Shown in pieces: positions 1 to 64,000 of a stretch of 64,000 bases of DNA. The notes under the pieces were generated by a model. That model saw only the letters and a list, made by a program, of their open reading frames with translations. It made no database searches and had not been told where the DNA came from. Position 1 is the stretch's first letter, and every line of letters begins with the position of its first letter. The position numbers and the translations under genes are program-made. The stretch is from assembly GCF_036240795.1 (NCBI RefSeq), contig NZ_CP108454.1, positions 4,712,001-4,776,000 on the forward strand, in the 5' to 3' direction. Source of the stretch: Streptomyces sp. NBC_01268 (GTDB lineage: Bacteria; Actinomycetota; Actinomycetes; Streptomycetales; Streptomycetaceae).

Positions 1-2
1 GG

Positions 3-212
3 CTACGCGCGAGCGAGCGCGGCGTTGCCCCAGAACATGGCCTCTTCGATGGCGGTGATGGCGAGGGACTTCTCGCGGCCGTCGGGGCAGGTCTCGTTGA
101 TGTGGTCGGCGAGGCGCCGGCAGTGCTGACGCACGCTGGTGTGCGCGTCGCGCTTCTCGTCGGTGGTGGCGGCGTGGAACGCGAACCGGTGCTCGATGTC
201 CTCGGGGCTCAT
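3..212 (-). CDS. Acb2/Tad1-hook-like small phage protein (putative anti-CBASS/anti-Thoeris sponge)
   Basis: A 69-residue protein. The start is ATG at 212, with AGGAAGG about 9 nt upstream; TAG is at 3-5. It has the pattern I associate with the phage Acb2/Tad1 hook family (formerly a DUF): an RF-aromatic-H motif (residues 9-13), two helices, then PDGREKSLAITAIEEAMFW (43-61) followed by NAALAR. Known members bind cyclic oligonucleotides or gcADPR and so blind CBASS or Thoeris defences. That role is inferred here from sequence resemblance. It follows a hairpin downstream of the lipoprotein gene and opens with the GACCAGGA leader seen elsewhere in the prophage. The family assignment is from memory of the motif, not a search. 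Confidence 0.72.
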   Translation of the reverse strand: MSPEDIEHRFAFHAATTDEKRDAHTSVRQHCRRLADHINETCPDGREKSLAITAIEEAMFWGNAALARA

Positions 213-243
213 GTCGTGCGGCCTTCCTGGTCGGGGTATGGCG

Positions 244-277
244 ACGGCCCGGCACCCCAGTGCGGGGGCCGGGCCGT
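244..277 (-). terminator. Hairpin terminator after the prophage lipoprotein gene
   Basis: Perfect 10-bp inverted repeat: ACGGCCCGGC at 244-253 and GCCGGGCCGT at 268-277. It lies just past the stop of the leftward lipoprotein gene and has no T-run, as is usual in Streptomyces. Confidence 0.55.
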
Positions 278-289
278 CAGGGGCGCGGA

Positions 290-688
290 TCAGGTGGTGC
301 AGAAACCGGACTTCTTGAGTGCCTCGTTGATGGCCTTGCCCTGGGTTTCCGTGGTCGTGACGTCCTTGTAGGTGAAGCGCTGGGACGCGGTCCAATCCAG
401 CTTGGATGCGCCACCGTTGATGGCCTGGCACTGGTTGCGGGCCGCGTCTACGGCCTTGTCCTCGTAGCGGACGGTTTCCGGGGCTGCGGTCTTGAGCGCG
501 GCGAGAAGGTCGGCGCGGACCTGGCCGGTCGGCTCGGGCGGCAGTCCGGACTTCGGGGCTGCGGCGGTCGTGGTGGGCGCCGGCGCGGTGGCGGACGGCT
601 TGGCCTCGGGCGCGGTCTCGTCGCCGCTGCACGCGGTGAGGGTGAGCAGGGCGGCGGCGGACAGGACGGCGGCGGCGGTGCGGTTCAC
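290..688 (-). CDS. Prophage lipoprotein, function unknown
   Basis: Chosen start is GTG at 688, preceded by AGGGGG about 8 nt upstream. The resulting 132-residue protein begins with a short Arg-containing n-region, a hydrophobic stretch and a lipobox ending LTAC near residue 20, then an Ala/Pro/Thr-rich linker. The mature domain (about residues 55-132) has two Cys that could form a disulphide and matches no family I recognise. A surface lipoprotein expressed from an early prophage operon could change cell-surface properties, for example superinfection exclusion, but that is only a guess. GC-rich hairpins on both sides suggest it is its own transcription unit. Confidence 0.7.
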   Translation of the reverse strand: MNRTAAAVLSAAALLTLTACSGDETAPEAKPSATAPAPTTTAAAPKSGLPPEPTGQVRADLLAALKTAAPETVRYEDKAVDAARNQCQAINGGASKLDWTASQRFTYKDVTTTETQGKAINEALKKSGFCTT

Positions 689-759
689 GGGTGGATCCCC
701 CTGGACGTACGGATGGGTCACGGGTGTGACTCGTGAGGCGTCCGAAGGGTTGCACGTGG

Positions 760-791
760 AACGCCCCGCCGCACGGGAGCGGCGGGGCGTT
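760..791. terminator. GC-rich hairpin between two leftward prophage genes
   Basis: AACGCCCCGCCGC (760-772) pairs perfectly with GCGGCGGGGCGTT (779-791) around a 6-nt loop. It lies between the RHH-like gene and the lipoprotein gene, and is symmetric enough to work in either direction. Confidence 0.6.
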
Positions 792-911
792 CGGGGTGGT
801 GATCGTGGGGGGGGCGTCCGATTCCGGGCACGCCGGGGTCGCCCCCGATTAGATCACGGAACGGTAACGACGTCCAGCGCGGGCGCGGGCGGGGCCGCGA
901 CCGGTCGGCCG

Positions 912-955
912 ACGTCCGACAGTCGGGGCCCGAGTGTCCTACGGCTGTCGGACGT
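912..955. repeat. Inverted repeat ACGTCCGACAG/CTGTCGGACGT over a gene end
   Basis: Perfect 11-bp arms (912-922 and 945-955) bracket the stop codon (939-941) of the leftward RHH-like gene. They belong to a local cluster of eight GTCCGAC/GTCGGAC heptamers between 914 and 1233. It could be a terminator or a protein-binding array. Confidence 0.5.
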
Positions 956-1355
956 TCAGGCCGGCGATGGGGCCGGGGCGGCGCGGGCTGGGACGGGTGC
1001 CGGGGACCTGCGCCGGCGGCTGTCCGACGGTCGGGGCCGGGGGCGTCCGACGGACGTCATACCCGCTGGTCATGGCGTCCGACGGGTTGGGCTGCGGCGG
1101 GGCCGGGGCGAGGTCTCGTTCGAGCTGGTAGGCGAGCAAGACCGGCGCGGTGCCGACGGGCACGACGCCCTCGGCCCATGCGGTGCGGTACACGTCGGCG
1201 ACCAGTCGGACGCACTGTCGGACGGCGTCGGACAGATTGGCGCCCGTGCGCATCACGACGGCGAGGTCGGCGGCGAGCTGGTCGTCGACGCGGACCGATG
1301 GGCGGGTGCCGGCCTTCGGTGGGGTGGGCCGCTGGGTACGCTTGGCGGTAGTCAT
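939..1355 (-). CDS. Small prophage protein with possible ribbon-helix-helix domain
   Basis: 138 residues starting at ATG 1355, with an AGGAG-containing leader. Residues about 18-56 (a basic strand SVRVDD followed by two helices with the NLSDAVRQ turn) look like an RHH/MetJ-Arc DNA-binding fold. Residues 80-138 are a Pro/Arg-rich low-complexity tail. A DNA-binding role is inference. The DNA encoding its tail carries clustered GTCCGAC heptamers that could be its own or another protein's sites. No neighbour overlaps it, so it is probably expressed separately. Confidence 0.6.
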   Translation of the reverse strand: MTTAKRTQRPTPPKAGTRPSVRVDDQLAADLAVVMRTGANLSDAVRQCVRLVADVYRTAWAEGVVPVGTAPVLLAYQLERDLAPAPPQPNPSDAMTSGYDVRRTPPAPTVGQPPAQVPGTRPSPRRPGPIAGLNVRQP

Positions 1356-1381
1356 GACGGGGGTTGCTCCTGTCGTGGTTA

Positions 1382-1417
1382 GGGCCCGTCCTGCGGTTGC
1401 GTCGCAGGTGCGGGCCC
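1382..1417 (-). terminator. Hairpin downstream of the long HTH protein gene
   Basis: GGGCCCG (1382-1388) pairs with CGGGCCC (1411-1417), with an inner CCTGCG/CGCAGG pair. It lies in the short gap between the gene ending at 1432 and the RHH-like gene. Confidence 0.45.
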
Positions 1418-1431
1418 GCTCTGTTCTCGGG

Positions 1432-2631
1432 CTAGTTGTCCCGGAGGATCTGGTAGACCCTGCCCTCGGTGAGGCCGGCGCGGCGTGCGATCTCCGGCAC
1501 CTTGTACCGGACGCGCTCGGCGCGGACGACTCGGGGCGTAACGGCGGCGGCGGCCTCGGCTACGGCCCGCAGCACTCGCAGGTTGTCGAGGGTGAACTGA
1601 TCGGCGAGGCGGTCGAGGAACGCGGCGCGTTCCTCCTCGTCGTCCTCGGTGCTCATCCACTCGTCGGCGATGTCCTCGAACGGCTTCCACTCGTCGAGGT
1701 CGTACGGGTTGGGGTCGCCCCGGCGGGCGCGGTCGGCGGCGGCCTCCCGCTCGTACTGCCCGAACAGGGCGATCATGTCGGCCATGAGGCGACTGGTTGC
1801 CGGGCCAGCTACCGGTTTGGTCCGGCGGTTCAGTTCGTCGGCAACCTGCTGAAGCGCGTCGACGGTCGCGCTCTCCTGCTCGGTGAGGGCGGAGTCGTCG
1901 GCGGGGGCCCACCCGGCGGCCGTGACTGCGCCCTCAGCGGCGGCCTGCTGACCGAGGAGGGTGGTCGGGTCGCCGGGGTGCGGGTGGCGGCGGGTGTAGG
2001 TCGCCTCCGTCGGCTCTTCGGCCTCGGTGGGCTCGTCCGGCTGCGGGGTGGCGTCCTCGCTCGGCTCGTCGACGGCTGCGTCGACCGGCTGCTCGGGTTC
2101 GTCGGCAGGGTCGGCGGTCTCGCGCCACGCCACGGTGTCCGTCTGGGCGAGGTCGAGGATGGCCCGGCGGAGAATCTCGGCTCGGGCTTCCCGGGGCTCG
2201 TTCTTGGCGCTGCGGGCGTACGCGAGGCAGGCGACAAGAGTGCGGCGGGCCCCGCTTCCGGGGTGGCCGGTGCCGGTCACGTAGCCGCGTTCGAGCAGCC
2301 CGTTGGAAAGCTGGTGGCTCATCTTGAGTCCCCCGTCGGCGAGCACGCCCACGTTGCGCCCGCTGCGCTCCCATGTGAGTTCGCGGCCAAGGACGATCAT
2401 TCTGTGCATCTCGTCGCGCTGCCGGTCGGTGGGGAGCTGCGGCCGACGAGCGGGGATGACGCGGATGGTGCGCTGCTCGTTCGCGAGGGTGATCGTGTAG
2501 TTGTTCGCGTCGGCGGTGATCGTGAACCCCTGGGCGTGTGCCTGCCGGATGAGGTGTACGGCGGTCGGCTCGTCGTATGTGTCGTACTCCGGGACGGCGT
2601 GACCGACCTCGGTGGTGATGTTGAACTTCAC
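1432..2631 (-). CDS. Prophage protein with C-terminal helix-turn-helix, function unknown
   Basis: Start is taken as GTG at 2631 (AGGA about 10 nt upstream), giving 399 residues. Translation upstream of it is low-complexity Pro/Arg and lies in a hairpin region. The N-terminal 150 residues form an alpha/beta domain I do not recognise. Residues about 185-245 are acidic Pro/Glu/Asp-rich linker. The last 25 residues (VPEIARRAGLTEGRVYQIL) are a clear helix-turn-helix of the sigma-region-4/MerR sort. It looks like a large phage DNA-binding protein; its target is unknown. Confidence 0.65.
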   Translation of the reverse strand: MKFNITTEVGHAVPEYDTYDEPTAVHLIRQAHAQGFTITADANNYTITLANEQRTIRVIPARRPQLPTDRQRDEMHRMIVLGRELTWERSGRNVGVLADGGLKMSHQLSNGLLERGYVTGTGHPGSGARRTLVACLAYARSAKNEPREARAEILRRAILDLAQTDTVAWRETADPADEPEQPVDAAVDEPSEDATPQPDEPTEAEEPTEATYTRRHPHPGDPTTLLGQQAAAEGAVTAAGWAPADDSALTEQESATVDALQQVADELNRRTKPVAGPATSRLMADMIALFGQYEREAAADRARRGDPNPYDLDEWKPFEDIADEWMSTEDDEEERAAFLDRLADQFTLDNLRVLRAVAEAAAAVTPRVVRAERVRYKVPEIARRAGLTEGRVYQILRDN

Positions 2632-2653
2632 GGCTGCTGTCCTGTCGGGTAGG

Positions 2654-2678
2654 GGCCCGCCCCGGGGTGGGGCGGGCC
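2654..2678 (-). terminator. GC-rich hairpin between leftward genes
   Basis: GGCCCGCCCC (2654-2663) and GGGGCGGGCC (2669-2678) are perfect 10-bp arms with a 5-nt loop. They sit just after the stop of the zinc-motif protein gene and before the GTG of the next gene. Confidence 0.6.
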
Positions 2679-2687
2679 GGTCGGGTC

Positions 2688-3992
2688 CTAGGCGGGGCGG
2701 TGTGCCATCACGCAGCGGTGGGTGTGCGGTTCGATCGTCCACCCGGCCTTGCGCAGCTTGTCGGCGCCGATTTCCAGCTCGACGGCGAACGGCTGGCCGC
2801 TCGGGCGGACGTAGCGGCCGGCCTCGATCCAGTAGACGGCGACGCGGCCGTGCCCTCGGGGGTCAACGAGGAATCCCCATGCGCTCGGCGTGTGGTCGGG
2901 GTCGCCGGGGTTGGCGGTTACATCGGTGTGGTCGGTCACCTCGGCGAGACGGAGAGGCGCGAGGGCGGCGACGGCGGCGCGGGCGTCCTCGTCGGTGGAG
3001 TGCTTGGGCGCGGTGCCCGGGGTGGTGCCGTTGTGGGAGACGATCACGCCCTCGATCACGCGGCGGGCGGGCGCCGGTGCGGTGGTGCGGGCGTCGATGC
3101 GGGCCTGAACGGCGGCGGGGACGGGCGCACCGTAGGCGTGGTGCTCGGTGGCGATCCGGTCGTCGGTCTCGGCGCGGTACGCCTCGCGGTCGGCGGTGGC
3201 CTTGGCCTTGATGCGGGTGAGGGTGTCGGGGTCCTGGCTCATGCGGACGACGAGCGGTTCGGCCGTGCTGGTGAACAGGGCTCCCTGATCGGCGGGGAGT
3301 TCGAACAGGCCGTCGTCGGTGTGCTCGCCGATCCACTCGCCTCGCCACGTGCCGGCGTTGGCGTCCGCCTCGGTGATGAGCTGGGTGGCGTACAGGGCCT
3401 CGGCGTCCTCGACGGTGGCGACGCGGGCCTCGACCTGCTCGGCGTGCTCGACGGCCTCGACCGTGCGGGTGGTGTCGGCGAACGCGGCGGCGGCCTGCTC
3501 CTCGGCGTGGTCGAGGTGGGCCTCGGTGTCGGCCTGTTCGACGGTCTCGGCGAACTGCACGGCGGCGGCGGCGAGGGGGGAGCGGGCGGCGAGGGCGAGG
3601 GCGTAGGCGCGCTCCTCGGCGGCCCGGACGCACGGGGCGCACAGTTCGGGTGCCTGCTCGTCGAGGCCGTCGTACTCGGTGACCTCGCGCCCGCACAGGG
3701 TGTCGTCGTTGTTGGAGTAGTGGACGCGGCGGCCCTTTCCGACGCGGGCGTACCGGACGCCGGCGCGCTCGGCGAGGGTGGGGCCGTCGATGCTGCGGTC
3801 GGCGGCGACCTGCTCGGCGGCCACGCGGTCGCGCTGCTCGGCCTTGGCGCACTGCTGGCACACGCCGGTGATGTAGCGGTGCTCGATGGGCGTGGCCTCG
3901 ACGGTGCGTCCGCAGTAGCTCGCGGACGTGCCGGGGCGGCGGTAGTGGCCGGCGCCACGGCTGCGGGGGTTGGCGGGGCGGTACAGGTCCAT
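2688..3992 (-). CDS. Prophage protein with paired Cys motifs and coiled-coil middle, function unknown
   Basis: 434 residues from ATG 3992. The leader AGACCAGGGAGCAACCCC directly precedes the ATG. The N-terminus carries two related zinc-ribbon-like units: CGR followed by CxxC at about residues 27-48, and CGRE followed by CxxC at about 100-122. A long Ala/Glu-rich helical region (about 125-205) follows, then a C-terminal domain ending in a Trp-rich beta segment (about 370-430). I cannot name it. Promoter-like sequence and a large inverted repeat (4069-4117) lie just upstream, so this is probably the first gene of its transcript. Confidence 0.65.
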   Translation of the reverse strand: MDLYRPANPRSRGAGHYRRPGTSASYCGRTVEATPIEHRYITGVCQQCAKAEQRDRVAAEQVAADRSIDGPTLAERAGVRYARVGKGRRVHYSNNDDTLCGREVTEYDGLDEQAPELCAPCVRAAEERAYALALAARSPLAAAAVQFAETVEQADTEAHLDHAEEQAAAAFADTTRTVEAVEHAEQVEARVATVEDAEALYATQLITEADANAGTWRGEWIGEHTDDGLFELPADQGALFTSTAEPLVVRMSQDPDTLTRIKAKATADREAYRAETDDRIATEHHAYGAPVPAAVQARIDARTTAPAPARRVIEGVIVSHNGTTPGTAPKHSTDEDARAAVAALAPLRLAEVTDHTDVTANPGDPDHTPSAWGFLVDPRGHGRVAVYWIEAGRYVRPSGQPFAVELEIGADKLRKAGWTIEPHTHRCVMAHRPA

Positions 3993-4068
3993 GGGGTTGC
4001 TCCCTGGTCTCTGGTGGGGGCCGGGTTGCGTCCGGCCGGGGTGTCGGGTTGCGTCCGACGAGAACGAC

Positions 4069-4117
4069 TGTAGCCGTTACTGTAGCGACTACACAAGTGG
4101 CTACAGTAACGGCTACA
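4069..4117. promoter_or_regulatory. 18-bp perfect inverted repeat over a leftward promoter
   Basis: Arms 4069-4086 (TGTAGCCGTTACTGTAGC) and 4100-4117 are exact reverse complements separated by 13 bp, in a stretch with far lower GC than its surroundings. On the minus strand, TTGTGT followed 18 bp later by TACAGT makes a plausible promoter firing into the gene starting at 3992. The repeat covers both elements, as an operator would. A structured RNA is the alternative. Confidence 0.6.
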
Positions 4118-4150
4118 CAAGGAACTGCGTTCGAACGGTGCCGAGTTGGG

Positions 4151-4975
4151 CTAAGCGGCCCGGCGGCGGCCGTCGAGGGCGGCCCACAGTGCGGCGAGGT
4201 CCGCCCCCCGCCACGTACGCCGGCCCCGGTCGAGGTCGGCAGGGGCCGGGCACTGCTCCCCGGTCTGGCACGTCGCGGACGGCTCCCCGCCGGGCACCGT
4301 GCGGGCGAGCAGCTCGCCCCCGCACCACGGGCACGGGTCGGGGAGGACGGTCGTGCGGCCGTCCCGGCCGAGGGCGGTCTCGACACGACGGCGGGCGCGG
4401 CGGGCGACCGTGGCGAGGTCGGCGAGGACGTCGTCGCCGAGGGGAGAGAACATCCGGTCGTCCTGGTCCTCGCCGAGGGCGCGCCCCTCCAGCCACACGG
4501 CGGCCCAGTGCAGACCGTGTGCGCGGGATCCGGGGGCGTGCGTCCGGCCGGACGGGCCGACAGTGGACGGCGTCCAGCGGCGCGGGTCGGCGCGGTCGCT
4601 CTCGTCGACGACGACGCGCATGGTGCCGGTGGTCGCCGTGCCCCCGCCGCGCAGGTGGGCGCGTACCGGGCGCTGGTAGCGGGCGGCGATGCTGTCGCAC
4701 GCGGTGAAGAGCGCGGCCTCGACGGCGAGGGCGGCGTCGAGGGCGGTCAAGTTGGCCGGCGCGGGGTGCTGGCGGAGCACCAGGGGCATACGGCCGGCGG
4801 CCGGCTCGTCCTCGACGGCGGCGAGGAGGTCGCGGATGTTGTCGACGGGCGGCCACGTGTCGGCGGGGCGCTGCTCGATCGCGACGAGCAGGTCGCCCCA
4901 CTGCTCGCGGACGGCCCGCAGGTCGGCGGCGGTGGTGAGGGCGTGCTCGGGGAGCGCGGTCGGGGTGGTGGTCAT
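4151..4975 (-). CDS. Prophage protein with C-terminal zinc ribbon, function unknown
   Basis: 274 residues. Its ATG at 4975 overlaps the stop of the upstream coiled-coil gene (ATGA), so translation is probably coupled. The N-terminal 190 residues are helical with no recognisable motif. Residues about 213-242 hold CPWCGGEL and then CQTGEQC, a CxxC...CxxxxxC zinc ribbon. Such ribbons are common in phage nucleic-acid-binding proteins, but no activity can be assigned. Confidence 0.65.
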   Translation of the reverse strand: MTTTPTALPEHALTTAADLRAVREQWGDLLVAIEQRPADTWPPVDNIRDLLAAVEDEPAAGRMPLVLRQHPAPANLTALDAALAVEAALFTACDSIAARYQRPVRAHLRGGGTATTGTMRVVVDESDRADPRRWTPSTVGPSGRTHAPGSRAHGLHWAAVWLEGRALGEDQDDRMFSPLGDDVLADLATVARRARRRVETALGRDGRTTVLPDPCPWCGGELLARTVPGGEPSATCQTGEQCPAPADLDRGRRTWRGADLAALWAALDGRRRAA

Positions 4976-6144
4976 GGCTGGTCCTTCCTGGCCTGCTCGA
5001 TCGCGGCGTACAGGCGGTCGGCGATGTCGGCGGGGTGCGTGGTCCCGAGCTGGTTGGCGGCGCGGCCGGCTGCGTCGAGCAGGCCGTCGAGGCGGGCGCG
5101 GGTGGCGGCGTAGAGGCGGGACGCGTGCTGTTCACGGGGGCACCCGCAGGTGACGCACTCGGCGGCGAGGCGCCGGCGGTACTCCCACACGCGCTGACTG
5201 GCCTTGACCGCGTACTTCCGCTGCCGGTTGCGCTCGGCCTCGGCGGTGGTGGCGCGCTTCTCGGCCCGCTCGACGCGGGTGCGGAGCCGGGTGACGCGGT
5301 GCCGCATCGCTTCGGCCTCGTGCGTGGCGGTGTCGGCGCGCTCGTCGGCGGCCCGCTCGGCGGCGGTTCGGCGGTCGCGTGCTTCCCGGCCGGCCTGCTC
5401 GGCGGTGTAGCCGTAGCGCATCCCGAGGTGCGCCCACACGTCCGCCCATGTGCGGGCGGCGCGGACGTGGGCGAGGAGGGCCTCGGCGCGGTCGGCGCGC
5501 TGCTTCTCGGTGGCGAGGGCGACGGCGTGCTCGCGGGCCTGCTCGTCGAGGGCGGCGGCTTGGGTCTCGGCGGCGGCGGCGTACGCGGCGGCGGCGCGGG
5601 CGGCGACGGGGGTAAGTCCCCGGTGCTCGCCGAGGATTGCGAGGACGTCGCCGTACGTCTCGGCTCGGTGCAGCCGGTCGAGGAACGCCTCGGCGGTGTC
5701 GGCGCGGTGGGCCTGTCGGTCGATGCGCTCCTCGTGGGCCATGGCGGCGCACTCGCCGGCGCGGGCGAGGGCCTGGTCGCGCTCGGCCATCACACGCGCT
5801 GCTCCGTCGGCTCGGCCGGCGTCGACGGCGTGCAACAGGTCGATGCGGTGCCGGGCCTCGGCGAGCTGCTCCTCGACTCGGGCGCGGTCCTCCTCGGCCT
5901 CGACGATCGCCGCGTCGGCGGCGGCGAGGCGGTCGCGCATCTGCTGCATGGCGCGGTCCTGCCCGCGTGCGGTGGAGCGGAGTTGGTCCGCCGTGGCGGC
6001 CTCGGTGAGGGCGTACTCGCGGAGCGCGTCCGCTTCGGCGGGCGACAGTCGGTCGGCGCGGTCGAGGAGGACCTCGAACTTGATGCGGCGGGCGAGGCGG
6101 TCGTCGGCGTGCTTCCTGCGGGCGGCCATGGTGCGGCGGGTCAT
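4972..6144 (-). CDS. Long coiled-coil prophage protein
   Basis: Start at ATG 6144, inside an ATGA overlap with the small membrane protein gene; GAAGGA lies about 10 nt upstream. The 390 residues are almost entirely Ala/Arg/Glu-rich heptad helix (about residues 40-340). Near residue 330 is a CxxC-x4-H group (CVTCGCPREQH) that could bind a metal. Position between replication-type genes and zinc-ribbon genes suggests a structural or scaffold role in the early programme, but nothing in it is diagnostic. Confidence 0.6.
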   Translation of the reverse strand: MTRRTMAARRKHADDRLARRIKFEVLLDRADRLSPAEADALREYALTEAATADQLRSTARGQDRAMQQMRDRLAAADAAIVEAEEDRARVEEQLAEARHRIDLLHAVDAGRADGAARVMAERDQALARAGECAAMAHEERIDRQAHRADTAEAFLDRLHRAETYGDVLAILGEHRGLTPVAARAAAAYAAAAETQAAALDEQAREHAVALATEKQRADRAEALLAHVRAARTWADVWAHLGMRYGYTAEQAGREARDRRTAAERAADERADTATHEAEAMRHRVTRLRTRVERAEKRATTAEAERNRQRKYAVKASQRVWEYRRRLAAECVTCGCPREQHASRLYAATRARLDGLLDAAGRAANQLGTTHPADIADRLYAAIEQARKDQP

Positions 6145-6254
6145 CGGCGCTGGTCCTTCGTGCGGCGGTGGTAGCGGGCGGGGTGGCCGAGGGGGACGGC
6201 CGCGCACAGGCTCACGAGGAGGACGTACGCGGCCGTGCACAGGAATCCGGTCAC
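6141..6254 (-). CDS. 37-residue single-helix membrane protein
   Basis: GTG at 6254 overlaps the stop of the upstream gene (GTGA), and its own stop overlaps the ATG of the coiled-coil gene (ATGA). It is therefore locked into the operon by two 4-nt overlaps. Residues 3-22 form one hydrophobic helix (two Cys, no charge); the last 13 residues are strongly basic, predicting a cytoplasmic C-terminus. It is too short to classify. Small membrane proteins of this kind in phages can be holin-like, superinfection-exclusion or host-interaction factors. Confidence 0.55.
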   Translation of the reverse strand: MTGFLCTAAYVLLVSLCAAVPLGHPARYHRRTKDQRR

Positions 6255-6820
6255 CCGTCGGTGCGCTGCTCGGCGGCGCGCTCCCGGCCGTACGCGGCGC
6301 GGTTGCGGCGGCCGGCCGCGAGGATGTCGCCGGCGGCGTCGGCGAGGGTGGCGAGCAGGGCGTCGAGCGGGTTGGTGGGGCGCTGCTGGGCCTCGGCGTC
6401 GAGGCGGTTGGCGAGGTGCCGGAGCGCGCACGCGACGTGGGCGGGGTTGAGCCCCTTCGTCTGGACGTCGGCGCGGAGCGCGTCCGGGTCGCTGCCCTCG
6501 GGCTGGATGACGACCACGGCGGCGGGGGCCGTAGCGGACACGGTGACCCGGTCGTTGGCGGCGTTGTACGTGATCGGGCCCTCGGGGGTGTCGAGGGCGT
6601 AGCACTTCCGGAACACCGACTCGCTTGCGGCGCTGCTCGTCTTGACGGGCCGGCCGAGGTGGTCGGTGGACTGGATGTCGTGGGCGATGGTCGGCTCGTC
6701 CCGGCCCTCGCCGAGGTAGACCTCGGTCACGGTGATGCGGTCCTCGGCCTTGCGGTGGACGTTGTACGGCGTGGGCCGGTACGTCTGTCCGGGCTCGATC
6801 GGGGCGGGGGTCTGGCTCAT
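6251..6820 (-). CDS. Prophage protein of unknown function
   Basis: 189 residues from ATG 6820. The leader GAGACCAGGAGCACCCCACC is shared with the WhiB gene. The N-terminal half is beta-rich with alternating charged and hydrophobic residues; the C-terminal half (about 110-185) is helical and Ala/Arg-rich. I recognise no family. It heads a run of genes joined by 4-nt overlaps down to 4151. Confidence 0.6.
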   Translation of the reverse strand: MSQTPAPIEPGQTYRPTPYNVHRKAEDRITVTEVYLGEGRDEPTIAHDIQSTDHLGRPVKTSSAASESVFRKCYALDTPEGPITYNAANDRVTVSATAPAAVVVIQPEGSDPDALRADVQTKGLNPAHVACALRHLANRLDAEAQQRPTNPLDALLATLADAAGDILAAGRRNRAAYGRERAAEQRTDG

Positions 6821-6899
6821 GGTGGGGTGCTCCTGGTCTCGGTTGTGGCGAGGTGCTCGCGCGCGCGGCCGGCCCGGCGACCGGTCGTCGGCGGCGCGG

Positions 6900-7361
6900 T
6901 CAGTAGGCGGGGCCGTTGGTGTTCCACTGGTCGTACTGGGGCTGCTGCTGGCCGTATCCGCCCGGCTGCTGCTGGGAGTTGCCTCCCTGGCGGTTGCCGG
7001 TGGTCTTGGTGACCTGCGCGGTGGCGTTGCGGAGCGAGGGGGCGACTTCCTCGGCCTCGATCTCGACGACCGTGCGCTTGACTCCCTGGTTGTCCTCGTA
7101 GGAGCGCTGGCGGAGGGTGCCGACGACGACGACGCGGGCGCCGCGCTGAATGCTGGCGGCGACGTTCTCGCCGAGGGAGCGCCATGCGGTCACGGTCATG
7201 AACAGGGACTCGCCGTCCTGCCACTGGCCGGACTGCTTGTCGTAGGTGCGGGGGGTCGAGGCGATGCGGAACTTGGCGACGGCGTGTCCGGCGCCGGTGT
7301 GCCTGAGTTCGGGGTCGTCGACGAGGTTTCCGGCGAGGGTGATGGTGGTTTCTCCGGCCAT
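6900..7361 (-). CDS. ssb: Single-stranded DNA-binding protein
   Basis: 153 residues starting at ATG 7361, which overlaps the stop of the HNH gene (ATGA). Residues 1-110 are a typical bacterial SSB OB-fold: [14 protein letters not shown] at the start, [20 protein letters not shown] in the middle, and basic strands near residue 90. Residues 118-153 are a Gly/Gln/Asn-rich tail. It ends NGPAY rather than in the acidic DDDIPF-type tip that recruits host repair proteins, so this phage SSB may work only with phage partners. It presumably coats ssDNA during replication and ERF-mediated annealing. Confidence 0.93.
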
Positions 7362-7822
7362 CAAGCGGCCTGCCTTTCGGTGGTGGGTCGGCGGCACGCA
7401 CGGCAAGCGCGGGCGCCGTTGGGGCGTACGTAGGTGTTGGTGGTGTCGAAGGGATGGCCTCGGTGGCACGCCACCTTCCGCGCGTTGATGGCCGTAGGGC
7501 CGTTGCTGCGGAGGGTGTTGGTGCGGTGGTCGGTGAGTTCGAGGTGCTTGGGGTTCACGCAGTTGCGGCGGCGGCATCGGTGGTCGACCTCGGCGCCGGC
7601 GGGAATGGGGCCTCTGGCCTGTTCGTAGGCGTACTGGTGGGCGCGGACGGTGCGGCCGTCGGCCTTGAAAGCCCCGTAGAACTCGCCGTGTTCTCCGGCG
7701 TCGTGGGGGCGCTTGCTGCGGGCTCCGCCGGTCCACAGGTGGCAGGGGCCGGGGGCGTTTCGGTAGAGGCTGACGGGGCCGGCGGGGTCGACCTTGGCGG
7801 CGAAGCGCTCGGGGGTGATCAC
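7361..7822 (-). CDS. HNH endonuclease-type protein
   Basis: The start is placed at GTG 7822, where AGGAGG lies 8 nt upstream (153 residues). An upstream ATG would add 21 residues without an RBS. The HNH core is at residues 79-98, [20 protein letters not shown], with His81, Asn90 and His93 in the expected places. A C-terminal CHRGH...CRACRR group probably binds structural zinc. Such proteins in phages are free-standing homing endonucleases or DNA-processing nucleases. Here it is co-translated with SSB in an early operon. Confidence 0.85.
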
Positions 7823-7865
7823 GGGTCGGTCCTCCTGCTCTACGTGCTGAGCGTGTGCTCGCGGT

Positions 7866-7904
7866 TCAGTCGTGAGTGGTTTCAATCAATCGCGAGTGGA
7901 ACGT
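7866..7904. promoter_or_regulatory. Repressor-type operator pair upstream of the HNH-ssb operon
   Basis: TCAATCGCGAGTGGAACGT (7886-7904) belongs to a 19-bp family also found at 13260-13278 and 13305-13323. A degenerate copy (TCAGTCGTGAGTGG) lies exactly 20 bp to the left at 7866. The location between two leftward genes and upstream of HNH-ssb fits a phage operator. I could not pick a convincing -35/-10 pair here. Confidence 0.6.
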
Positions 7905-7930
7905 ATCACGCATGAAAGGGCGCCGGTGTT

Positions 7931-8143
7931 CTACAGCGGCACTTCCGTGAGGCTCTGCGTGCCCGCCTCCGGCTCGAACGGGAGCGGGATCACCCGCAGG
8001 TCCCAACCGGCCCGTTCGAGGGCCCTGGCGGCCCGCATGGCGGTCGCCCCGGGGCGGTGCAGCAACTCGCGTACGGTCGCGTCCTCCAGGACGGTGCGGA
8101 TGATCGCGACGGCGGCGTCGGGGATGGGCGCGGGCGTGGTCAT
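7931..8143 (-). CDS. Small prophage protein, unknown
   Basis: 70 residues; its ATG at 8143 overlaps the stop of the preceding gene (ATGA). It is helical over residues 10-48 and otherwise unremarkable. Translational coupling and normal codon use make it likely to be real. It is the last gene before the operator region at 7866-7904. Confidence 0.55.
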   Translation of the reverse strand: MTTPAPIPDAAVAIIRTVLEDATVRELLHRPGATAMRAARALERAGWDLRVIPLPFEPEAGTQSLTEVPL

Positions 8144-8820
8144 GCGGCAACTCCGGTGTGGCGGTGGGCGAGGGCGGCCTCGACGCGCGAGGGGTGCGGG
8201 GCGCGCTCGGTGCGCCGCCGGCTACCGGTCTTGCACGGCGTGCGGACGTCGGCGCGGCAGTGCTCGTACGGGCACGGGACGTCGAGGGGGTCGGGCCGGT
8301 CCTCCTCGGCGAGGGCGCGGCGGCGGGGCCGGTGGTCGGCGAGGGCCTCCTCGACGTCCCGGGGCACGTAGTACCCGAGGGCGGCGAGACGTTCGGCGGC
8401 GAACTCGTCGCGCTCCTCGCGGGTGGCGGTGGCCGGAAGGGCGAGCATCGGCCGGTCCTCCGAGAAACCGAGGGCGCGGGATGCGGAGGGGGGCGCGACG
8501 CGGCCGTCGGCGATGGAGGCGAGCAGGGCGCGGCGGCGGGCGATGGACTCGGCGCCGGTCTCGCCGGGGATCCCGTCGTAGACGATCGTCGCGGCGTTGA
8601 CCCGCTCGGCGCGGATCCGGGCGCGCTGCTGGCGGACGTGGGCGGGGGTCAGCCACTTGTCGGTGTCGCCGTAGTGGCGGGCGACGGCGGCGCGGGCGTC
8701 GTCGTCGAGGGGCATCGAGTGCAGTGCGGCGGCCCACGCGCGGGCGTCGGCCTCGCCGACGGTGCGGCGGTCGAATGCGGCGGCGAGGGTGAGCAGCTCG
8801 GCGGCGTCGGCGGGGGTCAC
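8140..8820 (-). CDS. Zinc-finger prophage protein, possibly replication accessory
   Basis: 226 residues from GTG 8820, which overlaps the stop of the replisome-organiser gene (GTGA). The N-terminal 80 residues (LLTLAAAFDRRTVGEADARA, then a WLTPAHVRQQ segment) resemble a module often found next to replication initiators in actinophages. The C-terminus has CPYEHCRADVRTPCKTGS (about residues 187-204), a CxxxxC...C finger ending in a basic H-rich helix. A helicase-loader or accessory role is inferred from position only. Confidence 0.65.
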   Translation of the reverse strand: MTPADAAELLTLAAAFDRRTVGEADARAWAAALHSMPLDDDARAAVARHYGDTDKWLTPAHVRQQRARIRAERVNAATIVYDGIPGETGAESIARRRALLASIADGRVAPPSASRALGFSEDRPMLALPATATREERDEFAAERLAALGYYVPRDVEEALADHRPRRRALAEEDRPDPLDVPCPYEHCRADVRTPCKTGSRRRTERAPHPSRVEAALAHRHTGVAA

Positions 8821-9689
8821 TGGGCGGCCTCCTGGGCGCGGAGTCGGGCGGCGAGGTCGAGACCCTCGGCGACCCGCTGGTCGGTCGTCGAGGGGCGGTT
8901 GATGGGGACGACGTTCCCGCCGGCGGCCGGGCGGCTGGCCTGGAGGCGCAGGGTGTCGTACTTGTCGCGCAGCTTCGCCATGGACAGGACGTTGGAGCGC
9001 CAGAAGTCCGAGTCCTGGCACCAGTCGATGGCGCCGTGCACCTGCTCTTCGGTGCGGCCGTCCTTGTCGAGCATGAGCCGGGCCGCGTCCCGCCATGCCT
9101 TCGTGATGGTGGGCCGCTTGCTGCCGTTCTGCACGATGCGGTCGGCGAGGTGCTCACACAGCCGCTCGACGTCCTCACGGGCCGGCGACGGGTCGGGGTC
9201 TCGCGGGGCGAGGGCCGACGACGTTCCGTTCCCTGTTCCCTCTTCCCTTCCCTGTTCCCTGTTCCTTTCCTGGGGTGAGTCCTCACTGAGGTGTGCGTGA
9301 GCCTGCTCGGAACCCTCATCACCCCTGGTCGGGGGCGGTTCCGGGGTGGATTCGCCCTGGTCGGGGGCGGGGAGGCGGGACGCGGACGGGCGGTTGATCC
9401 GCTGGTGCTCCTTCCACCCGGACACGGCCAAGTAGCGCTTGCCCGTGACGGTGTAGCGAAGGATCAGTGAGGATTCACTGAGTGCGGCGAGGTCCGTCTC
9501 GACGTCGGCGGCGGTCCGGTCGTCGAGCGGCCAAAGCGCGGCCTTGATGAGCCGGGCGTCGTCGACGGCGCGGCCGAGGTCGTCGCAGTGCGTCCACAGG
9601 CCGATGAAGGTCAACCGCTGCTCGATGGAGAGGTCGGCGATCGTCAGGGAGGTGAAAAAGTCGGGTTTGATCGTGCGAATGCGCGGCAT
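8817..9689 (-). CDS. Replisome organiser/replication initiation-like protein
   Basis: 290 residues from ATG 9689. The N-terminus (MPRIRTIKPDFF, then SIEQRLTFIGLWTHCDDLGR) is the winged-helix domain typical of actinophage replication initiators and lambda-O/DnaD-like organisers. A polar Glu/Arg/Gly/Asn linker (about 115-160) is followed by a C-terminal helical domain (about 160-250). The DNA encoding the linker contains three TTCCCTGTTCC repeats, the same arrangement as the origin inside lambda O. Coupled downstream is the zinc-finger accessory gene. It presumably binds the phage origin and loads the host helicase. Confidence 0.78.
   Translation of the reverse strand: MPRIRTIKPDFFTSLTIADLSIEQRLTFIGLWTHCDDLGRAVDDARLIKAALWPLDDRTAADVETDLAALSESSLILRYTVTGKRYLAVSGWKEHQRINRPSASRLPAPDQGESTPEPPPTRGDEGSEQAHAHLSEDSPQERNREQGREEGTGNGTSSALAPRDPDPSPAREDVERLCEHLADRIVQNGSKRPTITKAWRDAARLMLDKDGRTEEQVHGAIDWCQDSDFWRSNVLSMAKLRDKYDTLRLQASRPAAGGNVVPINRPSTTDQRVAEGLDLAARLRAQEAAQ
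9229..9290. repeat. Iteron-like direct repeats inside the replication gene (candidate phage origin)
   Basis: TTCCCTGTTCC occurs at 9229-9239, 9248-9258 and 9255-9265, with a related TTCCCTCTTCCC between. A small GTGAG-TC-CTCAC palindrome follows at 9275-9286. The stretch is locally less GC-rich than the gene around it. The repeats encode the protein's inter-domain linker. Confidence 0.5.
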
Positions 9690-9715
9690 GGCGGGGGTCC
9701 TGTCGGGGCGGTGCG

Positions 9716-9755
9716 CCCCGGGGCGAGGGGAATCGTGTCCGGCCTCGCCCCGGGG
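9716..9755 (-). terminator. Strong hairpin upstream of the replisome-organiser gene
   Basis: CCCCGGGGCGAGG (9716-9728) and CCTCGCCCCGGGG (9743-9755) are perfect 13-bp arms with a 14-nt loop, positioned just after the stop (9767) of the small Cys-rich gene. Confidence 0.65.
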
Positions 9756-9766
9756 CAGTACGGGGG

Positions 9767-9985
9767 CTACTGCGGGCGGGTGCGCGGTACGGGGCGGTGT
9801 GCGTCGCAACGCCACCCGCATGGGTACGGGCGGGTCGGGGCGGCGCCACACCTGGGGTTGCCCGTGTCGCACGTGTGCTTCGGCTTCGGCTCGCCCTGGT
9901 CGAGGGGGAGTTGACCGGGGACCGGTGCCGGCGGCGCGGTGTCGAGCAGCCTTCGGGCGCGGTCGAGGCGCTCGCGGCCGGTCAC
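9767..9985 (-). CDS. Small Cys-rich prophage protein
   Basis: 72 residues from GTG 9985, overlapping the WhiB stop (GTGA). The C-terminal half has four Cys in CDTGNPRCGAAPTRPYPCGW and RCDAH, likely a single zinc site. The pattern recurs in actinophage early regions, but I know of no function. Its coupling to the WhiB-like gene suggests co-expression. Confidence 0.6.
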   Translation of the reverse strand: MTGRERLDRARRLLDTAPPAPVPGQLPLDQGEPKPKHTCDTGNPRCGAAPTRPYPCGWRCDAHRPVPRTRPQ

Positions 9986-10281
9986 GCGGCGGCCTCGGCG
10001 GCGAGGCGGTCGCGCTGCGCCTTGACGGTGGCCTTGTGGAAGTGGAAACGGGCGCTGGCGGTCTTCCCGCCCCGGATGCCGAAACGGCCGGTCTTCCCGC
10101 GTCCGCCCTCCTCGGCCATGGCCTCGGCGAGGCACTCCTCGCGGACCGGGCACGAACGGCAGAGCGCGAGGGCCTCGCGGCGGCCCTCAACGTCGGTCGA
10201 GACAGGAAAGAACGCATCGACGTTCACGCCGGCGCACGCGGCGCGACGGTGCCAACGGGGTTTGAGTGTCTGGAAGTTCAT
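9982..10281 (-). CDS. WhiB-family iron-sulphur protein (phage-encoded)
   Basis: 99 residues from ATG 10281. The four Fe-S Cys are present: C16, then C41-x2-C44-x5-C50. The turn FGIRGG (67-72) replaces the usual GVWGG, and a basic C-terminus follows. Wbl proteins bind region 4 of the primary sigma factor and redirect transcription. Phage versions such as WhiBTM4 interfere with host WhiB2 and affect septation or superinfection. The leader TCGACCAGGAGCACCACCC immediately upstream is shared with the gene starting at 6820. Confidence 0.92.
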   Translation of the reverse strand: MNFQTLKPRWHRRAACAGVNVDAFFPVSTDVEGRREALALCRSCPVREECLAEAMAEEGGRGKTGRFGIRGGKTASARFHFHKATVKAQRDRLAAEAAA

Positions 10282-10302
10282 GGGTGGTGCTCCTGGTCGA
10301 GG

Positions 10303-10333
10303 GGCCCGCCCCGTTCGGGGGGCGGGGCGGGCC
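10303..10333 (-). terminator. GC-rich hairpin before the WhiB gene
   Basis: Perfect 11-bp arms GGCCCGCCCCG (10303-10313) and CGGGGCGGGCC (10323-10333) between the gene ending at 10346 and the WhiB start. Nearly the same stem occurs at 2654-2678. Confidence 0.65.
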
Positions 10334-10345
10334 GTGGCGCGGGGG

Positions 10346-10975
10346 TCAGAGCTGCTCGGGCGCCGGTTCGGCGGCCGGGGGGAGCGCAGGCGGTTTCGGG
10401 GGCGTGTCGAGGTCGAGGCGCTTGGCGGCGACGGCCTCGGCGACCAGGGCGCGGCCGTCGCGGGGCTGGTTCTTGCTCGTCCTGCTGAACAGCCAACGGA
10501 AGTGCGGCGACTTGGTGGGCTGGATCGCGACGCCGGGCACGTCGTGCAGCTCGCCCGTGTTCGGGTCGGCGTACCGGGGGGTGTTCGCCGCGTTGACGGC
10601 CCCGAGGACCTGCGCGGCGAACTGCTCGTCGATGACGACCTCGGTGCGGGCCGGGATGATCCGGAAGTCGAAGTGCTCCGGGAAGGTGTCGCGCACCCAT
10701 GCCTCGAACGCGGGCCGGTCGATGATCCGGGCCTCAGCCTCGCCGCCCACTCGGGTCACGGTCGCGAACCTGGTGCCGTCATCGAGAGTGACGTCGGCCT
10801 TCGTGCTGCGGGTCGCCTGGTACTGCTGCGTGAGCAGCTTGGCGGCCTCCCGGTTGATGTCCTCGAACATCCCCTCGGCGGCGTCGAGGCGGGCGCGCAT
10901 GGCCTGCCGGTGGCGCAGGACGGCGGCGAGGTGGTCGGGGTCGGGCGCCTCGACCTTCTTCTCGACGGTGCTCAC
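10346..10975 (-). CDS. Prophage protein downstream of ERF, possibly recombination-associated
   Basis: 209 residues; ATG 10975 overlaps the ERF stop (ATGA). The N-terminal 60 residues are helical (RARLDAAEGMFEDINREAAK), followed by an alpha/beta domain up to about 165 and a Pro-rich tail. I do not recognise the family. Coupling to the ERF annealing protein suggests a partner in recombination, such as a nuclease or recombination mediator, but no catalytic motif is visible. Confidence 0.55.
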   Translation of the reverse strand: MSTVEKKVEAPDPDHLAAVLRHRQAMRARLDAAEGMFEDINREAAKLLTQQYQATRSTKADVTLDDGTRFATVTRVGGEAEARIIDRPAFEAWVRDTFPEHFDFRIIPARTEVVIDEQFAAQVLGAVNAANTPRYADPNTGELHDVPGVAIQPTKSPHFRWLFSRTSKNQPRDGRALVAEAVAAKRLDLDTPPKPPALPPAAEPAPEQL

Positions 10976-12015
10976 GCGGCGTTCCCCTCGATCTTCTTCC
11001 GGAAGGCGTGCATCTGAACGGCGCTGGCCTGGACGATCGGCACCCCGTAGACGCGCTCGAAATCGGCGTCGAGGGTGCGCAGGTTGGCCCGGGACGCGGC
11101 GAGGCGGAGGGCCTCCTCGGCGGTGGCCGTGTTCGCGGCCGGCGGCGCGGTGGCGGGGGCCTGATCCGCAGCCGGGGCGGCCGGGGCCGGTGCGGGCGCC
11201 GGATTCCTCGGCGCGGACTGCTGCGGCGTGCCGTTCGCGCTCCGCTTTCGGGTGGCGATGGCGTCGAGTTCGACGATGTACTCCGGCGGGGCCCCGGCCT
11301 CCTCGGCGGCCTTTCGGATCGCGGCGAACTCCTCCTCACTCTTCGCCTGCCGGGCCTCAGCGGCGTAGTCCCGGCGCTGGCGCTGCTGCGGCTGCTCCTG
11401 CTGCGGGCGGCGCTGCTGGCCTCGCTGCCCGCGCTGCGGCTGCTGCGGGCGGCGCTGCGGCTGCTGGCGCTGCTGCGGGGTGTTGCTCATGACCGGGTGG
11501 TCGCGGTCGCCGTCGTCGATGCTGCGGGCGTCCACGGGGATCATGAACACCTGAAAGAGCATGTACTTGAGCGCGGCGCTCATGGCTTTGTTGGTGCTCT
11601 TGTCGGCCGTGTCCATGGCCTCGCCCGGGATGGTGACGGCGAGGCAGTCACCGGCCGGTCCGTAGATGCGGTACAGCATCGTGAGGACCGTGTGGGTGCC
11701 CTTCTCGCCGCGCGGGCGTTGCTTGTGCTCGATGACCTCGGGCGCGATGAAGCAGCCGTGGTTCCGCATGGGGCCGGCCATGGCGGACATCGCGTCGTCG
11801 ACGCCCCGGAACTTGTAGTTCTGCTGGTGGTTGTCCTTGTCCTTGCCCACGGGCATGACGTCCCGCATGACGCCGTGGATGACGGCAAACACGCGGGGGA
11901 GGTCGGCGCTCGTTCCGGCCGGGGCCGGCGTGTACGCGGTGGTCACGCGGTGATCGAGGGTGGGCGTGGCGACGGGCGGCGCGGTGTGGGCGGTCGGCAG
12001 GGTGGTGACGGTCAC
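10972..12015 (-). CDS. ERF-family single-strand annealing protein
   Basis: 347 residues from GTG 12015, overlapping the upstream stop (GTGA). Residues about 40-170 contain the ERF signature: a YKFRGVDDAMSAMAGPMRNHG segment (quoted in part), then an alpha/beta core with DTADKSTNKAMSAALKYM. A Gln/Arg-rich linker (about 176-215) and an Ala/Pro-rich region follow. ERF proteins anneal complementary ssDNA in phage recombination and circularisation and usually act with SSB, also encoded here. The Q-rich linker makes it longer than a minimal ERF. Confidence 0.88.
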   Translation of the reverse strand: MTVTTLPTAHTAPPVATPTLDHRVTTAYTPAPAGTSADLPRVFAVIHGVMRDVMPVGKDKDNHQQNYKFRGVDDAMSAMAGPMRNHGCFIAPEVIEHKQRPRGEKGTHTVLTMLYRIYGPAGDCLAVTIPGEAMDTADKSTNKAMSAALKYMLFQVFMIPVDARSIDDGDRDHPVMSNTPQQRQQPQRRPQQPQRGQRGQQRRPQQEQPQQRQRRDYAAEARQAKSEEEFAAIRKAAEEAGAPPEYIVELDAIATRKRSANGTPQQSAPRNPAPAPAPAAPAADQAPATAPPAANTATAEEALRLAASRANLRTLDADFERVYGVPIVQASAVQMHAFRKKIEGNAA

Positions 12016-12389
12016 GGGCGGTTCTCCTGTGCGGGGGTGCGGTGGCGGATGGCGGCGGCCTGCTTCGTGAGCGAGGTGGCGAGCGCGATGGCGTCGTCGG
12101 CGTCGAGCAGGTCGTCGAGGCGGTCGGCGGCCTCCAGCGTTTCGAGCAGGGCGTCGCGGGTCCCGTCCGCCTCGGCGGCTCGCATGGCGCGCTCCCAGTC
12201 GGCGGCGTCGTCGCTCACGACCACGTGGCCGAGGGAGAGGACCGACGCGGCGTGCTGGGTGAGCAGGCGGCCGAGCATGTCGGGGTCCTCGGCGTACGCG
12301 AGGGCAAGCTCGTCGAGCAGGGGGGAGACGGCGAGGGTGACCGGGAGGCGGACGGCGGTCCCGTCGGCGGTGAGGGTCGGGCGGATCAC
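12012..12389 (-). CDS. Prophage protein, unknown (125 aa)
   Basis: GTG at 12389 overlaps the stop of the preceding gene (GTGA), and its own stop overlaps the ERF GTG. It is acidic and helical (residues 25-110) with no Cys and no known motif. Double overlap and codon bias support it as real. Confidence 0.6.
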   Translation of the reverse strand: MIRPTLTADGTAVRLPVTLAVSPLLDELALAYAEDPDMLGRLLTQHAASVLSLGHVVVSDDAADWERAMRAAEADGTRDALLETLEAADRLDDLLDADDAIALATSLTKQAAAIRHRTPAQENRP

Positions 12390-12772
12390 TGGTTCACCGC
12401 CGGCGCGGTGTCGATGCCGAGGTCGAGCGGGACGCCGGGGCCGTCGTGGGTGAGGTCTCCGGTCGCCGCGTTGTAGGTGCGGGGCATCGACCAGTCGGCG
12501 GCCGGGAACGCCCGGCGGAGCAGGCCGTACGCGGCCCGGCACTCGGCGGCGGTGCGGCTGACGGGCTGGCCGGACGCACCGATCAGTTCGACCCACGTGC
12601 GGCGGGCGTCGTTCACGGTGACCGGCACGGTGCGGACGCGGACGGTGCCGGGGGCGATCTCGTGGAGCTGGCGCGCCACGACGTCGATGAAGCGGGCGCG
12701 AGTGCGCGCCCTGTGGGCGCCGAGGATGGCCTCGGCGGCGCGCGGAGCGGAGTGGGTACCCTGGTGCTGCAT
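12386..12772 (-). CDS. Prophage protein, unknown (128 aa)
   Basis: ATG at 12772 with GAAGGAGAT about 6 nt upstream, a strong RBS. It is a basic helical N-terminus followed by a small beta-rich segment. It heads the operon that continues into ERF and follows the hairpin at 12795-12825. No family recognised. Confidence 0.6.
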   Translation of the reverse strand: MQHQGTHSAPRAAEAILGAHRARTRARFIDVVARQLHEIAPGTVRVRTVPVTVNDARRTWVELIGASGQPVSRTAAECRAAYGLLRRAFPAADWSMPRTYNAATGDLTHDGPGVPLDLGIDTAPAVNQ

Positions 12773-12794
12773 CAGATCTCCTTCGGGGGATGAG

Positions 12795-12825
12795 AGGGCC
12801 GTCCGGGTCGCATCCGGGCGGCCCT
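12795..12825 (-). terminator. Hairpin terminating the first early genes
   Basis: AGGGCCGTCCGG/CCGGGCGGCCCT inverted repeat with one mismatch, between the 61-residue gene and the gene starting at 12772. Confidence 0.55.
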
Positions 12826-12835
12826 CCTGCGTTGT

Positions 12836-13021
12836 TCAGGCGGCGAGGGGCCGGGGGGCGGTCTGCTCGCGCTGGGCGCGTTCGAGGCGGCGCAAGATCA
12901 GCTCGACCTCGGGGTCGAGGCGGCCGGCGGCGCGGTCGCGGTCGCGGCGTTCACGGGCGGCGTCGAGGACTCGGCGCAGGTTCCGTATGGCCTGGTCGCG
13001 GGTGACGGTGGGGGCCGTCAT
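12836..13021 (-). CDS. Small helical prophage protein (61 aa)
   Basis: ATG at 13021 overlaps the stop of the Cro-like gene (ATGA). It is highly charged (RERRDRDRAAGR centre) and predicted all-helical. Probably a co-expressed early factor; function unknown. Confidence 0.55.
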   Translation of the reverse strand: MTAPTVTRDQAIRNLRRVLDAARERRDRDRAAGRLDPEVELILRRLERAQREQTAPRPLAA

Positions 13022-13227
13022 GCGGCGACCTTGCGGCGCAAGAGCTGGGAGGCGGTGACGCCGTAGTGCTCCTGGACGGCGGCGATCAGGTTGGCGCTCG
13101 GCGCGTTCCGGCCGTGCCACAGACGCCATGCGGTGTTGGGGGCAACCTTTAGGCGGCGTGCCGTGTCAGGAGGGGTGCGGTCGCCCTTCTGCCGGGCGGC
13201 GATGACGAACTCAGTGCGGTCGTACAT
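13018..13227 (-). CDS. Cro-like XRE helix-turn-helix protein, first early gene
   Basis: 69 residues from ATG 13227 (GGAAGGA about 12 nt upstream). The helix-turn-helix spans about residues 19-45: DTARRLKVAPNTAWRLWHG. The short length and its place as the first gene of the leftward transcript, next to operators and divergent from the second XRE gene, are what one expects for a Cro/Cox-type switch protein. Which of the two XRE proteins holds lysogeny cannot be settled from sequence. Confidence 0.8.
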   Translation of the reverse strand: MYDRTEFVIAARQKGDRTPPDTARRLKVAPNTAWRLWHGRNAPSANLIAAVQEHYGVTASQLLRRKVAA

Positions 13228-13233
13228 GGGCGC

Positions 13234-13323
13234 AACGTTCCTTCCGTGGATGGTTCGATTCATCCACGAGTGGAACGTTAGCACGGACTTCACTCACACG
13301 TGAATCATTCACGCGCGGAACGT
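13234..13323. promoter_or_regulatory. Early operator/promoter region with three repressor-like sites
   Basis: Sites: TCATCCACGAGTGGAACGT at 13260-13278, TCATTCACGCGCGGAACGT at 13305-13323, and an inverted 15/19 match at 13235-13253 that makes a near-palindrome with the first. On the minus strand TTCACG, 18 bp, TAACGT gives a plausible promoter for the Cro-like gene, with a site directly over its start. The same 19-mer family controls the region at 7886-7904. Confidence 0.65.
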
Positions 13324-13355
13324 GACGGGGTCGCAGCCCTATGTGTAGATCCGCG

Positions 13356-13384
13356 TTGACACATTCCGGATGGCGGTAAAGAAT
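13356..13384 (+). promoter_or_regulatory. Predicted rightward promoter for the repressor-integrase transcript
   Basis: A consensus -35 TTGACA (13356-13361) and AAGAAT (13379-13384) at 17-bp spacing point toward the XRE gene at 13517. A second possibility is TATCTT at 13505-13510, 6 nt before the ATG, which would give a leaderless mRNA. The ATG lacks a convincing SD, which favours that option. Confidence 0.5.
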
Positions 13385-13516
13385 CGTTCGCACGTTCGAG
13401 GCTCCGGGCGACCTTGGGTCGCTATGTGCCTAGATGGGGGGGATACGCGGTGAAAGATTTGGTCATGCACGCGGCACCCTGTGCCGCCCTCGACTCATGC
13501 GCGGTATCTTCCACTC

Positions 13517-13942
13517 ATGGACGATTCGAACCGAGCCCCCTTCTCGGTCTGGTACAGAGACCGCTTGAAGCGCGCCGGATATGACCTCGACCGCCGAGGC
13601 GAACAGGCCCGCGTAGTCCGCGACAGCGGCATCCACCAAGCCACGGTCACCCGCCTACTCAAGGGCGACAACGTCCCCGACATCCCCGTACTACGGCAGA
13701 TCTCCGAACACCTGAGTCGCCCCCTCCCCGAGGTGCTCGTCGCCGCCGGCCTGCTGACCAACGACGACATCGACCGCGTCCGCAACCCCCGAGCCACCAC
13801 CCCCATGACAACCGACGACGCACTCGACGAACTCGGCATCACCGACCCTGCCGACCGCTCCGTCGTCTCCGCCGTCATCAACACCGTGAAACAGAACCGC
13901 GCCAACGACGGCGCGAACGGCGCCGAGAGGGCTGCCGAATAG
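13517..13942 (+). CDS. XRE-family regulator, likely prophage immunity repressor
   Basis: ATG 13517 gives 141 residues; an in-frame start 36 nt upstream has no RBS. The HTH lies at about residues 8-55 (GEQARVVRDSGIHQATVTRL) and is followed by an all-helical region and a polar, Asn-rich C-terminus. It diverges from the Cro-like gene across the operator region and leads into the membrane protein and integrase genes. That is the usual position of a lysogeny repressor. Absence of a classical SD next to a TATCTT box suggests leaderless expression. Confidence 0.72.
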   Translation: MDDSNRAPFSVWYRDRLKRAGYDLDRRGEQARVVRDSGIHQATVTRLLKGDNVPDIPVLRQISEHLSRPLPEVLVAAGLLTNDDIDRVRNPRATTPMTTDDALDELGITDPADRSVVSAVINTVKQNRANDGANGAERAAE

Positions 13943-13959
13943 CAAGGAGCCGCCACGTC

Positions 13960-14352
13960 ATGAACAAACTCCGCCGCGCAGTGCCGCCGGCAACGGTCCT
14001 CCTCTTCGTGACCGCCCTCGCCGTCGGCGCGACCGGATGGGCCACCAGCACCGACCCCCTCACGGACGCTGGCACGCTCGGAACCCTCGCGGCGGTCCCC
14101 CTCATGTACTGGGTGATGATCACCCGCACCCACGAGATCACCGATCAGCAACTCGAACAGGCCCGGAAACAGGGCTACGTCATGGCCATGGACCACGTCG
14201 GGCGAGGTCTCATCGACGCCCCCGTGCCGCCGTCCCCCGGGCTCTGCGAGCACTGCGGGCGCCACGCCTCCCCGGCCGACGTGATCAGCCTCGACGAGCG
14301 CCGCCGGCCGGGCCACAACCCCAAGGAGAAACGAAAGGCTCAGATCCCGTGA
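13960..14352 (+). CDS. Two-helix membrane protein with CxxC tail
   Basis: 130 residues; AAGGAG lies about 9 nt before ATG 13960. Hydrophobic segments at about 10-28 and 40-55, then a cytoplasmic Gln/Arg helix and CEHCGRH (about 91-97). The stop overlaps the integrase GTG (GTGA). Its role is unknown; coupling to the repressor and integrase hints at expression during lysogeny, for example in superinfection exclusion. Confidence 0.65.
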   Translation: MNKLRRAVPPATVLLFVTALAVGATGWATSTDPLTDAGTLGTLAAVPLMYWVMITRTHEITDQQLEQARKQGYVMAMDHVGRGLIDAPVPPSPGLCEHCGRHASPADVISLDERRRPGHNPKEKRKAQIP

Positions 14353-16076
14353 CCAGCCTCTACGTACCAACCCCGGCATCAGCCGCCCTACGCGGCGAAC
14401 TGCCATGGGTCGTGTACATCCGCGTCAGCACATGGCGCGAGGAGAAGATCTCTCCTGAACTCCAGGAAAGCGCGATCCGACAGTGGTCGGCCCGCACAGG
14501 CAACGCCCTGCTCGAACCCCACATCGTCGACCTCGACGCCACGGGCAGGAACTTCAACCGCAAGATTCAAGGGGCCATCGAACTCGTCGAGGCCCGCAAG
14601 GCCCGGGGCATCGTCGTATGGCGGTTCTCCCGCTTCGGCCGCAACAGGACCGGCAACGCGGTCGCGCTCGCCCGCCTCGAAGGGGTCGGCGGCGAACTCG
14701 AATCCGCCACGGAGCCCCTCGACGCCAAGACCGCCGTCGGCGAGTTGCAGCGCGAAATGATCTTCGCCTTCGGCAACTTCGAGAGCAACCGCGCCGGAGA
14801 ACAGTGGAAGGAGACGCACGAGCACCGCCGCAAGCTCATGCTCCCCGCGACCGGAGGGCAGCGCTTCGGCTACATCTGGCACCCCCGCCGCGTCCCGGAC
14901 GCCACCGCGCCGGGCGGGTGGCGCCTCCAGGATGAGCGCTACGAGATCCACCCGGAAAACGCGAGCATCGCCGAGGAACTCTACGACCGGAAGATCAACC
15001 TTGAAGGGTTCGCCGGCCTCGCACACTGGCTCAACGACGAACTCGGCGTACTCACGCGCTACGGAAACCGGTGGAAGCCCAACACCGTTCAGCGCTACCT
15101 CGACTCCGGATTCGCCGCCGGCGTCCTGCGCACGCACGACCCGGAGTGCCGGTGCGGATACGGCACCATCCACACCGACAAGTGCAAGTACGACCGGGTG
15201 ATCTACCTCCCCGGCGCTCAGCCGGCCATCATCACCCCGCCGGAATGGGAGGCGTACCTCGACCACCGAAGGGACATCAAGAGCCGGCCGCCTCGCGCCC
15301 GGAAAGCCACGTACACCCTGACCGGCATCGGCGGGCACGGGCACTGCCGGGGGACAGCCGTCTTCCGCAGCGACCGGGTCCGCTCCGGCGAGAACAAGGG
15401 GACCCCGATCCGGGGACACCACATCGTGTGCAGCAACAACAAGAGCCAGGGCAAGAGTGCGTGCGAGCCGGGCCTCTACGTCCAGAGGACGGAGGCGGAG
15501 GAGGCCGTGTTGAAGTGGCTCGCCGACAGGGTGGCCGAGGATGCTGACGCCCTGGTGCCCGAGCCCCGCAAGGAGCGCACCGAGGCCGATCCCCGGGCCC
15601 GCGCCATCCAGGAGCGAGCCAAGATCGAGGCTCAGATCGCCAGACTCGACGGGGCCATCAACCGACTCGTCGTCGACAACGCGATGGACCCCGAGAAGTT
15701 CCCCGAGGGCGCGTTCGAGGCCGCACGAAATCAGCTCGTCAAAAGCAAGGGAGAGGCACTCGAAGATCTCAAGAAGCTCGCCGACATCGAGGCGATTCCC
15801 ACCCGGGAGAAGTTCCGCCCTCTCGTCGCCGGCCTGCTGGCGGAGTGGAAGACGTTCAACAACGAGGAACGCAACGCCATGCTCCGACAGGTGATTTGGC
15901 GCGTCGCGATGACGACGACGCCGGCACCAGAGAAGATCGGGCGCAAGACATTGGCCGCCACGTTCGAGGTGCACCCGAAGTGGGAACCCGATCCGTGGAA
16001 GTGCAAGAACTGCGGGAAGATCATTCCCGGCCCGGGGCCGCTCGTCTGCCCCAACGAAAAATGCCAGCGCGCTTGA
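14349..16076 (+). CDS. int: Large serine recombinase (phage integrase)
   Basis: GTG at 14349 within the GTGA overlap gives 575 residues. The resolvase domain starts YIRVS with nucleophile Ser27. RFSRFGRN (92-99) holds the catalytic Arg residues. A recombinase domain follows, then a zinc ribbon with Cys near 333, 360 and 371. A coiled coil spans about 410-530, and an extra C-terminal CKNCG...CPNEKC ribbon lies at about 551-570. It is the family of phiC31, R4 and SV1 integrases. From memory, SV1 uses an attB inside the 4CL gene SCO4383, matching the insertion target here. It catalyses attP x attB integration; excision would need a recombination directionality factor not identifiable in this window. 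Confidence 0.95.
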   Translation: MTSLYVPTPASAALRGELPWVVYIRVSTWREEKISPELQESAIRQWSARTGNALLEPHIVDLDATGRNFNRKIQGAIELVEARKARGIVVWRFSRFGRNRTGNAVALARLEGVGGELESATEPLDAKTAVGELQREMIFAFGNFESNRAGEQWKETHEHRRKLMLPATGGQRFGYIWHPRRVPDATAPGGWRLQDERYEIHPENASIAEELYDRKINLEGFAGLAHWLNDELGVLTRYGNRWKPNTVQRYLDSGFAAGVLRTHDPECRCGYGTIHTDKCKYDRVIYLPGAQPAIITPPEWEAYLDHRRDIKSRPPRARKATYTLTGIGGHGHCRGTAVFRSDRVRSGENKGTPIRGHHIVCSNNKSQGKSACEPGLYVQRTEAEEAVLKWLADRVAEDADALVPEPRKERTEADPRARAIQERAKIEAQIARLDGAINRLVVDNAMDPEKFPEGAFEAARNQLVKSKGEALEDLKKLADIEAIPTREKFRPLVAGLLAEWKTFNNEERNAMLRQVIWRVAMTTTPAPEKIGRKTLAATFEVHPKWEPDPWKCKNCGKIIPGPGPLVCPNEKCQRA

Positions 16077-16180
16077 TTGTTTCCGGGGCTGCTGCCACCC
16101 TCTGACCAACCGACGGACCACGTAGGTAGGGGAGGGATGCACCGTGCACAGATGCTCCCCTTTAGATCGACTGTCCCACG
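16077..16180. other. Right prophage/host junction (attachment half-site)
   Basis: Between the integrase stop and the first codons of the 4CL remnant. Host-like coding sequence (LSHVYGL, normally in the middle of the ligase) begins near 16168. Sequence before it is non-coding and phage-derived. A TGCACcGTGCA palindrome sits at 16138-16148. The exact crossover dinucleotide cannot be set without the other att half. Confidence 0.7.
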
Positions 16181-17091
16181 TGTACGGGCTCACCGCCCTG
16201 ATGAACGCCCCGCTGCGGCGCGGCGCGACCGTCGTCGTGCTGCCCCGCTTCGAGCTCGACGGCTTCCTCGCCGCCATCGAGAAGCACCGGATCAACGCCC
16301 TGTACGTGGCCCCGCCGATCGTCCTCGCGCTGGCCAAGCACCCGGCGGTCGCCGACTACGACCTGACCTCGCTGCGCTACATCGTCTCCTCCGCCGCCCC
16401 GCTGGACGCGGCCCTCGCCGACGCCTGCTCGGCCCGGCTCGGGCTGCCGCCGATCCGCCAGGCGTACGGCATGACGGAGATGTCCCCGGCCACCCACCTC
16501 GTCCCGCTCGCCGCCGAGAACCCGCCGCCCGGCACCGTCGGGAAGCTGCTGCCGTCCACCGAGATGCGGCTCGTCGCCCTCGACGACCCGGCGCGGGACG
16601 CCGGACCGGGGGAGGAGGGCGAGATCGCCTTCCGCGGCCCACAGGTCATGAAGGGCTACCTGGGCCGGCCCGACGCGACCGCCGCCATGATCGACGAGGC
16701 CGGCTGGCTGCACACCGGCGACGTCGGACGGGTCGACGAGGACGGCTGGCTGTACGTCGTCGACCGGGTCAAGGAACTCATCAAGTACAAGGGGTTCCAG
16801 GTCGCCCCGGCCGAGCTGGAGGCCCTGCTGCTCACCCACGAGGGCATCGCCGACGCGGCCGTCGTCGGGGTGCCCGACGAGGACGGCAGCGAGATCCCCA
16901 AGGCGTTCGTGGTGCGCCAGCCCGGCGCGAAGGAGCTGACCGGGGAGGACGTGGCCGCCTACGTGGCCGAGCGGGTCGCCCCGTACAAGAAGATCCGCCG
17001 GGTGGAGTTCATCGAGGCGGTGCCGAGGGCAGCGTCCGGGAAGATCCTCCGCCGGGAGCTGCGCGCGCCGCGCGAACCCCGGCAGCCGTGA
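16144..17091 (+). pseudogene. 4-coumarate-CoA ligase-like gene, 5' part removed by prophage insertion
   Basis: 315 codons of the C-terminal part of an ANL-family acyl/4-coumarate-CoA ligase. The remnant starts inside the N-domain at SHVYGLTALMN and keeps YGMTEMSP, TGDVGRVDEDGWL, KGFQVAPAELE and SGKILRREL. The P-loop motif and about 200 N-terminal residues are missing, so it cannot be an active ligase. Reading from GTG 16144, phage DNA provides GGAGGG 7 nt upstream and about eight novel codons including a TTA, so a truncated protein may still be made. The missing 5' part should lie at the other prophage end. It was probably co-transcribed with the hydratase and TetR genes that follow. Confidence 0.9.
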
Positions 17092-17126
17092 CCGCCGTGA
17101 CACCGATGAGAACCGAGGGACCGCGC

Positions 17127-17849
17127 ATGAGCCTGATCGACGTATCCACCGACCGGGGCGTCACCACGCTCGCCCTGGACTCCCCGTCGACGCGCAACGC
17201 GCTCTCGGCCCCCCTGGTCACCGAGCTGGCCGAGGCGCTCAGCGTCTGCGGCAAGGATCCGGCGGTCCGGGCGGTCGTGCTCACCCACACCGGATCCACC
17301 TTCAGCGCGGGCGCCGACCTGAAGGCCCCGCCCGGGCCGTACGCCTTCGTCGACCTGCTGCGACAGATAGTGGAGCTCCCCAAACCGGTCGTCGGAGTCG
17401 TCGACGGCCACGCCCGCGCGGGCGGCCTCGGCCTGCTCGGGGCCTGCGACATCGTGGTGGCCTCGGAGACGGCGGACTTCGCGCTCACGGAGGTACGGAT
17501 CGGGGTCGCGCCCGCCGTGATCTCGCTGACCCTGCTCCCCAAGCTGGACCAGCGCGCGGCGGCCCGGTACTACCTGACCGGCGAGCGCTTCGGCACGGAG
17601 CGGGCCCGGGCCATGGGTCTGGTGACGGCCGCCGCGACCGAGCTCGACGGCATCCTCGACGGGCTGCGCGGCGCCTCGCCGCAGGGGCTGAAGGCCTCGA
17701 AGCGGCTGGTCACGGCTAGAGTCCTGGAAGCCTTCGAGCGGGACGCGGAGGAGCTGGTCCAGCTGTCCGCGTCGCTGTTCGCCTCGGCCGAGGCACGCGA
17801 AGGGATGACGGCCTTCCTCGAACGACGGGACCCAGCATGGCGGCTCTGA
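17127..17849 (+). CDS. Enoyl-CoA hydratase/isomerase family protein
   Basis: 240 residues from ATG 17127 (GAGGGA about 7 nt upstream), 35 bp after the ligase remnant. Crotonase fold: SAGADLK (about 61-67) for the CoA/oxyanion pocket and ARAGGLGLLGACDIVVAS (about 95-112). It is shorter than the usual 255-265 residues. It likely hydrates or isomerises the enoyl-CoA made from the product of the adjacent ligase. The insertion separates it from its original upstream promoter. Confidence 0.88.
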   Translation: MSLIDVSTDRGVTTLALDSPSTRNALSAPLVTELAEALSVCGKDPAVRAVVLTHTGSTFSAGADLKAPPGPYAFVDLLRQIVELPKPVVGVVDGHARAGGLGLLGACDIVVASETADFALTEVRIGVAPAVISLTLLPKLDQRAAARYYLTGERFGTERARAMGLVTAAATELDGILDGLRGASPQGLKASKRLVTARVLEAFERDAEELVQLSASLFASAEAREGMTAFLERRDPAWRL

Positions 17850-18415
17850 CCGGCCCGAAGCAGGACAGGAGCCGCGCCACCCGGCAGCGGCTCCTGGAGG
17901 CCGCGGTGTCCTGCCTCGCCGAACACGGCTGGGCGGGCTCCACCGTGTCGGTCGTCGCCGAGCGGGCCGGCGTCTCGCGGGGCGCCGCCCAGCACCACTT
18001 CCCCACCCGGGAGGACCTGTTCACGGCGGCGGTCGAGTACGTCGCCGAGGAACGCTCCCAGGCCCTGCGCGAGCTCCCCGCCGTCGGGCGCCAGGAGGCC
18101 GTCGCGGCCCTCGTCGGCCTCTTCACCGGCCCCCTCTTCCGCGCCGCGCTCCACCTGTGGGTGGCCGCCGCCGACGAGGACCAGCTGCGCGACCGCGTCA
18201 CCGAACTCGAAGCCCGCGTGGGCCGCGAGTCCCACCGCATCGCCGTCGAGCTCCTCGGCGCCGACGAGTCCCGCCCCGGCGTCCGCGAATCCGTCCAGGG
18301 CCTCCTCGACATGGCCCGCGGCCTCGGCCTCGCCACCCTGCTGACCGACGACCGGGCCCGCCGGGAGCGCGTCGTGGCGCAGTGGGCCCGGCTGCTGGAC
18401 GAGGCGCTGGGCTGA
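17837..18415 (+). CDS. TetR-family transcriptional regulator
   Basis: 192 residues; ATG 17837 lies inside the 3' end of the hydratase gene (13-bp overlap). N-terminal TetR HTH at about residues 12-58 (VSVVAERAGVSRGAAQHHF) followed by an all-helical ligand domain. Placement in the operon suggests control of the ligase/hydratase genes by an acyl-CoA or phenylpropanoid signal. It could also act on the palindromes near 54.7 and 60 kb; no evidence separates these options. Confidence 0.9.
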   Translation: MAALTGPKQDRSRATRQRLLEAAVSCLAEHGWAGSTVSVVAERAGVSRGAAQHHFPTREDLFTAAVEYVAEERSQALRELPAVGRQEAVAALVGLFTGPLFRAALHLWVAAADEDQLRDRVTELEARVGRESHRIAVELLGADESRPGVRESVQGLLDMARGLGLATLLTDDRARRERVVAQWARLLDEALG

Positions 18416-18478
18416 GGCGTTGGACGAGGCGCTGGGGTGAGGCGCTGGGGTGAGGCGCGTCGGCGGGTGGCCGGGGGC

Positions 18479-18526
18479 CGGCCGCTCACGCGCCCGGCCG
18501 CTCACGCGCCCGGCCGCTCACGCGCC
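18479..18526. repeat. Three perfect 16-bp tandem repeats
   Basis: CGGCCGCTCACGCGCC is repeated exactly three times (18479-18494, 18495-18510, 18511-18526), flanked by variants of GAGGCGCTGG and TGCGAGGCGCTCC from 18416 to 18600. No gene is supported in 18416-18667; the region looks like slippage-prone intergenic DNA. Confidence 0.8.
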
Positions 18527-18667
18527 GGTGCGAGGCGCTCCTGCGAGGCGCTGGACGAGGCGCTCCTGCGAGGCGCCCCCGCGGGAGGTGACCCTGCGAG
18601 GCCGCTTCCCGCCCGCCCCGTGACGCGGGCCACAGCCACCCTCGCGCCCCCGCAGTACGCTGGTCGC

Positions 18668-18742
18668 ATGCTTTCGCTCGTACGTCGTCGCCACGTGGAC
18701 CTGCTCCGCGTCGCGAGCATGGGCTGTCCGGGTCGTCACTGA
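18668..18742 (+). CDS. 24-residue leader peptide of the RHVDLxRxxS type
   Basis: ATG 18668 to TGA 18742 encodes a short peptide with RRRHVDLLRVAS and a single Cys, then CPGRH. It matches the actinomycete leader-peptide pattern RH(V/I)DLxRxxSxxC usually found before cysteine and sulphur metabolism genes. It ends 96 bp before the oxygenase gene. A translation-dependent attenuation role, with Cys availability read at the Cys codon, is inferred from that family. Confidence 0.6.
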   Translation: MLSLVRRRHVDLLRVASMGCPGRH

Positions 18743-18838
18743 CCCCAGGCCCCACCCCCTCGCCCGGCACGGAACGACACGGCACGACCTGCCACGCATC
18801 CGTATCCCGGGCGCCGTACACCCCCGCGGACGCACATC

Positions 18839-19870
18839 ATGAGTTACACCTCGCAGCTCCCCATCGTCGACCTCGCCGCCGCCGACCGAGGCCCCCAGGC
18901 CCGTCGGCTGCTCCACGCGCAGCTCCACTCCGCCGCCCATGACGTGGGTTTCTTCCAGCTCGTCGGGCACGGCGTGACCGAGGCCGAGACGCGGGCGCTG
19001 ACCGGCGCCATGCGGGCCTTCTTCGCGTTGCCGGAGGCGGACCGGCTCGCCCTGGACACCACCAACTCGCCGCACTTCCGCGGCTACACCCGGATCGGCG
19101 ACGAGCGCACCGGCGGCGCCCGCGACTGGCGCGACCAGCTGGACATCGGGGCCGAGCGGCCCGCGCACGTGCCGGGCCCGCACGAGCCCGCGTACTGGTG
19201 GCTGCAGGGCCCCAACCAGTGGCCGGCCGCCCTGCCGGAACTGCGGCTCGCGGCGCTGAACTGGGTCGAGCGGCTCAGCGGCGTCGCCGAGCGGCTGCTG
19301 CACGAGCTGCTGCTGTCGATCGGCGCCGCGCCCGACTTCTACGACGACGCGTTCGGCCCGCGCGCCCACCCGCACCTGAAGCTGGTGCGCTACCCGGGCA
19401 GCAGCGGCGAGGGCGACGACCAGGGCGTCGGCGCGCACAAGGACTACGGCTTCCTGACGCTGCTCCTGCAGGACCAGGTGGGCGGGCTCCAGGTGGAGCG
19501 GGAGGACGGGCTCTTCCACGACGTGCCGCCGCTGCCGGGCGCCTTCGTGGTCAACCTCGGCGAGCTCCTGGAGGTGGCGACGGACGGCTACCTGGTCGCC
19601 ACCAACCACCGGGTGGTCTCGCCCCCCGGGGCGACGGAGCGCTTCTCCGTCCCGTTCTTCTACAACCCGCGGCTCGACGCCCGGATCGTCCCGCTCCGGT
19701 TCCCGTACGCCGCGGCGGCGCCCGGGATCACGACCGACCCGGCGAACCCGCTGTTCGCCGAGTACGGCCGTAACGAGCTGAAGGGCAAGCTGCGCGCCCA
19801 TCCGCTGGCGGCGGCCCGCCACCACGCGGACCTGCTGCTGGCCCAGGATCAGCCGGCGATGTCCTCGTAA
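18839..19870 (+). CDS. Isopenicillin N synthase-like 2-oxoglutarate/Fe(II) oxygenase
   Basis: 343 residues. The iron ligands are visible: His200 and Asp202 (AHKDYGFLT) and His257 (NHRVV). Arg268-x-Ser270 (ERFSVPFF) is the 2-oxoglutarate carboxylate clamp. The N-terminal half has the DIOX_N pattern GFFQLVGHGV. Substrate unknown; such enzymes hydroxylate or oxidise small molecules. A leader peptide precedes it. Its 3' end overlaps the convergent citrate synthase gene by 22 bp. Confidence 0.9.
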   Translation: MSYTSQLPIVDLAAADRGPQARRLLHAQLHSAAHDVGFFQLVGHGVTEAETRALTGAMRAFFALPEADRLALDTTNSPHFRGYTRIGDERTGGARDWRDQLDIGAERPAHVPGPHEPAYWWLQGPNQWPAALPELRLAALNWVERLSGVAERLLHELLLSIGAAPDFYDDAFGPRAHPHLKLVRYPGSSGEGDDQGVGAHKDYGFLTLLLQDQVGGLQVEREDGLFHDVPPLPGAFVVNLGELLEVATDGYLVATNHRVVSPPGATERFSVPFFYNPRLDARIVPLRFPYAAAAPGITTDPANPLFAEYGRNELKGKLRAHPLAAARHHADLLLAQDQPAMSS

Positions 19871-20949
19871 CCCTCGATCTCGCGCGGGTCCCGCTGCCCG
19901 GGGCCCTTGTAGAGCGCGGACGGACGGACCAGCCGGCCGGTGCGCTTCTGCTCCAGGATGTGCGCCGACCAGCCGGCCGTGCGGGCACAGGTGAACATCG
20001 AGGTGAACATGTGCGCCGGCACCTCGGCGAAGTCGAGGACGATGGCCGCCCAGAACTCGACGTTGGTGGCGAGGACGCGGTCGGGGCGCCGGTTGTGCAG
20101 CTCCTCCAGGGCGGCCTTCTCCAGGGCCTCGGCGACCTCGAAGCGCGGCGCGGCGAGCTCCTTGGCCGTGCGGCGCAGGACGCGGGCGCGCGGGTCCTCG
20201 GCGCGGTAGACGCGGTGGCCGAAGCCCATGAGCCGCTCGCCCTTGTCGAGGGCCTGCTTCACGTAGGCGGTGGCGTCGCCGGTGCGCTCGATCTCCTCGA
20301 TCATGCCGAGCACGCGGGAGGGCGCGCCGCCGTGCAGCGGGCCGGACATGGCGCCGACCGCACCCGACAGGGCCGCGGCCACGTCGGCGCCGGTGGAGGC
20401 GATGACGCGGGCGGTGAAGGTGGAGGCGTTCATGCCGTGCTCGGCGGCGGAGGTCCAGTAGGCGTCGACGGCCTTGACGTGCTTCGGGTCGGGCTCGCCC
20501 CGCCAGCGGACCATGAACCGCTCGACGACGGTCTCGGCCTTGTCGATCTCGCTCTGCGGGACCATCGGCAGCCCCTGGCCGCGGGCCGACTGGGCCACGT
20601 ACGACAGGGCCATGACGGCGGCGCGGGCGAGGTCGTCGCGGGCCTGCTCGGCGGAGATGTCCAGAAGCGGTTTCAGGCCCCAGACCGGCGCGAGCATCGC
20701 GAGGGCGGACTGCACGTCGACGCGGATGTCGCCGGAGTGCACCGGGATGGGGAAGGGCTCGGCGGCCGGCAGGCCGGGGTTGAAGGCCCCGTCGACCAGC
20801 AGGCCCCAGACGTTGCCGAAGGAGACGTGACCGACCAGGTCCTCGATGTCGACCCCGCGATACCGGAGGGCGCCGCCCTCCTTGTCGGGCTCGGCGATCT
20901 CGGTCTCGAACGCGACGACTCCTTCGAGCCCCGGTACGAAGTCAGACAT
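19849..20949 (-). CDS. Citrate synthase-like protein (short type II form)
   Basis: 366 residues from ATG 20949 with GAGGAG 7 nt upstream. Active-site residues: His171 region (AEHGMN), His206 (LHGGAPS), His245 (GFGHRVY) and Asp306. It is shorter than the main hexameric enzyme (about 430) and fits the 2-methylcitrate/citrate synthase class that is a second copy in Streptomyces. It condenses acetyl- or propionyl-CoA with oxaloacetate. A TGATC-GAT-GATCA palindrome lies upstream at 21012-21024 as a possible operator. Confidence 0.9.
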   Translation of the reverse strand: MSDFVPGLEGVVAFETEIAEPDKEGGALRYRGVDIEDLVGHVSFGNVWGLLVDGAFNPGLPAAEPFPIPVHSGDIRVDVQSALAMLAPVWGLKPLLDISAEQARDDLARAAVMALSYVAQSARGQGLPMVPQSEIDKAETVVERFMVRWRGEPDPKHVKAVDAYWTSAAEHGMNASTFTARVIASTGADVAAALSGAVGAMSGPLHGGAPSRVLGMIEEIERTGDATAYVKQALDKGERLMGFGHRVYRAEDPRARVLRRTAKELAAPRFEVAEALEKAALEELHNRRPDRVLATNVEFWAAIVLDFAEVPAHMFTSMFTCARTAGWSAHILEQKRTGRLVRPSALYKGPGQRDPREIEGYEDIAG

Positions 20950-21194
20950 GAGGTGGCTCCTCTATAGCGATGTGTGCGGTGCATGCGCTGTGCGGCGACG
21001 CATGCGATGCCTGATCGATGATCAATCATTAGGTCGGGCCGGTTGGCGGGACGTAACAGTGATCCAGCGCACGAGTCTGTACGGTTCCGATGATGCGGGG
21101 AAGCGTGACATCCGGCACACTGCGCCGAACCGGCGATGAAGGATTAGCGGCCCGTGGTGCCGGGCAGACTCGGGCGCTACGGCAGGATGGCCCC

Positions 21195-21860
21195 GTGACC
21201 GAAGCTCTCGATCCCGCCGACATGCGCGAGCAGTACCGCACCATGGAGTTGACCGTGGCGGACCTCGCACCCGAACCGATCGAACAGTTCTCGCGCTGGT
21301 TCAAGGAGACCGCCGCGACGCCGGCGATCCACGAGCCGAACGCGATGGTCGTCTCCACCGCCACCCCCGACGGCCGCCCGTCCTCGCGCACCGTGCTGCT
21401 CAAGCACTACGACGGGGCGGGTTTCGTGTTCTTCACCAACTACGGTTCCCGCAAGGGCCGCGAGCTGGCCGACAACCCGTACGTCTCGCTGCTCTTCCCC
21501 TGGCATCCGATGGCCCGCCAGGTCATCGTCACCGGCCGCGCGGTGCGCACCGGGCGCGACGAGACGGTGGCGTACTTCCGCACCCGCCCGCACGGCTCGC
21601 AGCTGGGCGCGTGGGCGAGTCACCAGTCGTCGGTGATCGGTTCGCGCGCCGAACTGCTCGCCCGGTACGAGGAGCTGGCCGCCCGCTACCCGGAGGACGA
21701 GCAGGTGCCGGTGCCGCCGGAGTGGGGCGGCCTGCGGGTGGTGCCGGAGACGGTGGAGTTCTGGCAGGGCCACGAGAACCGGCTGCACGACCGCCTGCGG
21801 TACGTGCGCGAGGACGCCGGGGACGATGCGGCCTGGCGGGTGGAGCGCCTCTCGCCCTGA
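21195..21860 (+). CDS. pdxH: Pyridoxamine 5'-phosphate oxidase
   Basis: 221 residues from GTG 21195. FMN-binding split-barrel sequence: [20 protein letters not shown] and an active-site loop near [17 protein letters not shown]-terminal [18 protein letters not shown] and RLHDR are the family's closing motifs. It oxidises pyridoxine/pyridoxamine 5'-phosphate to PLP. It is divergent from the citrate synthase gene, with about 245 bp between. A 12-bp hairpin terminates it. Confidence 0.95.
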
Positions 21861-21870
21861 AAACACAGAC

Positions 21871-21943
21871 GACCCGTGGGCCTGGGTCCCGTCCGCTGCA
21901 GTTCGGACGGAAGCCGGCCGGACTTACCGGCGGCCCACGGGTC
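21871..21943. terminator. Hairpin after pdxH
   Basis: GACCCGTGGGCC (21871-21882) pairs perfectly with GGCCCACGGGTC (21932-21943), enclosing a second small GTCCG/CGGAC stem. It starts 11 nt after the pdxH stop. Confidence 0.6.
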
Positions 21944-22005
21944 GGGTGACTGCGTTGTCGTCGGCAGAAGGCCTGCCGCGGTGCACAAGAGTGCGACGGC
22001 AGGCC

Positions 22006-22044
22006 TTAGCCCGCAGTCACCTCACGAGTCCGAAAAGAAACCAT
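22006..22044 (-). CDS. 12-codon mini-ORF with 16S-matching extended Shine-Dalgarno
   Basis: ATG 22044, sense codons for MVSFRTREVTAG, TAA at 22006-22008. Its upstream sequence is the exact complement of the last 15 nt of 16S rRNA (22051-22065), an SD far longer than normal. The AUG lies in the loop of an 8-bp hairpin (arms 22029-22036 and 22046-22053). The stop codon sits at the base of an 11-bp hairpin (21968-21978/21997-22007). The last codons GGTGACTGCG can also pair with 21945-21954. A well-spaced promoter precedes it. It may be a leader peptide or regulatory RNA of about 110 nt; no downstream gene lies in that direction except the 3' end of pdxH. Confidence 0.5.
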   Translation of the reverse strand: MVSFRTREVTAG

Positions 22045-22077
22045 GTTTTCGGATCACCTCCTTTCACGTGTGGCTTC

Positions 22078-22106
22078 ACCCTAGGAAGCCCCGCGCCCCC
22101 GCTCAA
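22078..22106 (-). promoter_or_regulatory. Predicted promoter of the mini-ORF transcript
   Basis: On the minus strand TTGAGC (22101-22106), 17 bp, TAGGGT (22078-22083). Transcription would begin near 22071, a few bases before the extended SD. Confidence 0.5.
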
Positions 22107-22171
22107 CCTATTTTCGGGAACGGGCTGTGTCCTGGGTCACGTTTCCAGTTGAATGAGGCGGGGGGTGTCGA

Positions 22172-23533
22172 ATGAGTGCTTCGACGGGTTCTGCCAGCGA
22201 CACGGCGCGGGTTCCGGGGGTGCCGGGGGCGGACCTGCTGGCCGCCCTGCTCGACGGGATGGACGCGGCCTTGTGCGCGCTGGACTCCGACGGGACCGTC
22301 ACCCACTGGAACCGCGAGGCCGAGCGGATCCTCGGCTGGTCGGCCGGGGAGGCCGTCGGACGGCGCGGCTTCGACGGCTGGGCGGCCCGCAGCGCCGACG
22401 CCGGGGAGACCCTGGCCCGGCTGATGCGGGCGATGACCGCGCCCGGCCGCCAGGTCCACGAGTTCGCGCTGCTGCGCAAGGACGGCGGGCGGGTCCTGGT
22501 CCGCACCCAGACGGCGGGCGTGCGCGCGGCCGACGGCGCCCCGGCCGGGGTGTACTGCGCCTTCAGCGAGGTGCACGTCCAGGTCGACCTGGAGCGGTCG
22601 ATCGCCCTGAGCGAGGCCCTCTTCGAGGACGCGTCCTGGGGCGTCGTGCTGGTCGACGTGGACCTGCGCCCGGCGGTCGTCAACGCCTACGCGGCCCGCG
22701 CGCTCGGCACCGCCCGCACCACGCTGCTCGGGCGCCCGCTGGGCGAGATCGTCACCCAGGGCGTCGAACAGCTGGAGTCCGCCCTCCAGCACGTCCTCGC
22801 CGCGGGCGCGCCGCCCGAGCCGACCGACCTGTGGGTGACGCTGCGCGGCCCGCGCGGCGAGCGCCGCCGCTGCTGGCGCTCCGGCTTCGTCCGGCTCGCC
22901 TCACCGCTCGCCGAGGAGCCGGAGCCGGTCCCGCTGGGCGTCGGCTGGCTCTTCCAGGACGTCACCGACGCCCGTCTCGCCGAGCAGGGCGCGGACCGGC
23001 TGCGCTTCCGCTGGAGCCAGCTGCACCGCGCGGGCGCGGCGGCGGCGGAGTGCGAGGACCCGGCGGAGGCCGCCGCGGTCCTGCTGGACTTCGCCCTGGC
23101 CGGCTTCGCCGACCACGTCCTGGTCGACCGCACCCTCCCCGACGGGCGCCTGGTCCGCACCCTGGCCACCCCGGCGGGCACCCCCGGCCCGGTCACCCCG
23201 ACGGCGAGCGGCGGCATCCCGCTGCCCTACGCCGCGTCCCACCCCGCCGTCCTGTCCTTCGCCCGCCCGGGCTGCACCCGTGCGAGCGCGGCCCCCGACG
23301 CACCGGACTGGTCCACCGACCGCCTCTGGCCCCCGGGCATGACCCACGCCCTCTGCGTCCCCCTCCGCGCCCGCGCCCGCACCCTGGGCGTCGCCACCTT
23401 CCTCCGCTCCCCGTCCCGCCCGGCCTTCGAGCGGGACGACGCGGTGTACGCGGAGACGGTCGCGGGGCGGGTGGCGGCGGCGCTGGACGCGAGCGAGCGC
23501 TTACGGCAGCCGACGGGACCCGAGGGGAACTGA
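22172..23533 (+). CDS. PAS/GAF-domain sensor protein
   Basis: 453 residues from ATG 22172, with GGGGGGTGTCGA upstream. A PAS domain (about 20-125, VTHWNREAERILGWSAGEAV), a second PAS (about 140-270) and a GAF-like domain (about 285-440). No kinase, phosphatase or cyclase output domain follows. It resembles the sensor half of Streptomyces SpoIIE/RsbU-type proteins, so it may signal through protein contact. A rare TTA codon (23501-23503, codon 444) suggests bldA-dependent completion late in growth. Confidence 0.82.
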   Translation: MSASTGSASDTARVPGVPGADLLAALLDGMDAALCALDSDGTVTHWNREAERILGWSAGEAVGRRGFDGWAARSADAGETLARLMRAMTAPGRQVHEFALLRKDGGRVLVRTQTAGVRAADGAPAGVYCAFSEVHVQVDLERSIALSEALFEDASWGVVLVDVDLRPAVVNAYAARALGTARTTLLGRPLGEIVTQGVEQLESALQHVLAAGAPPEPTDLWVTLRGPRGERRRCWRSGFVRLASPLAEEPEPVPLGVGWLFQDVTDARLAEQGADRLRFRWSQLHRAGAAAAECEDPAEAAAVLLDFALAGFADHVLVDRTLPDGRLVRTLATPAGTPGPVTPTASGGIPLPYAASHPAVLSFARPGCTRASAAPDAPDWSTDRLWPPGMTHALCVPLRARARTLGVATFLRSPSRPAFERDDAVYAETVAGRVAAALDASERLRQPTGPEGN

Positions 23534-23622
23534 CGGGCTGTGGACAAGCCGGAGTGGCTGTCGGTCGCCTGTGCGATCATCGCGCCGAATACGCGAAGTC
23601 ACCGCTCCGGGGGGAACGGAAC

Positions 23623-26600
23623 ATGTCTCAACCCTTGCGTGCGGCCGGGAGAACCACGCCGTACGCCGCTCTGTTCGCCACCCTGTCCGTACTGTTGTCC
23701 TTGCTGCTGCCCACCGGCGCCGCCTGGGCCGCGGAGGCGCCCTCGCCCCCGCCGTCCACGCCGAAGGCGACGTCCGAGGCGTCCCGGACGCCTCGGACGA
23801 GCGCGCCCGAGGCGCCTGAGGCACCGGCCGCCGAGGACTGCTCGCCGCTGGCGCTCGCCCGGTTCGGCGGCCCGGGCGCGGCCGTCGGCAAGGCCTCGCT
23901 CGCCGGAAACGGCACGGCCTGCTTCACCTTCACCGCCGAGCGGTCCGGAATGCACCGGGTGCTGCTGGCCGGCCGCTACGGGACCCGCGCCGCCGTCTTC
24001 GACGGCGAGACGGAGCTCGACTGCTACGACTCCGACTGGGGCCCCGGCTGGTGTGCCCTGCCCCGCTCCGGCGCGTTCACCCTGCGCCTGGACAACGGCT
24101 CGGTCGACCCCGACGAGGCGTCGGTGACGGTCACGCCCCTCGCCTCCGACGACGGCTGTCTGCCCGAGACCGGCACTTCCTGGGACCAGGAGCCCCTCAC
24201 GGGGTCCCTCGTCAGTCCGCTGGGTCTCGTCTGCCGGCCCTTCGCGGCCAAGCCGGGCGAGCGCATCACGCACACGTTCGACATGGTCGTCTACGGCGAC
24301 GAGCGGGGCTGGATCACGGACGAGACCGGTGGCCCCGTCTGCGACCTGCGCGCGCCGGGCGAAGGCTGCGTCCTGCCCGGTGACGGCCCCTACCGGGTCA
24401 TCGGAGAGGCGTCCGGCAATCCTTTCGAGGCCTTCCCCGTCGACTACCGCCTGAAGATCCGTCGCCTCTCGGACCCCGAGGGCTGTGCGACCGTGCCGGT
24501 GAACGCCTACGGCTCGGCCCCGACGATCGCGTCCCCGGCGACCGGCTGCAAGACCTTCACCGTGCCCGTGACGGGCGACTACGACGTGTACGGCGTCGCG
24601 CAGCCCGAGGGCCAGCGTTCCCGCCTCAGGCTCTACGACCGCGCCGGCACGACCGTCTGCGAGCCCTGGAGCGCCTGCCGGCTCACCTCCGGCGTCCTGT
24701 ACACGGCGACGACCGACGACGCGACCCTGATCCTCCGGCCGGCGGCCGCCGACGGCTGCGAGACCGTCTCCCTGGGCGCTCTGGAGGGCCGCTTCACCGC
24801 GCCCGGTGAGATCGACTGCCTGACGCTGCCCCTGCCCGAGAACGCCCACCTGGCGATCCTCAAGCCGAGCGGCGGCCCCGAGCCCCGCCCGGACCTCACC
24901 GTCGTGAGGGCGGACGGCGGCTACGTCTGCGGAGAGGAGACCCTGATCCAGGGCACCTGTGTCCTGACCGGCCAGGGTCCGTTCCGCGCGGTGGTCTCCA
25001 CCGACGACACCCAGCCGCCGACCGGTGCCTACCGGCTGGTGCTGTACCGAACGGACGCCGCCCACGCCTGCCCGGTCTTCCCCGCGGGCGACTTCACGGC
25101 GACGAGCGCCGCCGCCCGGCTCACCACGGGTGACGGGGTCTTCTCCGGCTGTCTGTCCATCCCGGCCGACGCGCACTCCACCTCCGAGAACATGCAGATC
25201 AGCTCGGGGGCCGGGGCGGCCGCCGCCCAGTACTCGGTCCTGGACACCACGGGCAGGCAGGTCTGTCAGGGCCGGTCCGACTACGGCAGCTTCACCACCT
25301 GTGCCCTGACGCCGGGTCTCGCCCACACCGTGCTCCTCGCGGGCAGCGACACCGCTTCGGCGTACACGCTCGTCCGCCGGGACGTGACCGCTACCGCGAA
25401 GGGCTGCGCGGTGACTCCGGCGACAGCGGTCGGCGGCCCGTCCTCGGGCGGCGCGCTCGCCGCCCCGGGTGCGCTGCTCTGCCGCCAGGTGACGACCGGT
25501 GACGCCGGGGACGTGCTGCACCTCGACGTCCGCGACCCGCTGGGCACGGCGAACGTCCTGGCCTACGACGCGAGCGGCAGCGGCGTTCCCACTTGCGGCT
25601 ACCGCAACAAGGCGTGCGCGGTCACCGGCTCGACCCGTTACCAGGTCGTGCTGACCGTGCCGGCGCACCTGAAGGCCGCCGCCGCGTACCGCTTCGACGC
25701 GCTGCGCATCGGCACGCCGGAGGGCCCCGCTCCGGAGTGCACCCGCGCCCCGGACATCACCTACGGGTACGGGCCGATCGAGGGCGTGCTCGACGAGCAG
25801 CACACGGCGGCCTGCCTGTCGCTGCCCACCGCCGCCCGCGACCGCTTCGACCTGAAGGTCGCCGACACCGCCGGCCGTACGGAGACGGGGGTGCCCGCGC
25901 TGTACGACGCGAGCGGTGACAACGGGTGCTTCGGCGTGGGGGCGTCGGCGTACCAGTGCTACCTCACGGAGGGTTCGGGCTCCAACGCCTCGCCCAGCAC
26001 CTTCGTCCTCGGCCTGCCGGAGAAGGCGGCCAGGACGGACTACAGCACCCGGCTCGACTGCTGGTCGCTCCATTGCGGCACCGCGCAGATCACCATCGGA
26101 GACGTCTCCCCGACCTCCGCCCAGGGCGGGAAGGTCGTCACGCTCACCGTGACCGGCACAGCCCTCGGCATGCGGGACTACGTCCGGCTGACCGACGGCT
26201 CGAAGACCCTCACGGCCACCACGGTGTCCGTGTCCCCGGACGCCCGGACCCTGACGGCGACGCTGGACCTGCGGAGCGTCGGCGAGAGCAGCTGGAACGT
26301 CAGCGTGATCGCTTGGGCCGGCTGGGCTTACCAGCGCGGCACGTTCACGGTCACCAAGCCCGCCCCGTCCGCGCTCGGCACCTACAAGCCGCTCACCCCC
26401 ACGCGCCTGATGGACACCCGCACCGGCGTCGGCGTCCGCAAGGGCAAGGTCGGCCCGGACGGCACCGTCACCCTGCAGGTCGCGGGCAACGGCGGAGTCC
26501 CGGCCACCGGGGTCGGCGCCGTCGTGCTCAACGTGACGGCGACCGGGCCGACGGCGGCGGGCTTCGTGTCGGTGTTCCCGGACGGCACGCAGCGCACGTC

Positions 26601-27492
26601 GGCATCGAACCTGAACTTCAAGGCCGGGCAGACGATCCCCAACCTGGTGATCGTGCCGGTCGTGAACGGCAAGGTGAGCTTCTACAACCGCGCGGGCTCC
26701 GTCGACCTACTGGCCGACGTGGCCGGCTACTACGTGACGGACGGCTCGGGAGCCACGTACCGGCCCGTGACGCCGACCCGGCTGATGGACACCCGGACCG
26801 GTCTCGGCGTGCCCAAGGCCAAGGTCGGGGCGGCGGGGACGGTCACCCTGCAGGTGACGGGGAAGGCGGGCGTCCCGTCCTCCGGCGTCACCGCCGTCGT
26901 GCTCAACGTGACGGCGACCGGGCCGACGGCGGCGGGCTTCGTGTCGGTGTTCCCGGACGGCACGCAGCGCACGTCGGCATCGAACCTGAACTTCACCGCC
27001 GGGACGACCATCCCCAACCTGGTCGTCGTGCCGGTCGTGAACGGCAAGGTGAGCTTCTACAACCACTCCGGATCCGTGGACCTGCTCGCCGACGTGTCCG
27101 GCTACTTCACCACCGACGGGACGGGGTCGGCGTACAAGCCGATCGCGCCGACCCGGCTGATGGACACCCGTTCCGGTCTCGGCGTGCCCAAGGCGAAGGT
27201 CGGCCCGGACGGGACCGTCACGCTCGCCGTGGCCGGGACCGCGGGCATCCCGGCCACCGGCGTCACGGCCGTGGTGCTCAACGTGACGGCGGTCGCGCCG
27301 ACGGCGGCGGGTTTCGTGTCGGTGTTCCCGGACGGGACGGTCCGGACCTCCGCCTCGAACCTGAACTTCACCGCCGGGACGACCATCCCCAACCTGGTCG
27401 TCGTGCCCGTGGTGAACGGGAAGGTGGGTTTCTACAACAAGGCGGGGTCCGTGGACCTGCTGGCGGATGTCGCCGGGTACTACGTCTCGTAG
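23623..27492 (+). CDS. Large secreted repeat protein with IPT/TIG-like domain
   Basis: 1289 residues from ATG 23623 (GGGGGGAACGGA upstream). A signal peptide is followed by a Pro/Ser/Thr-rich linker. Residues about 65-800 contain recurrent beta-rich modules of about 110 residues with paired Cys (C-x-PxxA/V patterns). An IPT/TIG-like segment starts near 825 (ISDVSPTSAQGG-like). Three C-terminal repeats of about 125 residues follow (from about 919, 1045 and 1170), each with PTRLMDTRTG, VVLNVTATGPTAAGFVSVFP and SVDLLADVAGYY. It ends in the last repeat with no sortase or membrane anchor. It is probably an extracellular matrix or carbohydrate-interacting protein. Confidence 0.8.
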   Translation: MSQPLRAAGRTTPYAALFATLSVLLSLLLPTGAAWAAEAPSPPPSTPKATSEASRTPRTSAPEAPEAPAAEDCSPLALARFGGPGAAVGKASLAGNGTACFTFTAERSGMHRVLLAGRYGTRAAVFDGETELDCYDSDWGPGWCALPRSGAFTLRLDNGSVDPDEASVTVTPLASDDGCLPETGTSWDQEPLTGSLVSPLGLVCRPFAAKPGERITHTFDMVVYGDERGWITDETGGPVCDLRAPGEGCVLPGDGPYRVIGEASGNPFEAFPVDYRLKIRRLSDPEGCATVPVNAYGSAPTIASPATGCKTFTVPVTGDYDVYGVAQPEGQRSRLRLYDRAGTTVCEPWSACRLTSGVLYTATTDDATLILRPAAADGCETVSLGALEGRFTAPGEIDCLTLPLPENAHLAILKPSGGPEPRPDLTVVRADGGYVCGEETLIQGTCVLTGQGPFRAVVSTDDTQPPTGAYRLVLYRTDAAHACPVFPAGDFTATSAAARLTTGDGVFSGCLSIPADAHSTSENMQISSGAGAAAAQYSVLDTTGRQVCQGRSDYGSFTTCALTPGLAHTVLLAGSDTASAYTLVRRDVTATAKGCAVTPATAVGGPSSGGALAAPGALLCRQVTTGDAGDVLHLDVRDPLGTANVLAYDASGSGVPTCGYRNKACAVTGSTRYQVVLTVPAHLKAAAAYRFDALRIGTPEGPAPECTRAPDITYGYGPIEGVLDEQHTAACLSLPTAARDRFDLKVADTAGRTETGVPALYDASGDNGCFGVGASAYQCYLTEGSGSNASPSTFVLGLPEKAARTDYSTRLDCWSLHCGTAQITIGDVSPTSAQGGKVVTLTVTGTALGMRDYVRLTDGSKTLTATTVSVSPDARTLTATLDLRSVGESSWNVSVIAWAGWAYQRGTFTVTKPAPSALGTYKPLTPTRLMDTRTGVGVRKGKVGPDGTVTLQVAGNGGVPATGVGAVVLNVTATGPTAAGFVSVFPDGTQRTSASNLNFKAGQTIPNLVIVPVVNGKVSFYNRAGSVDLLADVAGYYVTDGSGATYRPVTPTRLMDTRTGLGVPKAKVGAAGTVTLQVTGKAGVPSSGVTAVVLNVTATGPTAAGFVSVFPDGTQRTSASNLNFTAGTTIPNLVVVPVVNGKVSFYNHSGSVDLLADVSGYFTTDGTGSAYKPIAPTRLMDTRSGLGVPKAKVGPDGTVTLAVAGTAGIPATGVTAVVLNVTAVAPTAAGFVSVFPDGTVRTSASNLNFTAGTTIPNLVVVPVVNGKVGFYNKAGSVDLLADVAGYYVS
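26391..27489 (+). repeat. Three DNA-level repeats encoding the C-terminal modules
   Basis: Units of about 370 bp beginning near 26391, 26763 and 27137. A block of about 80 bp around 26545-26625 is identical to one around 26917-26997, indicating recent duplication or gene conversion between the first two units. Confidence 0.75.
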
Positions 27493-27516
27493 GAGGCCCG
27501 TGCGACCTGACGGACA

Positions 27517-27556
27517 GCACGGGGGCGGTGGCGAGGATTCGCCACCGCCCCCGTGC
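27517..27556. terminator. 18-bp perfect bidirectional terminator hairpin
   Basis: GCACGGGGGCGGTGGCGA (27517-27534) and its exact complement (27539-27556) around GGAT. It lies between the convergent repeat-protein and SIS genes, so it can serve both. Confidence 0.85.
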
Positions 27557-27568
27557 GGGTTTCCGGCC

Positions 27569-28324
27569 TCAGTGGCGGAAGAAGATGCGGTCCCCGTACT
27601 CCGTCATCACGCGCCCGTTCCACTCGTGCCCGCCGTCCACGTTGCCCGAGCGGAGCAGCGGCGGCTCGATGCCGAGGCGGACCAGTTCCTCGGCGGCGGC
27701 GGCCATCGTGGCCTGCATGAGGGCGCTGGTGACGACGGTGGAGGCGGGGGCGAAGGGGGCCTCGATGCCCTCGTGGGTGAGTTCGGCGTCGCCGATGGCG
27801 ATCTTCGAGTCGAGGACGACGTCGCAGTGGTCCTTCAGGTACGTCCCCGAGACGTGCCGCGACTTGGTCTCCGTCGCGTACGCGACCGAGGTGACCCCGA
27901 TCACGGTGAGGCCGAGCGCGCGGGCGTTCATCGCCATCTCGACCGGCAGGGCGTTGCGCCCGGACAGGGAGATGATGATCAGGACGTCGCCGGCCCGCGC
28001 GGGGGAGGAGTCCAGGACGGCGCCGGCCAGGCCGTCGACGCGTTCGAGCGCGGAGCCCAGGGTCGCGGGCATGACGTCGACGCCGACGACGCCCGGCACG
28101 GCCAGCAGGTTCATCAGGGCGAGGCCGCCCGCGCGGTAGACGACGTCCTGCGCGGCGAGCGAGGAGTGGCCCGCGCCGAAGGCGAAGAGCCGGTTGCCCG
28201 CGGCCACCGCCCCGGCGATGGCGGTCCCGGCCGCGGAGATGGCGTCCGCCTCTTCGTCCCGCACCTTCTGGAGCAGGCCGATCGCGGCGTCGAAGAACTG
28301 TCCGGCCAGCTTGCTCTCGCCCAT
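27569..28324 (-). CDS. SIS-domain sugar-phosphate-binding protein (UPF0309-like)
   Basis: 251 residues from ATG 28324 (GAAGGAG about 8 nt upstream). Phosphosugar-binding SIS fold: FAFGAGHSS near residue 48 and IISLSGRNALPVE near 117. C-terminal RSGNVDGGHEWN is typical of the UPF0309 group. It probably isomerises or senses an amino-sugar phosphate. It is divergent from the DtxR-type regulator with about 150 bp between. Confidence 0.87.
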   Translation of the reverse strand: MGESKLAGQFFDAAIGLLQKVRDEEADAISAAGTAIAGAVAAGNRLFAFGAGHSSLAAQDVVYRAGGLALMNLLAVPGVVGVDVMPATLGSALERVDGLAGAVLDSSPARAGDVLIIISLSGRNALPVEMAMNARALGLTVIGVTSVAYATETKSRHVSGTYLKDHCDVVLDSKIAIGDAELTHEGIEAPFAPASTVVTSALMQATMAAAAEELVRLGIEPPLLRSGNVDGGHEWNGRVMTEYGDRIFFRH

Positions 28325-28474
28325 GGCGGCGGCTCCTTCTCGTCGTGGTCGCCGATCACGGTGCGGTCTGGACCATTGCTCTGTCAATACCGCCTCGCCC
28401 GTGCGCGCCCCGGTTGTCCGCGCGATGCGTCAGAATTGGTGCAGGGCCAGCGCACGACTCATTGAGGGGCACGT

Positions 28475-29167
28475 ATGTCCGGACTGATCGACACCACGGA
28501 GATGTATCTCCGCACCATCCTTGAGCTCGAAGAGGAAGGTGTGGTCCCCATGCGCGCCCGGATCGCCGAGCGGCTGGACCAGAGCGGTCCGACCGTGAGC
28601 CAGACGGTGGCCCGCATGGAGCGTGACGGCCTGGTGGCCGTCGCCAGCGACCGGCACCTGGAGCTCACGGACGAGGGCCGCCGCCTGGCCACCCGCGTGA
28701 TGCGCAAGCACCGGCTCGCCGAGTGTCTGCTCGTCGACGTGATCGGCCTGGAGTGGGAGCAGGTCCACGCGGAGGCGTGCCGCTGGGAGCACGTGATGAG
28801 CGAAGCCGTGGAGCGCCGGGTCCTGGAGCTGCTGCGCCACCCGACGGAGTCGCCGTACGGCAACCCGATCCCGGGCCTGGAGGAGCTGGGCGAGAAGGCC
28901 GAGGCGGAGTCCTTCCTGGACGACTCGATGGTCTCGCTGGCCGACCTGGAGGCCGGCGGCGAGGGCAAGACGGTGATCGTCCGCCGGATCGGCGAGCCCA
29001 TCCAGACGGACGCCCAGCTGATGTACACGCTGCGCCGTGCGGGCGTGCAGCCGGGTTCGGTGGTCTCCGTGACCGAGTCCCCCGGCGGCGTCCTGGTGGG
29101 CAGCAGCGGCGAGGCGGCCGAGCTCGACGCCGAGGTCGCCGCGCACGTCTTCGTCGCCAAGCGCTGA
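28475..29167 (+). CDS. dmdR1: DtxR/IdeR-family iron-dependent regulator
   Basis: 230 residues. The winged HTH is at about 27-50 (ARIAERLDQSGPTVSQTVAR). Primary metal ligands Met10, Cys102, Glu105 and His106 and ancillary ligands His79, Glu83 and His98 are all in the IdeR positions. A C-terminal SH3-like domain starts near residue 150. With Fe2+ it represses siderophore and iron uptake genes. In S. coelicolor the orthologue is dmdR1, for which an antiparallel overlapping gene (adm) has been described. An open antisense frame is present here too. Confidence 0.93.
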   Translation: MSGLIDTTEMYLRTILELEEEGVVPMRARIAERLDQSGPTVSQTVARMERDGLVAVASDRHLELTDEGRRLATRVMRKHRLAECLLVDVIGLEWEQVHAEACRWEHVMSEAVERRVLELLRHPTESPYGNPIPGLEELGEKAEAESFLDDSMVSLADLEAGGEGKTVIVRRIGEPIQTDAQLMYTLRRAGVQPGSVVSVTESPGGVLVGSSGEAAELDAEVAAHVFVAKR

Positions 29168-29598
29168 CGGTCGGGTTCCGCCCCTCCGGGTCCCGTCCGT
29201 TCTCGCACCCCTCGTCCCTTCCGCATCCCCTCCCGTCCCGTGCGGGGCCCGGTTTACGGCGGAATCGCCACGCCCGCGCCCCCGCCCGTGCCACGCTGGG
29301 GGGATGAGGGTCGTCCTCCATGCGTATCGCGCCACCGCGACAGAAAGCCCCGGCGCCCTGAGGCGCCGGGGCCTGTCCTCCCCTGTGCTGACCCGGAGCC
29401 CCGAGCTCCCAGGGTCATTCCCCACGGACCGATTTCCCCGAGCGGTCCGCCTCCCGCTGAAGATCTCCCCTCGGCCGCGTCCGTCAATCCTTGAGCGCCG
29501 TCACTCGAACGAGGGGTGTTGAGCGGCAGGAGCTCATTTTCGAATACAGGTTCGATAGTCTGGCGCAGTTCCAAGGGAAAGAGGGGGTGCCGAGCAGC
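29168..29598. other. Intergenic region between the iron regulator and a hydrolase
   Basis: 431 bp with no supported gene. It holds an 11-bp hairpin (GCCCCGGCGCC 29347-29357, GGCGCCGGGGC 29362-29372) likely to be a terminator, and the LexA-like palindrome at 29540-29555. Short frames at 29304 and 29320 follow G-rich sequence but lack other support. Confidence 0.6.
29540..29555. promoter_or_regulatory. LexA-like palindrome TCGAA-N6-TTCGA upstream of the hydrolase
   Basis: TCGAATACAGGTTCGA matches the actinobacterial SOS-box shape (CGAAC-N4-GTTCG) in its arms with two inner deviations. It overlaps a possible -10 (GATAGT, 29554-29559) before the alpha/beta hydrolase gene. Confidence 0.4.
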
Positions 29599-30480
29599 AT
29601 GGTGCGACGACTCGACGTCACCGGGGCCGACGGCGTACGGCTGGCGGCCTGGGACTTCACGGAGGAGACCGCCCCGGGGGCGGCCGACGGCTCCGGCGTC
29701 TTACTCCTGCACGGGCTCATGGGCCACGCCGCCCACTGGACCCACGCCGCCCGCCGGCTGGGCCGGCGCCACCGCACGGTCGCCCTCGACCAGCGCGGCC
29801 ACGGGCACAGCGAGAAGCCCGCCGCGGGCCCGTTCACGCGCGAGGCGTACGTCGCGGACGCGGCGGCCGTCGTCGAGCGGCTCGGCCTCGGCCCCGTCAC
29901 CCTCGTCGGGCACTCCATGGGCGCCCTCACCGCCTGGCAGCTCGCCGCCGAGCGCCCCGACCTCGTCCGCGCCCTCGTCATCTGCGACATGCGCGCCTCC
30001 GCCCTCGGCGCGGCCTCCCAGCGCGAGTGGCAGGACTGGTTCCGCCGCTGGCCCGTCCCCTTCGCCTCGCTGGACGCCGTCCGGCAGTGGTTCGGCGACG
30101 CGGACCCCTGGGTCGAGCGCCCGCACCCGGCCAGGGGCGAGTTCTTCGCCGAGGTGATGGCCGAGCGGCCCGACGGCTGGCGCCCCGTCTTCGACCCCGC
30201 CCAGATGCTCACCTCCCGCGAGACCTGGGTCCACGACGCGCACTGGGAGTCCCTCGCCCAGGTCCGCTGCCCCACCCTCGTCGTCCGCGGTCTCGACGGT
30301 GAGCTGGGCCGGGCCGAGGCGCAGGAGATGGTCCGGGTCCTGCCCCGAGGGGCGTACGCGGAGATCCCCGACGCCGGGCACCTCCTCCACTACGAGCACG
30401 CCGACGCCTGGTGGGAGACCGTCGAACCCTTCCTGGAGGGCGTCCTGACGCCCCGGCGGACACCGGCGCCGGGTCTATAA
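29599..30480 (+). CDS. Alpha/beta-fold hydrolase with TTA codon
   Basis: 293 residues from ATG 29599; GTG 29587 with AGGGA 7 nt upstream is an equally good start. HGLMGH gives the oxyanion hole, GHSMGA holds nucleophile Ser106, and AGHLLHY near 262 holds the catalytic His. Substrate unknown; similar proteins are esterases, haloperoxidase-like or epoxide hydrolases. Codon 35 is TTA (29701-29703), the rare bldA-dependent Leu codon, so expression may be confined to late growth. A LexA-like box lies upstream. Confidence 0.87.
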   Translation: MVRRLDVTGADGVRLAAWDFTEETAPGAADGSGVLLLHGLMGHAAHWTHAARRLGRRHRTVALDQRGHGHSEKPAAGPFTREAYVADAAAVVERLGLGPVTLVGHSMGALTAWQLAAERPDLVRALVICDMRASALGAASQREWQDWFRRWPVPFASLDAVRQWFGDADPWVERPHPARGEFFAEVMAERPDGWRPVFDPAQMLTSRETWVHDAHWESLAQVRCPTLVVRGLDGELGRAEAQEMVRVLPRGAYAEIPDAGHLLHYEHADAWWETVEPFLEGVLTPRRTPAPGL

Positions 30481-30608
30481 GATCACCGGCGGGCGCCCAT
30501 CAGGGCGCCCGCCGCATCAGCGATGCCGGCGACGGAAGTGACGGTCAGCGACGTCGGTGCAGCCGGTGCCGCCGACCGGCGTCGGCGACGTCAGACCCGG
30601 AGGTTCCC

Positions 30609-31421
30609 TTGCAGCTCGCCCGCCGTACGGTCCTGCTCGCGGCCGGTGCCGCGTCCGCCGCCCTCGCCGTCGCCGCCCCCGGCGCCGCCGCGGCCGCCGG
30701 ACCCCTGCCCCCGGCCGGGCCGCACACCGGCGACAACCCGGTCGTGCGGGAGAACCTGGCGGAGGGCTCCGACCAGTGGGGCATCGGCTGCGGCGAGACC
30801 TGCGGGGTCGACGCGAAGAACCCCCGGATCCAGGGGTACGCGTCCGCCGCCTCCGTCGAGCCGGGCCAGGACCTCGCCCTGCGCGTGTCGGCGCGCGGCG
30901 ACCGCACCTGCACGGTCGAGATCTACCGCCTCGGCCACTACGGCGGCGACCGCGCCCGCCACCTGCTCACCGCCGCCGACGTCCCGGCCGACGGCCGGAC
31001 CTGGAAGACGCGGGTCCCCGCGAGTTGGATCTCCGGCCTCTTCCTCGCCGTCCTCACCACGCCCGACGGGCACCGCGCCTACGCGCCCTTCGTGGTCCGC
31101 GAACCCGCCCGCCGCTCCGACGTCCTGGCCGTCGTCCCGCTGAGCTACGCCGGCCGGCGCCCGTACCCCGGGCTCGGCATGCCCGAGACCCTGGGGAGGG
31201 ACGCGAGCACGGCCCGCTGGCTGGAGGAGGCGGGGTACGACGTCACGTACGCGACCGAGGAGGACGTCCGCCGGGGCAGGGTCCGCCCGGCCCGTTACGC
31301 GGCGGTCGTGCACCCCTCGGCCACCGCCCTGCCCCGTCCGCTCGCCCTCGCCGAGCCCGGCCACACGGACGAGCGGACCCGGCAGCAGGCCGCCGAACTC
31401 CTCGACGGCCTGCTCCGATAG
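30609..31421 (+). CDS. Secreted N,N-dimethylformamidase-like protein
   Basis: TTG 30609 is preceded by GGAGG 6 nt upstream and gives 270 residues; no ATG/GTG in frame gives a better RBS. The N-terminus ARRTVLLAAGAASAALAVAA is a Tat-type signal. The mature part (SDQWGIGCG, VEIYRLGHYGGDRARHL, GRTWKTRVPASWISGLFLA) matches the N-terminal region of secreted proteins related to the DMFase beta subunit, which normally run to 450 residues or more. Here the catalytic C-terminal domain is short or missing. It may be a truncated paralogue. Confidence 0.72.
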   Translation: MQLARRTVLLAAGAASAALAVAAPGAAAAAGPLPPAGPHTGDNPVVRENLAEGSDQWGIGCGETCGVDAKNPRIQGYASAASVEPGQDLALRVSARGDRTCTVEIYRLGHYGGDRARHLLTAADVPADGRTWKTRVPASWISGLFLAVLTTPDGHRAYAPFVVREPARRSDVLAVVPLSYAGRRPYPGLGMPETLGRDASTARWLEEAGYDVTYATEEDVRRGRVRPARYAAVVHPSATALPRPLALAEPGHTDERTRQQAAELLDGLLR

Positions 31422-31445
31422 GACCGTCAGGCCCCGGGACGGGCG

Positions 31446-32609
31446 TCAGCAGACCCAGAAGCTGACGTCCGCGCCCACCCAGCCCACCAGGTTCCGCTCG
31501 TCCCAGATGGTCACCTTGCCGTCCGCCGCCACCTCGAAGCGCACCGCCATGGTGTCGGCGGTGACGGCGCCGCCGGTCACCACGCCCAGCAGCCGCTGCG
31601 TACGGTTCGGCCGCACCCGCGGCGGCAGGGTGAACAGCACCTCGCCCTGGCCCCACGCGGTGTTGTCCGCCTTCGACAGCGAGAAGTGCAGGTGCACCTG
31701 GTCGCCGGCGATCCGGTACTGGGGCACGTAGTTGGCGCTGGTTGGGGTGTACGCGGGGGAGAGGCCCGGCACCTCGGTCCACGGGTTCGTCCCGGGGTGC
31801 GGGAAGCGGGCCACGTTCAACTGGCGCACGCCGTCCGGCTTCCCGGCTATGCCGAACGCCAGCGTGTCCTCGTACACGCAGATTCCCTCGGGCTCGCGGT
31901 TGGCGATGCCCGGGAAGGCGGTGATGCTCCGCGTCTGGAGCACGGTGCCGGAGGCCCAGTCCGTGCACGTCACCTGGAAGTTGTCGACGTTCTGGTCGCC
32001 GTACAGGTGGTAGACGTAGTCGCCGAGGCTCGTGAAGCCCTGGAGGGTCTTGCCCGATTCCCCGAACGTCATCGACCGGACCCGCTGGAACATGCCGGTG
32101 GCGGCGAGCCCCAGGTCGTAGGCGTCGATGCCGCCGGTCGCCGTCGGCGAGGACACGTTGTTCGACTGCCAGCGGAAGATCAGCTGGTGCCGGGTCGGGT
32201 CGATCGACGCGGAGACCCGGAACACGCCGGTACGCGGGGTCCGGACGACGGCCGCGTCGGACGCGTCGGCGGTGCCGTTCGGCACGTACGGGATGCGGGC
32301 GAGGGCGGTGGCCCAGCCGCCGTTCGGCACGGCGCCGGTCCACAGGTAGGTCCCGGTGGCGTTCTTCTCGACGCACAGCCCGGTCCCGTGCCCGGACCTG
32401 CCGAGGTACATCTTGTCGACGAGCGCCCCGTCGGCGCTGAGCCGGGTGACGGTGACCCGGTCCATGTCCTCCGGTGTGCCGTCGGGCTGGCAGACGTACC
32501 AGAGCTGGTCGACGGTCTCCCAGAACACCGACTGCGCGACGCTGACGGACGAGGCGAGGGTGGCGCCGACGAGCAGCGGGGGCGTGACGGCGGAAGCGAG
32601 CTTGATCAA
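31446..32609 (-). CDS. TagC/P68 receptor-binding-like beta-propeller protein
   Basis: 387 residues from ATG 32609. After a hydrophobic N-terminus comes SVAQSVFWETVDQLWYVCQ, then MYLGRSGHGTGLCVE and LWTGAVPNGG. This repeating beta-blade pattern belongs to proteins annotated teichoic acid biosynthesis protein C and to phage P68-type receptor-binding proteins. The extreme C-terminus (KVTIWDERNLVGW...SFWVC) looks like a tail-fibre tip. It is probably an exported cell-surface sugar-binding protein. No other phage structural gene is near, so it does not mark a second prophage. Confidence 0.68.
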   Translation of the reverse strand: MIKLASAVTPPLLVGATLASSVSVAQSVFWETVDQLWYVCQPDGTPEDMDRVTVTRLSADGALVDKMYLGRSGHGTGLCVEKNATGTYLWTGAVPNGGWATALARIPYVPNGTADASDAAVVRTPRTGVFRVSASIDPTRHQLIFRWQSNNVSSPTATGGIDAYDLGLAATGMFQRVRSMTFGESGKTLQGFTSLGDYVYHLYGDQNVDNFQVTCTDWASGTVLQTRSITAFPGIANREPEGICVYEDTLAFGIAGKPDGVRQLNVARFPHPGTNPWTEVPGLSPAYTPTSANYVPQYRIAGDQVHLHFSLSKADNTAWGQGEVLFTLPPRVRPNRTQRLLGVVTGGAVTADTMAVRFEVAADGKVTIWDERNLVGWVGADVSFWVC

Positions 32610-32668
32610 GTGACGTCTCCTCGGAAGCGGCAGGAAGCCTTGAGCATCGCATGATCATCGCGTGGGCA

Positions 32669-32695
32669 TGTCACAGCCGCCGGGGCCGTCTCGTC
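32669..32695 (+). promoter_or_regulatory. ECF41-type promoter of the AhpD-like gene
   Basis: TGTCACA (32669-32675), exactly 16 bp, CGTC (32692-32695). This equals the signature I recall for ECF41 sigma factors. Transcription would start about 35 nt before the AAGGAG-preceded ATG at 32738. Confidence 0.7.
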
Positions 32696-32737
32696 CAGGG
32701 GATGTAGGCACACACCGCCAAGGCCAAGGAGCCCGCC

Positions 32738-33220
32738 ATGGAACCCCGCCTGAACCTCGCCGCCACCCTCGCCACCAGCAAGGCCATGAAGCACATCATG
32801 GCGGCCGGCCGCGCCGTCGCCGAGTCCTCCCTGCCGCTCGCCACCCGCGACCTGGTGATGATCCGCGTCAGCCAGGTCAACGGCTGTGCCTTCTGCGTCG
32901 ACATGCACACCAAGGAGGCGACGGCGGCCGGCGAGACGTCCGTCCGCCTCCACCTGGTGGCCGCCTGGCGCGAGGCCACGGTCTTCACCGAAGCGGAGCG
33001 CGCCGCGCTGGACCTCGCCGAGCAGGGCACCCGCATCGCGGACGGCGCGGGCGGCGTGACGGACGCGGCCTGGGAGAACGCGGAGAAGCACTACGACGAG
33101 GAGCAGCTCATCGCCCTCGTCTCCCTGATCTCCTTCATGAACACCGTCAACCGCCTCAACGTCATCACCCAGCAGCCCGCCGGGACGTACGAGGTGGGGC
33201 AGCTGGCCGCCGCGCACTGA
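32738..33220 (+). CDS. Carboxymuconolactone decarboxylase/AhpD-like protein
   Basis: 160 residues, ATG preceded by AAGGAG. Active-site CxxC with His: Cys50, Cys53, His57 (NGCAFCVDMH), as in alkylhydroperoxidase AhpD-type proteins. It likely reduces peroxides or acts on a small organic substrate. COE genes (carboxymuconolactone decarboxylase, oxidoreductase, epimerase) are the known partners and targets of ECF41 sigma factors. A matching promoter lies upstream and an ECF41 gene 5.5 kb away, which supports membership in that regulon. Confidence 0.9.
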   Translation: MEPRLNLAATLATSKAMKHIMAAGRAVAESSLPLATRDLVMIRVSQVNGCAFCVDMHTKEATAAGETSVRLHLVAAWREATVFTEAERAALDLAEQGTRIADGAGGVTDAAWENAEKHYDEEQLIALVSLISFMNTVNRLNVITQQPAGTYEVGQLAAAH

Positions 33221-33297
33221 AGCGGGTGCGGAAGCGGACGTCACGGGGTCGGGCGCCGGGGCCGGCCGTGGCCGTCCGGCCCGATGCCCGGCCGGTG

Positions 33298-33852
33298 TCA
33301 GCTCCGGTCCGCCGCCGCCGGGCGGGGGTGGTCTTCCAGGTCGGCGATCATGTCGGCCAGCCAGGCGAGTTCGGCCTGTGAGGTCGCCCGGGCGATCAGC
33401 AGGATGCCGCTGCGGAACGGGTCGGTGATCTCCTCGGCGCCGAGCGGCCGGGTGTCGTCGTAGAAGAAGCTGGCGGGCTCGTCGAGGAAGGCGAGCCGGC
33501 GGCGGAGCACGGCGGCCTGCTCGGCCGGGTCGTCGAGGTGGCGCAGGAAGGCCAGCACCGTGAACCAGCGGTTCTCGTCGCTGATGTCCAGCTGCTCGGG
33601 CGTGCGGAGCCGTTCGAGCAGCGCCGCCCGCCCGGCCGGGGTGAGGTGCAGGGTGTGCCGGGGGGCGGCGGTCGATCCGGGCTCCGTCTCGCGGACGAGC
33701 AGGCTGTCGGTCTCCAGGCGCTTGATCGCCGGATAGAGGGTGCCGTCGCTGAGCGGGCGGATGTGGCCGGTCAGCGCGGCCAGGTGTCGGCGCAGTTCGT
33801 ATCCGTGCATCGGCCGGTCCCTGAGGAACCCGAGAATCGCGAGCTTGAGCAT
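33298..33852 (-). CDS. PadR-family transcriptional repressor
   Basis: 184 residues from ATG 33852. The PadR winged HTH fills residues 1-80 (LAILGFLRDRPMHGYELRRHL, DGTLYPAIKRLE), followed by a helical dimerisation domain. It is divergent from an alpha/beta hydrolase gene with a palindrome between. PadR proteins typically respond to phenolic or drug-like ligands, so it probably autoregulates and controls the hydrolase. Confidence 0.92.
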   Translation of the reverse strand: MLKLAILGFLRDRPMHGYELRRHLAALTGHIRPLSDGTLYPAIKRLETDSLLVRETEPGSTAAPRHTLHLTPAGRAALLERLRTPEQLDISDENRWFTVLAFLRHLDDPAEQAAVLRRRLAFLDEPASFFYDDTRPLGAEEITDPFRSGILLIARATSQAELAWLADMIADLEDHPRPAAADRS

Positions 33853-33881
33853 GAGGCCATGCTGCCACCTCGCCGATCCGG

Positions 33882-33909
33882 CGAGGTATATCGATTCCGC
33901 TATACCTCG
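33882..33909. promoter_or_regulatory. Operator palindrome in the PadR/hydrolase divergon
   Basis: CGAGGTATA (33882-33890) and TATACCTCG (33901-33909), perfect 9-bp arms with a 10-bp spacer, plus a nearby partial copy CCGAGGTAGCCTCGG. Low GC relative to flanks. Likely bound by the PadR protein. Confidence 0.7.
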
Positions 33910-33956
33910 ATGCCGAGGTAGCCTCGGGGAGTCATCCCGAGAGCAAGGAGTCGGCC

Positions 33957-34721
33957 ATGCGCCATGCCCCCGTGACCCCCGACGGCGACCGGATCCGCTG
34001 GGTGGAGATCCCCGGCGCCGAGCCCGCCCGGCTCTACCTGCACGGACTCGGTGCCACCTCGCCGGTCTACTGGGCCGCCGCCGCAGCGCACCCCCTGTTG
34101 ACCGGTCGCCGCTCCCTGCTCCTCGACCTGCTCGGCTTCGGCATCAGCGACCGCCCCACGGACTTCTCCTACACCCTGGAGGCGCACGCGGACGCCGTGG
34201 CGGCGGCGCTGGAGGCCGCCGACGTGACGGGCGCCGAGGTCATCGCGCACAGCCTGGGCGGGGCCGTGGCGATCCTGCTCGCCTCCCGGCACCCGCGGCT
34301 GGTCGCGAACCTGGTCCTCGTGGACTCCGTCCTGGACCCGGCCCCGCCGGTACCCGCTCCCGGCAGCAGCGGAATCACCGCCTACACGGAGGAGGAGTTC
34401 CTGGCCGACGGGTGGCAGCGGACCGAGGAGCGGGTCGGCCCGCTCTGGTGGTCCACGATGCGGCTCGCCGGTCGTGAGGCGCTGTACCGCACCACGGTCC
34501 ACCGGGCCCGGGGGACCTCCCCGGCCCTGCGCGACCATCTGGCGGGCCTGTCCGTCCCGCGCACCTGCCTCCACCCGGCGGCCGACGGTGAACCGGCCGA
34601 CGCGGCGGGACTGCGGGCCTCGGGCGTGACCGTCCGGGCGATCCCCGACTGCGGCCACAACATCATGTTCGACAACCCCGACGCGTTCGCGCGCGCGGTC
34701 GTCGACGCGTCGGCGACCTGA
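33957..34721 (+). CDS. Alpha/beta hydrolase, PadR-linked
   Basis: 254 residues from ATG 33957 (AGCAAGGAG about 8 nt upstream). LHGLGATS oxyanion loop, AHSLGGA with Ser99 as nucleophile, and DCGHNIMF near residue 231 with the catalytic His. It is smaller than average but complete. Regulation by the divergent PadR gene suggests a detoxifying or catabolic esterase. Confidence 0.87.
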   Translation: MRHAPVTPDGDRIRWVEIPGAEPARLYLHGLGATSPVYWAAAAAHPLLTGRRSLLLDLLGFGISDRPTDFSYTLEAHADAVAAALEAADVTGAEVIAHSLGGAVAILLASRHPRLVANLVLVDSVLDPAPPVPAPGSSGITAYTEEEFLADGWQRTEERVGPLWWSTMRLAGREALYRTTVHRARGTSPALRDHLAGLSVPRTCLHPAADGEPADAAGLRASGVTVRAIPDCGHNIMFDNPDAFARAVVDASAT

Positions 34722-34760
34722 CCGCCGCGCGCACGCCCCGCCGCCCGCCGCCCGGCCCCG

Positions 34761-34800
34761 CCGCCGCCCACGCCGGGCCGCCGCCGCCCACGCCGGGCCG
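34761..34800. repeat. Two perfect 20-bp tandem repeats
   Basis: The 20-mer CCGCCGCCCACGCCGGGCCG occurs at 34761-34780 and 34781-34800, with partial copies on both sides, in the gap between the hydrolase and protease genes. Confidence 0.8.
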
Positions 34801-34932
34801 CCGCCGCCCGGGCCGGGCGCGGCTGAAAACCGCACGGGCGAACCGGCCATTCCTCTGACATTTCGTTGACCGGCGGTCATGTGTTTGCAAAGGATTGCAT
34901 GTCCATGCCAGCAACGGAGATCGAGGTATCAC

Positions 34933-35958
34933 GTGTCCGGCATACGCCGCAGACGTTCGTACGCCCTGAGCATCGCCGCCGCAGCGACCCTCCTCTTGTT
35001 CCCGACCGCCGCGCAGGCCGTCGAGGCCCCCGAAGCGCCCTCCGCGCGGGCCGCCGCCCAGCCGGCCGCGGCAGCCCAGGCGGTGGAGCACAAGGTCCCG
35101 TCGACCGCCAAGGCGCGGGCGGCGGAGTACTGGACCCCCGAACGGATGGCGAAGGCCGTCCCGGCCGAGCGGGTGGAGCGCACCGGTGGACCCGGCGGCA
35201 GGCCCGCGCCCCAGCGGCCGACGGGCCCGGCGACGACCGGCTCCGACCCCGTCCTGGGGAACGCGGCCCGGGCCGAGGGCTTCCGGGCGACGGTCTCCGC
35301 GACCCAGGTCGTGGGCAAGGTCTTCTTCACCGGCTCGGACGGCAAGGACTACGTCTGCTCCGGCTCGGCGGTCAACAGCACCAACAAGAACATGGTGTTC
35401 ACCGCCGGGCACTGCGTCCACGGCGGCCCCGGCCAGTCGTGGAACTCCAACTGGCAGTTCGTGCCGTACTACGACCACGGCAGCCGCCCCTATGGCACCT
35501 GGTGGGCCGAGACCCTCGTCGCCTTCAACGGCTGGACCAACGACGGGAACTTCGGTTACGACCTCGGCATCGTCATCACCTCGCCCAACTCCAGCGGTGA
35601 ACTGGTCAACGCCGTGGGCGGCATGGGCCTCCAGTGGAACCAGTCCAAGGACCGCTTCGTGACGGCCATGGGCTACCCGCAGGCCCCGCCCTTCGACGGC
35701 CAGTGGCAGTACTTCTGCGCCGCGACCAGCTCCCAGCGCAGCTGGTGGACCACCGACCAGATCAAGATCCCGTGCAACATGACGGGTGGGTCGAGCGGCG
35801 GTCCCTGGATCTTCGGCAAGGACGACAACGTGTACTACAGCGGCTGGGTCAACGGCGTGAACAGCAACGTCGACAGCAAGGACAACCCGACGGAGATGCG
35901 CTCGCCGTACTTCGCCGGCTGGGTCGGCGACGCGTTCAACACGTACTCGTCGTACTGA
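34933..35958 (+). CDS. Secreted trypsin-like serine protease (V8/glutamyl endopeptidase type)
   Basis: 341 residues from GTG 34933. Signal peptide (RRRRSYALSIAAAATLLLF, cleavage after AQA about residue 29), then a propeptide to about 110. Catalytic triad: His160 (TAGHC), Asp210 (YDLGI), Ser288 (GGSSGGP). Two pairs of Cys could form disulphides. The stop overlaps the start of a small lipoprotein gene (TGATG), and an SSI-type protease inhibitor gene is convergent just downstream. Confidence 0.9.
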   Translation: MSGIRRRRSYALSIAAAATLLLFPTAAQAVEAPEAPSARAAAQPAAAAQAVEHKVPSTAKARAAEYWTPERMAKAVPAERVERTGGPGGRPAPQRPTGPATTGSDPVLGNAARAEGFRATVSATQVVGKVFFTGSDGKDYVCSGSAVNSTNKNMVFTAGHCVHGGPGQSWNSNWQFVPYYDHGSRPYGTWWAETLVAFNGWTNDGNFGYDLGIVITSPNSSGELVNAVGGMGLQWNQSKDRFVTAMGYPQAPPFDGQWQYFCAATSSQRSWWTTDQIKIPCNMTGGSSGGPWIFGKDDNVYYSGWVNGVNSNVDSKDNPTEMRSPYFAGWVGDAFNTYSSY

Positions 35959-36137
35959 TGGCCAGGCCCGTCAGCGCCCCGCGCCACCTGCTCGTCGCCG
36001 CCGCGCTGCTGCTGTGCGCGCTCGCCGCGTGCGGGCCGAAGTCCGGCGCTCCGGGCGACGGCCGGAGCCACTCGGTGGATCCGAGCGGCAACCACGTCAT
36101 CGAGAGCGGTGAGCCGGACATGCCCGTGGACCCCTGA
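35958..36137 (+). CDS. Small lipoprotein coupled to the protease
   Basis: 59 residues; the ATG shares its A with the protease TGA (TGATG), so translation is coupled. Signal sequence ending in lipobox LAAC (Cys near residue 28), followed by only about 30 polar residues. It may anchor or chaperone the protease at the membrane. No homologue recalled. Confidence 0.68.
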   Translation: MARPVSAPRHLLVAAALLLCALAACGPKSGAPGDGRSHSVDPSGNHVIESGEPDMPVDP

Positions 36138-36153
36138 GGGGTGAGACGGCGAA

Positions 36154-36181
36154 GAGGCCGGGCCCCAAGGGGTCCGGCCTC
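36154..36181. terminator. Hairpin between convergent protease and inhibitor genes
   Basis: GAGGCCGGGCCCC/GGGGTCCGGCCTC with one mismatch and a 2-nt loop, positioned between the two converging gene ends. Confidence 0.7.
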
Positions 36182-36198
36182 CTCTCGTACCGCCCGCG

Positions 36199-36642
36199 TC
36201 AGAACGCGAAGACCGTCCGCTCGGCCGTCTTGGCCCGCAGGTCGCACGTGTTGCCGTACCGGCTCGTCCAGTTGACCCGCTTGCCCTGCCAGACGCCGGA
36301 GCCGGTCACCACGATCGGGTCCCACTCCCGGGTGCAGGGGGTGCGGCCGGGGGAGGCGGCCGAGAGCCGGGACAGGTCGCCGCCCACCGCCGCCAGCTCC
36401 GAGCAGGCCTCCGCCGGAGCCGGGTGGGTGCCGCCGGGTGTGGGCGAACAGACGAGGGTGACCGCGCGGTCGACCGTGGCCGTGGCGGCGCGCTCGCCCT
36501 TGCCGACGGTGAGCACGAGCGCCGAGGGCGGGTAGAGCCCGGCGGGTGCGGCCTCGGCGTCGCTCGTGATCGCTGTGGCGACGAGGGCGAGGCCGGTGGT
36601 GGTGGCGAGCGCGGTGGCGCCCAGGGTCCGGAAGTAACGCAC
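36199..36642 (-). CDS. Streptomyces subtilisin inhibitor-family protein with Arg at P1
   Basis: 147 residues from GTG 36642 (AAGGGA upstream). Signal peptide, then the SSI fold: PSALVLTVGKGE near the N-terminus, two disulphide pairs, and GVWQGKRV after the reactive loop. Aligned to SSI, the loop CPMVYDP is CTREWDP here, giving P1 = Arg and P1' = Glu with Thr in place of Pro at P2. That predicts trypsin-like targets. It is convergent with a secreted trypsin-fold protease, a plausible partner. Confidence 0.92.
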   Translation of the reverse strand: MRYFRTLGATALATTTGLALVATAITSDAEAAPAGLYPPSALVLTVGKGERAATATVDRAVTLVCSPTPGGTHPAPAEACSELAAVGGDLSRLSAASPGRTPCTREWDPIVVTGSGVWQGKRVNWTSRYGNTCDLRAKTAERTVFAF

Positions 36643-37043
36643 GGGGGTGTCCCTTCGCGTGTGAGTGCGGATACGGACGGGAGTCTTGTCGACGCGGAGG
36701 GTGATCGCACACCCGCTCGCCGCTTTCCGGCCGTACGTGCGAATCGCGGCCTACCGACCGGTAGTTCGGGCAGCTCGGAGCGGGTGTGCGGCGCTCGGGC
36801 GAGGTCCTTGACCGACCCGGTCGGGGTGGCGGTTCAACCGAGAACGACCGTCTGACCTGCGAGAGTCCGGAAAATGTTCCGAGTTGGAGCATTCTCGCCC
36901 GAGTTCGATCGACCGGAACCCTCCGTTCAGAGTCCCGCGACGTCCCGTGACGGCTCCCGGGATGTGATCCGGGCCACAACGTGTCACAGGATCGAGGGTC
37001 CTGGTGTCTTGATGCCGAACAACCAAGACGGAGGAGAGACACC
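36643..37043. other. Intergenic region upstream of the inhibitor and oxidoreductase genes
   Basis: 401 bp without a gene. It contains a CTACCG-AC-CGGTAG palindrome (36751-36764) that looks like a TetR operator, and the ECF41-type promoter at 36982-37008. Confidence 0.6.
36982..37008 (+). promoter_or_regulatory. ECF41-type promoter of the oxidoreductase/sigma operon
   Basis: TGTCACA (36982-36988), 16 bp, TGTC (37005-37008). It differs by one base in the -10 from the copy at 32669. It would make the downstream sigma gene autoregulated. Confidence 0.62.
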
Positions 37044-38264
37044 ATGAACGCGCACACCACCACCCCCACCCACGTGGTCGTCATCGGCGGCGGCTACGCC
37101 GGCGTCATGGCCGCCAACCGCCTCACCCAGCGCGACGACGTCACCGTCACGCTCGTCAACCCGCGCCCCGCCTTCGTGCACCGCATCCGCCTGCACCAGC
37201 TGGTGGGCGGCTCGGACAGCGCGGTCGTCGCCTACCGGGACGTGCTGGCCGAGCGCGTGAGCCTGGTGGTGGACTCCGCGACCCGGATCGACGCGGCCGG
37301 CCGCGGCGTGGACCTGGCGGGCGGCGGCACGCTCTCCTACGACTACCTCGTGTACGCGGTGGGCAGCGGCAGCGCCGACCCGGGCGTGCCCGGGGCTGCC
37401 GAGTTCGCGTACCCGATCGGCACCCTGGAGGAGGCGGAGCGACTGCGCCCCGCCCTCGACGCCGCTCCCGCGACCGCCCCCGTGACGGTCGTGGGCGCCG
37501 GTCCGACCGGCATCGAGACCGCCGCCGAACTCGCCGAGACCGGGCGTGCGGTGACCCTGGTCTGCGGCGGCGTCCTCGGCCCGTACCTCCACCCGCGGGG
37601 CCGCCGCTCGGTCGCCACGCGGCTGGCCCGGCTCGGCGTGACCGTGCTCGACGGCCCCGACACCAAGGTGACGGGCGTGCGCGCCGACAGCGTGCTGCTC
37701 GCCGACGGGCGCGAGCTGGAGAGCGCCGTGACGATCTGGACCGTGGGCTTCGGCGTGCCGGACCTCGCCGCGCGCAGCGGGTTCACCACCGACGCCCTGG
37801 GCCGCCTGCTCACGGACGAGACGCTGACGAGCGTGGACGACGAGCGCGTCATCGCGGCCGGGGACTCGGCGGCCCCCTCGGGCCTGCCGCTGCGGATGAG
37901 CTGCCAGGCCGCGATGCCGCTGGGCGCTCAGGCCGCCGACACGATCCTCAGCCGGATCACGGCCGAGCAGCCGGAGACGATCAACCGCCCCTTCGCCGCC
38001 CAGTGCATCAGCCTCGGCCGGGCCGACGGCATCTTCCAGTTCGCCAACCGGTCCGACGAGGCGGTGTGGTTCAAGGTCGACGGGCGCCTGGGCGCGAAGC
38101 TGAAGGAGACCGTGTGCACGGTCGTCCCCAAGCACCTGGCCGACGAGGCGCACAAGCCCGGTTCGTACGGCCTGCACCGCGGCAAGTCGGGCGGCGCCGC
38201 GCGCGCGAAGCAGCTCCAGGACGGGCGGGTCGAGGCGCCCGCGACCGCCGGCCGAAAGGGCTAG
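37044..38264 (+). CDS. FAD-dependent NADH dehydrogenase-like oxidoreductase
   Basis: 406 residues from ATG 37044 with GGAGGAGA 7 nt upstream. FAD Rossmann motif VVIGGGYAG (12-20), NAD(P)H motif VVGAGPTGIE near 149, and AAGDSAAP near 281 for FAD closure. Type II NADH dehydrogenase/AIFM2 class. It is followed 33 bp later by an ECF41 sigma gene and preceded by an ECF41-type promoter, matching the oxidoreductase partner typical of that sigma group. Confidence 0.88.
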   Translation: MNAHTTTPTHVVVIGGGYAGVMAANRLTQRDDVTVTLVNPRPAFVHRIRLHQLVGGSDSAVVAYRDVLAERVSLVVDSATRIDAAGRGVDLAGGGTLSYDYLVYAVGSGSADPGVPGAAEFAYPIGTLEEAERLRPALDAAPATAPVTVVGAGPTGIETAAELAETGRAVTLVCGGVLGPYLHPRGRRSVATRLARLGVTVLDGPDTKVTGVRADSVLLADGRELESAVTIWTVGFGVPDLAARSGFTTDALGRLLTDETLTSVDDERVIAAGDSAAPSGLPLRMSCQAAMPLGAQAADTILSRITAEQPETINRPFAAQCISLGRADGIFQFANRSDEAVWFKVDGRLGAKLKETVCTVVPKHLADEAHKPGSYGLHRGKSGGAARAKQLQDGRVEAPATAGRKG

Positions 38265-38297
38265 CGGATCATGTGGATCTGGGACCAGGATGTGATC

Positions 38298-39317
38298 ATG
38301 AACGATCACGCGGCCGGGCCGGCCACCCCGGCCGACGAGGCCACCCCGGCCACCCCGGCCGACGAGGCCACCCCGGCCACCCCGGCCGACGAGGCCGCCC
38401 CGGCCGCTCCGGCCGCCCCGGCCGGCACCGGCGGTCCGGCCGACCTCGCGACCGACGCCTTCGTCGCCCACCGCAACCTGCTCTTCACCGTCGCCTACGA
38501 GATGCTCGGCTCGGCCGTCGACGCCGAGGACGTCCTCCAGGAGACGTGGCTGCGGTGGAGCAAGGTCGACCTCGACCGGGTCGACGACCAGCGCGCCTAC
38601 CTGGTCCGCATCACCACCCGGCAGGCGCTCAACCGGCTGCGCTCCATGAAGCGCAGGCGGGAGGCGTACGTCGGGCAGTGGCTGCCCGAGCCGCTGCTCA
38701 CCACGCCGGACGTGGCCGAGGACGTCGAGCTCGCCGAGAGCGTGTCGATGGCGCTGATGCTCGTCCTGGAGACGCTGTCGCCGACCGAGCGGGCCGTGTT
38801 CGTGCTGCGCGAGGTCTTCGAGGTCGACTACGACGAGATCGCCGCCGCCGTCGACAAGACCCCCGCGGCCGTCCGCCAGATCGCCCACCGGGCCCGCAAG
38901 CACGTCGACGCGCGCCGCCCCCGCAAGACGGTCACCCCGCGCGAGGCCCGCGCGGTCCTGGAGTCCTTCCAGCGGGCACTGGAGGAACGCGACCCGCAGC
39001 GGCTCCTCGACGTGCTCGCCCCGGACGTCGTCGTCCTGAGCGACGGTGGCGGCATCCGGCAGGCCGCCGTCCGCCCGATCGTCGGCGCGGACAAGTTCAC
39101 CCGCCTCTACCTCGGCGGCTCCGCCAAGGCCGGGGTCACGGTCACCTGCGAGCCCGTCACGCTCAACGGCAACCCGGCGCTCCTCATCCTGGGGAACGGC
39201 GAGATCGACGGCATCATGGCGGCCCACGTCGAGGACGGGCACATCACCGGCCTCTACTACGTCCGCAACCCGCACAAGCTCACCCGCGTCGGCGCGGAGA
39301 CCGCACTCACCCGCTGA
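38298..39317 (+). CDS. ECF41-family sigma factor (SigJ-like) with SnoaL C-terminal domain
   Basis: Start ATG 38298 (CAGGA 8 nt upstream) gives 339 residues; an in-frame ATG 27 nt upstream has a weaker RBS. A repetitive Ala/Pro/Glu N-terminus of about 45 residues precedes sigma region 2 (about 50-115, MLGSAVDAEDVLQETWLRW) and region 4 (about 160-215). The linker contains WLPEPL, and a SnoaL-like regulatory domain follows with DGGG and a terminal NPHKL. These are the ECF41 hallmarks; the C-terminal domain acts as a fused regulator in place of an anti-sigma factor. Confidence 0.92.
   Translation: MNDHAAGPATPADEATPATPADEATPATPADEAAPAAPAAPAGTGGPADLATDAFVAHRNLLFTVAYEMLGSAVDAEDVLQETWLRWSKVDLDRVDDQRAYLVRITTRQALNRLRSMKRRREAYVGQWLPEPLLTTPDVAEDVELAESVSMALMLVLETLSPTERAVFVLREVFEVDYDEIAAAVDKTPAAVRQIAHRARKHVDARRPRKTVTPREARAVLESFQRALEERDPQRLLDVLAPDVVVLSDGGGIRQAAVRPIVGADKFTRLYLGGSAKAGVTVTCEPVTLNGNPALLILGNGEIDGIMAAHVEDGHITGLYYVRNPHKLTRVGAETALTR
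38320..38394 (+). repeat. 27-bp tandem repeat in the sigma-factor 5' end
   Basis: The unit GCCACCCCGGCC-ACCCCGGCCGACGAG is repeated nearly three times and encodes ATPATPADE. It lies before the conserved sigma domain, so its length can vary without harming the core. Confidence 0.75.
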
Positions 39318-39340
39318 CGCCCGCCGCCGAGGGCACACGA

Positions 39341-39376
39341 AAGGGCCGGGCTCCCGAGAACGGGAACCCGGCCCTT
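39341..39376. terminator. Bidirectional hairpin between sigma gene and ABC permease gene
   Basis: AAGGGCCGGGCTCCCG (39341-39356) and CGGGAACCCGGCCCTT (39361-39376), one mismatch, 4-nt loop, between converging genes. Confidence 0.75.
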
Positions 39377-39409
39377 CGCCGTCGGGCGCGTACGCCCGCG
39401 CGCGTCGGG

Positions 39410-41026
39410 TCAGCCCTTGCTGACCGCCGCCAGGATCTCCGGCAGCCGCCGCGACACCCGCGGGGCCGCCAGCTTCAGGCCGCCCCAGGTGATCAGCGCG
39501 CCGTACAGCGCGCCGCCCGGCAGCAGCACCCACAACAGGTCCTCGTGGTCCGCGAGGTGGAGGAAGAGCGTCAGCCCGATCACCGGCGCGCACAGCACCG
39601 CGGCGGAGACCATGCCGCCGAAGATGGACATCCAGGCGAGCCCGCCCTGCCCCGGTGCCACGTTCTTGTACGCGCTGTCCTGCGGGATCGAGTACGGGAA
39701 GGTCGCCGAGGCCACCGCACCCGTCGCCATCATCGCGCCGAGCAGGGCCAGGGCCACGCCCAGCGCCTCCGGCAGCTTCTGCCAGGCGTCCAGCATCGCG
39801 GCCGTCACCGTCGTCACCAGCACCGTGTACGGCACGGTGACGGTCAGCAGCGCGAGCGACCGGGCCCGCAGTTCGGCGTACGCGTCGGCCTTCGTCGCGA
39901 TGGTCTGCGCGACCATCCAGAACGCGGAGGTGTCCTGGCCGAACTGGTTGTACATCTGGATGCCGAGCATGCCCGAGGCGAAACAGGCGAAGTAGACGGT
40001 GCCGGTTCCCTGCAGCGCGTTGAAGACCGGGACGATCGCGCCGATCGCGAGCGAGGTCACCCACGCCGCCTTCGTCTTCGGGTCGCGCCAGATGTAGCGC
40101 AGGCTGCGCTCCATCACCGTGCCCGTGCGCCCGCCCGGCAGGATCCGGCCCAACAGACCGGAGGACGCCTTGTCCTTGGCGCCGGAGTCCGAGGCCGCGC
40201 CGATCGTGGAGCCGTCCGGCTCGACCATCAGGCGCACCAGGCTGCGCTGCCACCAGTAGACGAGGCCCACCAGCGCGGCGGCGGTGAGCAGCAGCTTGGC
40301 CGCGGCCACCGCGTAGTCGCCCTCGCCGGCGGCGTCCACCGCGGAGATCGCGGAGGCCGGCGGCAGCCAGCCCACGACCTCGGCGGCGGGCTCGACCGCG
40401 CTCAGCCCGCCGGCCTGGCTGAGCCGCTGGGCACCGAAGTTGACCAGCTGCATGCCGACCGCGATGACCAGACCGGACAGGACGGCGAGGTCACGGCCCT
40501 TGCGGGAGGTGAGGAGGCGTACGTTCGCCGCCGCCACCGACCGCGAGAGCGCCACGCACACCAGCACCACCAGCGGTACGGCGAGGACGGCGAAGAGCGT
40601 GCCGGCCGCGCCGTGCGCGAGCGCGACGGCCGCGCCGACGCTCACGCACAGCGTGAACGCCGGGCCGATGCCGACCAGCGAGGCCACGAGCAGCGCCCGG
40701 ACCAGCGGCCGGGGCCGCAGCGGCAGCATCACGAGCCGGGAGGGGTCGAGGGTCTCGTCCCCGCTCGGCACGAACAGCGGCATGACCGTCCAGGCGAGCG
40801 CCATGATCCCGGCCAGCAGGACGGTGACGGTGGGCGCGTTGACGCTGCCGCGCATCAGGGCGAAGCCGAGCAGCGTCACGGCGGCGAAGACCGCGGCGAA
40901 CACGACCGAGATGATGTAGGCGGCGGTCCGGCCGCCCGACTGCTTCAGGCCGTTCTTGAGGAGCGCCAGCTTGAGCCGTACGAAGACGGCGGTCAGCGAG
41001 GGGGCGGGCGCAGTGGCGGTGGTCAT
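39410..41026 (-). CDS. ABC transporter permease, multi-span
   Basis: 538 residues from ATG 41026, overlapping the ATPase stop (ATGA). About 12 hydrophobic segments with a soluble loop in the middle (about 275-320). The pattern fits an ABC-2-type exporter subunit of the Streptomyces kind. Together with the coupled ATPase it forms one exporter; substrate unknown. Confidence 0.85.
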   Translation of the reverse strand: MTTATAPAPSLTAVFVRLKLALLKNGLKQSGGRTAAYIISVVFAAVFAAVTLLGFALMRGSVNAPTVTVLLAGIMALAWTVMPLFVPSGDETLDPSRLVMLPLRPRPLVRALLVASLVGIGPAFTLCVSVGAAVALAHGAAGTLFAVLAVPLVVLVCVALSRSVAAANVRLLTSRKGRDLAVLSGLVIAVGMQLVNFGAQRLSQAGGLSAVEPAAEVVGWLPPASAISAVDAAGEGDYAVAAAKLLLTAAALVGLVYWWQRSLVRLMVEPDGSTIGAASDSGAKDKASSGLLGRILPGGRTGTVMERSLRYIWRDPKTKAAWVTSLAIGAIVPVFNALQGTGTVYFACFASGMLGIQMYNQFGQDTSAFWMVAQTIATKADAYAELRARSLALLTVTVPYTVLVTTVTAAMLDAWQKLPEALGVALALLGAMMATGAVASATFPYSIPQDSAYKNVAPGQGGLAWMSIFGGMVSAAVLCAPVIGLTLFLHLADHEDLLWVLLPGGALYGALITWGGLKLAAPRVSRRLPEILAAVSKG

Positions 41027-41871
41027 CGGCCCGAACCGCCCAGCCAGTCCAGGGACTCGCCGGTGTCCCGTCCGTTCGCGCCGACCAGCTCCAGGAACGC
41101 GGCCTGCAGTGACGGTGCTTCGCCCCGCACCTGCTCCAGCGGGCCCTGGGCGCGGATCTGGCCCGCGGCCATCACCGCGACCCAGTCGCACAGCGACTCC
41201 ACCAGCTCCATGACGTGGCTGGAGAAGACGACCGTGGCGCCCGAGGCGGTGTACCGCTCCAGGACGCCGCGGATGGTCTGTGCCGAGACGGGGTCGACGC
41301 CCTCGAACGGCTCGTCCAGGAAGAGGACTTCCGGGTTGTGCAGCAGGGCCGCCGCGAGACCGATCTTCTTGCGCATGCCGGTCGAGTAGTCGACGACCAG
41401 CTTGTGCTGGGAACCGGCCAGGTCGAGGACGTCGAGCAGCTGGGCGGCGCGCTTGTCGACCTCGGCGCCGGGCAGCCCGCGCAGCCGGCCGCTGTACGCG
41501 AGGAGTTCACGGCCGGAGAGGCGCTCGAACAGGCGCAGCCCCTCGGGCAGGATGCCGATCTTGGCCTTGACCTGGGCGACCGACTCGGCGTCGGCCCACA
41601 CGTCGTGGCCGGCGACCAGGATGCGTCCGTGGTCGGGGCGGAGCAGCCCGGTGATCATCGAGAGGGTGGTGGTCTTGCCGGCGCCGTTGGGGCCCACGAG
41701 ACCGATGAACTTGCCCGCGGGCAGGACCAGATCGATCCCGTTCACCGCGATCTGCTGGCCGAAACGCTTCCACAGCCCCTCGACGCGAACGGCGGGCACC
41801 GCCCCGGATCCCGATCCCGGTGTCGCGCCCGCCGTTTCGAACACTCCGTCAAATGCCTGGTCAGGCATCAT
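41023..41871 (-). CDS. ABC transporter ATP-binding protein
   Basis: 282 residues. Walker A GPNGAGKTTT (about 59-68), signature region DYSTGMRKKIGLAAAL in the atypical STGM form of ABC-2 exporters, Walker B EVLFLDEP, and switch His in SSHVMELVE. It partners the permease encoded immediately downstream by an ATGA overlap. The start is at one of two adjacent ATGs (41871 or 41868). Confidence 0.92.
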   Translation of the reverse strand: MMPDQAFDGVFETAGATPGSGSGAVPAVRVEGLWKRFGQQIAVNGIDLVLPAGKFIGLVGPNGAGKTTTLSMITGLLRPDHGRILVAGHDVWADAESVAQVKAKIGILPEGLRLFERLSGRELLAYSGRLRGLPGAEVDKRAAQLLDVLDLAGSQHKLVVDYSTGMRKKIGLAAALLHNPEVLFLDEPFEGVDPVSAQTIRGVLERYTASGATVVFSSHVMELVESLCDWVAVMAAGQIRAQGPLEQVRGEAPSLQAAFLELVGANGRDTGESLDWLGGSGR

Positions 41872-42001
41872 GTTGCGTCAACCCTTCGATGGTCCCCGTC
41901 TGACGGGCACCACCTTACGGCCGCGTCTGATCCGGCCATATGGTCGTAAGACCCGAAGGACGGCGGACCCGGGGGCCGGGTCGGGGCGGCCGGGGCGCAG
42001 G

Positions 42002-42667
42002 TCAGGCGTGCCGCCCGCGCGCGTCCGCCGCCTCGCGACCGCACGCGTACGCCAGCGCGCTGATCAGCTCCTCCGCGTCCGGCAGCCAGCGGTTCGCCGC
42101 CGTGGGCTTGCGGGCCCACTGCACCGCTCCGAAACCGCCGACCCGGGTCGGCGGCGCCGCCACGAAGTGCCCCTCGCCGCGCGTCGTGAGATCGATCGAG
42201 GCGGGCACCCAGCCCAGCTTGCGCACCAGGTCCGGCACCTTGGCCGCGGCGCCGGGCAGCACGAAGAAGAACATCCGGCGGTCGGGCGTGCAGGTCACCG
42301 GGCCGAGCGTCAGCTCCATGCGCTCCATGCGGGCCAGCGCGAGGAAACCGGCCGACTCGGACACCTCGACCGCGTCGAAGGTGCGGCCGGTGGGCAGCAG
42401 GATCGAGGCCTTGGGCTGCTTCGACCACATCCGCCGGGCCCCCACGGCACTGCCCGTCGCCTGCGTCGACCAGTCGGGCCGTGCGGGGTGCGCGCCGGGC
42501 GAGGCGCACGCCTCCACGCCGCACGAGCAGCGCTCCCTGCCCTCGACCGCCTCCAGCCAGGTCCCGGGGAACACGTCCCAGTGCCGCTCTTCCGCGTACC
42601 GCACGGCGCTGTCCAGCAGCAGCTCGCCTCGCTGCTTGGGGATCTGTGCGGCGTCCGTGACTCCCAT
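42002..42667 (-). CDS. Bifunctional DNA primase/polymerase (PrimPol)-domain protein
   Basis: Start ATG 42667 (GGAAGAG 4 nt upstream) is preferred to GTG 42703 and gives 221 residues. The N-terminus AVRYAEERHWDVFPGTWL followed by CSCGVEACASPGAHP is the Cys-containing start of the Prim-Pol domain common in Streptomyces stand-alone proteins. The aspartates of an active primase are not clearly visible, so it may be a regulatory relative. It is divergent from the NsdA-like gene. Confidence 0.78.
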   Translation of the reverse strand: MGVTDAAQIPKQRGELLLDSAVRYAEERHWDVFPGTWLEAVEGRERCSCGVEACASPGAHPARPDWSTQATGSAVGARRMWSKQPKASILLPTGRTFDAVEVSESAGFLALARMERMELTLGPVTCTPDRRMFFFVLPGAAAKVPDLVRKLGWVPASIDLTTRGEGHFVAAPPTRVGGFGAVQWARKPTAANRWLPDAEELISALAYACGREAADARGRHA

Positions 42668-42703
42668 GGTCTCTTCCACGTCGAACTCAACTCCCGCCGT
42701 CAC

Positions 42704-43019
42704 CTGGGGTTACGGGCGGGGCGGCGAGCGGTGTGGAGCATCGATCCTGCATGCGGGGCGCACGGTTGCACGGGCGGGGGCGCGCGTGGGGCAGGAGAGC
42801 GGTGGGCGGGTAGGACAGGAGGCGGGGGGCGTCGGTCCCGGCTGCCCGTGGGCGGCTGCGACCGTCGTGTCCGGTTTCGCGTGTTCACATCGGCATTGAC
42901 CGGATATCTGCCGGGCATTGATCAGTCCTGTTGATCAACCGGATCAACTCGGTTCGGTTCGGCTCGACTCGAACCGGCCCGCACCGCGGACCACCGCACG
43001 GCCTCAGGGGGTAGTCATC
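42704..43019. other. Intergenic region with TTGATCA repeats before the NsdA-like gene
   Basis: 316 bp, no gene supported. It contains two TTGATCA heptamers (42918-42924, 42931-42937) and a related GGATCAA, plus short GGTTC direct repeats near 42952-42975. They could be binding sites for a regulator of the downstream gene. Confidence 0.5.
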
Positions 43020-44402
43020 ATGGCAGCCAGGCCACTCGTCGCCCGCCAGCCCAACGAACGGCTGCAGGCGCTCATCCAGGAGGCCGCGTGCTCCAACGCC
43101 GGTCTCGCCCGCAGGGTCAACATGGTCGGCGCGGAGCGCGGCCTGGACCTGCGGTACGACAAGACCTCGGTGGCGCGCTGGCTGCGCGGGCAGCAGCCGC
43201 GCGGCCGCGCCCCGGGCGTCATCGCGGAGGCGCTCGGGCGCAAGCTGGGCCGCACCGTCACGATCGACGAGGTGGGCATGGCCAACGGCCGCAACCTCGC
43301 GTCGGGCGTCGGCCTCCAGTTCGCGCCGACCGTCCTCGGCGCCATCGAGCAGGTCTGCGAGCTGTGGCGCAGCGACGTGGGCCGCCGGGACTTCCTGTCC
43401 GGCTCCGCTGTCGCCGCCTCCGCGCTCGTGGAGCCCTCCCGCGACTGGCTGATCACCGGCGCCGACACCCAGGTGGCGCGGGCCGCCGGGGCGCGGGTCG
43501 GGTTCTCGGACGTCGCCGCGGTACGGGCGATGACCGCCGCGCTCGTCGACCTCGACCGGCGCTTCGGCAGCGGGCACGTGCGCCCGGTGGTCGTCCACTA
43601 CCTCAACAGCGTGGTGTCGGGGATGCTCTCCGGCTCCTACCGGGAGGCCGTCGGGCGGGAGCTGTTCGCGGCGGTCGCGCGGCTGACGGAGCTCGCCGGG
43701 TACATGGCCGTGGACACCGGCCAGCCGGGCCTCGCCCAGCGCTACTACATCCAGGCGCTGCGGCTCGCGCAGGCCGCGGGCGACCGGGCCTACGGCGGCT
43801 ACGTGCTGGCCGCGTCGATGAGCCACCTCGCCGCCCAGCTCGGCAACCCGCGCGAGATCGCCCAGCTGGCGCGGGCCGCGCAGGAGGGTGCGCGGGGGCA
43901 CGTGACGCCGCGCGCGGAGGCGATGTTCCTCGCGGCGGAGGCCCGCGGCCACGCGCTCCTGGGCGACGCGTCCTCCTTCGAGCTGGTCGCGGGGCGCGCG
44001 GCGGAGGCGCTGGGGCAGGCCGACCCGGAGTCGGGCGACGACCCGGACTGGATCGCCCACTTCGACGGGGCCTACCTCGCGGACGAGCTGGCGCACGGGC
44101 ACCGGGACCTCGGCCACGCGCGGGAGGCGGCCCGGGCGGCGCGGGAGTCGCTGGCCGGGCACCCCGAGACCCGGGCCCGGCGGCGCGCGATCGGCCTCGC
44201 GCTGCTCGCCGCGGCGCAGGTCCAGCAGCGCGAGGTCGAGCAGGCCTGCCAGACGGGCACCCGGGCCCTCGAACTCCTCACGACGCTGCGCTCCACCCGG
44301 GGCATGGAGTACCTGGACGACCTGCGGGACCGCCTGGATCCGTACGCGGGGGAGGCGGTGGTGCGGGAGTTCGGGGCGAGGCTGGAGCTGCACGCGGCAT
44401 AG
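43020..44402 (+). CDS. NsdA-like pleiotropic regulator
   Basis: 460 residues from ATG 43020. The N-terminal segment QEAACSNAGLARRVNMVG...KTSVARWLRG is an atypical helix-turn-helix. The centre VLGAIEQVCELWRSDVGRRD and the TPR-like helices up to residue 440 match NsdA (S. coelicolor SCO5582), a negative regulator of sporulation and antibiotic production. From its neighbours this is probably a paralogue rather than nsdA itself, hence no symbol. Confidence 0.82.
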   Translation: MAARPLVARQPNERLQALIQEAACSNAGLARRVNMVGAERGLDLRYDKTSVARWLRGQQPRGRAPGVIAEALGRKLGRTVTIDEVGMANGRNLASGVGLQFAPTVLGAIEQVCELWRSDVGRRDFLSGSAVAASALVEPSRDWLITGADTQVARAAGARVGFSDVAAVRAMTAALVDLDRRFGSGHVRPVVVHYLNSVVSGMLSGSYREAVGRELFAAVARLTELAGYMAVDTGQPGLAQRYYIQALRLAQAAGDRAYGGYVLAASMSHLAAQLGNPREIAQLARAAQEGARGHVTPRAEAMFLAAEARGHALLGDASSFELVAGRAAEALGQADPESGDDPDWIAHFDGAYLADELAHGHRDLGHAREAARAARESLAGHPETRARRRAIGLALLAAAQVQQREVEQACQTGTRALELLTTLRSTRGMEYLDDLRDRLDPYAGEAVVREFGARLELHAA

Positions 44403-44534
44403 CGGCGGCTCCCGGGGGCGTCCTACGTCACACCTCTGTCACACGTGTGTGCGGGGCGCTGGGCGCACCCGGTAGCGTGGGCCGACGGTTCCGTAGGTAC
44501 GCAGGTCCATCAGCAGGCATCAGTAGGAGTCCCG

Positions 44535-45992
44535 GTGACGCACAGCGGACAGGGGCCGGAGCAGCAGTATCCGGCCGCTCAGCCCCTCCCCCCTGAGGTG
44601 ACCCCTGGCGGCTCCTCGGACGCCCAGGCGACGCAGTACCTGCCGCCGGTCCCGGCCCAGCCGCCGGTGGCCCCGCAGGCCGGCTACGGCTACCCGCCGC
44701 CCGCGCCCCCGCAGCAGCACCAGCAGCCCCAGCCGCAGTCCCAGCAGGGCTACGGCTACCCGCCGGCGCCGCAGCAGCACCAGCCGCAGCAGCAGCAGCA
44801 GCAGCACCAGCAGCAGCCCCAGCCCGGTTACGGCTACCCGCCGCCCGCGCCCCCGCAGCACCCGTCCCAGCCGGGGTACGGCTACCCGCCGCCGGCGCCC
44901 GCCGACGCGCAGGCCACGCAGTACCTGCCGCCGGTGGTGGCCGACTCGCAGGCGACGCAGCTGATCCCGCCGGTCGCCCCGGGCCCCGGCGCCCCGGGCC
45001 CGGACATGCAGGCGACCCAGTTCATCGCGCCCGTACCGCCGCAGCAGACGCCCCCGCAGGCCCCGCACGGCGGTCCGCACGCTCCCGGGGAGCGCCCGCC
45101 GCTCGCCGACTTCGAGAACCTGTTCCGCAGCGAGACCCCGCACCAGGCGTCGGCGCCCGTGCCTCCGGTCGTGCAGCACCAGCAGCCCTCGGTGCAGCTG
45201 CACCAGCCGCCGCACCAGCAGCAGTACCAGCCGCCGCAGCCGCCCCCGCAGCACCAGCAGCAGCACCACCAGCAGCAGGCGCAGCAGCAGTACGGCTTCC
45301 AGGAGGCGTACTACGACGAGCAGGGGTACGACGAGCCCGAGCCGCGGCGCCGGAAGTCGCCGGTCGCGCTGATCGCCGCCGTCGTGGCGGGCTGCGCCGT
45401 GGTCGGCCTCGGCGCGGGCGCGCTGCTCAGCGGGGGAGACGAGGACAAGAAGGACCAGAAGGGCGGTCAGAACGTGGCCGCCAGCTCCTCCGCGCCGTCC
45501 GCCGCCGGCGGCGGCACGACCGACAAGGCCGCCGATCCGGCCGAGGAGCAGGCGAAGCAGCTCGACAAGCTGCTCGCCGACAGCAACAACAGCCGCGACG
45601 CGGTGATCCGTTCCGTCGAGGCGATCAAGACCTGCTCCAACCTCGACCAGGCCGCCGGCGACCTGCGGGGCGCCGCCGAGCAGCGGCGCGGGCTCGTCAC
45701 CCGGCTCCAGAAGCTGTCCGTGGACAAGGTCCCGGACAGCGGCGCGCTCACCGCGGCCCTCACCAAGGCCTGGCAGGCCTCGGCCTCCGCCGACGACCAC
45801 TACGCGGCCTGGGCGGACCAGGCGAAGAGCAAGAAGGTCTGCAAGGGCGGCCGGGCCCGCTCGACCTCCCAGACCATCGAGGCGAACAAGAAGAGCGGCG
45901 AGGCCAGCACCGCCAAGCGCGAGGCGGCCGGGCTGTGGAACCCGACCGCCGAGAAGTACGGACTGACGAAGCGCAGCCAGACGCAGCTGTAG
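44535..45992 (+). CDS. Pro/Gln-rich single-span membrane protein
   Basis: 485 residues from GTG 44535 with TAGGAG upstream. Residues 1-270 are low-complexity with GYGYPPP repeats and long Gln tracts encoded by CAG runs. One transmembrane helix at about 282-304 (SPVALIAAVVAGCAVVGLG) follows a basic stop. The external domain (about 340-485) is helical with two Cys. Function unknown; the Q/P-rich part is probably cytoplasmic. GTCACAC direct repeats lie upstream at 44425-44447. Confidence 0.75.
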   Translation: MTHSGQGPEQQYPAAQPLPPEVTPGGSSDAQATQYLPPVPAQPPVAPQAGYGYPPPAPPQQHQQPQPQSQQGYGYPPAPQQHQPQQQQQQHQQQPQPGYGYPPPAPPQHPSQPGYGYPPPAPADAQATQYLPPVVADSQATQLIPPVAPGPGAPGPDMQATQFIAPVPPQQTPPQAPHGGPHAPGERPPLADFENLFRSETPHQASAPVPPVVQHQQPSVQLHQPPHQQQYQPPQPPPQHQQQHHQQQAQQQYGFQEAYYDEQGYDEPEPRRRKSPVALIAAVVAGCAVVGLGAGALLSGGDEDKKDQKGGQNVAASSSAPSAAGGGTTDKAADPAEEQAKQLDKLLADSNNSRDAVIRSVEAIKTCSNLDQAAGDLRGAAEQRRGLVTRLQKLSVDKVPDSGALTAALTKAWQASASADDHYAAWADQAKSKKVCKGGRARSTSQTIEANKKSGEASTAKREAAGLWNPTAEKYGLTKRSQTQL

Positions 45993-45995
45993 GCG

Positions 45996-47264
45996 CTACG
46001 GCGCCGTCAGCACGGTCTCGCCGACGTCGACGAAGCCGGGCTTCTGCGCCACGAGCCGCCCCTGGCGGACCACCTGGAACGTCACGTCGTGGTTGACGAT
46101 CCGGGGGAAGCCGGGGGCGCCGAGCAGGTCGTCGTACCGCCAGCGCAGCGCCGGGGTGAGGCCGCCGGTGTCGATCCGTACGCCGTTGTCGAGCGCGTGC
46201 GAGAGCTGCACGGCGGTGACCTCGTCGCTGTCGAGGGACTCCACGACCTGCTTGAGCACGGTGTACGCGATCCAGGTGGTCTGCACGCCGGCGTCCGAGG
46301 GGTCGACCCGGTTGTCGACGAAGGCGTGCTGCTGGATCACCTTGCGCATCGGCGCCCAGCTCTTGTTGTCGGCGTCCGGGTACCAGCCGGTGACGAACGC
46401 GCCCTCGAAGGGGCTGTGCGCGCCGCCGGAGCGGTCGATGAGGGGCTGCCCGACGCTGCCGAGCACGGAGGAGATCCGCACGCCGCTCTTCCCCTCCTTC
46501 TCCTCCCCGGGCAGTCGGCGGAAGGAGTCGAAGAAGGTCTGGGTGCGCTCGCCGAGGACGGCGGTGACGCAGCCGCCCTCGTCCCCCGCGCGGGTCCGGG
46601 CGCGGTCGGCCTGCTGGGTGTACTCGGCGGCGTCCTCGACGGCCGGGATGTCGACGGCCTTGCGGTGACTGGCCTTGCGCAGGCCGGAGTTGAGCAGGTC
46701 GGGCAGCTTGTCGCCGGCGATCGTGTCGGGGCGGACCAGCGAGACCTTGCGGCAGCCGGCCGCGAGCTGCATGCCGTGGCCGGCGATGAGGGAGGCCTGG
46801 CCGCCGTTGACGGGGTACGAGAGCGGGGAGGTGAACTCGTCCTCCGAGATGCCGTAGCCGCCGATGTACGGGATGCCGGCGGCCTCCAGGGGGGCCATGA
46901 AGGCGCGCCCGTTCTGGCTGTACGAGCCGACGACGGCGACGGCGCCCTCGCGGACGGCCCTGCGGGCGCAGGCCGCGGCGCCGGCGGAGGTGTTCTGTTC
47001 GTTGCAGGTCAGGACGCGCAGCTCGTGCCCGTCGAGGCCGCCTTCGCTGTTGACCCAGCGGGCGAAGGCCTGGGCCATCGCGGGCATGCCGGGCATGTTG
47101 GTGGCACGGGTCTGGTCGGGAGCCCAGGTCATGACGGTGACGGGCTCCCTGGAGCCCCCCGTGGCCCCAGGGAGGACGCCGCAGCCGGTGAGCAGCGACG
47201 CACCTGCCGCCGCTGTCGTGACGTACGCGAGGATTGAGATGAGTCGCCTACCGGTCATGGGCAT
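45996..47264 (-). CDS. Branched-chain amino acid-type substrate-binding lipoprotein
   Basis: 422 residues from ATG 47264 (a second ATG is 6 nt further). Lipoprotein signal ending LTGC near residue 26. Periplasmic-binding fold type I (Leu/Ile/Val-binding): LRVLTCNEQNTSAGAAACAR, then VAVVGSYSQNG and AGIPYIGGYG. No permease or ATPase genes are adjacent, so it may be a receptor or use a distant transporter. Confidence 0.85.
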   Translation of the reverse strand: MPMTGRRLISILAYVTTAAAGASLLTGCGVLPGATGGSREPVTVMTWAPDQTRATNMPGMPAMAQAFARWVNSEGGLDGHELRVLTCNEQNTSAGAAACARRAVREGAVAVVGSYSQNGRAFMAPLEAAGIPYIGGYGISEDEFTSPLSYPVNGGQASLIAGHGMQLAAGCRKVSLVRPDTIAGDKLPDLLNSGLRKASHRKAVDIPAVEDAAEYTQQADRARTRAGDEGGCVTAVLGERTQTFFDSFRRLPGEEKEGKSGVRISSVLGSVGQPLIDRSGGAHSPFEGAFVTGWYPDADNKSWAPMRKVIQQHAFVDNRVDPSDAGVQTTWIAYTVLKQVVESLDSDEVTAVQLSHALDNGVRIDTGGLTPALRWRYDDLLGAPGFPRIVNHDVTFQVVRQGRLVAQKPGFVDVGETVLTAP

Positions 47265-47391
47265 GCACAATTCCGCCCCACGGGTAACGCGGGAGTGAGC
47301 GCGCTTCAACGCTGGGTGACGTGAAGGTGAATTACGGGGGTCGCCCGGGCCCGGAAAGGGCGCTGTCAGTGGGTGAACGTACGATCGAAAG

Positions 47392-47898
47392 ATGTCCGGT
47401 ACCACCTCCCCTTCGGTGAACTCTTCCCGTCGCGGCCGTCGCTCCTCCACCATGGGCGGCATGCCTCTCAACGACATGCCGTGGTGGCGCTGGCGCAGCA
47501 ACGTGCGCTCGGCGCTGCACATGCTTTCGGATCCGGGGTTCCACGAGACGACCTGGCTGGCCGGCCAGGAGGGGTACGGCGACGTCACCGACGCCGTCTA
47601 CCGCCTGGTCGAGGACACCTGGCTGGACAACTGGTCCGCCGAGAAGTACGTGGGAACGATCTTCCGCGACTCCGGCGAGGCCGCCCTCGTGGACGTGGCC
47701 GTGCTGCGGGTGCTGCGGATCATGCACCAGGTCGGCCCGGACGCGCCGGTCTCCGCGTATCTGGAGCACCACGGGTGGCCGGAGGCGGTGCGGGCCGCCC
47801 GCGAGGCACACGTACGGATGGCGACGGCGGACGGCGAGGACCCCGAGGTGCCGCCGCGCTCCCTGGAGATCCTGCGGATCATGACCCGTTCCGCCTGA
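47392..47898 (+). CDS. SCO4402-family conserved actinobacterial protein
   Basis: 168 residues from ATG 47392, with no strong SD. Core MPLNDMPWWRWRSNVRSALHMLSD and a helical C-terminus (VLRVLRIMHQVGPDAP). It matches the conserved SCO4402 family of unknown function that sits next to purU in Streptomyces; this is a recall, not a search. Confidence 0.75.
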   Translation: MSGTTSPSVNSSRRGRRSSTMGGMPLNDMPWWRWRSNVRSALHMLSDPGFHETTWLAGQEGYGDVTDAVYRLVEDTWLDNWSAEKYVGTIFRDSGEAALVDVAVLRVLRIMHQVGPDAPVSAYLEHHGWPEAVRAAREAHVRMATADGEDPEVPPRSLEILRIMTRSA

Positions 47899-47944
47899 CG
47901 GACGGCGGCGCGGGGTGGTCCGCCCGGTGTGGCAGGCTGGGCCA

Positions 47945-48796
47945 ATGACCGACCAGTACGTCCTCACCCTCTCCTGCCCCGACAAGCAGGGCATCGTGCA
48001 CGCCGTGTCGAGCTATCTCTTCATCACGGGATGCAACATCGAGGACAGCCAGCAGTTCGGAGACCGTGACAGCGGTCTCTTCTTCATGCGGGTCCACTTC
48101 TCGGCGGAGGCGCCGGTCACGGTGGAGAAGCTGCGGGCCAGCTTCGCCGCGGTGGGCGACTCGTTCACCATGGACTGGCAGATCAACCGGGCCGACGAGC
48201 GGATGCGCGTCGTGCTGATGGTGTCGAAGTTCGGCCACTGCCTGAACGACCTGCTGTTCCGCTCCCGGATCGGCGCGCTGCCCGTCGAGATCGTGGCGGT
48301 CGTCTCCAACCACACGGACTTCGCGGAGCTGGTCGGCTCGTACGGGATCCCGTTCCGGCACATTCCGGTCACCAAGGACACCAAGGCGGAGGCCGAGGCG
48401 GAACTCCTCGCCCTGGTCCGCGACGAGGACGTCGAGCTGGTCGTCCTCGCCCGCTACATGCAGGTCCTCTCCGACGACCTGTGCAAGCAGCTCTCCGGGC
48501 GGATCATCAACATCCACCACTCCTTCCTCCCCAGCTTCAAGGGCGCCAAGCCCTACCACCAGGCGCACGCGCGCGGTGTGAAGCTGATCGGCGCCACGGC
48601 GCACTACGTGACGGCCGACCTCGACGAGGGCCCGATCATCGAGCAGGAGGTCGAGCGGGTCGGCCACGAGGTGACCCCCGACCAGCTGGTGGCGACCGGC
48701 CGCGACGTGGAGTGCCAGGCGCTCGCCCGCGCCGTGAAGTGGCACGCCGAGCGCCGCATCCTGCTCAACGGGCGCCGCACGGTCGTCTTCGCCTAG
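47945..48796 (+). CDS. purU: Formyltetrahydrofolate deformylase
   Basis: 283 residues from ATG 47945. ACT domain at 1-85 (TLSCPDKQGIVHAVSSYLF), hydrolase/formyltransferase-like domain after that. Active-site region NIHHSFLPSFKGAKPYHQA (about 192-210) and ATAHYVTADLDEGPIIEQ supply the Asn/His/Asp triad. It hydrolyses 10-formyl-THF to THF and formate, balancing one-carbon units. Confidence 0.96.
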   Translation: MTDQYVLTLSCPDKQGIVHAVSSYLFITGCNIEDSQQFGDRDSGLFFMRVHFSAEAPVTVEKLRASFAAVGDSFTMDWQINRADERMRVVLMVSKFGHCLNDLLFRSRIGALPVEIVAVVSNHTDFAELVGSYGIPFRHIPVTKDTKAEAEAELLALVRDEDVELVVLARYMQVLSDDLCKQLSGRIINIHHSFLPSFKGAKPYHQAHARGVKLIGATAHYVTADLDEGPIIEQEVERVGHEVTPDQLVATGRDVECQALARAVKWHAERRILLNGRRTVVFA

Positions 48797-48809
48797 GGAG
48801 CCGGCCCCG

Positions 48810-50051
48810 CTACATCCGGCTCAGGGACGCCGCCGCGCACAGCACGTCGCGGATCGCCTCCCGGTCGCCGTCCTGCCCCGCCGCGGCCTCCTCCGGCGGG
48901 ACGTGCCCGGCGACCAGCTGGAAGAACTCGACGCCGTCCATCGCCACCTGGGCCACCGCGCGCTCCCGGGAGCCGAGCGCCCCGGGCGAGTCCAGGGCGA
49001 TGAACCAGTGCCCGCCGCCCGCGCCCTCGATCTCCAGGTGGAGGGAGCGGCCGGGCGAGCCGGCCGTGACCATCTCGCGGGCCGGGGCCGCCAGCCCCGT
49101 GCGGCGGCGCCCGGCGAGGGTCGCGGGCAGCATCCGGGCCGCGAGGTCGATCATGCCGTGCATGTGCGCGCCGCTGGGCGGCTCGTACGGGTAGTCCACC
49201 GCCCGCGCGATGTCCCCGGCGTGCACCCAGCACTCGAAGGCCCGCTCCAGCAGCGAGTCCCGCAGCGGCAGCGCGAAGTCCCCGTACGTCACCGTCAGGT
49301 CCGCGACGCCGCGCCCGGCGAAGGACGCGGTGCGGATGAGGGTGTGGCTCTGCTCCCGCCAGGGCTCGCGGACCGAGCGGGTCGGCGGCCGGCCCGAGCT
49401 GTTCCAGTACGCCTCCGTCCGCTCGGTCGGCGTCAGTTCGCCCGCCCCGCCGGCGCCCAGCGGGTCGTCGAGGCCGAGCGACGCGGCCACCAGGCCGTCC
49501 ACCGCGAGGAGATGTCCGATCACCCCGGCCACGGTCGTCTTCCGGTTCACCCGGCGCTCGTCCTCGAACCACTTCAGCCGCACCGGCGCGTGCCACTCCG
49601 CCTCGCCGATGTCGCGCAGCAGCGCGTCCAGCCGGGCGGTCTCGGCGTCGTACGGGGACGCCCAGGCGGGCACCGGGATACGGGCCGGGCGCCGGCCCAG
49701 GCAGTTCTCCAGGACCCGGGAGCGCAGCAGCGGGTCGAGGTCCAGGTCGCGCTCGGCGTGCAGCAGCCCGACCGCGTCCCGCAGCCGCAGCGCCTCGTCG
49801 GCGCAGGGCGCGCACTCGGTGAGGTGGTCCTCGACGGCCTGCGTCTCCTCCGCCGAGCAGGCGGACAGGGCCCAGGCCCCGAGCAGGGACTTGAGCACCC
49901 GGTGCGGGAGCGGTTCCGGGGCCGGGTCCGGAGCAGGGGCGGGATCCGGCCGTGGGGCCGACAGGTCCGCGTGGTCGTCCGCCGCCCACCGGGGGCCCGG
50001 TATCCGCGGGGCGCGTGCGGTCTCCTCGGGATCGCCGTTCGCCCCGGTCAC
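48810..50051 (-). CDS. Zinc anti-sigma domain fused to mycothiol-dependent isomerase-like domain
   Basis: 413 residues from GTG 50051, overlapping the sigma-factor stop (GTGA). Residues about 50-90 contain the zf-HC2 anti-sigma motif HLTECAPC. Residues about 140-400 form a mycothiol-dependent maleylpyruvate isomerase/DinB-like domain. Coupled directly behind the ECF sigma gene, it is the likely membrane-independent anti-sigma, using a thiol-sensing domain in place of a transmembrane helix. Confidence 0.85.
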   Translation of the reverse strand: MTGANGDPEETARAPRIPGPRWAADDHADLSAPRPDPAPAPDPAPEPLPHRVLKSLLGAWALSACSAEETQAVEDHLTECAPCADEALRLRDAVGLLHAERDLDLDPLLRSRVLENCLGRRPARIPVPAWASPYDAETARLDALLRDIGEAEWHAPVRLKWFEDERRVNRKTTVAGVIGHLLAVDGLVAASLGLDDPLGAGGAGELTPTERTEAYWNSSGRPPTRSVREPWREQSHTLIRTASFAGRGVADLTVTYGDFALPLRDSLLERAFECWVHAGDIARAVDYPYEPPSGAHMHGMIDLAARMLPATLAGRRRTGLAAPAREMVTAGSPGRSLHLEIEGAGGGHWFIALDSPGALGSRERAVAQVAMDGVEFFQLVAGHVPPEEAAAGQDGDREAIRDVLCAAASLSRM

Positions 50052-50632
50052 AGCGGCCGCCCGTAGGAGCCGGGCGGCGAGGAGCCCTCGATCGAGCGGG
50101 TGTTGGCGGTGGAGAGCAGCTGGAGGCCGAGCCGCAGCCTGCGCCGTGCCTCGTCCTCGGTGACGCCCAGGTCGGCGGCGGTCTGCCGGTAGTCCCGGCG
50201 CTGGAAGTAGGCCAGCTCCAGGGCCTGCCGCAGCGGTGTCGGCATCGAGGTGACGATGTAGTCCGCGCGGGCCGCGACCGAGGCCCGGCGCACCTTCTGC
50301 TCCAGCTCCTCGGCCGAGCCCTCGCCGCGCTCCGCGTACGCGACCGCCTCGGCCTGGCGCAGCCGGTGGACGGCCTGCCGCTGGGTGAGCCGGGCGACCC
50401 AGGCGCGCATGTTGCCCTGCTTGGGGTCGTAGGCGTCGGGGTTCTCCCAGATGTAGCCGAAGACCTCGCGGGTGATCTGGTCGGCCGCGTCGTCGTCGTC
50501 GAGGACCCGGTGGGCGAGGCTGTGCACGAGGGAGGCGAAGCGGTCGTACAGCTCGCCGAGGGCCGCGGCCTCGCCGCGTGCGAGGCGCTGCTGCATCCTG
50601 CGGTCCCAGCGCGGTGGTGTGTCCTTCGCCAT
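50048..50632 (-). CDS. ECF-type RNA polymerase sigma factor
   Basis: 194 residues from ATG 50632 (GGGAGGG about 7 nt upstream). Sigma-70 region 2 at about 30-95 (LYDRFASLVHSLAHRVLDDD), region 4 at about 125-175 (LRQALELAYFQRRDYRQTAA). It is translationally coupled to the zinc anti-sigma fusion, so the pair forms a regulatory module. Confidence 0.9.
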   Translation of the reverse strand: MAKDTPPRWDRRMQQRLARGEAAALGELYDRFASLVHSLAHRVLDDDDAADQITREVFGYIWENPDAYDPKQGNMRAWVARLTQRQAVHRLRQAEAVAYAERGEGSAEELEQKVRRASVAARADYIVTSMPTPLRQALELAYFQRRDYRQTAADLGVTEDEARRRLRLGLQLLSTANTRSIEGSSPPGSYGRPL

Positions 50633-50847
50633 CCGAAGCCCTCCCGACGGCCCGGCCCTCCTGACCCGGGTTCTTCTCCAAAGTAGTGGCCCGGGACCCG
50701 GCGCACTCCTGTTTGCCGCAAGTGCGCCCTTGACGGATGACCGGATGGTAAGGAACGAGGCAACCTCGCCGCCGGGGGTTTCGCGGCGTCCCGACGGGGC
50801 AGCGGGAGGGCACAGGAAGCACTGCCTCCGTTTGAAAGGCGCCGCTC

Positions 50848-51237
50848 GTGACGATCCGGGTCGACGAGGACGAGCAGAACCCATGGACCGTGCTGCGGAT
50901 CAGCGGCGAACTGGACCTGGTCACCTCCCCGCTGATCCGCAGACGCGTCCACGACGCCGTGGCGGGCGGCCGGCACGACGTGGTCCTCGACCTGTCCGCG
51001 GTCCGCTTCTGCGACTCCAGCGGCGTCGGGGTGCTGGTCGCCGCCCGGCGTCTGATGCGCTCCTGCGGCGGGCGCCTCCGGCTGATCCTGCCCGCGCGCG
51101 GCGCCGAGGACGGCGCCCACGTCAACCGCGTGCTCGCCGCCCTGGGGGTGCGCCGCCTCTTCGAGGTGTACGCGGACCTGCCCGCGGCCCTCGACGAGAC
51201 GGCCACGCCCCTCCGGCCCGTGGCCCAGGCTTCCTAG
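50848..51237 (+). CDS. Anti-sigma factor antagonist (STAS domain)
   Basis: 129 residues from GTG 50848. STAS fold with phosphorylation loop FCDSSGVGVLV (Ser57/58) as in SpoIIAA/RsbV. Divergent from the sigma gene, with which it may not interact, since its natural partner is an RsbW-type kinase. An RsbW-like ATPase is encoded at 58418. Confidence 0.92.
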   Translation: MTIRVDEDEQNPWTVLRISGELDLVTSPLIRRRVHDAVAGGRHDVVLDLSAVRFCDSSGVGVLVAARRLMRSCGGRLRLILPARGAEDGAHVNRVLAALGVRRLFEVYADLPAALDETATPLRPVAQAS

Positions 51238-52880
51238 GGCCGGTCCCGCAGGACCGGCGCCCCGGTCTCCGTGAGCGTCCCGTCGGCCAGCCGCAGCCAC
51301 CGTTCCACCCCGATCTCCCGCAGGAACCGCTCGTCGTGGCTGATCACGACGAAGGCGCCGCGGTAGGCGTTCAGGGCGCTCTCCAGCTGGCCCGTGCTGA
51401 CGAGGTCGAGGTTGTTGGTCGGCTCGTCGAGGAGCAGGAGGTGCGGGGCCGGTTCGGCGTACAGGACGCAGGCCAGGGTGGCGCGCAGGCGTTCGCCGCC
51501 GGACAGGTCGGCCACGGGCAGGTGGGCGCCGGCGCCGCGGAAGAGGAAGCGGGCGAGCAGGTTCATCCGCTCGGCCTCCGGGCGGTGGGGCGCGAAGTCG
51601 GCGAAGTTCTCGGCGACGCTGCGCTCCGGGTCCAGCAGGTCCAGGCGCTGGGAGAGGGAGGCGATCCGCCCGTCGGCCCGCTTGAGCGCGCCGCCGTCGG
51701 GGGCGAGGCCGCCGCCGACCAGGCGCAGCAGGGTGCTCTTGCCCGCTCCGTTCGGGCCGGTGAGCGCGATGCGTTCGGGACCCCGGACGGTGAGGTCGAC
51801 CCCGGGCGGGGCGAAGACGGGCCGGTCGCCGAGCCGGGCCTGGAGCCCCTCGCCGACGAACAGGGTGCGGCCGGCGGGGACGTCGGTGTCGGGCAGGTCG
51901 AGCGTGAGGCGCTGCTCGTCCCGCACGGCGCGCCCCGCCTCGTCGAGGCGGGCCTGGGCGTCGCCGACCCGGGTGGCGTGGGTCTGCCCGGCACGGCCCG
52001 CCGACTCCTGCGCGCCGCGCTTCATGTTCCCGGCGAAGATGCGGGGCAGACCGGCGTTCTTCAGGTTGCGGGCGGCGTTGCTCTGCCGGCGCTCCGCGCG
52101 TTCGCGGGCCTGCTGCATCTCCCGCTTCTCCCGCTTCAGCTCCTGCTCGGCGCTGCGCACGTTCTTCTCCGCGACCTCCCGCTCGGCCCGCACGGCCTCC
52201 TCGTAGGCGGTGAAGTCGCCGCCGTACAGGCGCAGTTCCCCGCGGTCGAGTTCGGCGATCCGCTCCATCCGGTCGAGCAGGGCGCGGTCGTGGCTGACGA
52301 GCAACAGGCAGCCGTGGAAGTCCGTGAGGACGTCGTACAGGCGGTGCCGGGCGGTCAGGTCGAGGTTGTTGGTGGGCTCGTCGAGCAGGAGCACGTCGGG
52401 CCGCTTCAGGAGCTGCCCGGCGAGCCCGAGGGAGACGGCCTGACCGCCGCTGAGCGTGCCGAGGCGCCGGTCGAGGGCGAGGTCGCCGAGGCCGAGGCGG
52501 TCGAGCTGGGCGCGGGTGCGCTCCTCGATGTCCCAGTCGTCGCCGATGGCCGTGAAGTGCTCCTCGGCCACGTCGCCCGACTCGACGGCGTCGATGGCCC
52601 GGATCACCGCGTCGACGCCGAGCACCTCGGCCACGGTGAGGTCACCGGTCAGCGGCAGGCTCTGCGGGAGGTAGCCGAGGGCGCCGTCCACGGTCACCGT
52701 GCCCGCGCGGGGCCGCAGGACGCCGGCGATCAGCTTGAGCAGGGTGCTCTTGCCGGAGCCGTTGGGGGCCACCAGGCCCGTACGGCCGGCGCCCACGGCG
52801 AAGGACAGGTCCGCGAAGACCGGGGTGTCGTCCGGCCAGGAGAAGGAGAGGTGGGAGCCGACGACGGCGGGAGAAGACAT
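51234..52880 (-). CDS. ABC-F family ATPase
   Basis: 548 residues from ATG 52880. Two ABC modules in one chain with no membrane helices: Walker A APNGSGKSTL and GPNGAGKSTL; signatures LSGGQ and LSGGE; Walker B LLLDEPTNNLDL twice. A charged coiled linker (about 225-290) corresponds to the ribosome-contacting interdomain arm. ABC-F proteins act on ribosomes as antibiotic-resistance or translation factors. A 220-nt leader with a mini-ORF precedes it. Confidence 0.92.
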   Translation of the reverse strand: MSSPAVVGSHLSFSWPDDTPVFADLSFAVGAGRTGLVAPNGSGKSTLLKLIAGVLRPRAGTVTVDGALGYLPQSLPLTGDLTVAEVLGVDAVIRAIDAVESGDVAEEHFTAIGDDWDIEERTRAQLDRLGLGDLALDRRLGTLSGGQAVSLGLAGQLLKRPDVLLLDEPTNNLDLTARHRLYDVLTDFHGCLLLVSHDRALLDRMERIAELDRGELRLYGGDFTAYEEAVRAEREVAEKNVRSAEQELKREKREMQQARERAERRQSNAARNLKNAGLPRIFAGNMKRGAQESAGRAGQTHATRVGDAQARLDEAGRAVRDEQRLTLDLPDTDVPAGRTLFVGEGLQARLGDRPVFAPPGVDLTVRGPERIALTGPNGAGKSTLLRLVGGGLAPDGGALKRADGRIASLSQRLDLLDPERSVAENFADFAPHRPEAERMNLLARFLFRGAGAHLPVADLSGGERLRATLACVLYAEPAPHLLLLDEPTNNLDLVSTGQLESALNAYRGAFVVISHDERFLREIGVERWLRLADGTLTETGAPVLRDRP

Positions 52881-53011
52881 GGAGGTGACCTCGTACGTGC
52901 AGGAGGGCAGGACGGATCCACTGCCCTGGCGGAAGCGGAGGAAGGGGACGACTGCGGGACCACGGGGCGGCGCCTCGGCGCGCCCTCCGGTGGCCTGCTC
53001 ACATCCGGGTC

Positions 53012-53041
53012 TCACCCGGAGATGTCGTCGTCACCCGCCAT
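53012..53041 (-). CDS. 9-codon upstream ORF in the ABC-F leader
   Basis: ATG 53041 to TGA 53012 encodes MAGDDDISG, with GAGGAG at 53051-53056 as a strong RBS. It lies 130 nt before the ABC-F start. Short leader peptides with good RBS before ABC-F resistance genes usually act in ribosome-mediated attenuation. The assignment rests on arrangement only. Confidence 0.48.
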   Translation of the reverse strand: MAGDDDISG

Positions 53042-53099
53042 GTCCGCCGCTCTCCTCGTTGCACGATCAACGTCCGCTCCAGGCTAACAGGACCGCTTT

Positions 53100-53130
53100 C
53101 CTCCGGCAGGGATTTACGTCCTGCCGGAGG
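53100..53130 (-). terminator. Hairpin downstream of the acyl-CoA ligase gene
   Basis: CCTCCGGCAGG (53100-53110) and CCTGCCGGAGG (53120-53130), perfect 11-bp arms with a 9-nt loop, between the ligase stop and the ABC-F leader. Confidence 0.8.
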
Positions 53131-53140
53131 GGGCGGCCGC

Positions 53141-54640
53141 TCAGGCGTACCGCTCGCGCAGCTTGTACTTGAGGACCTTGCGGAGGGTCTCGTTCCTGGG
53201 GAGGGCGTCGACCAGCTCCAGTTGTTCGGGCAGCTTGAAGACCGAGAGGCCGGCCGCGCGGAGGAAGGCCGTGACCGTGTCCAGGGTCAGCGGCACCGCG
53301 CCCTCGGGCTGTTCGATCACGGCGCAGACGCGTTCGCCGCGCTCGGCGTCCGGCAGGCCGATGACGGCGGCGTCGCCGACGCCGGGGTGCTCGTGCAGGA
53401 GGTCCTCGATCTCCTTGGCCGAGATGTTCTCGCCCTTGCGGATGATGATGTCCTTGACGCGGCCGGTGAGGACGAGGTGGCCGCTCTCGGTGAGGTGGCC
53501 GACGTCCCCGGTGATGAGGAAGCCGTCCTCGTCGAAGGCGGCGGCGGTCTGGGCCGGGTCCAGGTAGCCGCGGCAGACGGCCTCGCCGCGCAGCCGGACC
53601 TCGCCGTCGGCGGTGACGCGTATCTCCATGCCGGCGGGCGGGCGGCCCTCGGTGGTGGCCAGGTTCTCGGGGGTGTCGCCGGGGTCGCCCATGGTGATCA
53701 TGGGGACCTCCGTCATGCCGTAGCCGTGGGTGAGCTGGCAGCCCATCTCGCGCACGACCGCGTGGTAGACCTCCGGTGGCTTCGGGGCGCCGCCGCCGGC
53801 GAGGAGGCGCAGGGTGGGGATGACCGGGTCGCCCGGCTGCTTGCGCTGCTCGGTGAGGAACATCGAGTAGAAGGCGGTGGACCCGCCCGCGACCGTCACG
53901 CCGTGCTTGCGGTACTCCTCCAGGGCCTCCGGCAGCGCGAACTGTTCGAACATGACCGCCGGGAACCCGTACAGCAGCAGCATCACCGTGTAGTCGGGGC
54001 CCGCGATGTGCGCGTACGGGAAGGCCATCGAGCCCACGTCGGCGTCGCTGAGGTGCAGGGCGTGGGCCAGGCAGGAGCCGCCGGCCAGGAGGGAGCGGTC
54101 GGTGTGCAGGACGCCCTTCGGGTCGGAGGTGGTGCCGGAGGTCCAGTAGATCCAGCGGACGTCGGTGCCCGAGGCGGGCGGCGGCGGGAGCACGGCCGGG
54201 TCGCCGTCGGGCAGGTCGTCGTACGTTTCGAGGATGCCGCGCGCGCCGAGCCGCCGGGCCATCCCGGTGTGGTCGAATCCGCGCCAGACCCCGGGGACGG
54301 CGAAGAACTCGGCGCCGGACTCACGCAGCGCGAAGCCGACCTCCTTGTCCCGGTAGAAGGGGATCACCGGGGTCTGCACGGCGCCGAGGCGGGCCAGTGC
54401 GAACGAGAGCACGGCCGTCTCGATCCGGGTCGGCAGCTGCCAGGCGACGACGGTCCCGGGGCGCACCCCCTCCCCGTACAGTCCGGCCGCGCAGCGCTCG
54501 GCGCGGTCGCGCAGCTCCCCGAAGGTCAGGGTGCGGTCGCCCTGGAGCAGGACGGGCCGGTCGGGGGTCAGTCCGGCGCGGCGTTCGACGAGCTCCCAGA
54601 GCGTGCGGGACTCGCCCAGGGCGTGTGCGGTCTCGTTCAT
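53141..54640 (-). CDS. Acyl-CoA synthetase/AMP-dependent ligase
   Basis: 499 residues from ATG 54640. ANL motifs: YWTSGTTSDPKGVLHT (P-loop), GYGMTEVPM, GRVKDIIIRKGENISAKEIE (A8/hinge) and a C-terminal catalytic Lys in NETLRKVLKYKL. Similar to cyclohexanecarboxylate- and medium/long-chain acyl-CoA ligases. It is divergent from the amidohydrolase/acyl-CoA dehydrogenase operon and shares a palindromic operator region with it. Confidence 0.92.
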   Translation of the reverse strand: MNETAHALGESRTLWELVERRAGLTPDRPVLLQGDRTLTFGELRDRAERCAAGLYGEGVRPGTVVAWQLPTRIETAVLSFALARLGAVQTPVIPFYRDKEVGFALRESGAEFFAVPGVWRGFDHTGMARRLGARGILETYDDLPDGDPAVLPPPPASGTDVRWIYWTSGTTSDPKGVLHTDRSLLAGGSCLAHALHLSDADVGSMAFPYAHIAGPDYTVMLLLYGFPAVMFEQFALPEALEEYRKHGVTVAGGSTAFYSMFLTEQRKQPGDPVIPTLRLLAGGGAPKPPEVYHAVVREMGCQLTHGYGMTEVPMITMGDPGDTPENLATTEGRPPAGMEIRVTADGEVRLRGEAVCRGYLDPAQTAAAFDEDGFLITGDVGHLTESGHLVLTGRVKDIIIRKGENISAKEIEDLLHEHPGVGDAAVIGLPDAERGERVCAVIEQPEGAVPLTLDTVTAFLRAAGLSVFKLPEQLELVDALPRNETLRKVLKYKLRERYA

Positions 54641-54656
54641 CCCGTACTCCTCATGG

Positions 54657-54671
54657 CTGACGTTCCGTCAG
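54657..54671. promoter_or_regulatory. TetR-type operator CTGACGTTCCGTCAG
   Basis: Perfect 15-bp palindrome 17 bp upstream of the acyl-CoA ligase start. One of four related sites (54657, 54742, 60045, 60079). Confidence 0.68.
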
Positions 54672-54741
54672 ATGGTGCGGTGAGCGTAGAGGTCCGGCGC
54701 TTGTCGGTCCAGGGGTGCGGGGCTAGCCTGACTCCATCGGA

Positions 54742-54758
54742 TCTGACGGGTCATCAGA
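54742..54758. promoter_or_regulatory. TetR-type operator TCTGACGGGTCATCAGA
   Basis: 17-bp imperfect palindrome of the same family, 17 bp before the amidohydrolase ATG. Confidence 0.68.
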
Positions 54759-54774
54759 AATGGGAGAGGGCTCC

Positions 54775-55965
54775 ATGACGGAACTGCCCCGCATCATCAG
54801 CGTCGACGACCACGTGATCGAGCCGGCCCACCTCTTCGAGACCTGGCTGCCGGCCAAGTACCGCGACCGCGGGCCCAAGGCCCTCACCGCCGGGATCGGC
54901 GAGCTCGCCTACGTCGGCGGGAAGTACCAGATCACGATGGACCCCGACGGTCCGCCGACCGACTGGTGGATCTACGAGGACCTCAAGTTCCCGTACAAGC
55001 GCAACATCGCCGCCGTCGGCTTCGACCGCGACGACATGACCCTGGAGGGCATCACCCGCGCGGAGATGCGCCGCGGCTGCTGGGACCCCAAGGCGCGCCT
55101 CGCCGACATGGACCTCAACCACGTCGAGGCCTCCCTCTGCTTCCCCACCTTCCCGCGCTTCTGCGGGCAGACCTTCGCCGAGGCGCACGACAAGGAGGTC
55201 GCCCTCGCCTGCGTCCGCGCCTACAACGACTGGATGGTCGAGGAGTGGTGCGGCGACAGCGGCGGCCGGCTGATCCCGCTGTGCATCATCCCGCTCTGGG
55301 ACATCGACCTCGCCGTCGCCGAGATCCGGCGCAACGCGGCCCGCGGGGTCAAGGCCGTCACCTTCTCCGAGATCCCCACCCACCTCGGACTGCCGTCCAT
55401 CCACTCCGGCTACTGGGATCCGTTCTTCGCCGTCTGCCAGGAGACCGGCACCGTCGTGAACATGCACATCGGATCCAGTTCGCAGATGCCGGCCGCCTCC
55501 CCGGACGCCCCGCCCGCCGTCCAGGCGTCCCTCTCCTTCAACAACGCGATGGCGTCGATGATGGACTTCCTCTTCTCCGGCGTCCTGGTGAGGTTCCCCC
55601 GCCTCAAGCTGGCCTACAGCGAGGGCCAGATGGGCTGGATCCCGTACGCCCTGGAGCGCGCCGACGACGTGTGGGAGGAGCACCGCGCCTGGGGCGGGGT
55701 CCGCGACCTGATCCCCGAACCCCCCTCCACGTACTACTACCGGCAGATCTTCTGCTGCTTCTTCCGCGACAAGCACGGCATCGCCTCGCTCGACGTCGTC
55801 GGCCGCGACAACGCCACCTTCGAGACCGACTACCCGCACGTCGACTCCACGTTCCCGCACACCAAGGACGTCGCCCTCGACCACGTCAAGGGCCTCGACG
55901 ACGAGACCGTCTACAAACTCATGCGCGGCAACGCCATCCGCATGCTCGGCCTCGGAATCGTCTGA
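54775..55965 (+). CDS. Amidohydrolase family (metal-dependent hydrolase)
   Basis: 396 residues from ATG 54775 with GGGAGAGG about 7 nt upstream. N-terminal SVDDHVIEP, central NMHIGSSSQMP and C-terminal FETDYPHVDSTFPHT are the amidohydrolase-2 motifs (metal His/Asp). Members decarboxylate or hydrolyse ring-derived acids. It starts an operon: its stop overlaps the next ATG (TGATG), followed by two acyl-CoA dehydrogenases. Confidence 0.9.
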   Translation: MTELPRIISVDDHVIEPAHLFETWLPAKYRDRGPKALTAGIGELAYVGGKYQITMDPDGPPTDWWIYEDLKFPYKRNIAAVGFDRDDMTLEGITRAEMRRGCWDPKARLADMDLNHVEASLCFPTFPRFCGQTFAEAHDKEVALACVRAYNDWMVEEWCGDSGGRLIPLCIIPLWDIDLAVAEIRRNAARGVKAVTFSEIPTHLGLPSIHSGYWDPFFAVCQETGTVVNMHIGSSSQMPAASPDAPPAVQASLSFNNAMASMMDFLFSGVLVRFPRLKLAYSEGQMGWIPYALERADDVWEEHRAWGGVRDLIPEPPSTYYYRQIFCCFFRDKHGIASLDVVGRDNATFETDYPHVDSTFPHTKDVALDHVKGLDDETVYKLMRGNAIRMLGLGIV

Positions 55966-57098
55966 TGGAGCTCGCCTGCACCGACGAGGAGGAGGAGTTC
56001 CGGGCCCGGCTGCGGGAGTGGCTCGCCGCCGAACTGCCCGGCCTGCCGCCCAAGCCCGACCCGCTCGACTGGCCCGCCCGGCGCGCCTACGACTGCGGCT
56101 GGCAGCGGCGCCTCTACGACGCCGGGTACGGGCACGTCCACTGGGACGCCTCCCCGACCCAGCGCCTGATCTTCCTGGAGGAGACCGAACGCGCCGGCGC
56201 CCCCTACGTCGGCGCCAACTTCGTGGGCCTCCTCCACGCCGGGCCCACCATCGCCGCCGAGGGCACGCCCGAACAGCGCGACCGCTGGCTGGAACCCGTC
56301 CTGCGCGGCGACGAGGTCTGGTGCCAGGGCTTCAGCGAACCCGAGGCCGGCTCCGACCTCGCCGCCCTGCGCACCCGGGCGGTCCGCGACGGCGACGCGT
56401 ACGTCGTCACCGGCCAGAAGATCTGGACCTCCCACGCCGAGGCCGCCGACTGGTGCGAACTCCTCGTCCGCACCGACCCGGACGCCCCCAAGCACCGGGG
56501 CATCACCTGGCTCGCCATGCCCATGGACGCCCCCGGGATCACCGTCCGGCCGCTGCGCACCCTCGCCGGCTCCACCGAGTTCGCCGAGATGTTCCTCGAC
56601 GAGGTGCGGGTGCCGGTCGGCAACCGGGTGGGCGAGGAGAACGACGGCTGGCGGGTCACCATGGTCACCCTCTCCTTCGAACGCGGCACCGCCTTCGTCG
56701 GCGAGGTCGTCGCCTGCCGTCGCGTCCTCGGCGAACTCGCCCGCACCGCCCGGAAGAACGGCACCTGGGACGACCCCGTCCTGCGCCGCCGCCTCGGCCG
56801 CCTCGGCGCCGAGTTCCAGGCGCTGTGGCGGCTCACCCAGTGGAACGTCAGCGAGGCCCAGGCGAGCGGCGGCGTCCCCGGCACCGGCGGCTCCGTCTTC
56901 AAGCTGCGCTACTCGCACGCCCGCCAGGAGCTGTACGACACGGCCGCCGCCGTCCTCGGGCCCGAGGCGCTCGACCTGGCCCGCGAGTGGAACCAGGACC
57001 GGCTGTCCTCGCTCTCGTACACCATCGCCGCCGGCACCTCGCAGATCCAGCAGAACATCGTCGCCGAGCGCATCCTCGGCCTCCCGAAGGGCCGGTGA
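55965..57098 (+). CDS. Acyl-CoA dehydrogenase
   Basis: 377 residues; ATG shares a base with the amidohydrolase stop. FAD-binding motifs WCQGFSEPEAGSDLAAL and ITGQKIWTS-like VVTGQKIWTSHA; C-terminal helix YTIAAGTSQIQQNIVAERILGLP. The first of a heterodimer-type pair, as in steroid and ring-acid degradation where two different subunits combine. Confidence 0.92.
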   Translation: MELACTDEEEEFRARLREWLAAELPGLPPKPDPLDWPARRAYDCGWQRRLYDAGYGHVHWDASPTQRLIFLEETERAGAPYVGANFVGLLHAGPTIAAEGTPEQRDRWLEPVLRGDEVWCQGFSEPEAGSDLAALRTRAVRDGDAYVVTGQKIWTSHAEAADWCELLVRTDPDAPKHRGITWLAMPMDAPGITVRPLRTLAGSTEFAEMFLDEVRVPVGNRVGEENDGWRVTMVTLSFERGTAFVGEVVACRRVLGELARTARKNGTWDDPVLRRRLGRLGAEFQALWRLTQWNVSEAQASGGVPGTGGSVFKLRYSHARQELYDTAAAVLGPEALDLAREWNQDRLSSLSYTIAAGTSQIQQNIVAERILGLPKGR

Positions 57099-57106
57099 AG
57101 CCGTCC

Positions 57107-58027
57107 ATGGACTTCCGACTCACCGAGGACCAGCGGGCGCTCAAGCGAGGCGTACGGGAGCTCCTCGACCGCCGCTTCGGCCGGGACGCGCTGCGGGCGG
57201 CGGTCGACGGCGCGGGCCCGGCCGGGGCGGCGCTCGACCGGGAGCTGTGGCGCGAGCTCGGCGCGGCCGGCTTCTTCGCGCTCCGGCTCCCCGAGGCGGC
57301 CGGCGGCGTCGGCCTCGGCCTCCCGGATGCGGTGCTCCTCTTCGAGGAGGCGGGTCGGGCGCTGCTGCCGGGGCCGCTGATCGCGACGCATCTGGCGGCG
57401 GGGGAGGTGCCGGGGGCGGCGGAGGGGGCCGTGGTGGTCACCGCGGTCGATCCGAGCGGGCTCGTCGAATGGCTGGAAGCCGCCGACGTGGTGCTCGGCC
57501 GCGCCGAGGGCGTCGTGCCGGTGCGGAGCGTCGATCCGTTGACGCCCCTGCACCGGGCGCCCGTCAGCGGGGGCACCACGGGGACGGCGGAGACGGCGGA
57601 GACGGCGGAGACGGATCCGGCGTCCCGCGAAGCCTCCCTGCTCACCGCCGCCGAGCAGCTCGGCTCCGCCGCCCGTACCACCGAGCTGGCCGTCGCCCAC
57701 GCCCGCACCCGGGAGCAGTTCGGGCAGCCGATCGGCGGCTTCCAGGCCGTCAAGCACCTGTGCGCGCAGATGCTCGTACGAACGGAGGTCGCCCGTGTCG
57801 CCGTCTACGCCGCCGCCGTGACCGCCGACCCCGTCGAGATCGCCGGGGCCCGGCTGCTGGCCGACGAGGCCGCGACCGCGTGCGCCCGGGACTGCCTCCA
57901 GGTGTACGGCGGCATGGGCTTCACCTGGGAGGCCGACGTGCACCTGCACCTCAAGCGCGCCTGGGTGCGGGCCGAGCGCGGACTCGCGGGGGCGGCGGCG
58001 GAGGAGCTGGTGGCGGCCTCGCTGTAG
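57107..58027 (+). CDS. Acyl-CoA dehydrogenase, short second subunit
   Basis: ATG 57107 gives 306 residues; a GTG at 57095 overlapping the previous stop is possible. N-terminal LTEDQRALKRGVRELLDRRF and C-terminal LQVYGGMGFTWEADVHLHLKRAW are present; the middle is shorter than a full enzyme. A 9-bp repeat (ACGGCGGAG, about 57586-57612) encodes TAETAETAET in a loop. It probably forms a mixed oligomer with the preceding subunit. Confidence 0.85.
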   Translation: MDFRLTEDQRALKRGVRELLDRRFGRDALRAAVDGAGPAGAALDRELWRELGAAGFFALRLPEAAGGVGLGLPDAVLLFEEAGRALLPGPLIATHLAAGEVPGAAEGAVVVTAVDPSGLVEWLEAADVVLGRAEGVVPVRSVDPLTPLHRAPVSGGTTGTAETAETAETDPASREASLLTAAEQLGSAARTTELAVAHARTREQFGQPIGGFQAVKHLCAQMLVRTEVARVAVYAAAVTADPVEIAGARLLADEAATACARDCLQVYGGMGFTWEADVHLHLKRAWVRAERGLAGAAAEELVAASL

Positions 58028-58417
58028 CGGGGAGGTCACACAGCGTCGATACCGTGTTGTGTCCTTCGGCGCGGCCGTCACGGCCCGGAGTCGGCCCCCG
58101 GCTCCGGTACGCTCCGTGGGATGCGAGTGCTTGTGGGCCCGGATCGCACCGGTGCCGCCGATGCGGTGGCTCCGGGCCCGGGAATGCGCGCCGCTCGCGC
58201 CCCGCGGAGGCGCTGTGCGCGCCCCTGTTCGACTCCCCGCAGCGTGCGTCGCACAGTATGGACCATGCGTACTCCTTCGCGCTGGAATATGCCCGAAGCG
58301 CTTGTTGCGGTGACTGTACGTCAACCATGCTGTCTCGCAAGGGAATCACGTTCTGTAAGGACGCTGATGGCTGTGAGGCGCGAGGCGATGTGTCCGCCGG
58401 TTCGGATGGTGTGAACG
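58028..58417. other. Intergenic region before the RsbW-like gene
   Basis: 390 bp with no supported gene. A short open frame (58264-58414) has low third-position GC and no RBS. The region presumably carries the promoter of the gene at 58418. Confidence 0.55.
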
Positions 58418-58852
58418 GTGCAGGTGCTTCAGGTTCAGTTGGAGGTCGGAGCCGATCCGGCCGAGGTGGGACGAGCCCGGCGATGGGCGCGGTCGCGGCT
58501 GGCGGGATCGGGGATAGGGGACGACGAGCCGCTGGCGGACACGCTGGTGCTGCTCATCTCCGAGCTGGTCACCAACGCCGTGGTCCACACGGGCTGCCCG
58601 GCCGTGCTGCGGATGCTGTTCGGCAGGGGCGGGGTGCGGGTCGAGGTCGCCGACACGAGCGAACGCCCGCCGAAGCCCCGGCACGCGGAGGGCGAGGACA
58701 CCAACGGGCGTGGCCTGGAGCTGGTCGACGGGCTCGCCGACCGGTGGGGCTGGCAGCGCGAGGGTGCGGGCAAGAGCATCTGGTGCGAGGTGGACCGGGC
58801 CCCGGGCGCGGGTCCCGTCGCGCAGGGCTCACCCGCCCGGGTGCACTGTTGA
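58418..58852 (+). CDS. RsbW/SpoIIAB-like ATP-binding regulator
   Basis: 144 residues from GTG 58418. HATPase_c fold: LISELVTNAVVHTG (N-box), VADTSERPP (G1) and GRGLELVDGLADRWGW (G2). Such stand-alone ATPases in Streptomyces act as anti-sigma or switch kinases. An STAS antagonist is encoded at 50848, but partnership is not shown. Confidence 0.85.
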   Translation: MQVLQVQLEVGADPAEVGRARRWARSRLAGSGIGDDEPLADTLVLLISELVTNAVVHTGCPAVLRMLFGRGGVRVEVADTSERPPKPRHAEGEDTNGRGLELVDGLADRWGWQREGAGKSIWCEVDRAPGAGPVAQGSPARVHC

Positions 58853-59077
58853 CGGTTCGTGGCGAATTGATCACCCTTGGGTGAGCGATTCGTACGGCGA
58901 GGGGAGTCGAGGGGCGTCCCGCCCCTCGACGAGCGCGGGTCGTGACGGGTGGCGGCGTTCGTGCCGTGCTCGGGGCGCGCGCGAGTGCGCCGCCACCCAC
59001 ACCCTCCCGCGCGGGCCCGGGCCACCGGGCCCGGATCGGGCGCCCCGGTTCAGGGGGCCCGGTTCAGGGGGTCCGGT

Positions 59078-60016
59078 TCAGAGGACGGCCACCGGTGCCA
59101 CGGGTGTGCCGGTGCCGCCCACGAACGGCTCGGGCATCGCCGAGAGCAGGAACGCGTACCGCCGCTCTTGTGCACAGGCTGTGGACAGTTCCTCCAGGTT
59201 CCAGTTCTGCCCCTGGAGCATGCCCATCTCGACCAGGTCGAGGGCGTGCACGGGCAGCCACAGGTTCTCGATCTCCGGCGGGAAGATCTCGAAGGTGAGC
59301 GTGTCGTTGGCGACCGCCGCCACGTCCCGGGCGTGGAACCACTCGGGCGTGCGCACGGACAGCCCCGGTGAAGGGAACGCGTACCCGTGCCGGTCCCCGG
59401 CCAGGTAGACCTGGATCTGCCCGGTCCGTACGAGCACGATGTCACCCGCGCGTACGGTGACCCCGCCGAACTCCGCCGCCTCGTCGAGGTCTTCGGGCGT
59501 GACCGCGTGGTCGCCGGGCAGCCGGTCCACGCCCTTGGCGGCGGCCACGTCGAGCAGCACCCCGCGGCTCACCAGGTGCCGGGCGGTGTGGATGCCGCTG
59601 AACTGGGAGCGCCCGTGCGGGGTGATGGTGCCGGCGGGCCGCCCGTTGTAGATCCGGCCCGAGTGCGAGACGTGGGTGAGCGCGTCCCAGTGGGTGCCGG
59701 CCTGGAGGCCGAGGGTCACGGCGTCGTCGCTGGTGGCGACGGTGCCGGGGCCGAAGAGCTCCTGGTTGACCTGGACCATGACGTGCAGCGGGTTGACCCG
59801 GCCGGGGATCATGCCGGTCTGCACCCCGTCCTGTTCGAGGGCGACGGCCAGGGGCACGCGGCGGCCGGTGCGGACGGTGGCGGCGGCCTCGCGGACCACC
59901 TCGTCGGTGATCAGGTTGAGGGTGCCGATCTCGTCGTCCCGGCCCCAACGGCCCCAGTTGTTGACGCGCTTGGCGATCTCGTGGAATTCCGGCGGAAGAG
60001 CACTGGGCGAAGACAT
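59078..60016 (-). CDS. Cyclase/kynurenine formamidase-like hydrolase
   Basis: 312 residues from ATG 60016. Metal-binding motif HWDALTHV (His109, Asp111, His115) and the N-terminal WGRWGRDDEIGTLN. Cyclase-family hydrolases cleave amides or lactones. The gene is divergent from the SDR/ADH operon and shares two TCTGACGG-type palindromes with it. Confidence 0.9.
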   Translation of the reverse strand: MSSPSALPPEFHEIAKRVNNWGRWGRDDEIGTLNLITDEVVREAAATVRTGRRVPLAVALEQDGVQTGMIPGRVNPLHVMVQVNQELFGPGTVATSDDAVTLGLQAGTHWDALTHVSHSGRIYNGRPAGTITPHGRSQFSGIHTARHLVSRGVLLDVAAAKGVDRLPGDHAVTPEDLDEAAEFGGVTVRAGDIVLVRTGQIQVYLAGDRHGYAFPSPGLSVRTPEWFHARDVAAVANDTLTFEIFPPEIENLWLPVHALDLVEMGMLQGQNWNLEELSTACAQERRYAFLLSAMPEPFVGGTGTPVAPVAVL

Positions 60017-60044
60017 CGGGCCTCCGGGGTCTTGTTTTCCGGTA

Positions 60045-60060
60045 TCTGACGGGCCGTAGA
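60045..60060. promoter_or_regulatory. TetR-type operator TCTGACGGGCCGTAGA
   Basis: 16-bp family member in the divergent promoter between the cyclase and SDR genes, 28 bp from the cyclase ATG. Confidence 0.65.
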
Positions 60061-60078
60061 ATCCTGACGACGAAAGAA

Positions 60079-60095
60079 TCTAACGGACCGTCAGA
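60079..60095. promoter_or_regulatory. TetR-type operator TCTAACGGACCGTCAGA
   Basis: 17-bp near-palindrome, 21 bp before the SDR GTG; the closest of the four to the consensus TCTGACGGnCCGTCAGA apart from one base. Confidence 0.7.
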
Positions 60096-60116
60096 AACCG
60101 CGGGAAGGGGCCGGGC

Positions 60117-61049
60117 GTGGGGAACTTCTTGGCAGGGAAGGTCGTCGCCGTGACAGGCGCGGGGAGGGGGATCGGCCGCGCGGTCGCCCTCGCCTGCGCG
60201 GCGGAGGGCGCGAAGGTCGTCGTCAACGACTACGGGGTCTCCATCGAGGGCGGCGAGCCGACCAGCGAGGTCGCCGAGTCCGTCGTCAAGGAGATCGAGG
60301 CGGTCGGCGGGGCGGCCGTCGCCGTCGCCGACGACATCTCGACGATGGCGGGCGGGCAGCGGATCGTCGATGTGGCGCTCGCCGAGTACGGGCGCATCGA
60401 CGGCGTCGTGTGCGTGGCCGGCATCCTGCGCGAGCGGATGCTCTTCAACATGTCCGAGGAGGAGTGGGACCCCGTCGTCGCCACCCACCTCAAGGGCACC
60501 TTCACCGTCTTCCGGGCCGCCTCCGCGGTCATGCGCCGCCAGGGGAGCGGCACCCTCGTCGGCTTCACCAGCGGCAACCACCAGGGCTCCGTCGCCCAGG
60601 CCAACTACTCGGCGGCCAAGGGCGGCATCATCTCGCTGGTCCGCTCGGCGGCGCTCGGCCTCCACAAGTACGGCGTCACGGCCAACGCCGTCGCGCCGGT
60701 GGCGCGCACCCGGATGTCGGCCAACGTGCCGATGGAGCTCAAGGAGATCGGCGAGCCGGAGGACGTGGCCGCGCTCGTCGTCTACCTGCTCTCCGACCGG
60801 GCCAGGGCCGAGAAGATCACCGGCCAGGTCTACACGATCGCCGGCCCCAAGATCGCCGTCTGGGCCCAGCCCCGCGAGCTGCGCGCCGGCTACGCGGAGG
60901 GTGGCGCCTGGACCCCGGACCGGATCGCCGACTTCCTCCCGGGCACCGTCGGCACCGATCCGATGCCGATGCTCCAGCAACTGGAGGAGATGGCGCGCGC
61001 CGCGGCCGCCGGGGACCGCCCCAACTCACTTAAGGAGAACGGGTCATGA
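60117..61049 (+). CDS. Short-chain dehydrogenase/reductase, MFE-2-like
   Basis: 310 residues from GTG 60117. Cofactor motif TGAGRGIG (13-20), NDYG dipeptide region near 37, NYSAAKGG with catalytic Tyr/Lys near 163-167. The sequence resembles the (3R)-hydroxyacyl-CoA dehydrogenase part of peroxisomal-type multifunctional enzymes. Its stop overlaps the zinc ADH start (ATGA). Confidence 0.9.
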   Translation: MGNFLAGKVVAVTGAGRGIGRAVALACAAEGAKVVVNDYGVSIEGGEPTSEVAESVVKEIEAVGGAAVAVADDISTMAGGQRIVDVALAEYGRIDGVVCVAGILRERMLFNMSEEEWDPVVATHLKGTFTVFRAASAVMRRQGSGTLVGFTSGNHQGSVAQANYSAAKGGIISLVRSAALGLHKYGVTANAVAPVARTRMSANVPMELKEIGEPEDVAALVVYLLSDRARAEKITGQVYTIAGPKIAVWAQPRELRAGYAEGGAWTPDRIADFLPGTVGTDPMPMLQQLEEMARAAAAGDRPNSLKENGS

Positions 61050-62095
61050 GGGGTGTCGTCTTCGACGGGAAGCAGGTCCGGGTCGTCGACGACCTGGAGG
61101 TCCGCGACCCCGGGCCCGGCGAGGTGCTGGTCGGCATCGCGGCGGCCGGGCTGTGCCACAGCGACCTGTCGGTCGTCGACGGCACCATCCCCTTCCCCGC
61201 CCCGGTCGTCCTCGGCCACGAGGGCGCCGGGATCGTCGAGGCGGTCGGCCCCGGCGTCACCCATGTCGTGCCCGGCGACCACGTGGCCCTGTCCACCCTC
61301 GCCAACTGCGGGGCGTGCGCCGACTGCGACCGGGGGCGCCCGACGATGTGCCGCAAGGCCATCGGGATGCCCGGGCAGCCGTTCTCCCGCGGCGGGCAGC
61401 CGCTGTTCCAGTTCGCGTCGAACTCCTCCTTCGCGGAGAAGACCGTCGTGAAGGCCGTCCAGGCCGTGAGGATCCCCACCGGGATCCCGCTGACCTCCGC
61501 CGCCCTGATGGGCTGTGGCGTCCTCACCGGCGTCGGCGCCGTCCTCAACCGGGCCAGGGTCGACCGCGGCGAGACCGTCGTCGTCATCGGCACCGGCGGC
61601 ATCGGCCTCAACGTCCTCCAGGGCGCCCGGATCGCGGGCGCCACGACGATCGTCGCGGTCGACACCAACCCGGCCAAGGAGCCGGTGGCCCTCGACTTCG
61701 GCGCGACCCACTTCCTCACCTCGGCCGACGCGGTTCGGGAGATCCTGCCCACCGGCGCGGACCACGTCTTCGAGTGCGTGGGCCACACCGGACTCGTCCG
61801 CACGGCGATCGACCTGCTCGACCGGCACGGCCAGGCCGTCCTGCTCGGCATGACCGCCCCGAAGTCCGAGGCGACCTTCCTGCCGGCCGCGATGTTCCTG
61901 GACAAGTCGATCCTGGGATGCCGCTACGGCTCCTCCCGCCCCCAGAAGGACATCGCCCTCTACGCCGACCTCTACCTCTCCGGCCGTCTCCTCCTCGACG
62001 AGCTCGTCACGGCGACGTACCCGGTGGAGGACTTCGCGCGGGCGGTGGAGGACGCGGAGCAGGGGAAGGTGGCGCGGGGGGTGCTGACCTTCTGA
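61046..62095 (+). CDS. Zinc-dependent alcohol dehydrogenase
   Basis: 349 residues from ATG 61046 (AAGGAG 9 nt upstream). Catalytic zinc ligands Cys37 and His58-Glu59; structural zinc Cys88, Cys91, Cys94, Cys102. NAD motif GTGGIGLNVLQGA near 180. It probably oxidises an alcohol or aldehyde intermediate in the same pathway as the SDR. It resembles mycothiol/S-nitroso-type class III-like enzymes. Confidence 0.93.
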   Translation: MRGVVFDGKQVRVVDDLEVRDPGPGEVLVGIAAAGLCHSDLSVVDGTIPFPAPVVLGHEGAGIVEAVGPGVTHVVPGDHVALSTLANCGACADCDRGRPTMCRKAIGMPGQPFSRGGQPLFQFASNSSFAEKTVVKAVQAVRIPTGIPLTSAALMGCGVLTGVGAVLNRARVDRGETVVVIGTGGIGLNVLQGARIAGATTIVAVDTNPAKEPVALDFGATHFLTSADAVREILPTGADHVFECVGHTGLVRTAIDLLDRHGQAVLLGMTAPKSEATFLPAAMFLDKSILGCRYGSSRPQKDIALYADLYLSGRLLLDELVTATYPVEDFARAVEDAEQGKVARGVLTF

Positions 62096-62160
62096 CCGCG
62101 GGGCGTGGCCCCTGACCGTCGGGCGCGGCCTTCCGGCGCGGGCCCCGGCCCGCCGGCCGG

Positions 62161-63147
62161 TCAGCCCACCGCGCCGGCCGCCCGGAAGGTGCGCCGGTAG
62201 GCCGTGGGGGTCACGCCGATCGCCGACTGGAGGTGCACCCGGAGCGACTGGGCCGTGCCGAAGCCCGAGGCGTGGGCGATCTGGTCGATCGGGAGGTCGG
62301 TGGATTCCAGGAGGTGGCGGGCGCGTTCGACGCGCTGCTGGGTGAGCCACTGGCCGGGGCTCACGCCGGCCTCCTCGCGGAAGCGGCGGGTGAAGGTCCG
62401 CACGCTCATGGACTCCCGGACCGCCAGGTCCCGCAGCTGGATCGGCTCGTGGAGGTGGGCGAGGGCCCAGGCGCGGGCCGTGGTGGTGGTCGAGGTCCCG
62501 GTCTCCGGCACCGGCCGCGCGATGTACTGGGCCTGCCCGCCGTCCCGGTGCGGGGGCACGACCGTGCGCCGGGCCACGTCGTTGGCGACGCCCGCGCCGT
62601 GGTCGCGGCGCACGATGTGCAGGCACAGGTCGATCCCGGCGGCGACGCCGGCCGAGGTCAGCACGTCGCCGTCGTCCACGAAGAGGACGTCCGCGTCGAC
62701 CCGCACCCGGGGGAACAGGCGCTGGAAGTGCTCGGCGGAGGCCCAGTGGGTGGTGGCCGGGCGCCCGTCGAGGTAGCCGGCGGCGGCCAGCACGTACCCG
62801 CCGGTGCAGATCGCGACGAGCCGGGTGCCGGGCCGGACGTGCGCGAGCGCCGCCGCGAGCTCGGGGGGCAGGCGGCCCTCGTCGTAGACCGGGCCGAGCT
62901 CGTACGAGGCGGGGACGACGACCGTGTCGGCGGTGCCGAGGATCTCGGGGCCGTGCTCGACGTGCACCGCGAAGTCGGCGTCGGTCCGGACCGGTCCGGC
63001 GGCCGTCGCGCAGGTGACGATCTCGTACAGCGGCCGTCCCCCGGGGTCCTTGGCGCGGCCGAAGATCCGGTGCGGGATGCCCAGTTCGAAGGGGAGCAGT
63101 CCGGGCAGGGCGAGGACGGCGACCCGGTGCGGACGCTTGCTGTTCAA
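62161..63147 (-). CDS. GlxA-family AraC-type transcriptional regulator
   Basis: Start TTG 63147 (AGAGAG about 7 nt upstream) gives 328 residues. N-terminal DJ-1/PfpI-like domain (about 8-190: VAVLALPGLLPFELGIPHRI, VAICTGGYVLAAAG). C-terminal AraC double HTH (about 225-325: LRDLAVRESMSVRTFTRRF, IAHASGFGTAQSLRVHLQ). Divergent from the MFS transporter, which it may control. Confidence 0.9.
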   Translation of the reverse strand: MNSKRPHRVAVLALPGLLPFELGIPHRIFGRAKDPGGRPLYEIVTCATAAGPVRTDADFAVHVEHGPEILGTADTVVVPASYELGPVYDEGRLPPELAAALAHVRPGTRLVAICTGGYVLAAAGYLDGRPATTHWASAEHFQRLFPRVRVDADVLFVDDGDVLTSAGVAAGIDLCLHIVRRDHGAGVANDVARRTVVPPHRDGGQAQYIARPVPETGTSTTTTARAWALAHLHEPIQLRDLAVRESMSVRTFTRRFREEAGVSPGQWLTQQRVERARHLLESTDLPIDQIAHASGFGTAQSLRVHLQSAIGVTPTAYRRTFRAAGAVG

Positions 63148-63213
63148 GGCTCGCTCTCTTCCTCCGAAATACAGTGGTGGTCCAGACCAGTCCACTGGTA
63201 CGTCTGTGTGCTC

Positions 63214-64000
63214 GTGACGGACAACACGCACAAGTCTGAGGCCGACGGACGGATTCCCGTACCCGTAGAGCCGCCCGCACCCGCCGGGGGCCTCCCCGCC
63301 CCCACCGAGCCCCCCGCTCTCTGGAACCGTAACTTCCGCCTCTTCTTCGTCGCCCGCGCGGTCGCCGTGTTCGGCGAGGGCATGGTCCCGGTCGCCTTCG
63401 CCGCCGGACTCATCGGCGCAGGTCACTCCGGCTCCACCGTCGGCTACGCGCTCGGTCTGTGGACCGCGTCCTTCGCCGTCTTCGTGCTCTTCGGCGGCGT
63501 CCTCGCGGACCGTTTCACCGCGCGGCGCATGATGATCGTCGCCGACCTCCTGCGGCTGCCCGGCGCCGTGCTCCTCGGGGTCACCTTCGCGCTCGGCAGC
63601 CCGCCGCTGTGGGCCGTGTACGCGCTGTCCGCCGTCAGCGGCGTCGGTGCCGCCCTGTTCCAGCCGGGCGTCGCGTCCACGATCCCCCGCATCGCCCCCG
63701 ACGTGCAGCGGGCCAACGCGGTGCTCCGGGTCGTGGAGGCGCTGATGACCATGGCGGGCCCGGCCGCCGCCGGTCTGCTCGTCGCCCTGTGGAACGCCGG
63801 TGCGGCCTTCGCCGTCAACGGCGCGGCCTTCGCGGTCAGTGCCGTCTGCTTCACCCTGATGCGGATCGCGCCGGTCCCCTCCGACGGGATCCGGCGCGGC
63901 TCGATGGCCTCCGAACTCGCGCTCGGCTGGCGCGAGTTCCGCGCCCGCAGCTGGCTGTGGGGGGTCATCGCCATCTGGACGGTGTACGGGCTGACCGTCG
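63214..64000 (+). CDS. MFS transporter (cut by window edge)
   Basis: Open from GTG 63214 to the window end, 262 codons, no stop reached. After a Pro/Ala-rich N-terminal tail, LWNRNFRLFFVARAVAVFGEGMVPVAFA begins the first helix (cited in part), and a typical loop DRFTARRMMIVADLLRLPGA follows helix 2. Family resembles EntS/drug exporters. It is divergent from the GlxA-type regulator. Confidence 0.88.
   Translation, partial: MTDNTHKSEADGRIPVPVEPPAPAGGLPAPTEPPALWNRNFRLFFVARAVAVFGEGMVPVAFAAGLIGAGHSGSTVGYALGLWTASFAVFVLFGGVLADRFTARRMMIVADLLRLPGAVLLGVTFALGSPPLWAVYALSAVSGVGAALFQPGVASTIPRIAPDVQRANAVLRVVEALMTMAGPAAAGLLVALWNAGAAFAVNGAAFAVSAVCFTLMRIAPVPSDGIRRGSMASELALGWREFRARSWLWGVIAIWTVYGLTV

Follow-up and report, generated by a model that had tools for sequence, protein, structure and literature searches.

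The acb2-like gene at the left edge of the analysed DNA (a stretch of 64,000 nucleotides, hereafter the window, within one 8.5-Mb contig of Streptomyces sp. NBC_01268) most probably specifies a small all-helical sponge of the Acb2/Tad1-hairpin kind, which would be made early and would keep CBASS effectors off before packaging. We infer that this sponge would be made together with the early block of a prophage, on induction or infection, and would assemble, probably into a hexamer as in Acb2. Pockets formed between its subunits would hold cyclic di- and/or trinucleotides, and in Streptomyces CBASS effectors would thereby not be switched on before packaging starts. Neither the family nor its presence in actinophages is new; the gene is a further member of a widespread kind, and the discovery is a modest one, homologs being already named in databases. 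It offers a clear, testable case for anti-CBASS sponges working in Streptomyces and related soil bacteria.

Family assignment and architecture

The reading frame starts with an ATG at 212 and consists of 69 codons and a stop codon (Table 1). The preliminary description had pointed out a 69-residue gene with an RF-aromatic-H start and a REKSLAIT/EEAMFW/NAALAR helix, and had likened its product to Acb2/Tad1. We found these motifs letter for letter: RFAFH occupies residues 9-13 and REKSLAIT-AI-EEAMFW-G-NAALAR residues 46-68. The resemblance was borne out at the family level by PF24729, by a profile of 61 relatives and by the predicted fold. In the HMM search that had been proposed as a check, the protein matched PF24729 (Acb2/Tad1 hairpin) with 76.8 bits, well above the curated cut-off of 27 bits (E 1.5e-21; residues 12-68 on model positions 2-58 of 58). 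It also matched PHROG 1454 (E 4.4e-29), so that chance is far exceeded. T4 Vs.4/Acb2, a sponge studied by experiment, and SBSphiJ7 Tad1 hit PF24729 too, with 71.4 and 34.2 bits, respectively. The 61-row profile, made from relatives of the acb2-like protein only and containing no known sponge, retrieved 'Acb2 homolog 43' (PDB 9ptq; E 1.7e-9) and five Tad1 sequences in the PDB (about E 2e-4). All 515 of the 515 candidates were homologous at E<=1e-3, and PF24729 was present in each of the 120 homologs listed among these 515. For several Streptomyces homologs NCBI uses the name 'Acb2/Tad1 domain-containing protein'; others are called 'hypothetical protein' or 'DUF7681'. PADLOC and NCBIfam gave nothing for the acb2-like protein at E<=0.1; the silence of NCBIfam means little, as T4 Vs.4 also has no NCBIfam match. 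On these sequence comparisons, the assignment of the 69-residue protein to the Acb2/Tad1 family is solid and its function as a sponge is likely.

The predicted structure of the 69-residue protein (mean pLDDT 89.1) has a short helix followed by two long antiparallel helices, located at residues 3-9, 18-41 and 46-68; model confidence is lowest at residues 11-20 (pLDDT about 70). We compared it with the fold of Acb2 as described in excerpts of PMC10419184. A structural comparison had also been proposed earlier. A Foldseek search of the model against the PDB gave no match at E<=0.001. Residues 16..69 of the model could be aligned to 11..84 of T4 Acb2 (7uq2), with a score that is not distinctive, unrelated alpha hairpins scoring alike.

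Among the closest known proteins, Acb2 homolog 43 is the best PDB match also in pairwise search (E 3.3e-4). It has a short hairpin with GREKSxxxTxLEEAMF, and its PDB entry contains 6 chains; however, it is 76 residues long and the match is restricted to positions 25-67. Our literature search found no paper on this protein. T4 Acb2 (Vs.4; 7uq2, with cGAMP) shares PF24729 and the short helix plus helical hairpin, but it has 88 residues, about 20 more of them in the hairpin, and a Tyr in place of the His of our protein (17-20% identity in three alignments). Acb2 of Pseudomonas phage (8h2j, 8ixz 'p26') has Y11, K26, R67 and T74 aligned with H13, R28, R46 and T53, respectively; it is longer (about 93 residues) and was not matched by the clade profile at E<=10.

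It is highly improbable that the protein is a true Tad1, sequestering the gcADPR made by Thoeris, although its helix-3 motif matches that of Tad1. In hhalign, this motif was closer to Tad1 (94%, E 1.3e-7), while a direct comparison of profiles with T4-type Acb2, represented by just 4 sequences, gave a weak match (probability 14%, E 0.002). The Tad1 proteins (SBSphiJ7; Clostridium botulinum prophage, 7uav/8smd; 8kbe-8kbh) carry a hairpin with a RENAxAxTxxEEALMW motif, but are about 120-142 residues long (142 and 133 in the sequences compared, against 69 here). In Tad1, an N-terminal antiparallel beta domain precedes the two long helices (excerpts of PMC12043709). We looked for this domain and found no strand in the all-helical 69-residue model. 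The asparagine of the Tad1 R-E-N is replaced by K48, and this position is K in 56, Ala in 3 and Gln in 2 of the 61 rows. The R-E-N asparagine and a nearby Phe preceding it, which we take to be the gcADPR-binding residues of Tad1, were not found in the 69-residue protein. As modelled, the architecture is that of Acb2 and not of Tad1, the beta domain being absent.

Putative pocket residues and possible ligands

In an L-INS-i alignment, and also with an HMM from which T4 had been left out, H13 falls on T4 Y8, R28 on K23 and T53 on T68. At its ends, the 7uq2 structural alignment agrees with the register of R28 and T53 if it is ungapped there, and with that of H13 by extrapolation only. F12 would take the place of H13 opposite Y8 if one residue were gapped, and the end coordinates of the two Pfam matches (acb2-like protein and T4 Vs.4) favour this alternative. 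At the predicted pocket positions H13 (or F12) and R28, the residues differ from the Y and K of Acb2. We take K23 of T4 Acb2 and Y11/K26 of Pseudomonas Acb2 to be pocket residues of the cyclic-dinucleotide site; Pseudomonas R67 may have a role in trinucleotide binding. A literature search for Y11A/K26A found no paper. According to excerpts of PMC12657230, T4 Acb2 Y8A is binding-deficient and T68M has lower binding. T53 of our protein is not decisive, since three T4-type Acb2 sequences other than T4 have no threonine at the T68 position.

H13, R28 and R46 are invariant in 61/61 alignment rows and in 120/120 listed homologs (of 515), and T53 is kept in 58/61 and 118/120 of them, respectively; the two sets have 11 sequences in common. 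The 61 rows, all near the acb2-like protein, were 11 chosen from the 120 listed proteins plus 50 of 80 viral loci, and these 80, out of at least 560 relatives, had been fetched by a pattern covering EEAMFW. To some extent, E56, M59 and W61 are therefore invariant by construction, whereas H13, R28 and R46 lie outside the fetch pattern. Relatives beyond the close clade do differ at two of these positions: Ala replaces H13 in LilyLou and R46 in Lactococcus P1046. Between the acb2-like gene and 12 relatives, hand-picked from the 80 viral loci, dN/dS was 0.12-0.45, which at the sequence level indicates purifying selection on the protein.

An Acb2 hexamer holds three cGAMP and two trinucleotides at its ends (excerpts of PMC12043709), and Acb2 binds cAA (excerpts of PMC12043709 and PMC10419184). 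Acb2 can also trigger another defence, Panoptes (excerpts of PMC12657218 and PMC12657230). We regard it as quite unlikely that the actinophage clade, with its invariant His for Tyr, its shortened hairpin and its GREK, would form a separate ligand class adapted to the signals of actinobacterial hosts, which might include the c-di-GMP/c-di-AMP governing Streptomyces development. If so, these prophages could influence the development of the host in addition to its defence.

The gene in its prophage and in related phages

Table 1. Features of the prophage in the window
Feature	Position	Strand	Basis and remarks
acb2-like gene, 69 aa, Acb2/Tad1 hairpin protein	3..212	-	ORF and family match (PF24729)
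ribosome-binding-like AGGAAGG	222..228	-	9 bases 5' of the acb2-like ATG; read from sequence
predicted lipoprotein, 143 aa, upstream neighbour in early block	290..721	-	phrog_12816; signal-like N-terminus, LTAC by eye
138-aa protein	939-1355	-	sub-threshold YlcI/YnfO match; full-length phrog_16946, function not known
ERF-family single-strand annealing protein, same early block	10972..12015	-	gene/family search
phage repressor, divergent from early block	13481..13942	+	phrog_3949, E 2.4e-26
large serine integrase of prophage	14037..16076	+	gene/family search

The acb2-like gene is the last minus-strand gene before the packaging genes, and it had correctly been placed at the distal end of the early block. 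This block, as called by a home-made GC-frame script, is long, mostly on the minus strand, and includes ERF, SSB and HNH genes; the repressor and integrase genes adjoin it. From the gene order, the divergent repressor would be expected to keep the acb2-like gene repressed in the lysogen, with expression following on induction. Outside the window, the ORF of an HTH protein begins 35 bases past the acb2-like gene. Where it lies suggests that it is TerS; no function is known for its PHROG. Genes for TerL, portal, major head and tape measure follow beyond it, and further left there is an ORF that by eye resembles an amidase-like lysin. The home of the acb2-like gene is thus a full-looking, siphovirus-like prophage. 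A crude search for words common to the two prophage ends found none of more than 16 bases; att cores of serine integrases can be very short. A tRNA search of window positions 10000-24000 gave none. Likewise, a simple pattern scan for sigma-70 promoters and terminators over 500-2500 of one locus gave none (chance expectations 0.0 and 0.6).

The predicted lipoprotein upstream of the acb2-like gene also matches phrog_22081, which like phrog_12816 is of no known function, and its homologs hold the same place in four related viral loci. As a surface protein made by the prophage, it could act in superinfection exclusion.

The position of the acb2-like gene directly before TerS would also suit a small accessory protein of packaging acting together with the small terminase subunit. 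Of the 80 related viral loci, 19 had a TerS match, and in 14 of these the gene preceded TerS by no more than about 80 bases, a count that includes apparent near-copies and so is not of independent cases. We nevertheless consider such a packaging role very unlikely. The distance to TerS was about 430 bases in 2/19 loci, and in 3/19 the gene came after TerL. Only 20 of the 80 loci matched TerS, TerL or portal of this prophage at all (within flanks of at most 4 kb). In other phages, the genes next to a relative are lysin B and holin on either side (Mycobacterium prophi91-3), HicAB (Paenibacillus Bob), ThyX (LoneWolf) or tRNA genes on both sides (Octobien14). Such varied placement among phages is what would be expected of an accessory anti-defence gene. 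A gene adjoining the holin in Brevibacterium AGM6 gave a weak match only and had no Pfam match.

Possible targets in Streptomyces and distribution of the family

We searched the genome of the host itself for a target of the sponge and found no SMODS, SAVED or ThsB_TIR match. The result for Saf_2TM (no match in the same genome) is uninformative, as its control matched nowhere. Four TIR_2 matches were found in this genome, two of which resemble PADLOC TIR-TM (E 5e-56 and 5e-61; loci 1438-2388 and 925-1851), and on this account a TIR system may be present in the host. Across 150 Streptomyces genomes, SMODS CD-NTases occur in 22, SAVED in 12 and ThsB_TIR in 20, the last at E below 1e-10 in only 5 of these 20. 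SMODS is also found outside CBASS. A lysogen without CBASS does not contradict the anti-CBASS reading, because it is for its next host that the phage would need the sponge. As SMODS CD-NTases are present in about one in seven of the Streptomyces genomes sampled, sponge genes may shape the success of phages and integrating vectors in antibiotic producers.

The lack of SMODS, SAVED and ThsB_TIR matches in the host genome would fit a hairpin protein whose nucleotide binding serves some end other than blocking a defence, such as the buffering of host c-di-GMP/c-di-AMP during induction; the binding of cAA by Acb2 agrees with this as well. Both c-di-GMP and c-di-AMP take part in Streptomyces development. 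However, relatives of the protein occur in phages of many hosts that develop quite differently, Paenibacillus and Lactococcus among them, and a temperate phage meets other hosts than its present one, SMODS being found in Streptomyces genomes at the above frequency. In our estimate, nucleotide buffering is unlikely, and an anti-CBASS sponge remains the preferred reading.

The acb2-like protein matched 329 of 50,697 phage records at E 1e-3 (187 from Mycobacterium, 59 from Paenibacillus, 43 from Gordonia and 16 from Streptomyces phages, and others). T4 Acb2 matched 1,213 records at E 0.01, mostly from Escherichia and Klebsiella phages. PF24729 is present in 4 of the 150 Streptomyces genomes, the present genome included. 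Among named organisms elsewhere, Streptomyces sp. SID5910 gives the nearest match, at 99% identity. The sponge family is common in phages of Streptomyces and related soil bacteria, and in the literature found it is annotated only. Excerpts of PMC13348362 and PMC11953737 announce putative Acb2 genes in the actinophages Statler, Xandras and BigBubba; by annotation, these genes are reported as encoding cyclic-nucleotide sequestering proteins. Our literature search found no biochemical or functional test of the actinophage clade, or of such a sponge in Streptomyces.

Database names of some relatives deserve a comment. In Curtobacterium phage Pippin15 (locus 2145-2950), the adjacent gp61 and gp62 are both called 'cyclic nucleotide sequestering protein' in GenBank and are followed by a 'nicotinate ribosyltransferase'; PF24729 was matched by gp62 only. 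Sponge relatives in the Paenibacillus phages Scottie, Likha and Xenia go under 'phosphomannomutase' or 'putative phosphomannomutase', which is apparently an erroneous name passed on from record to record. The Rhizobium phage RHph_N2_6 protein (locus 396-734) matches PF24729 with 64.8 bits and carries an N-terminal extension of its own; it seems to stand midway between the short form of actinophages and T4-type Acb2.
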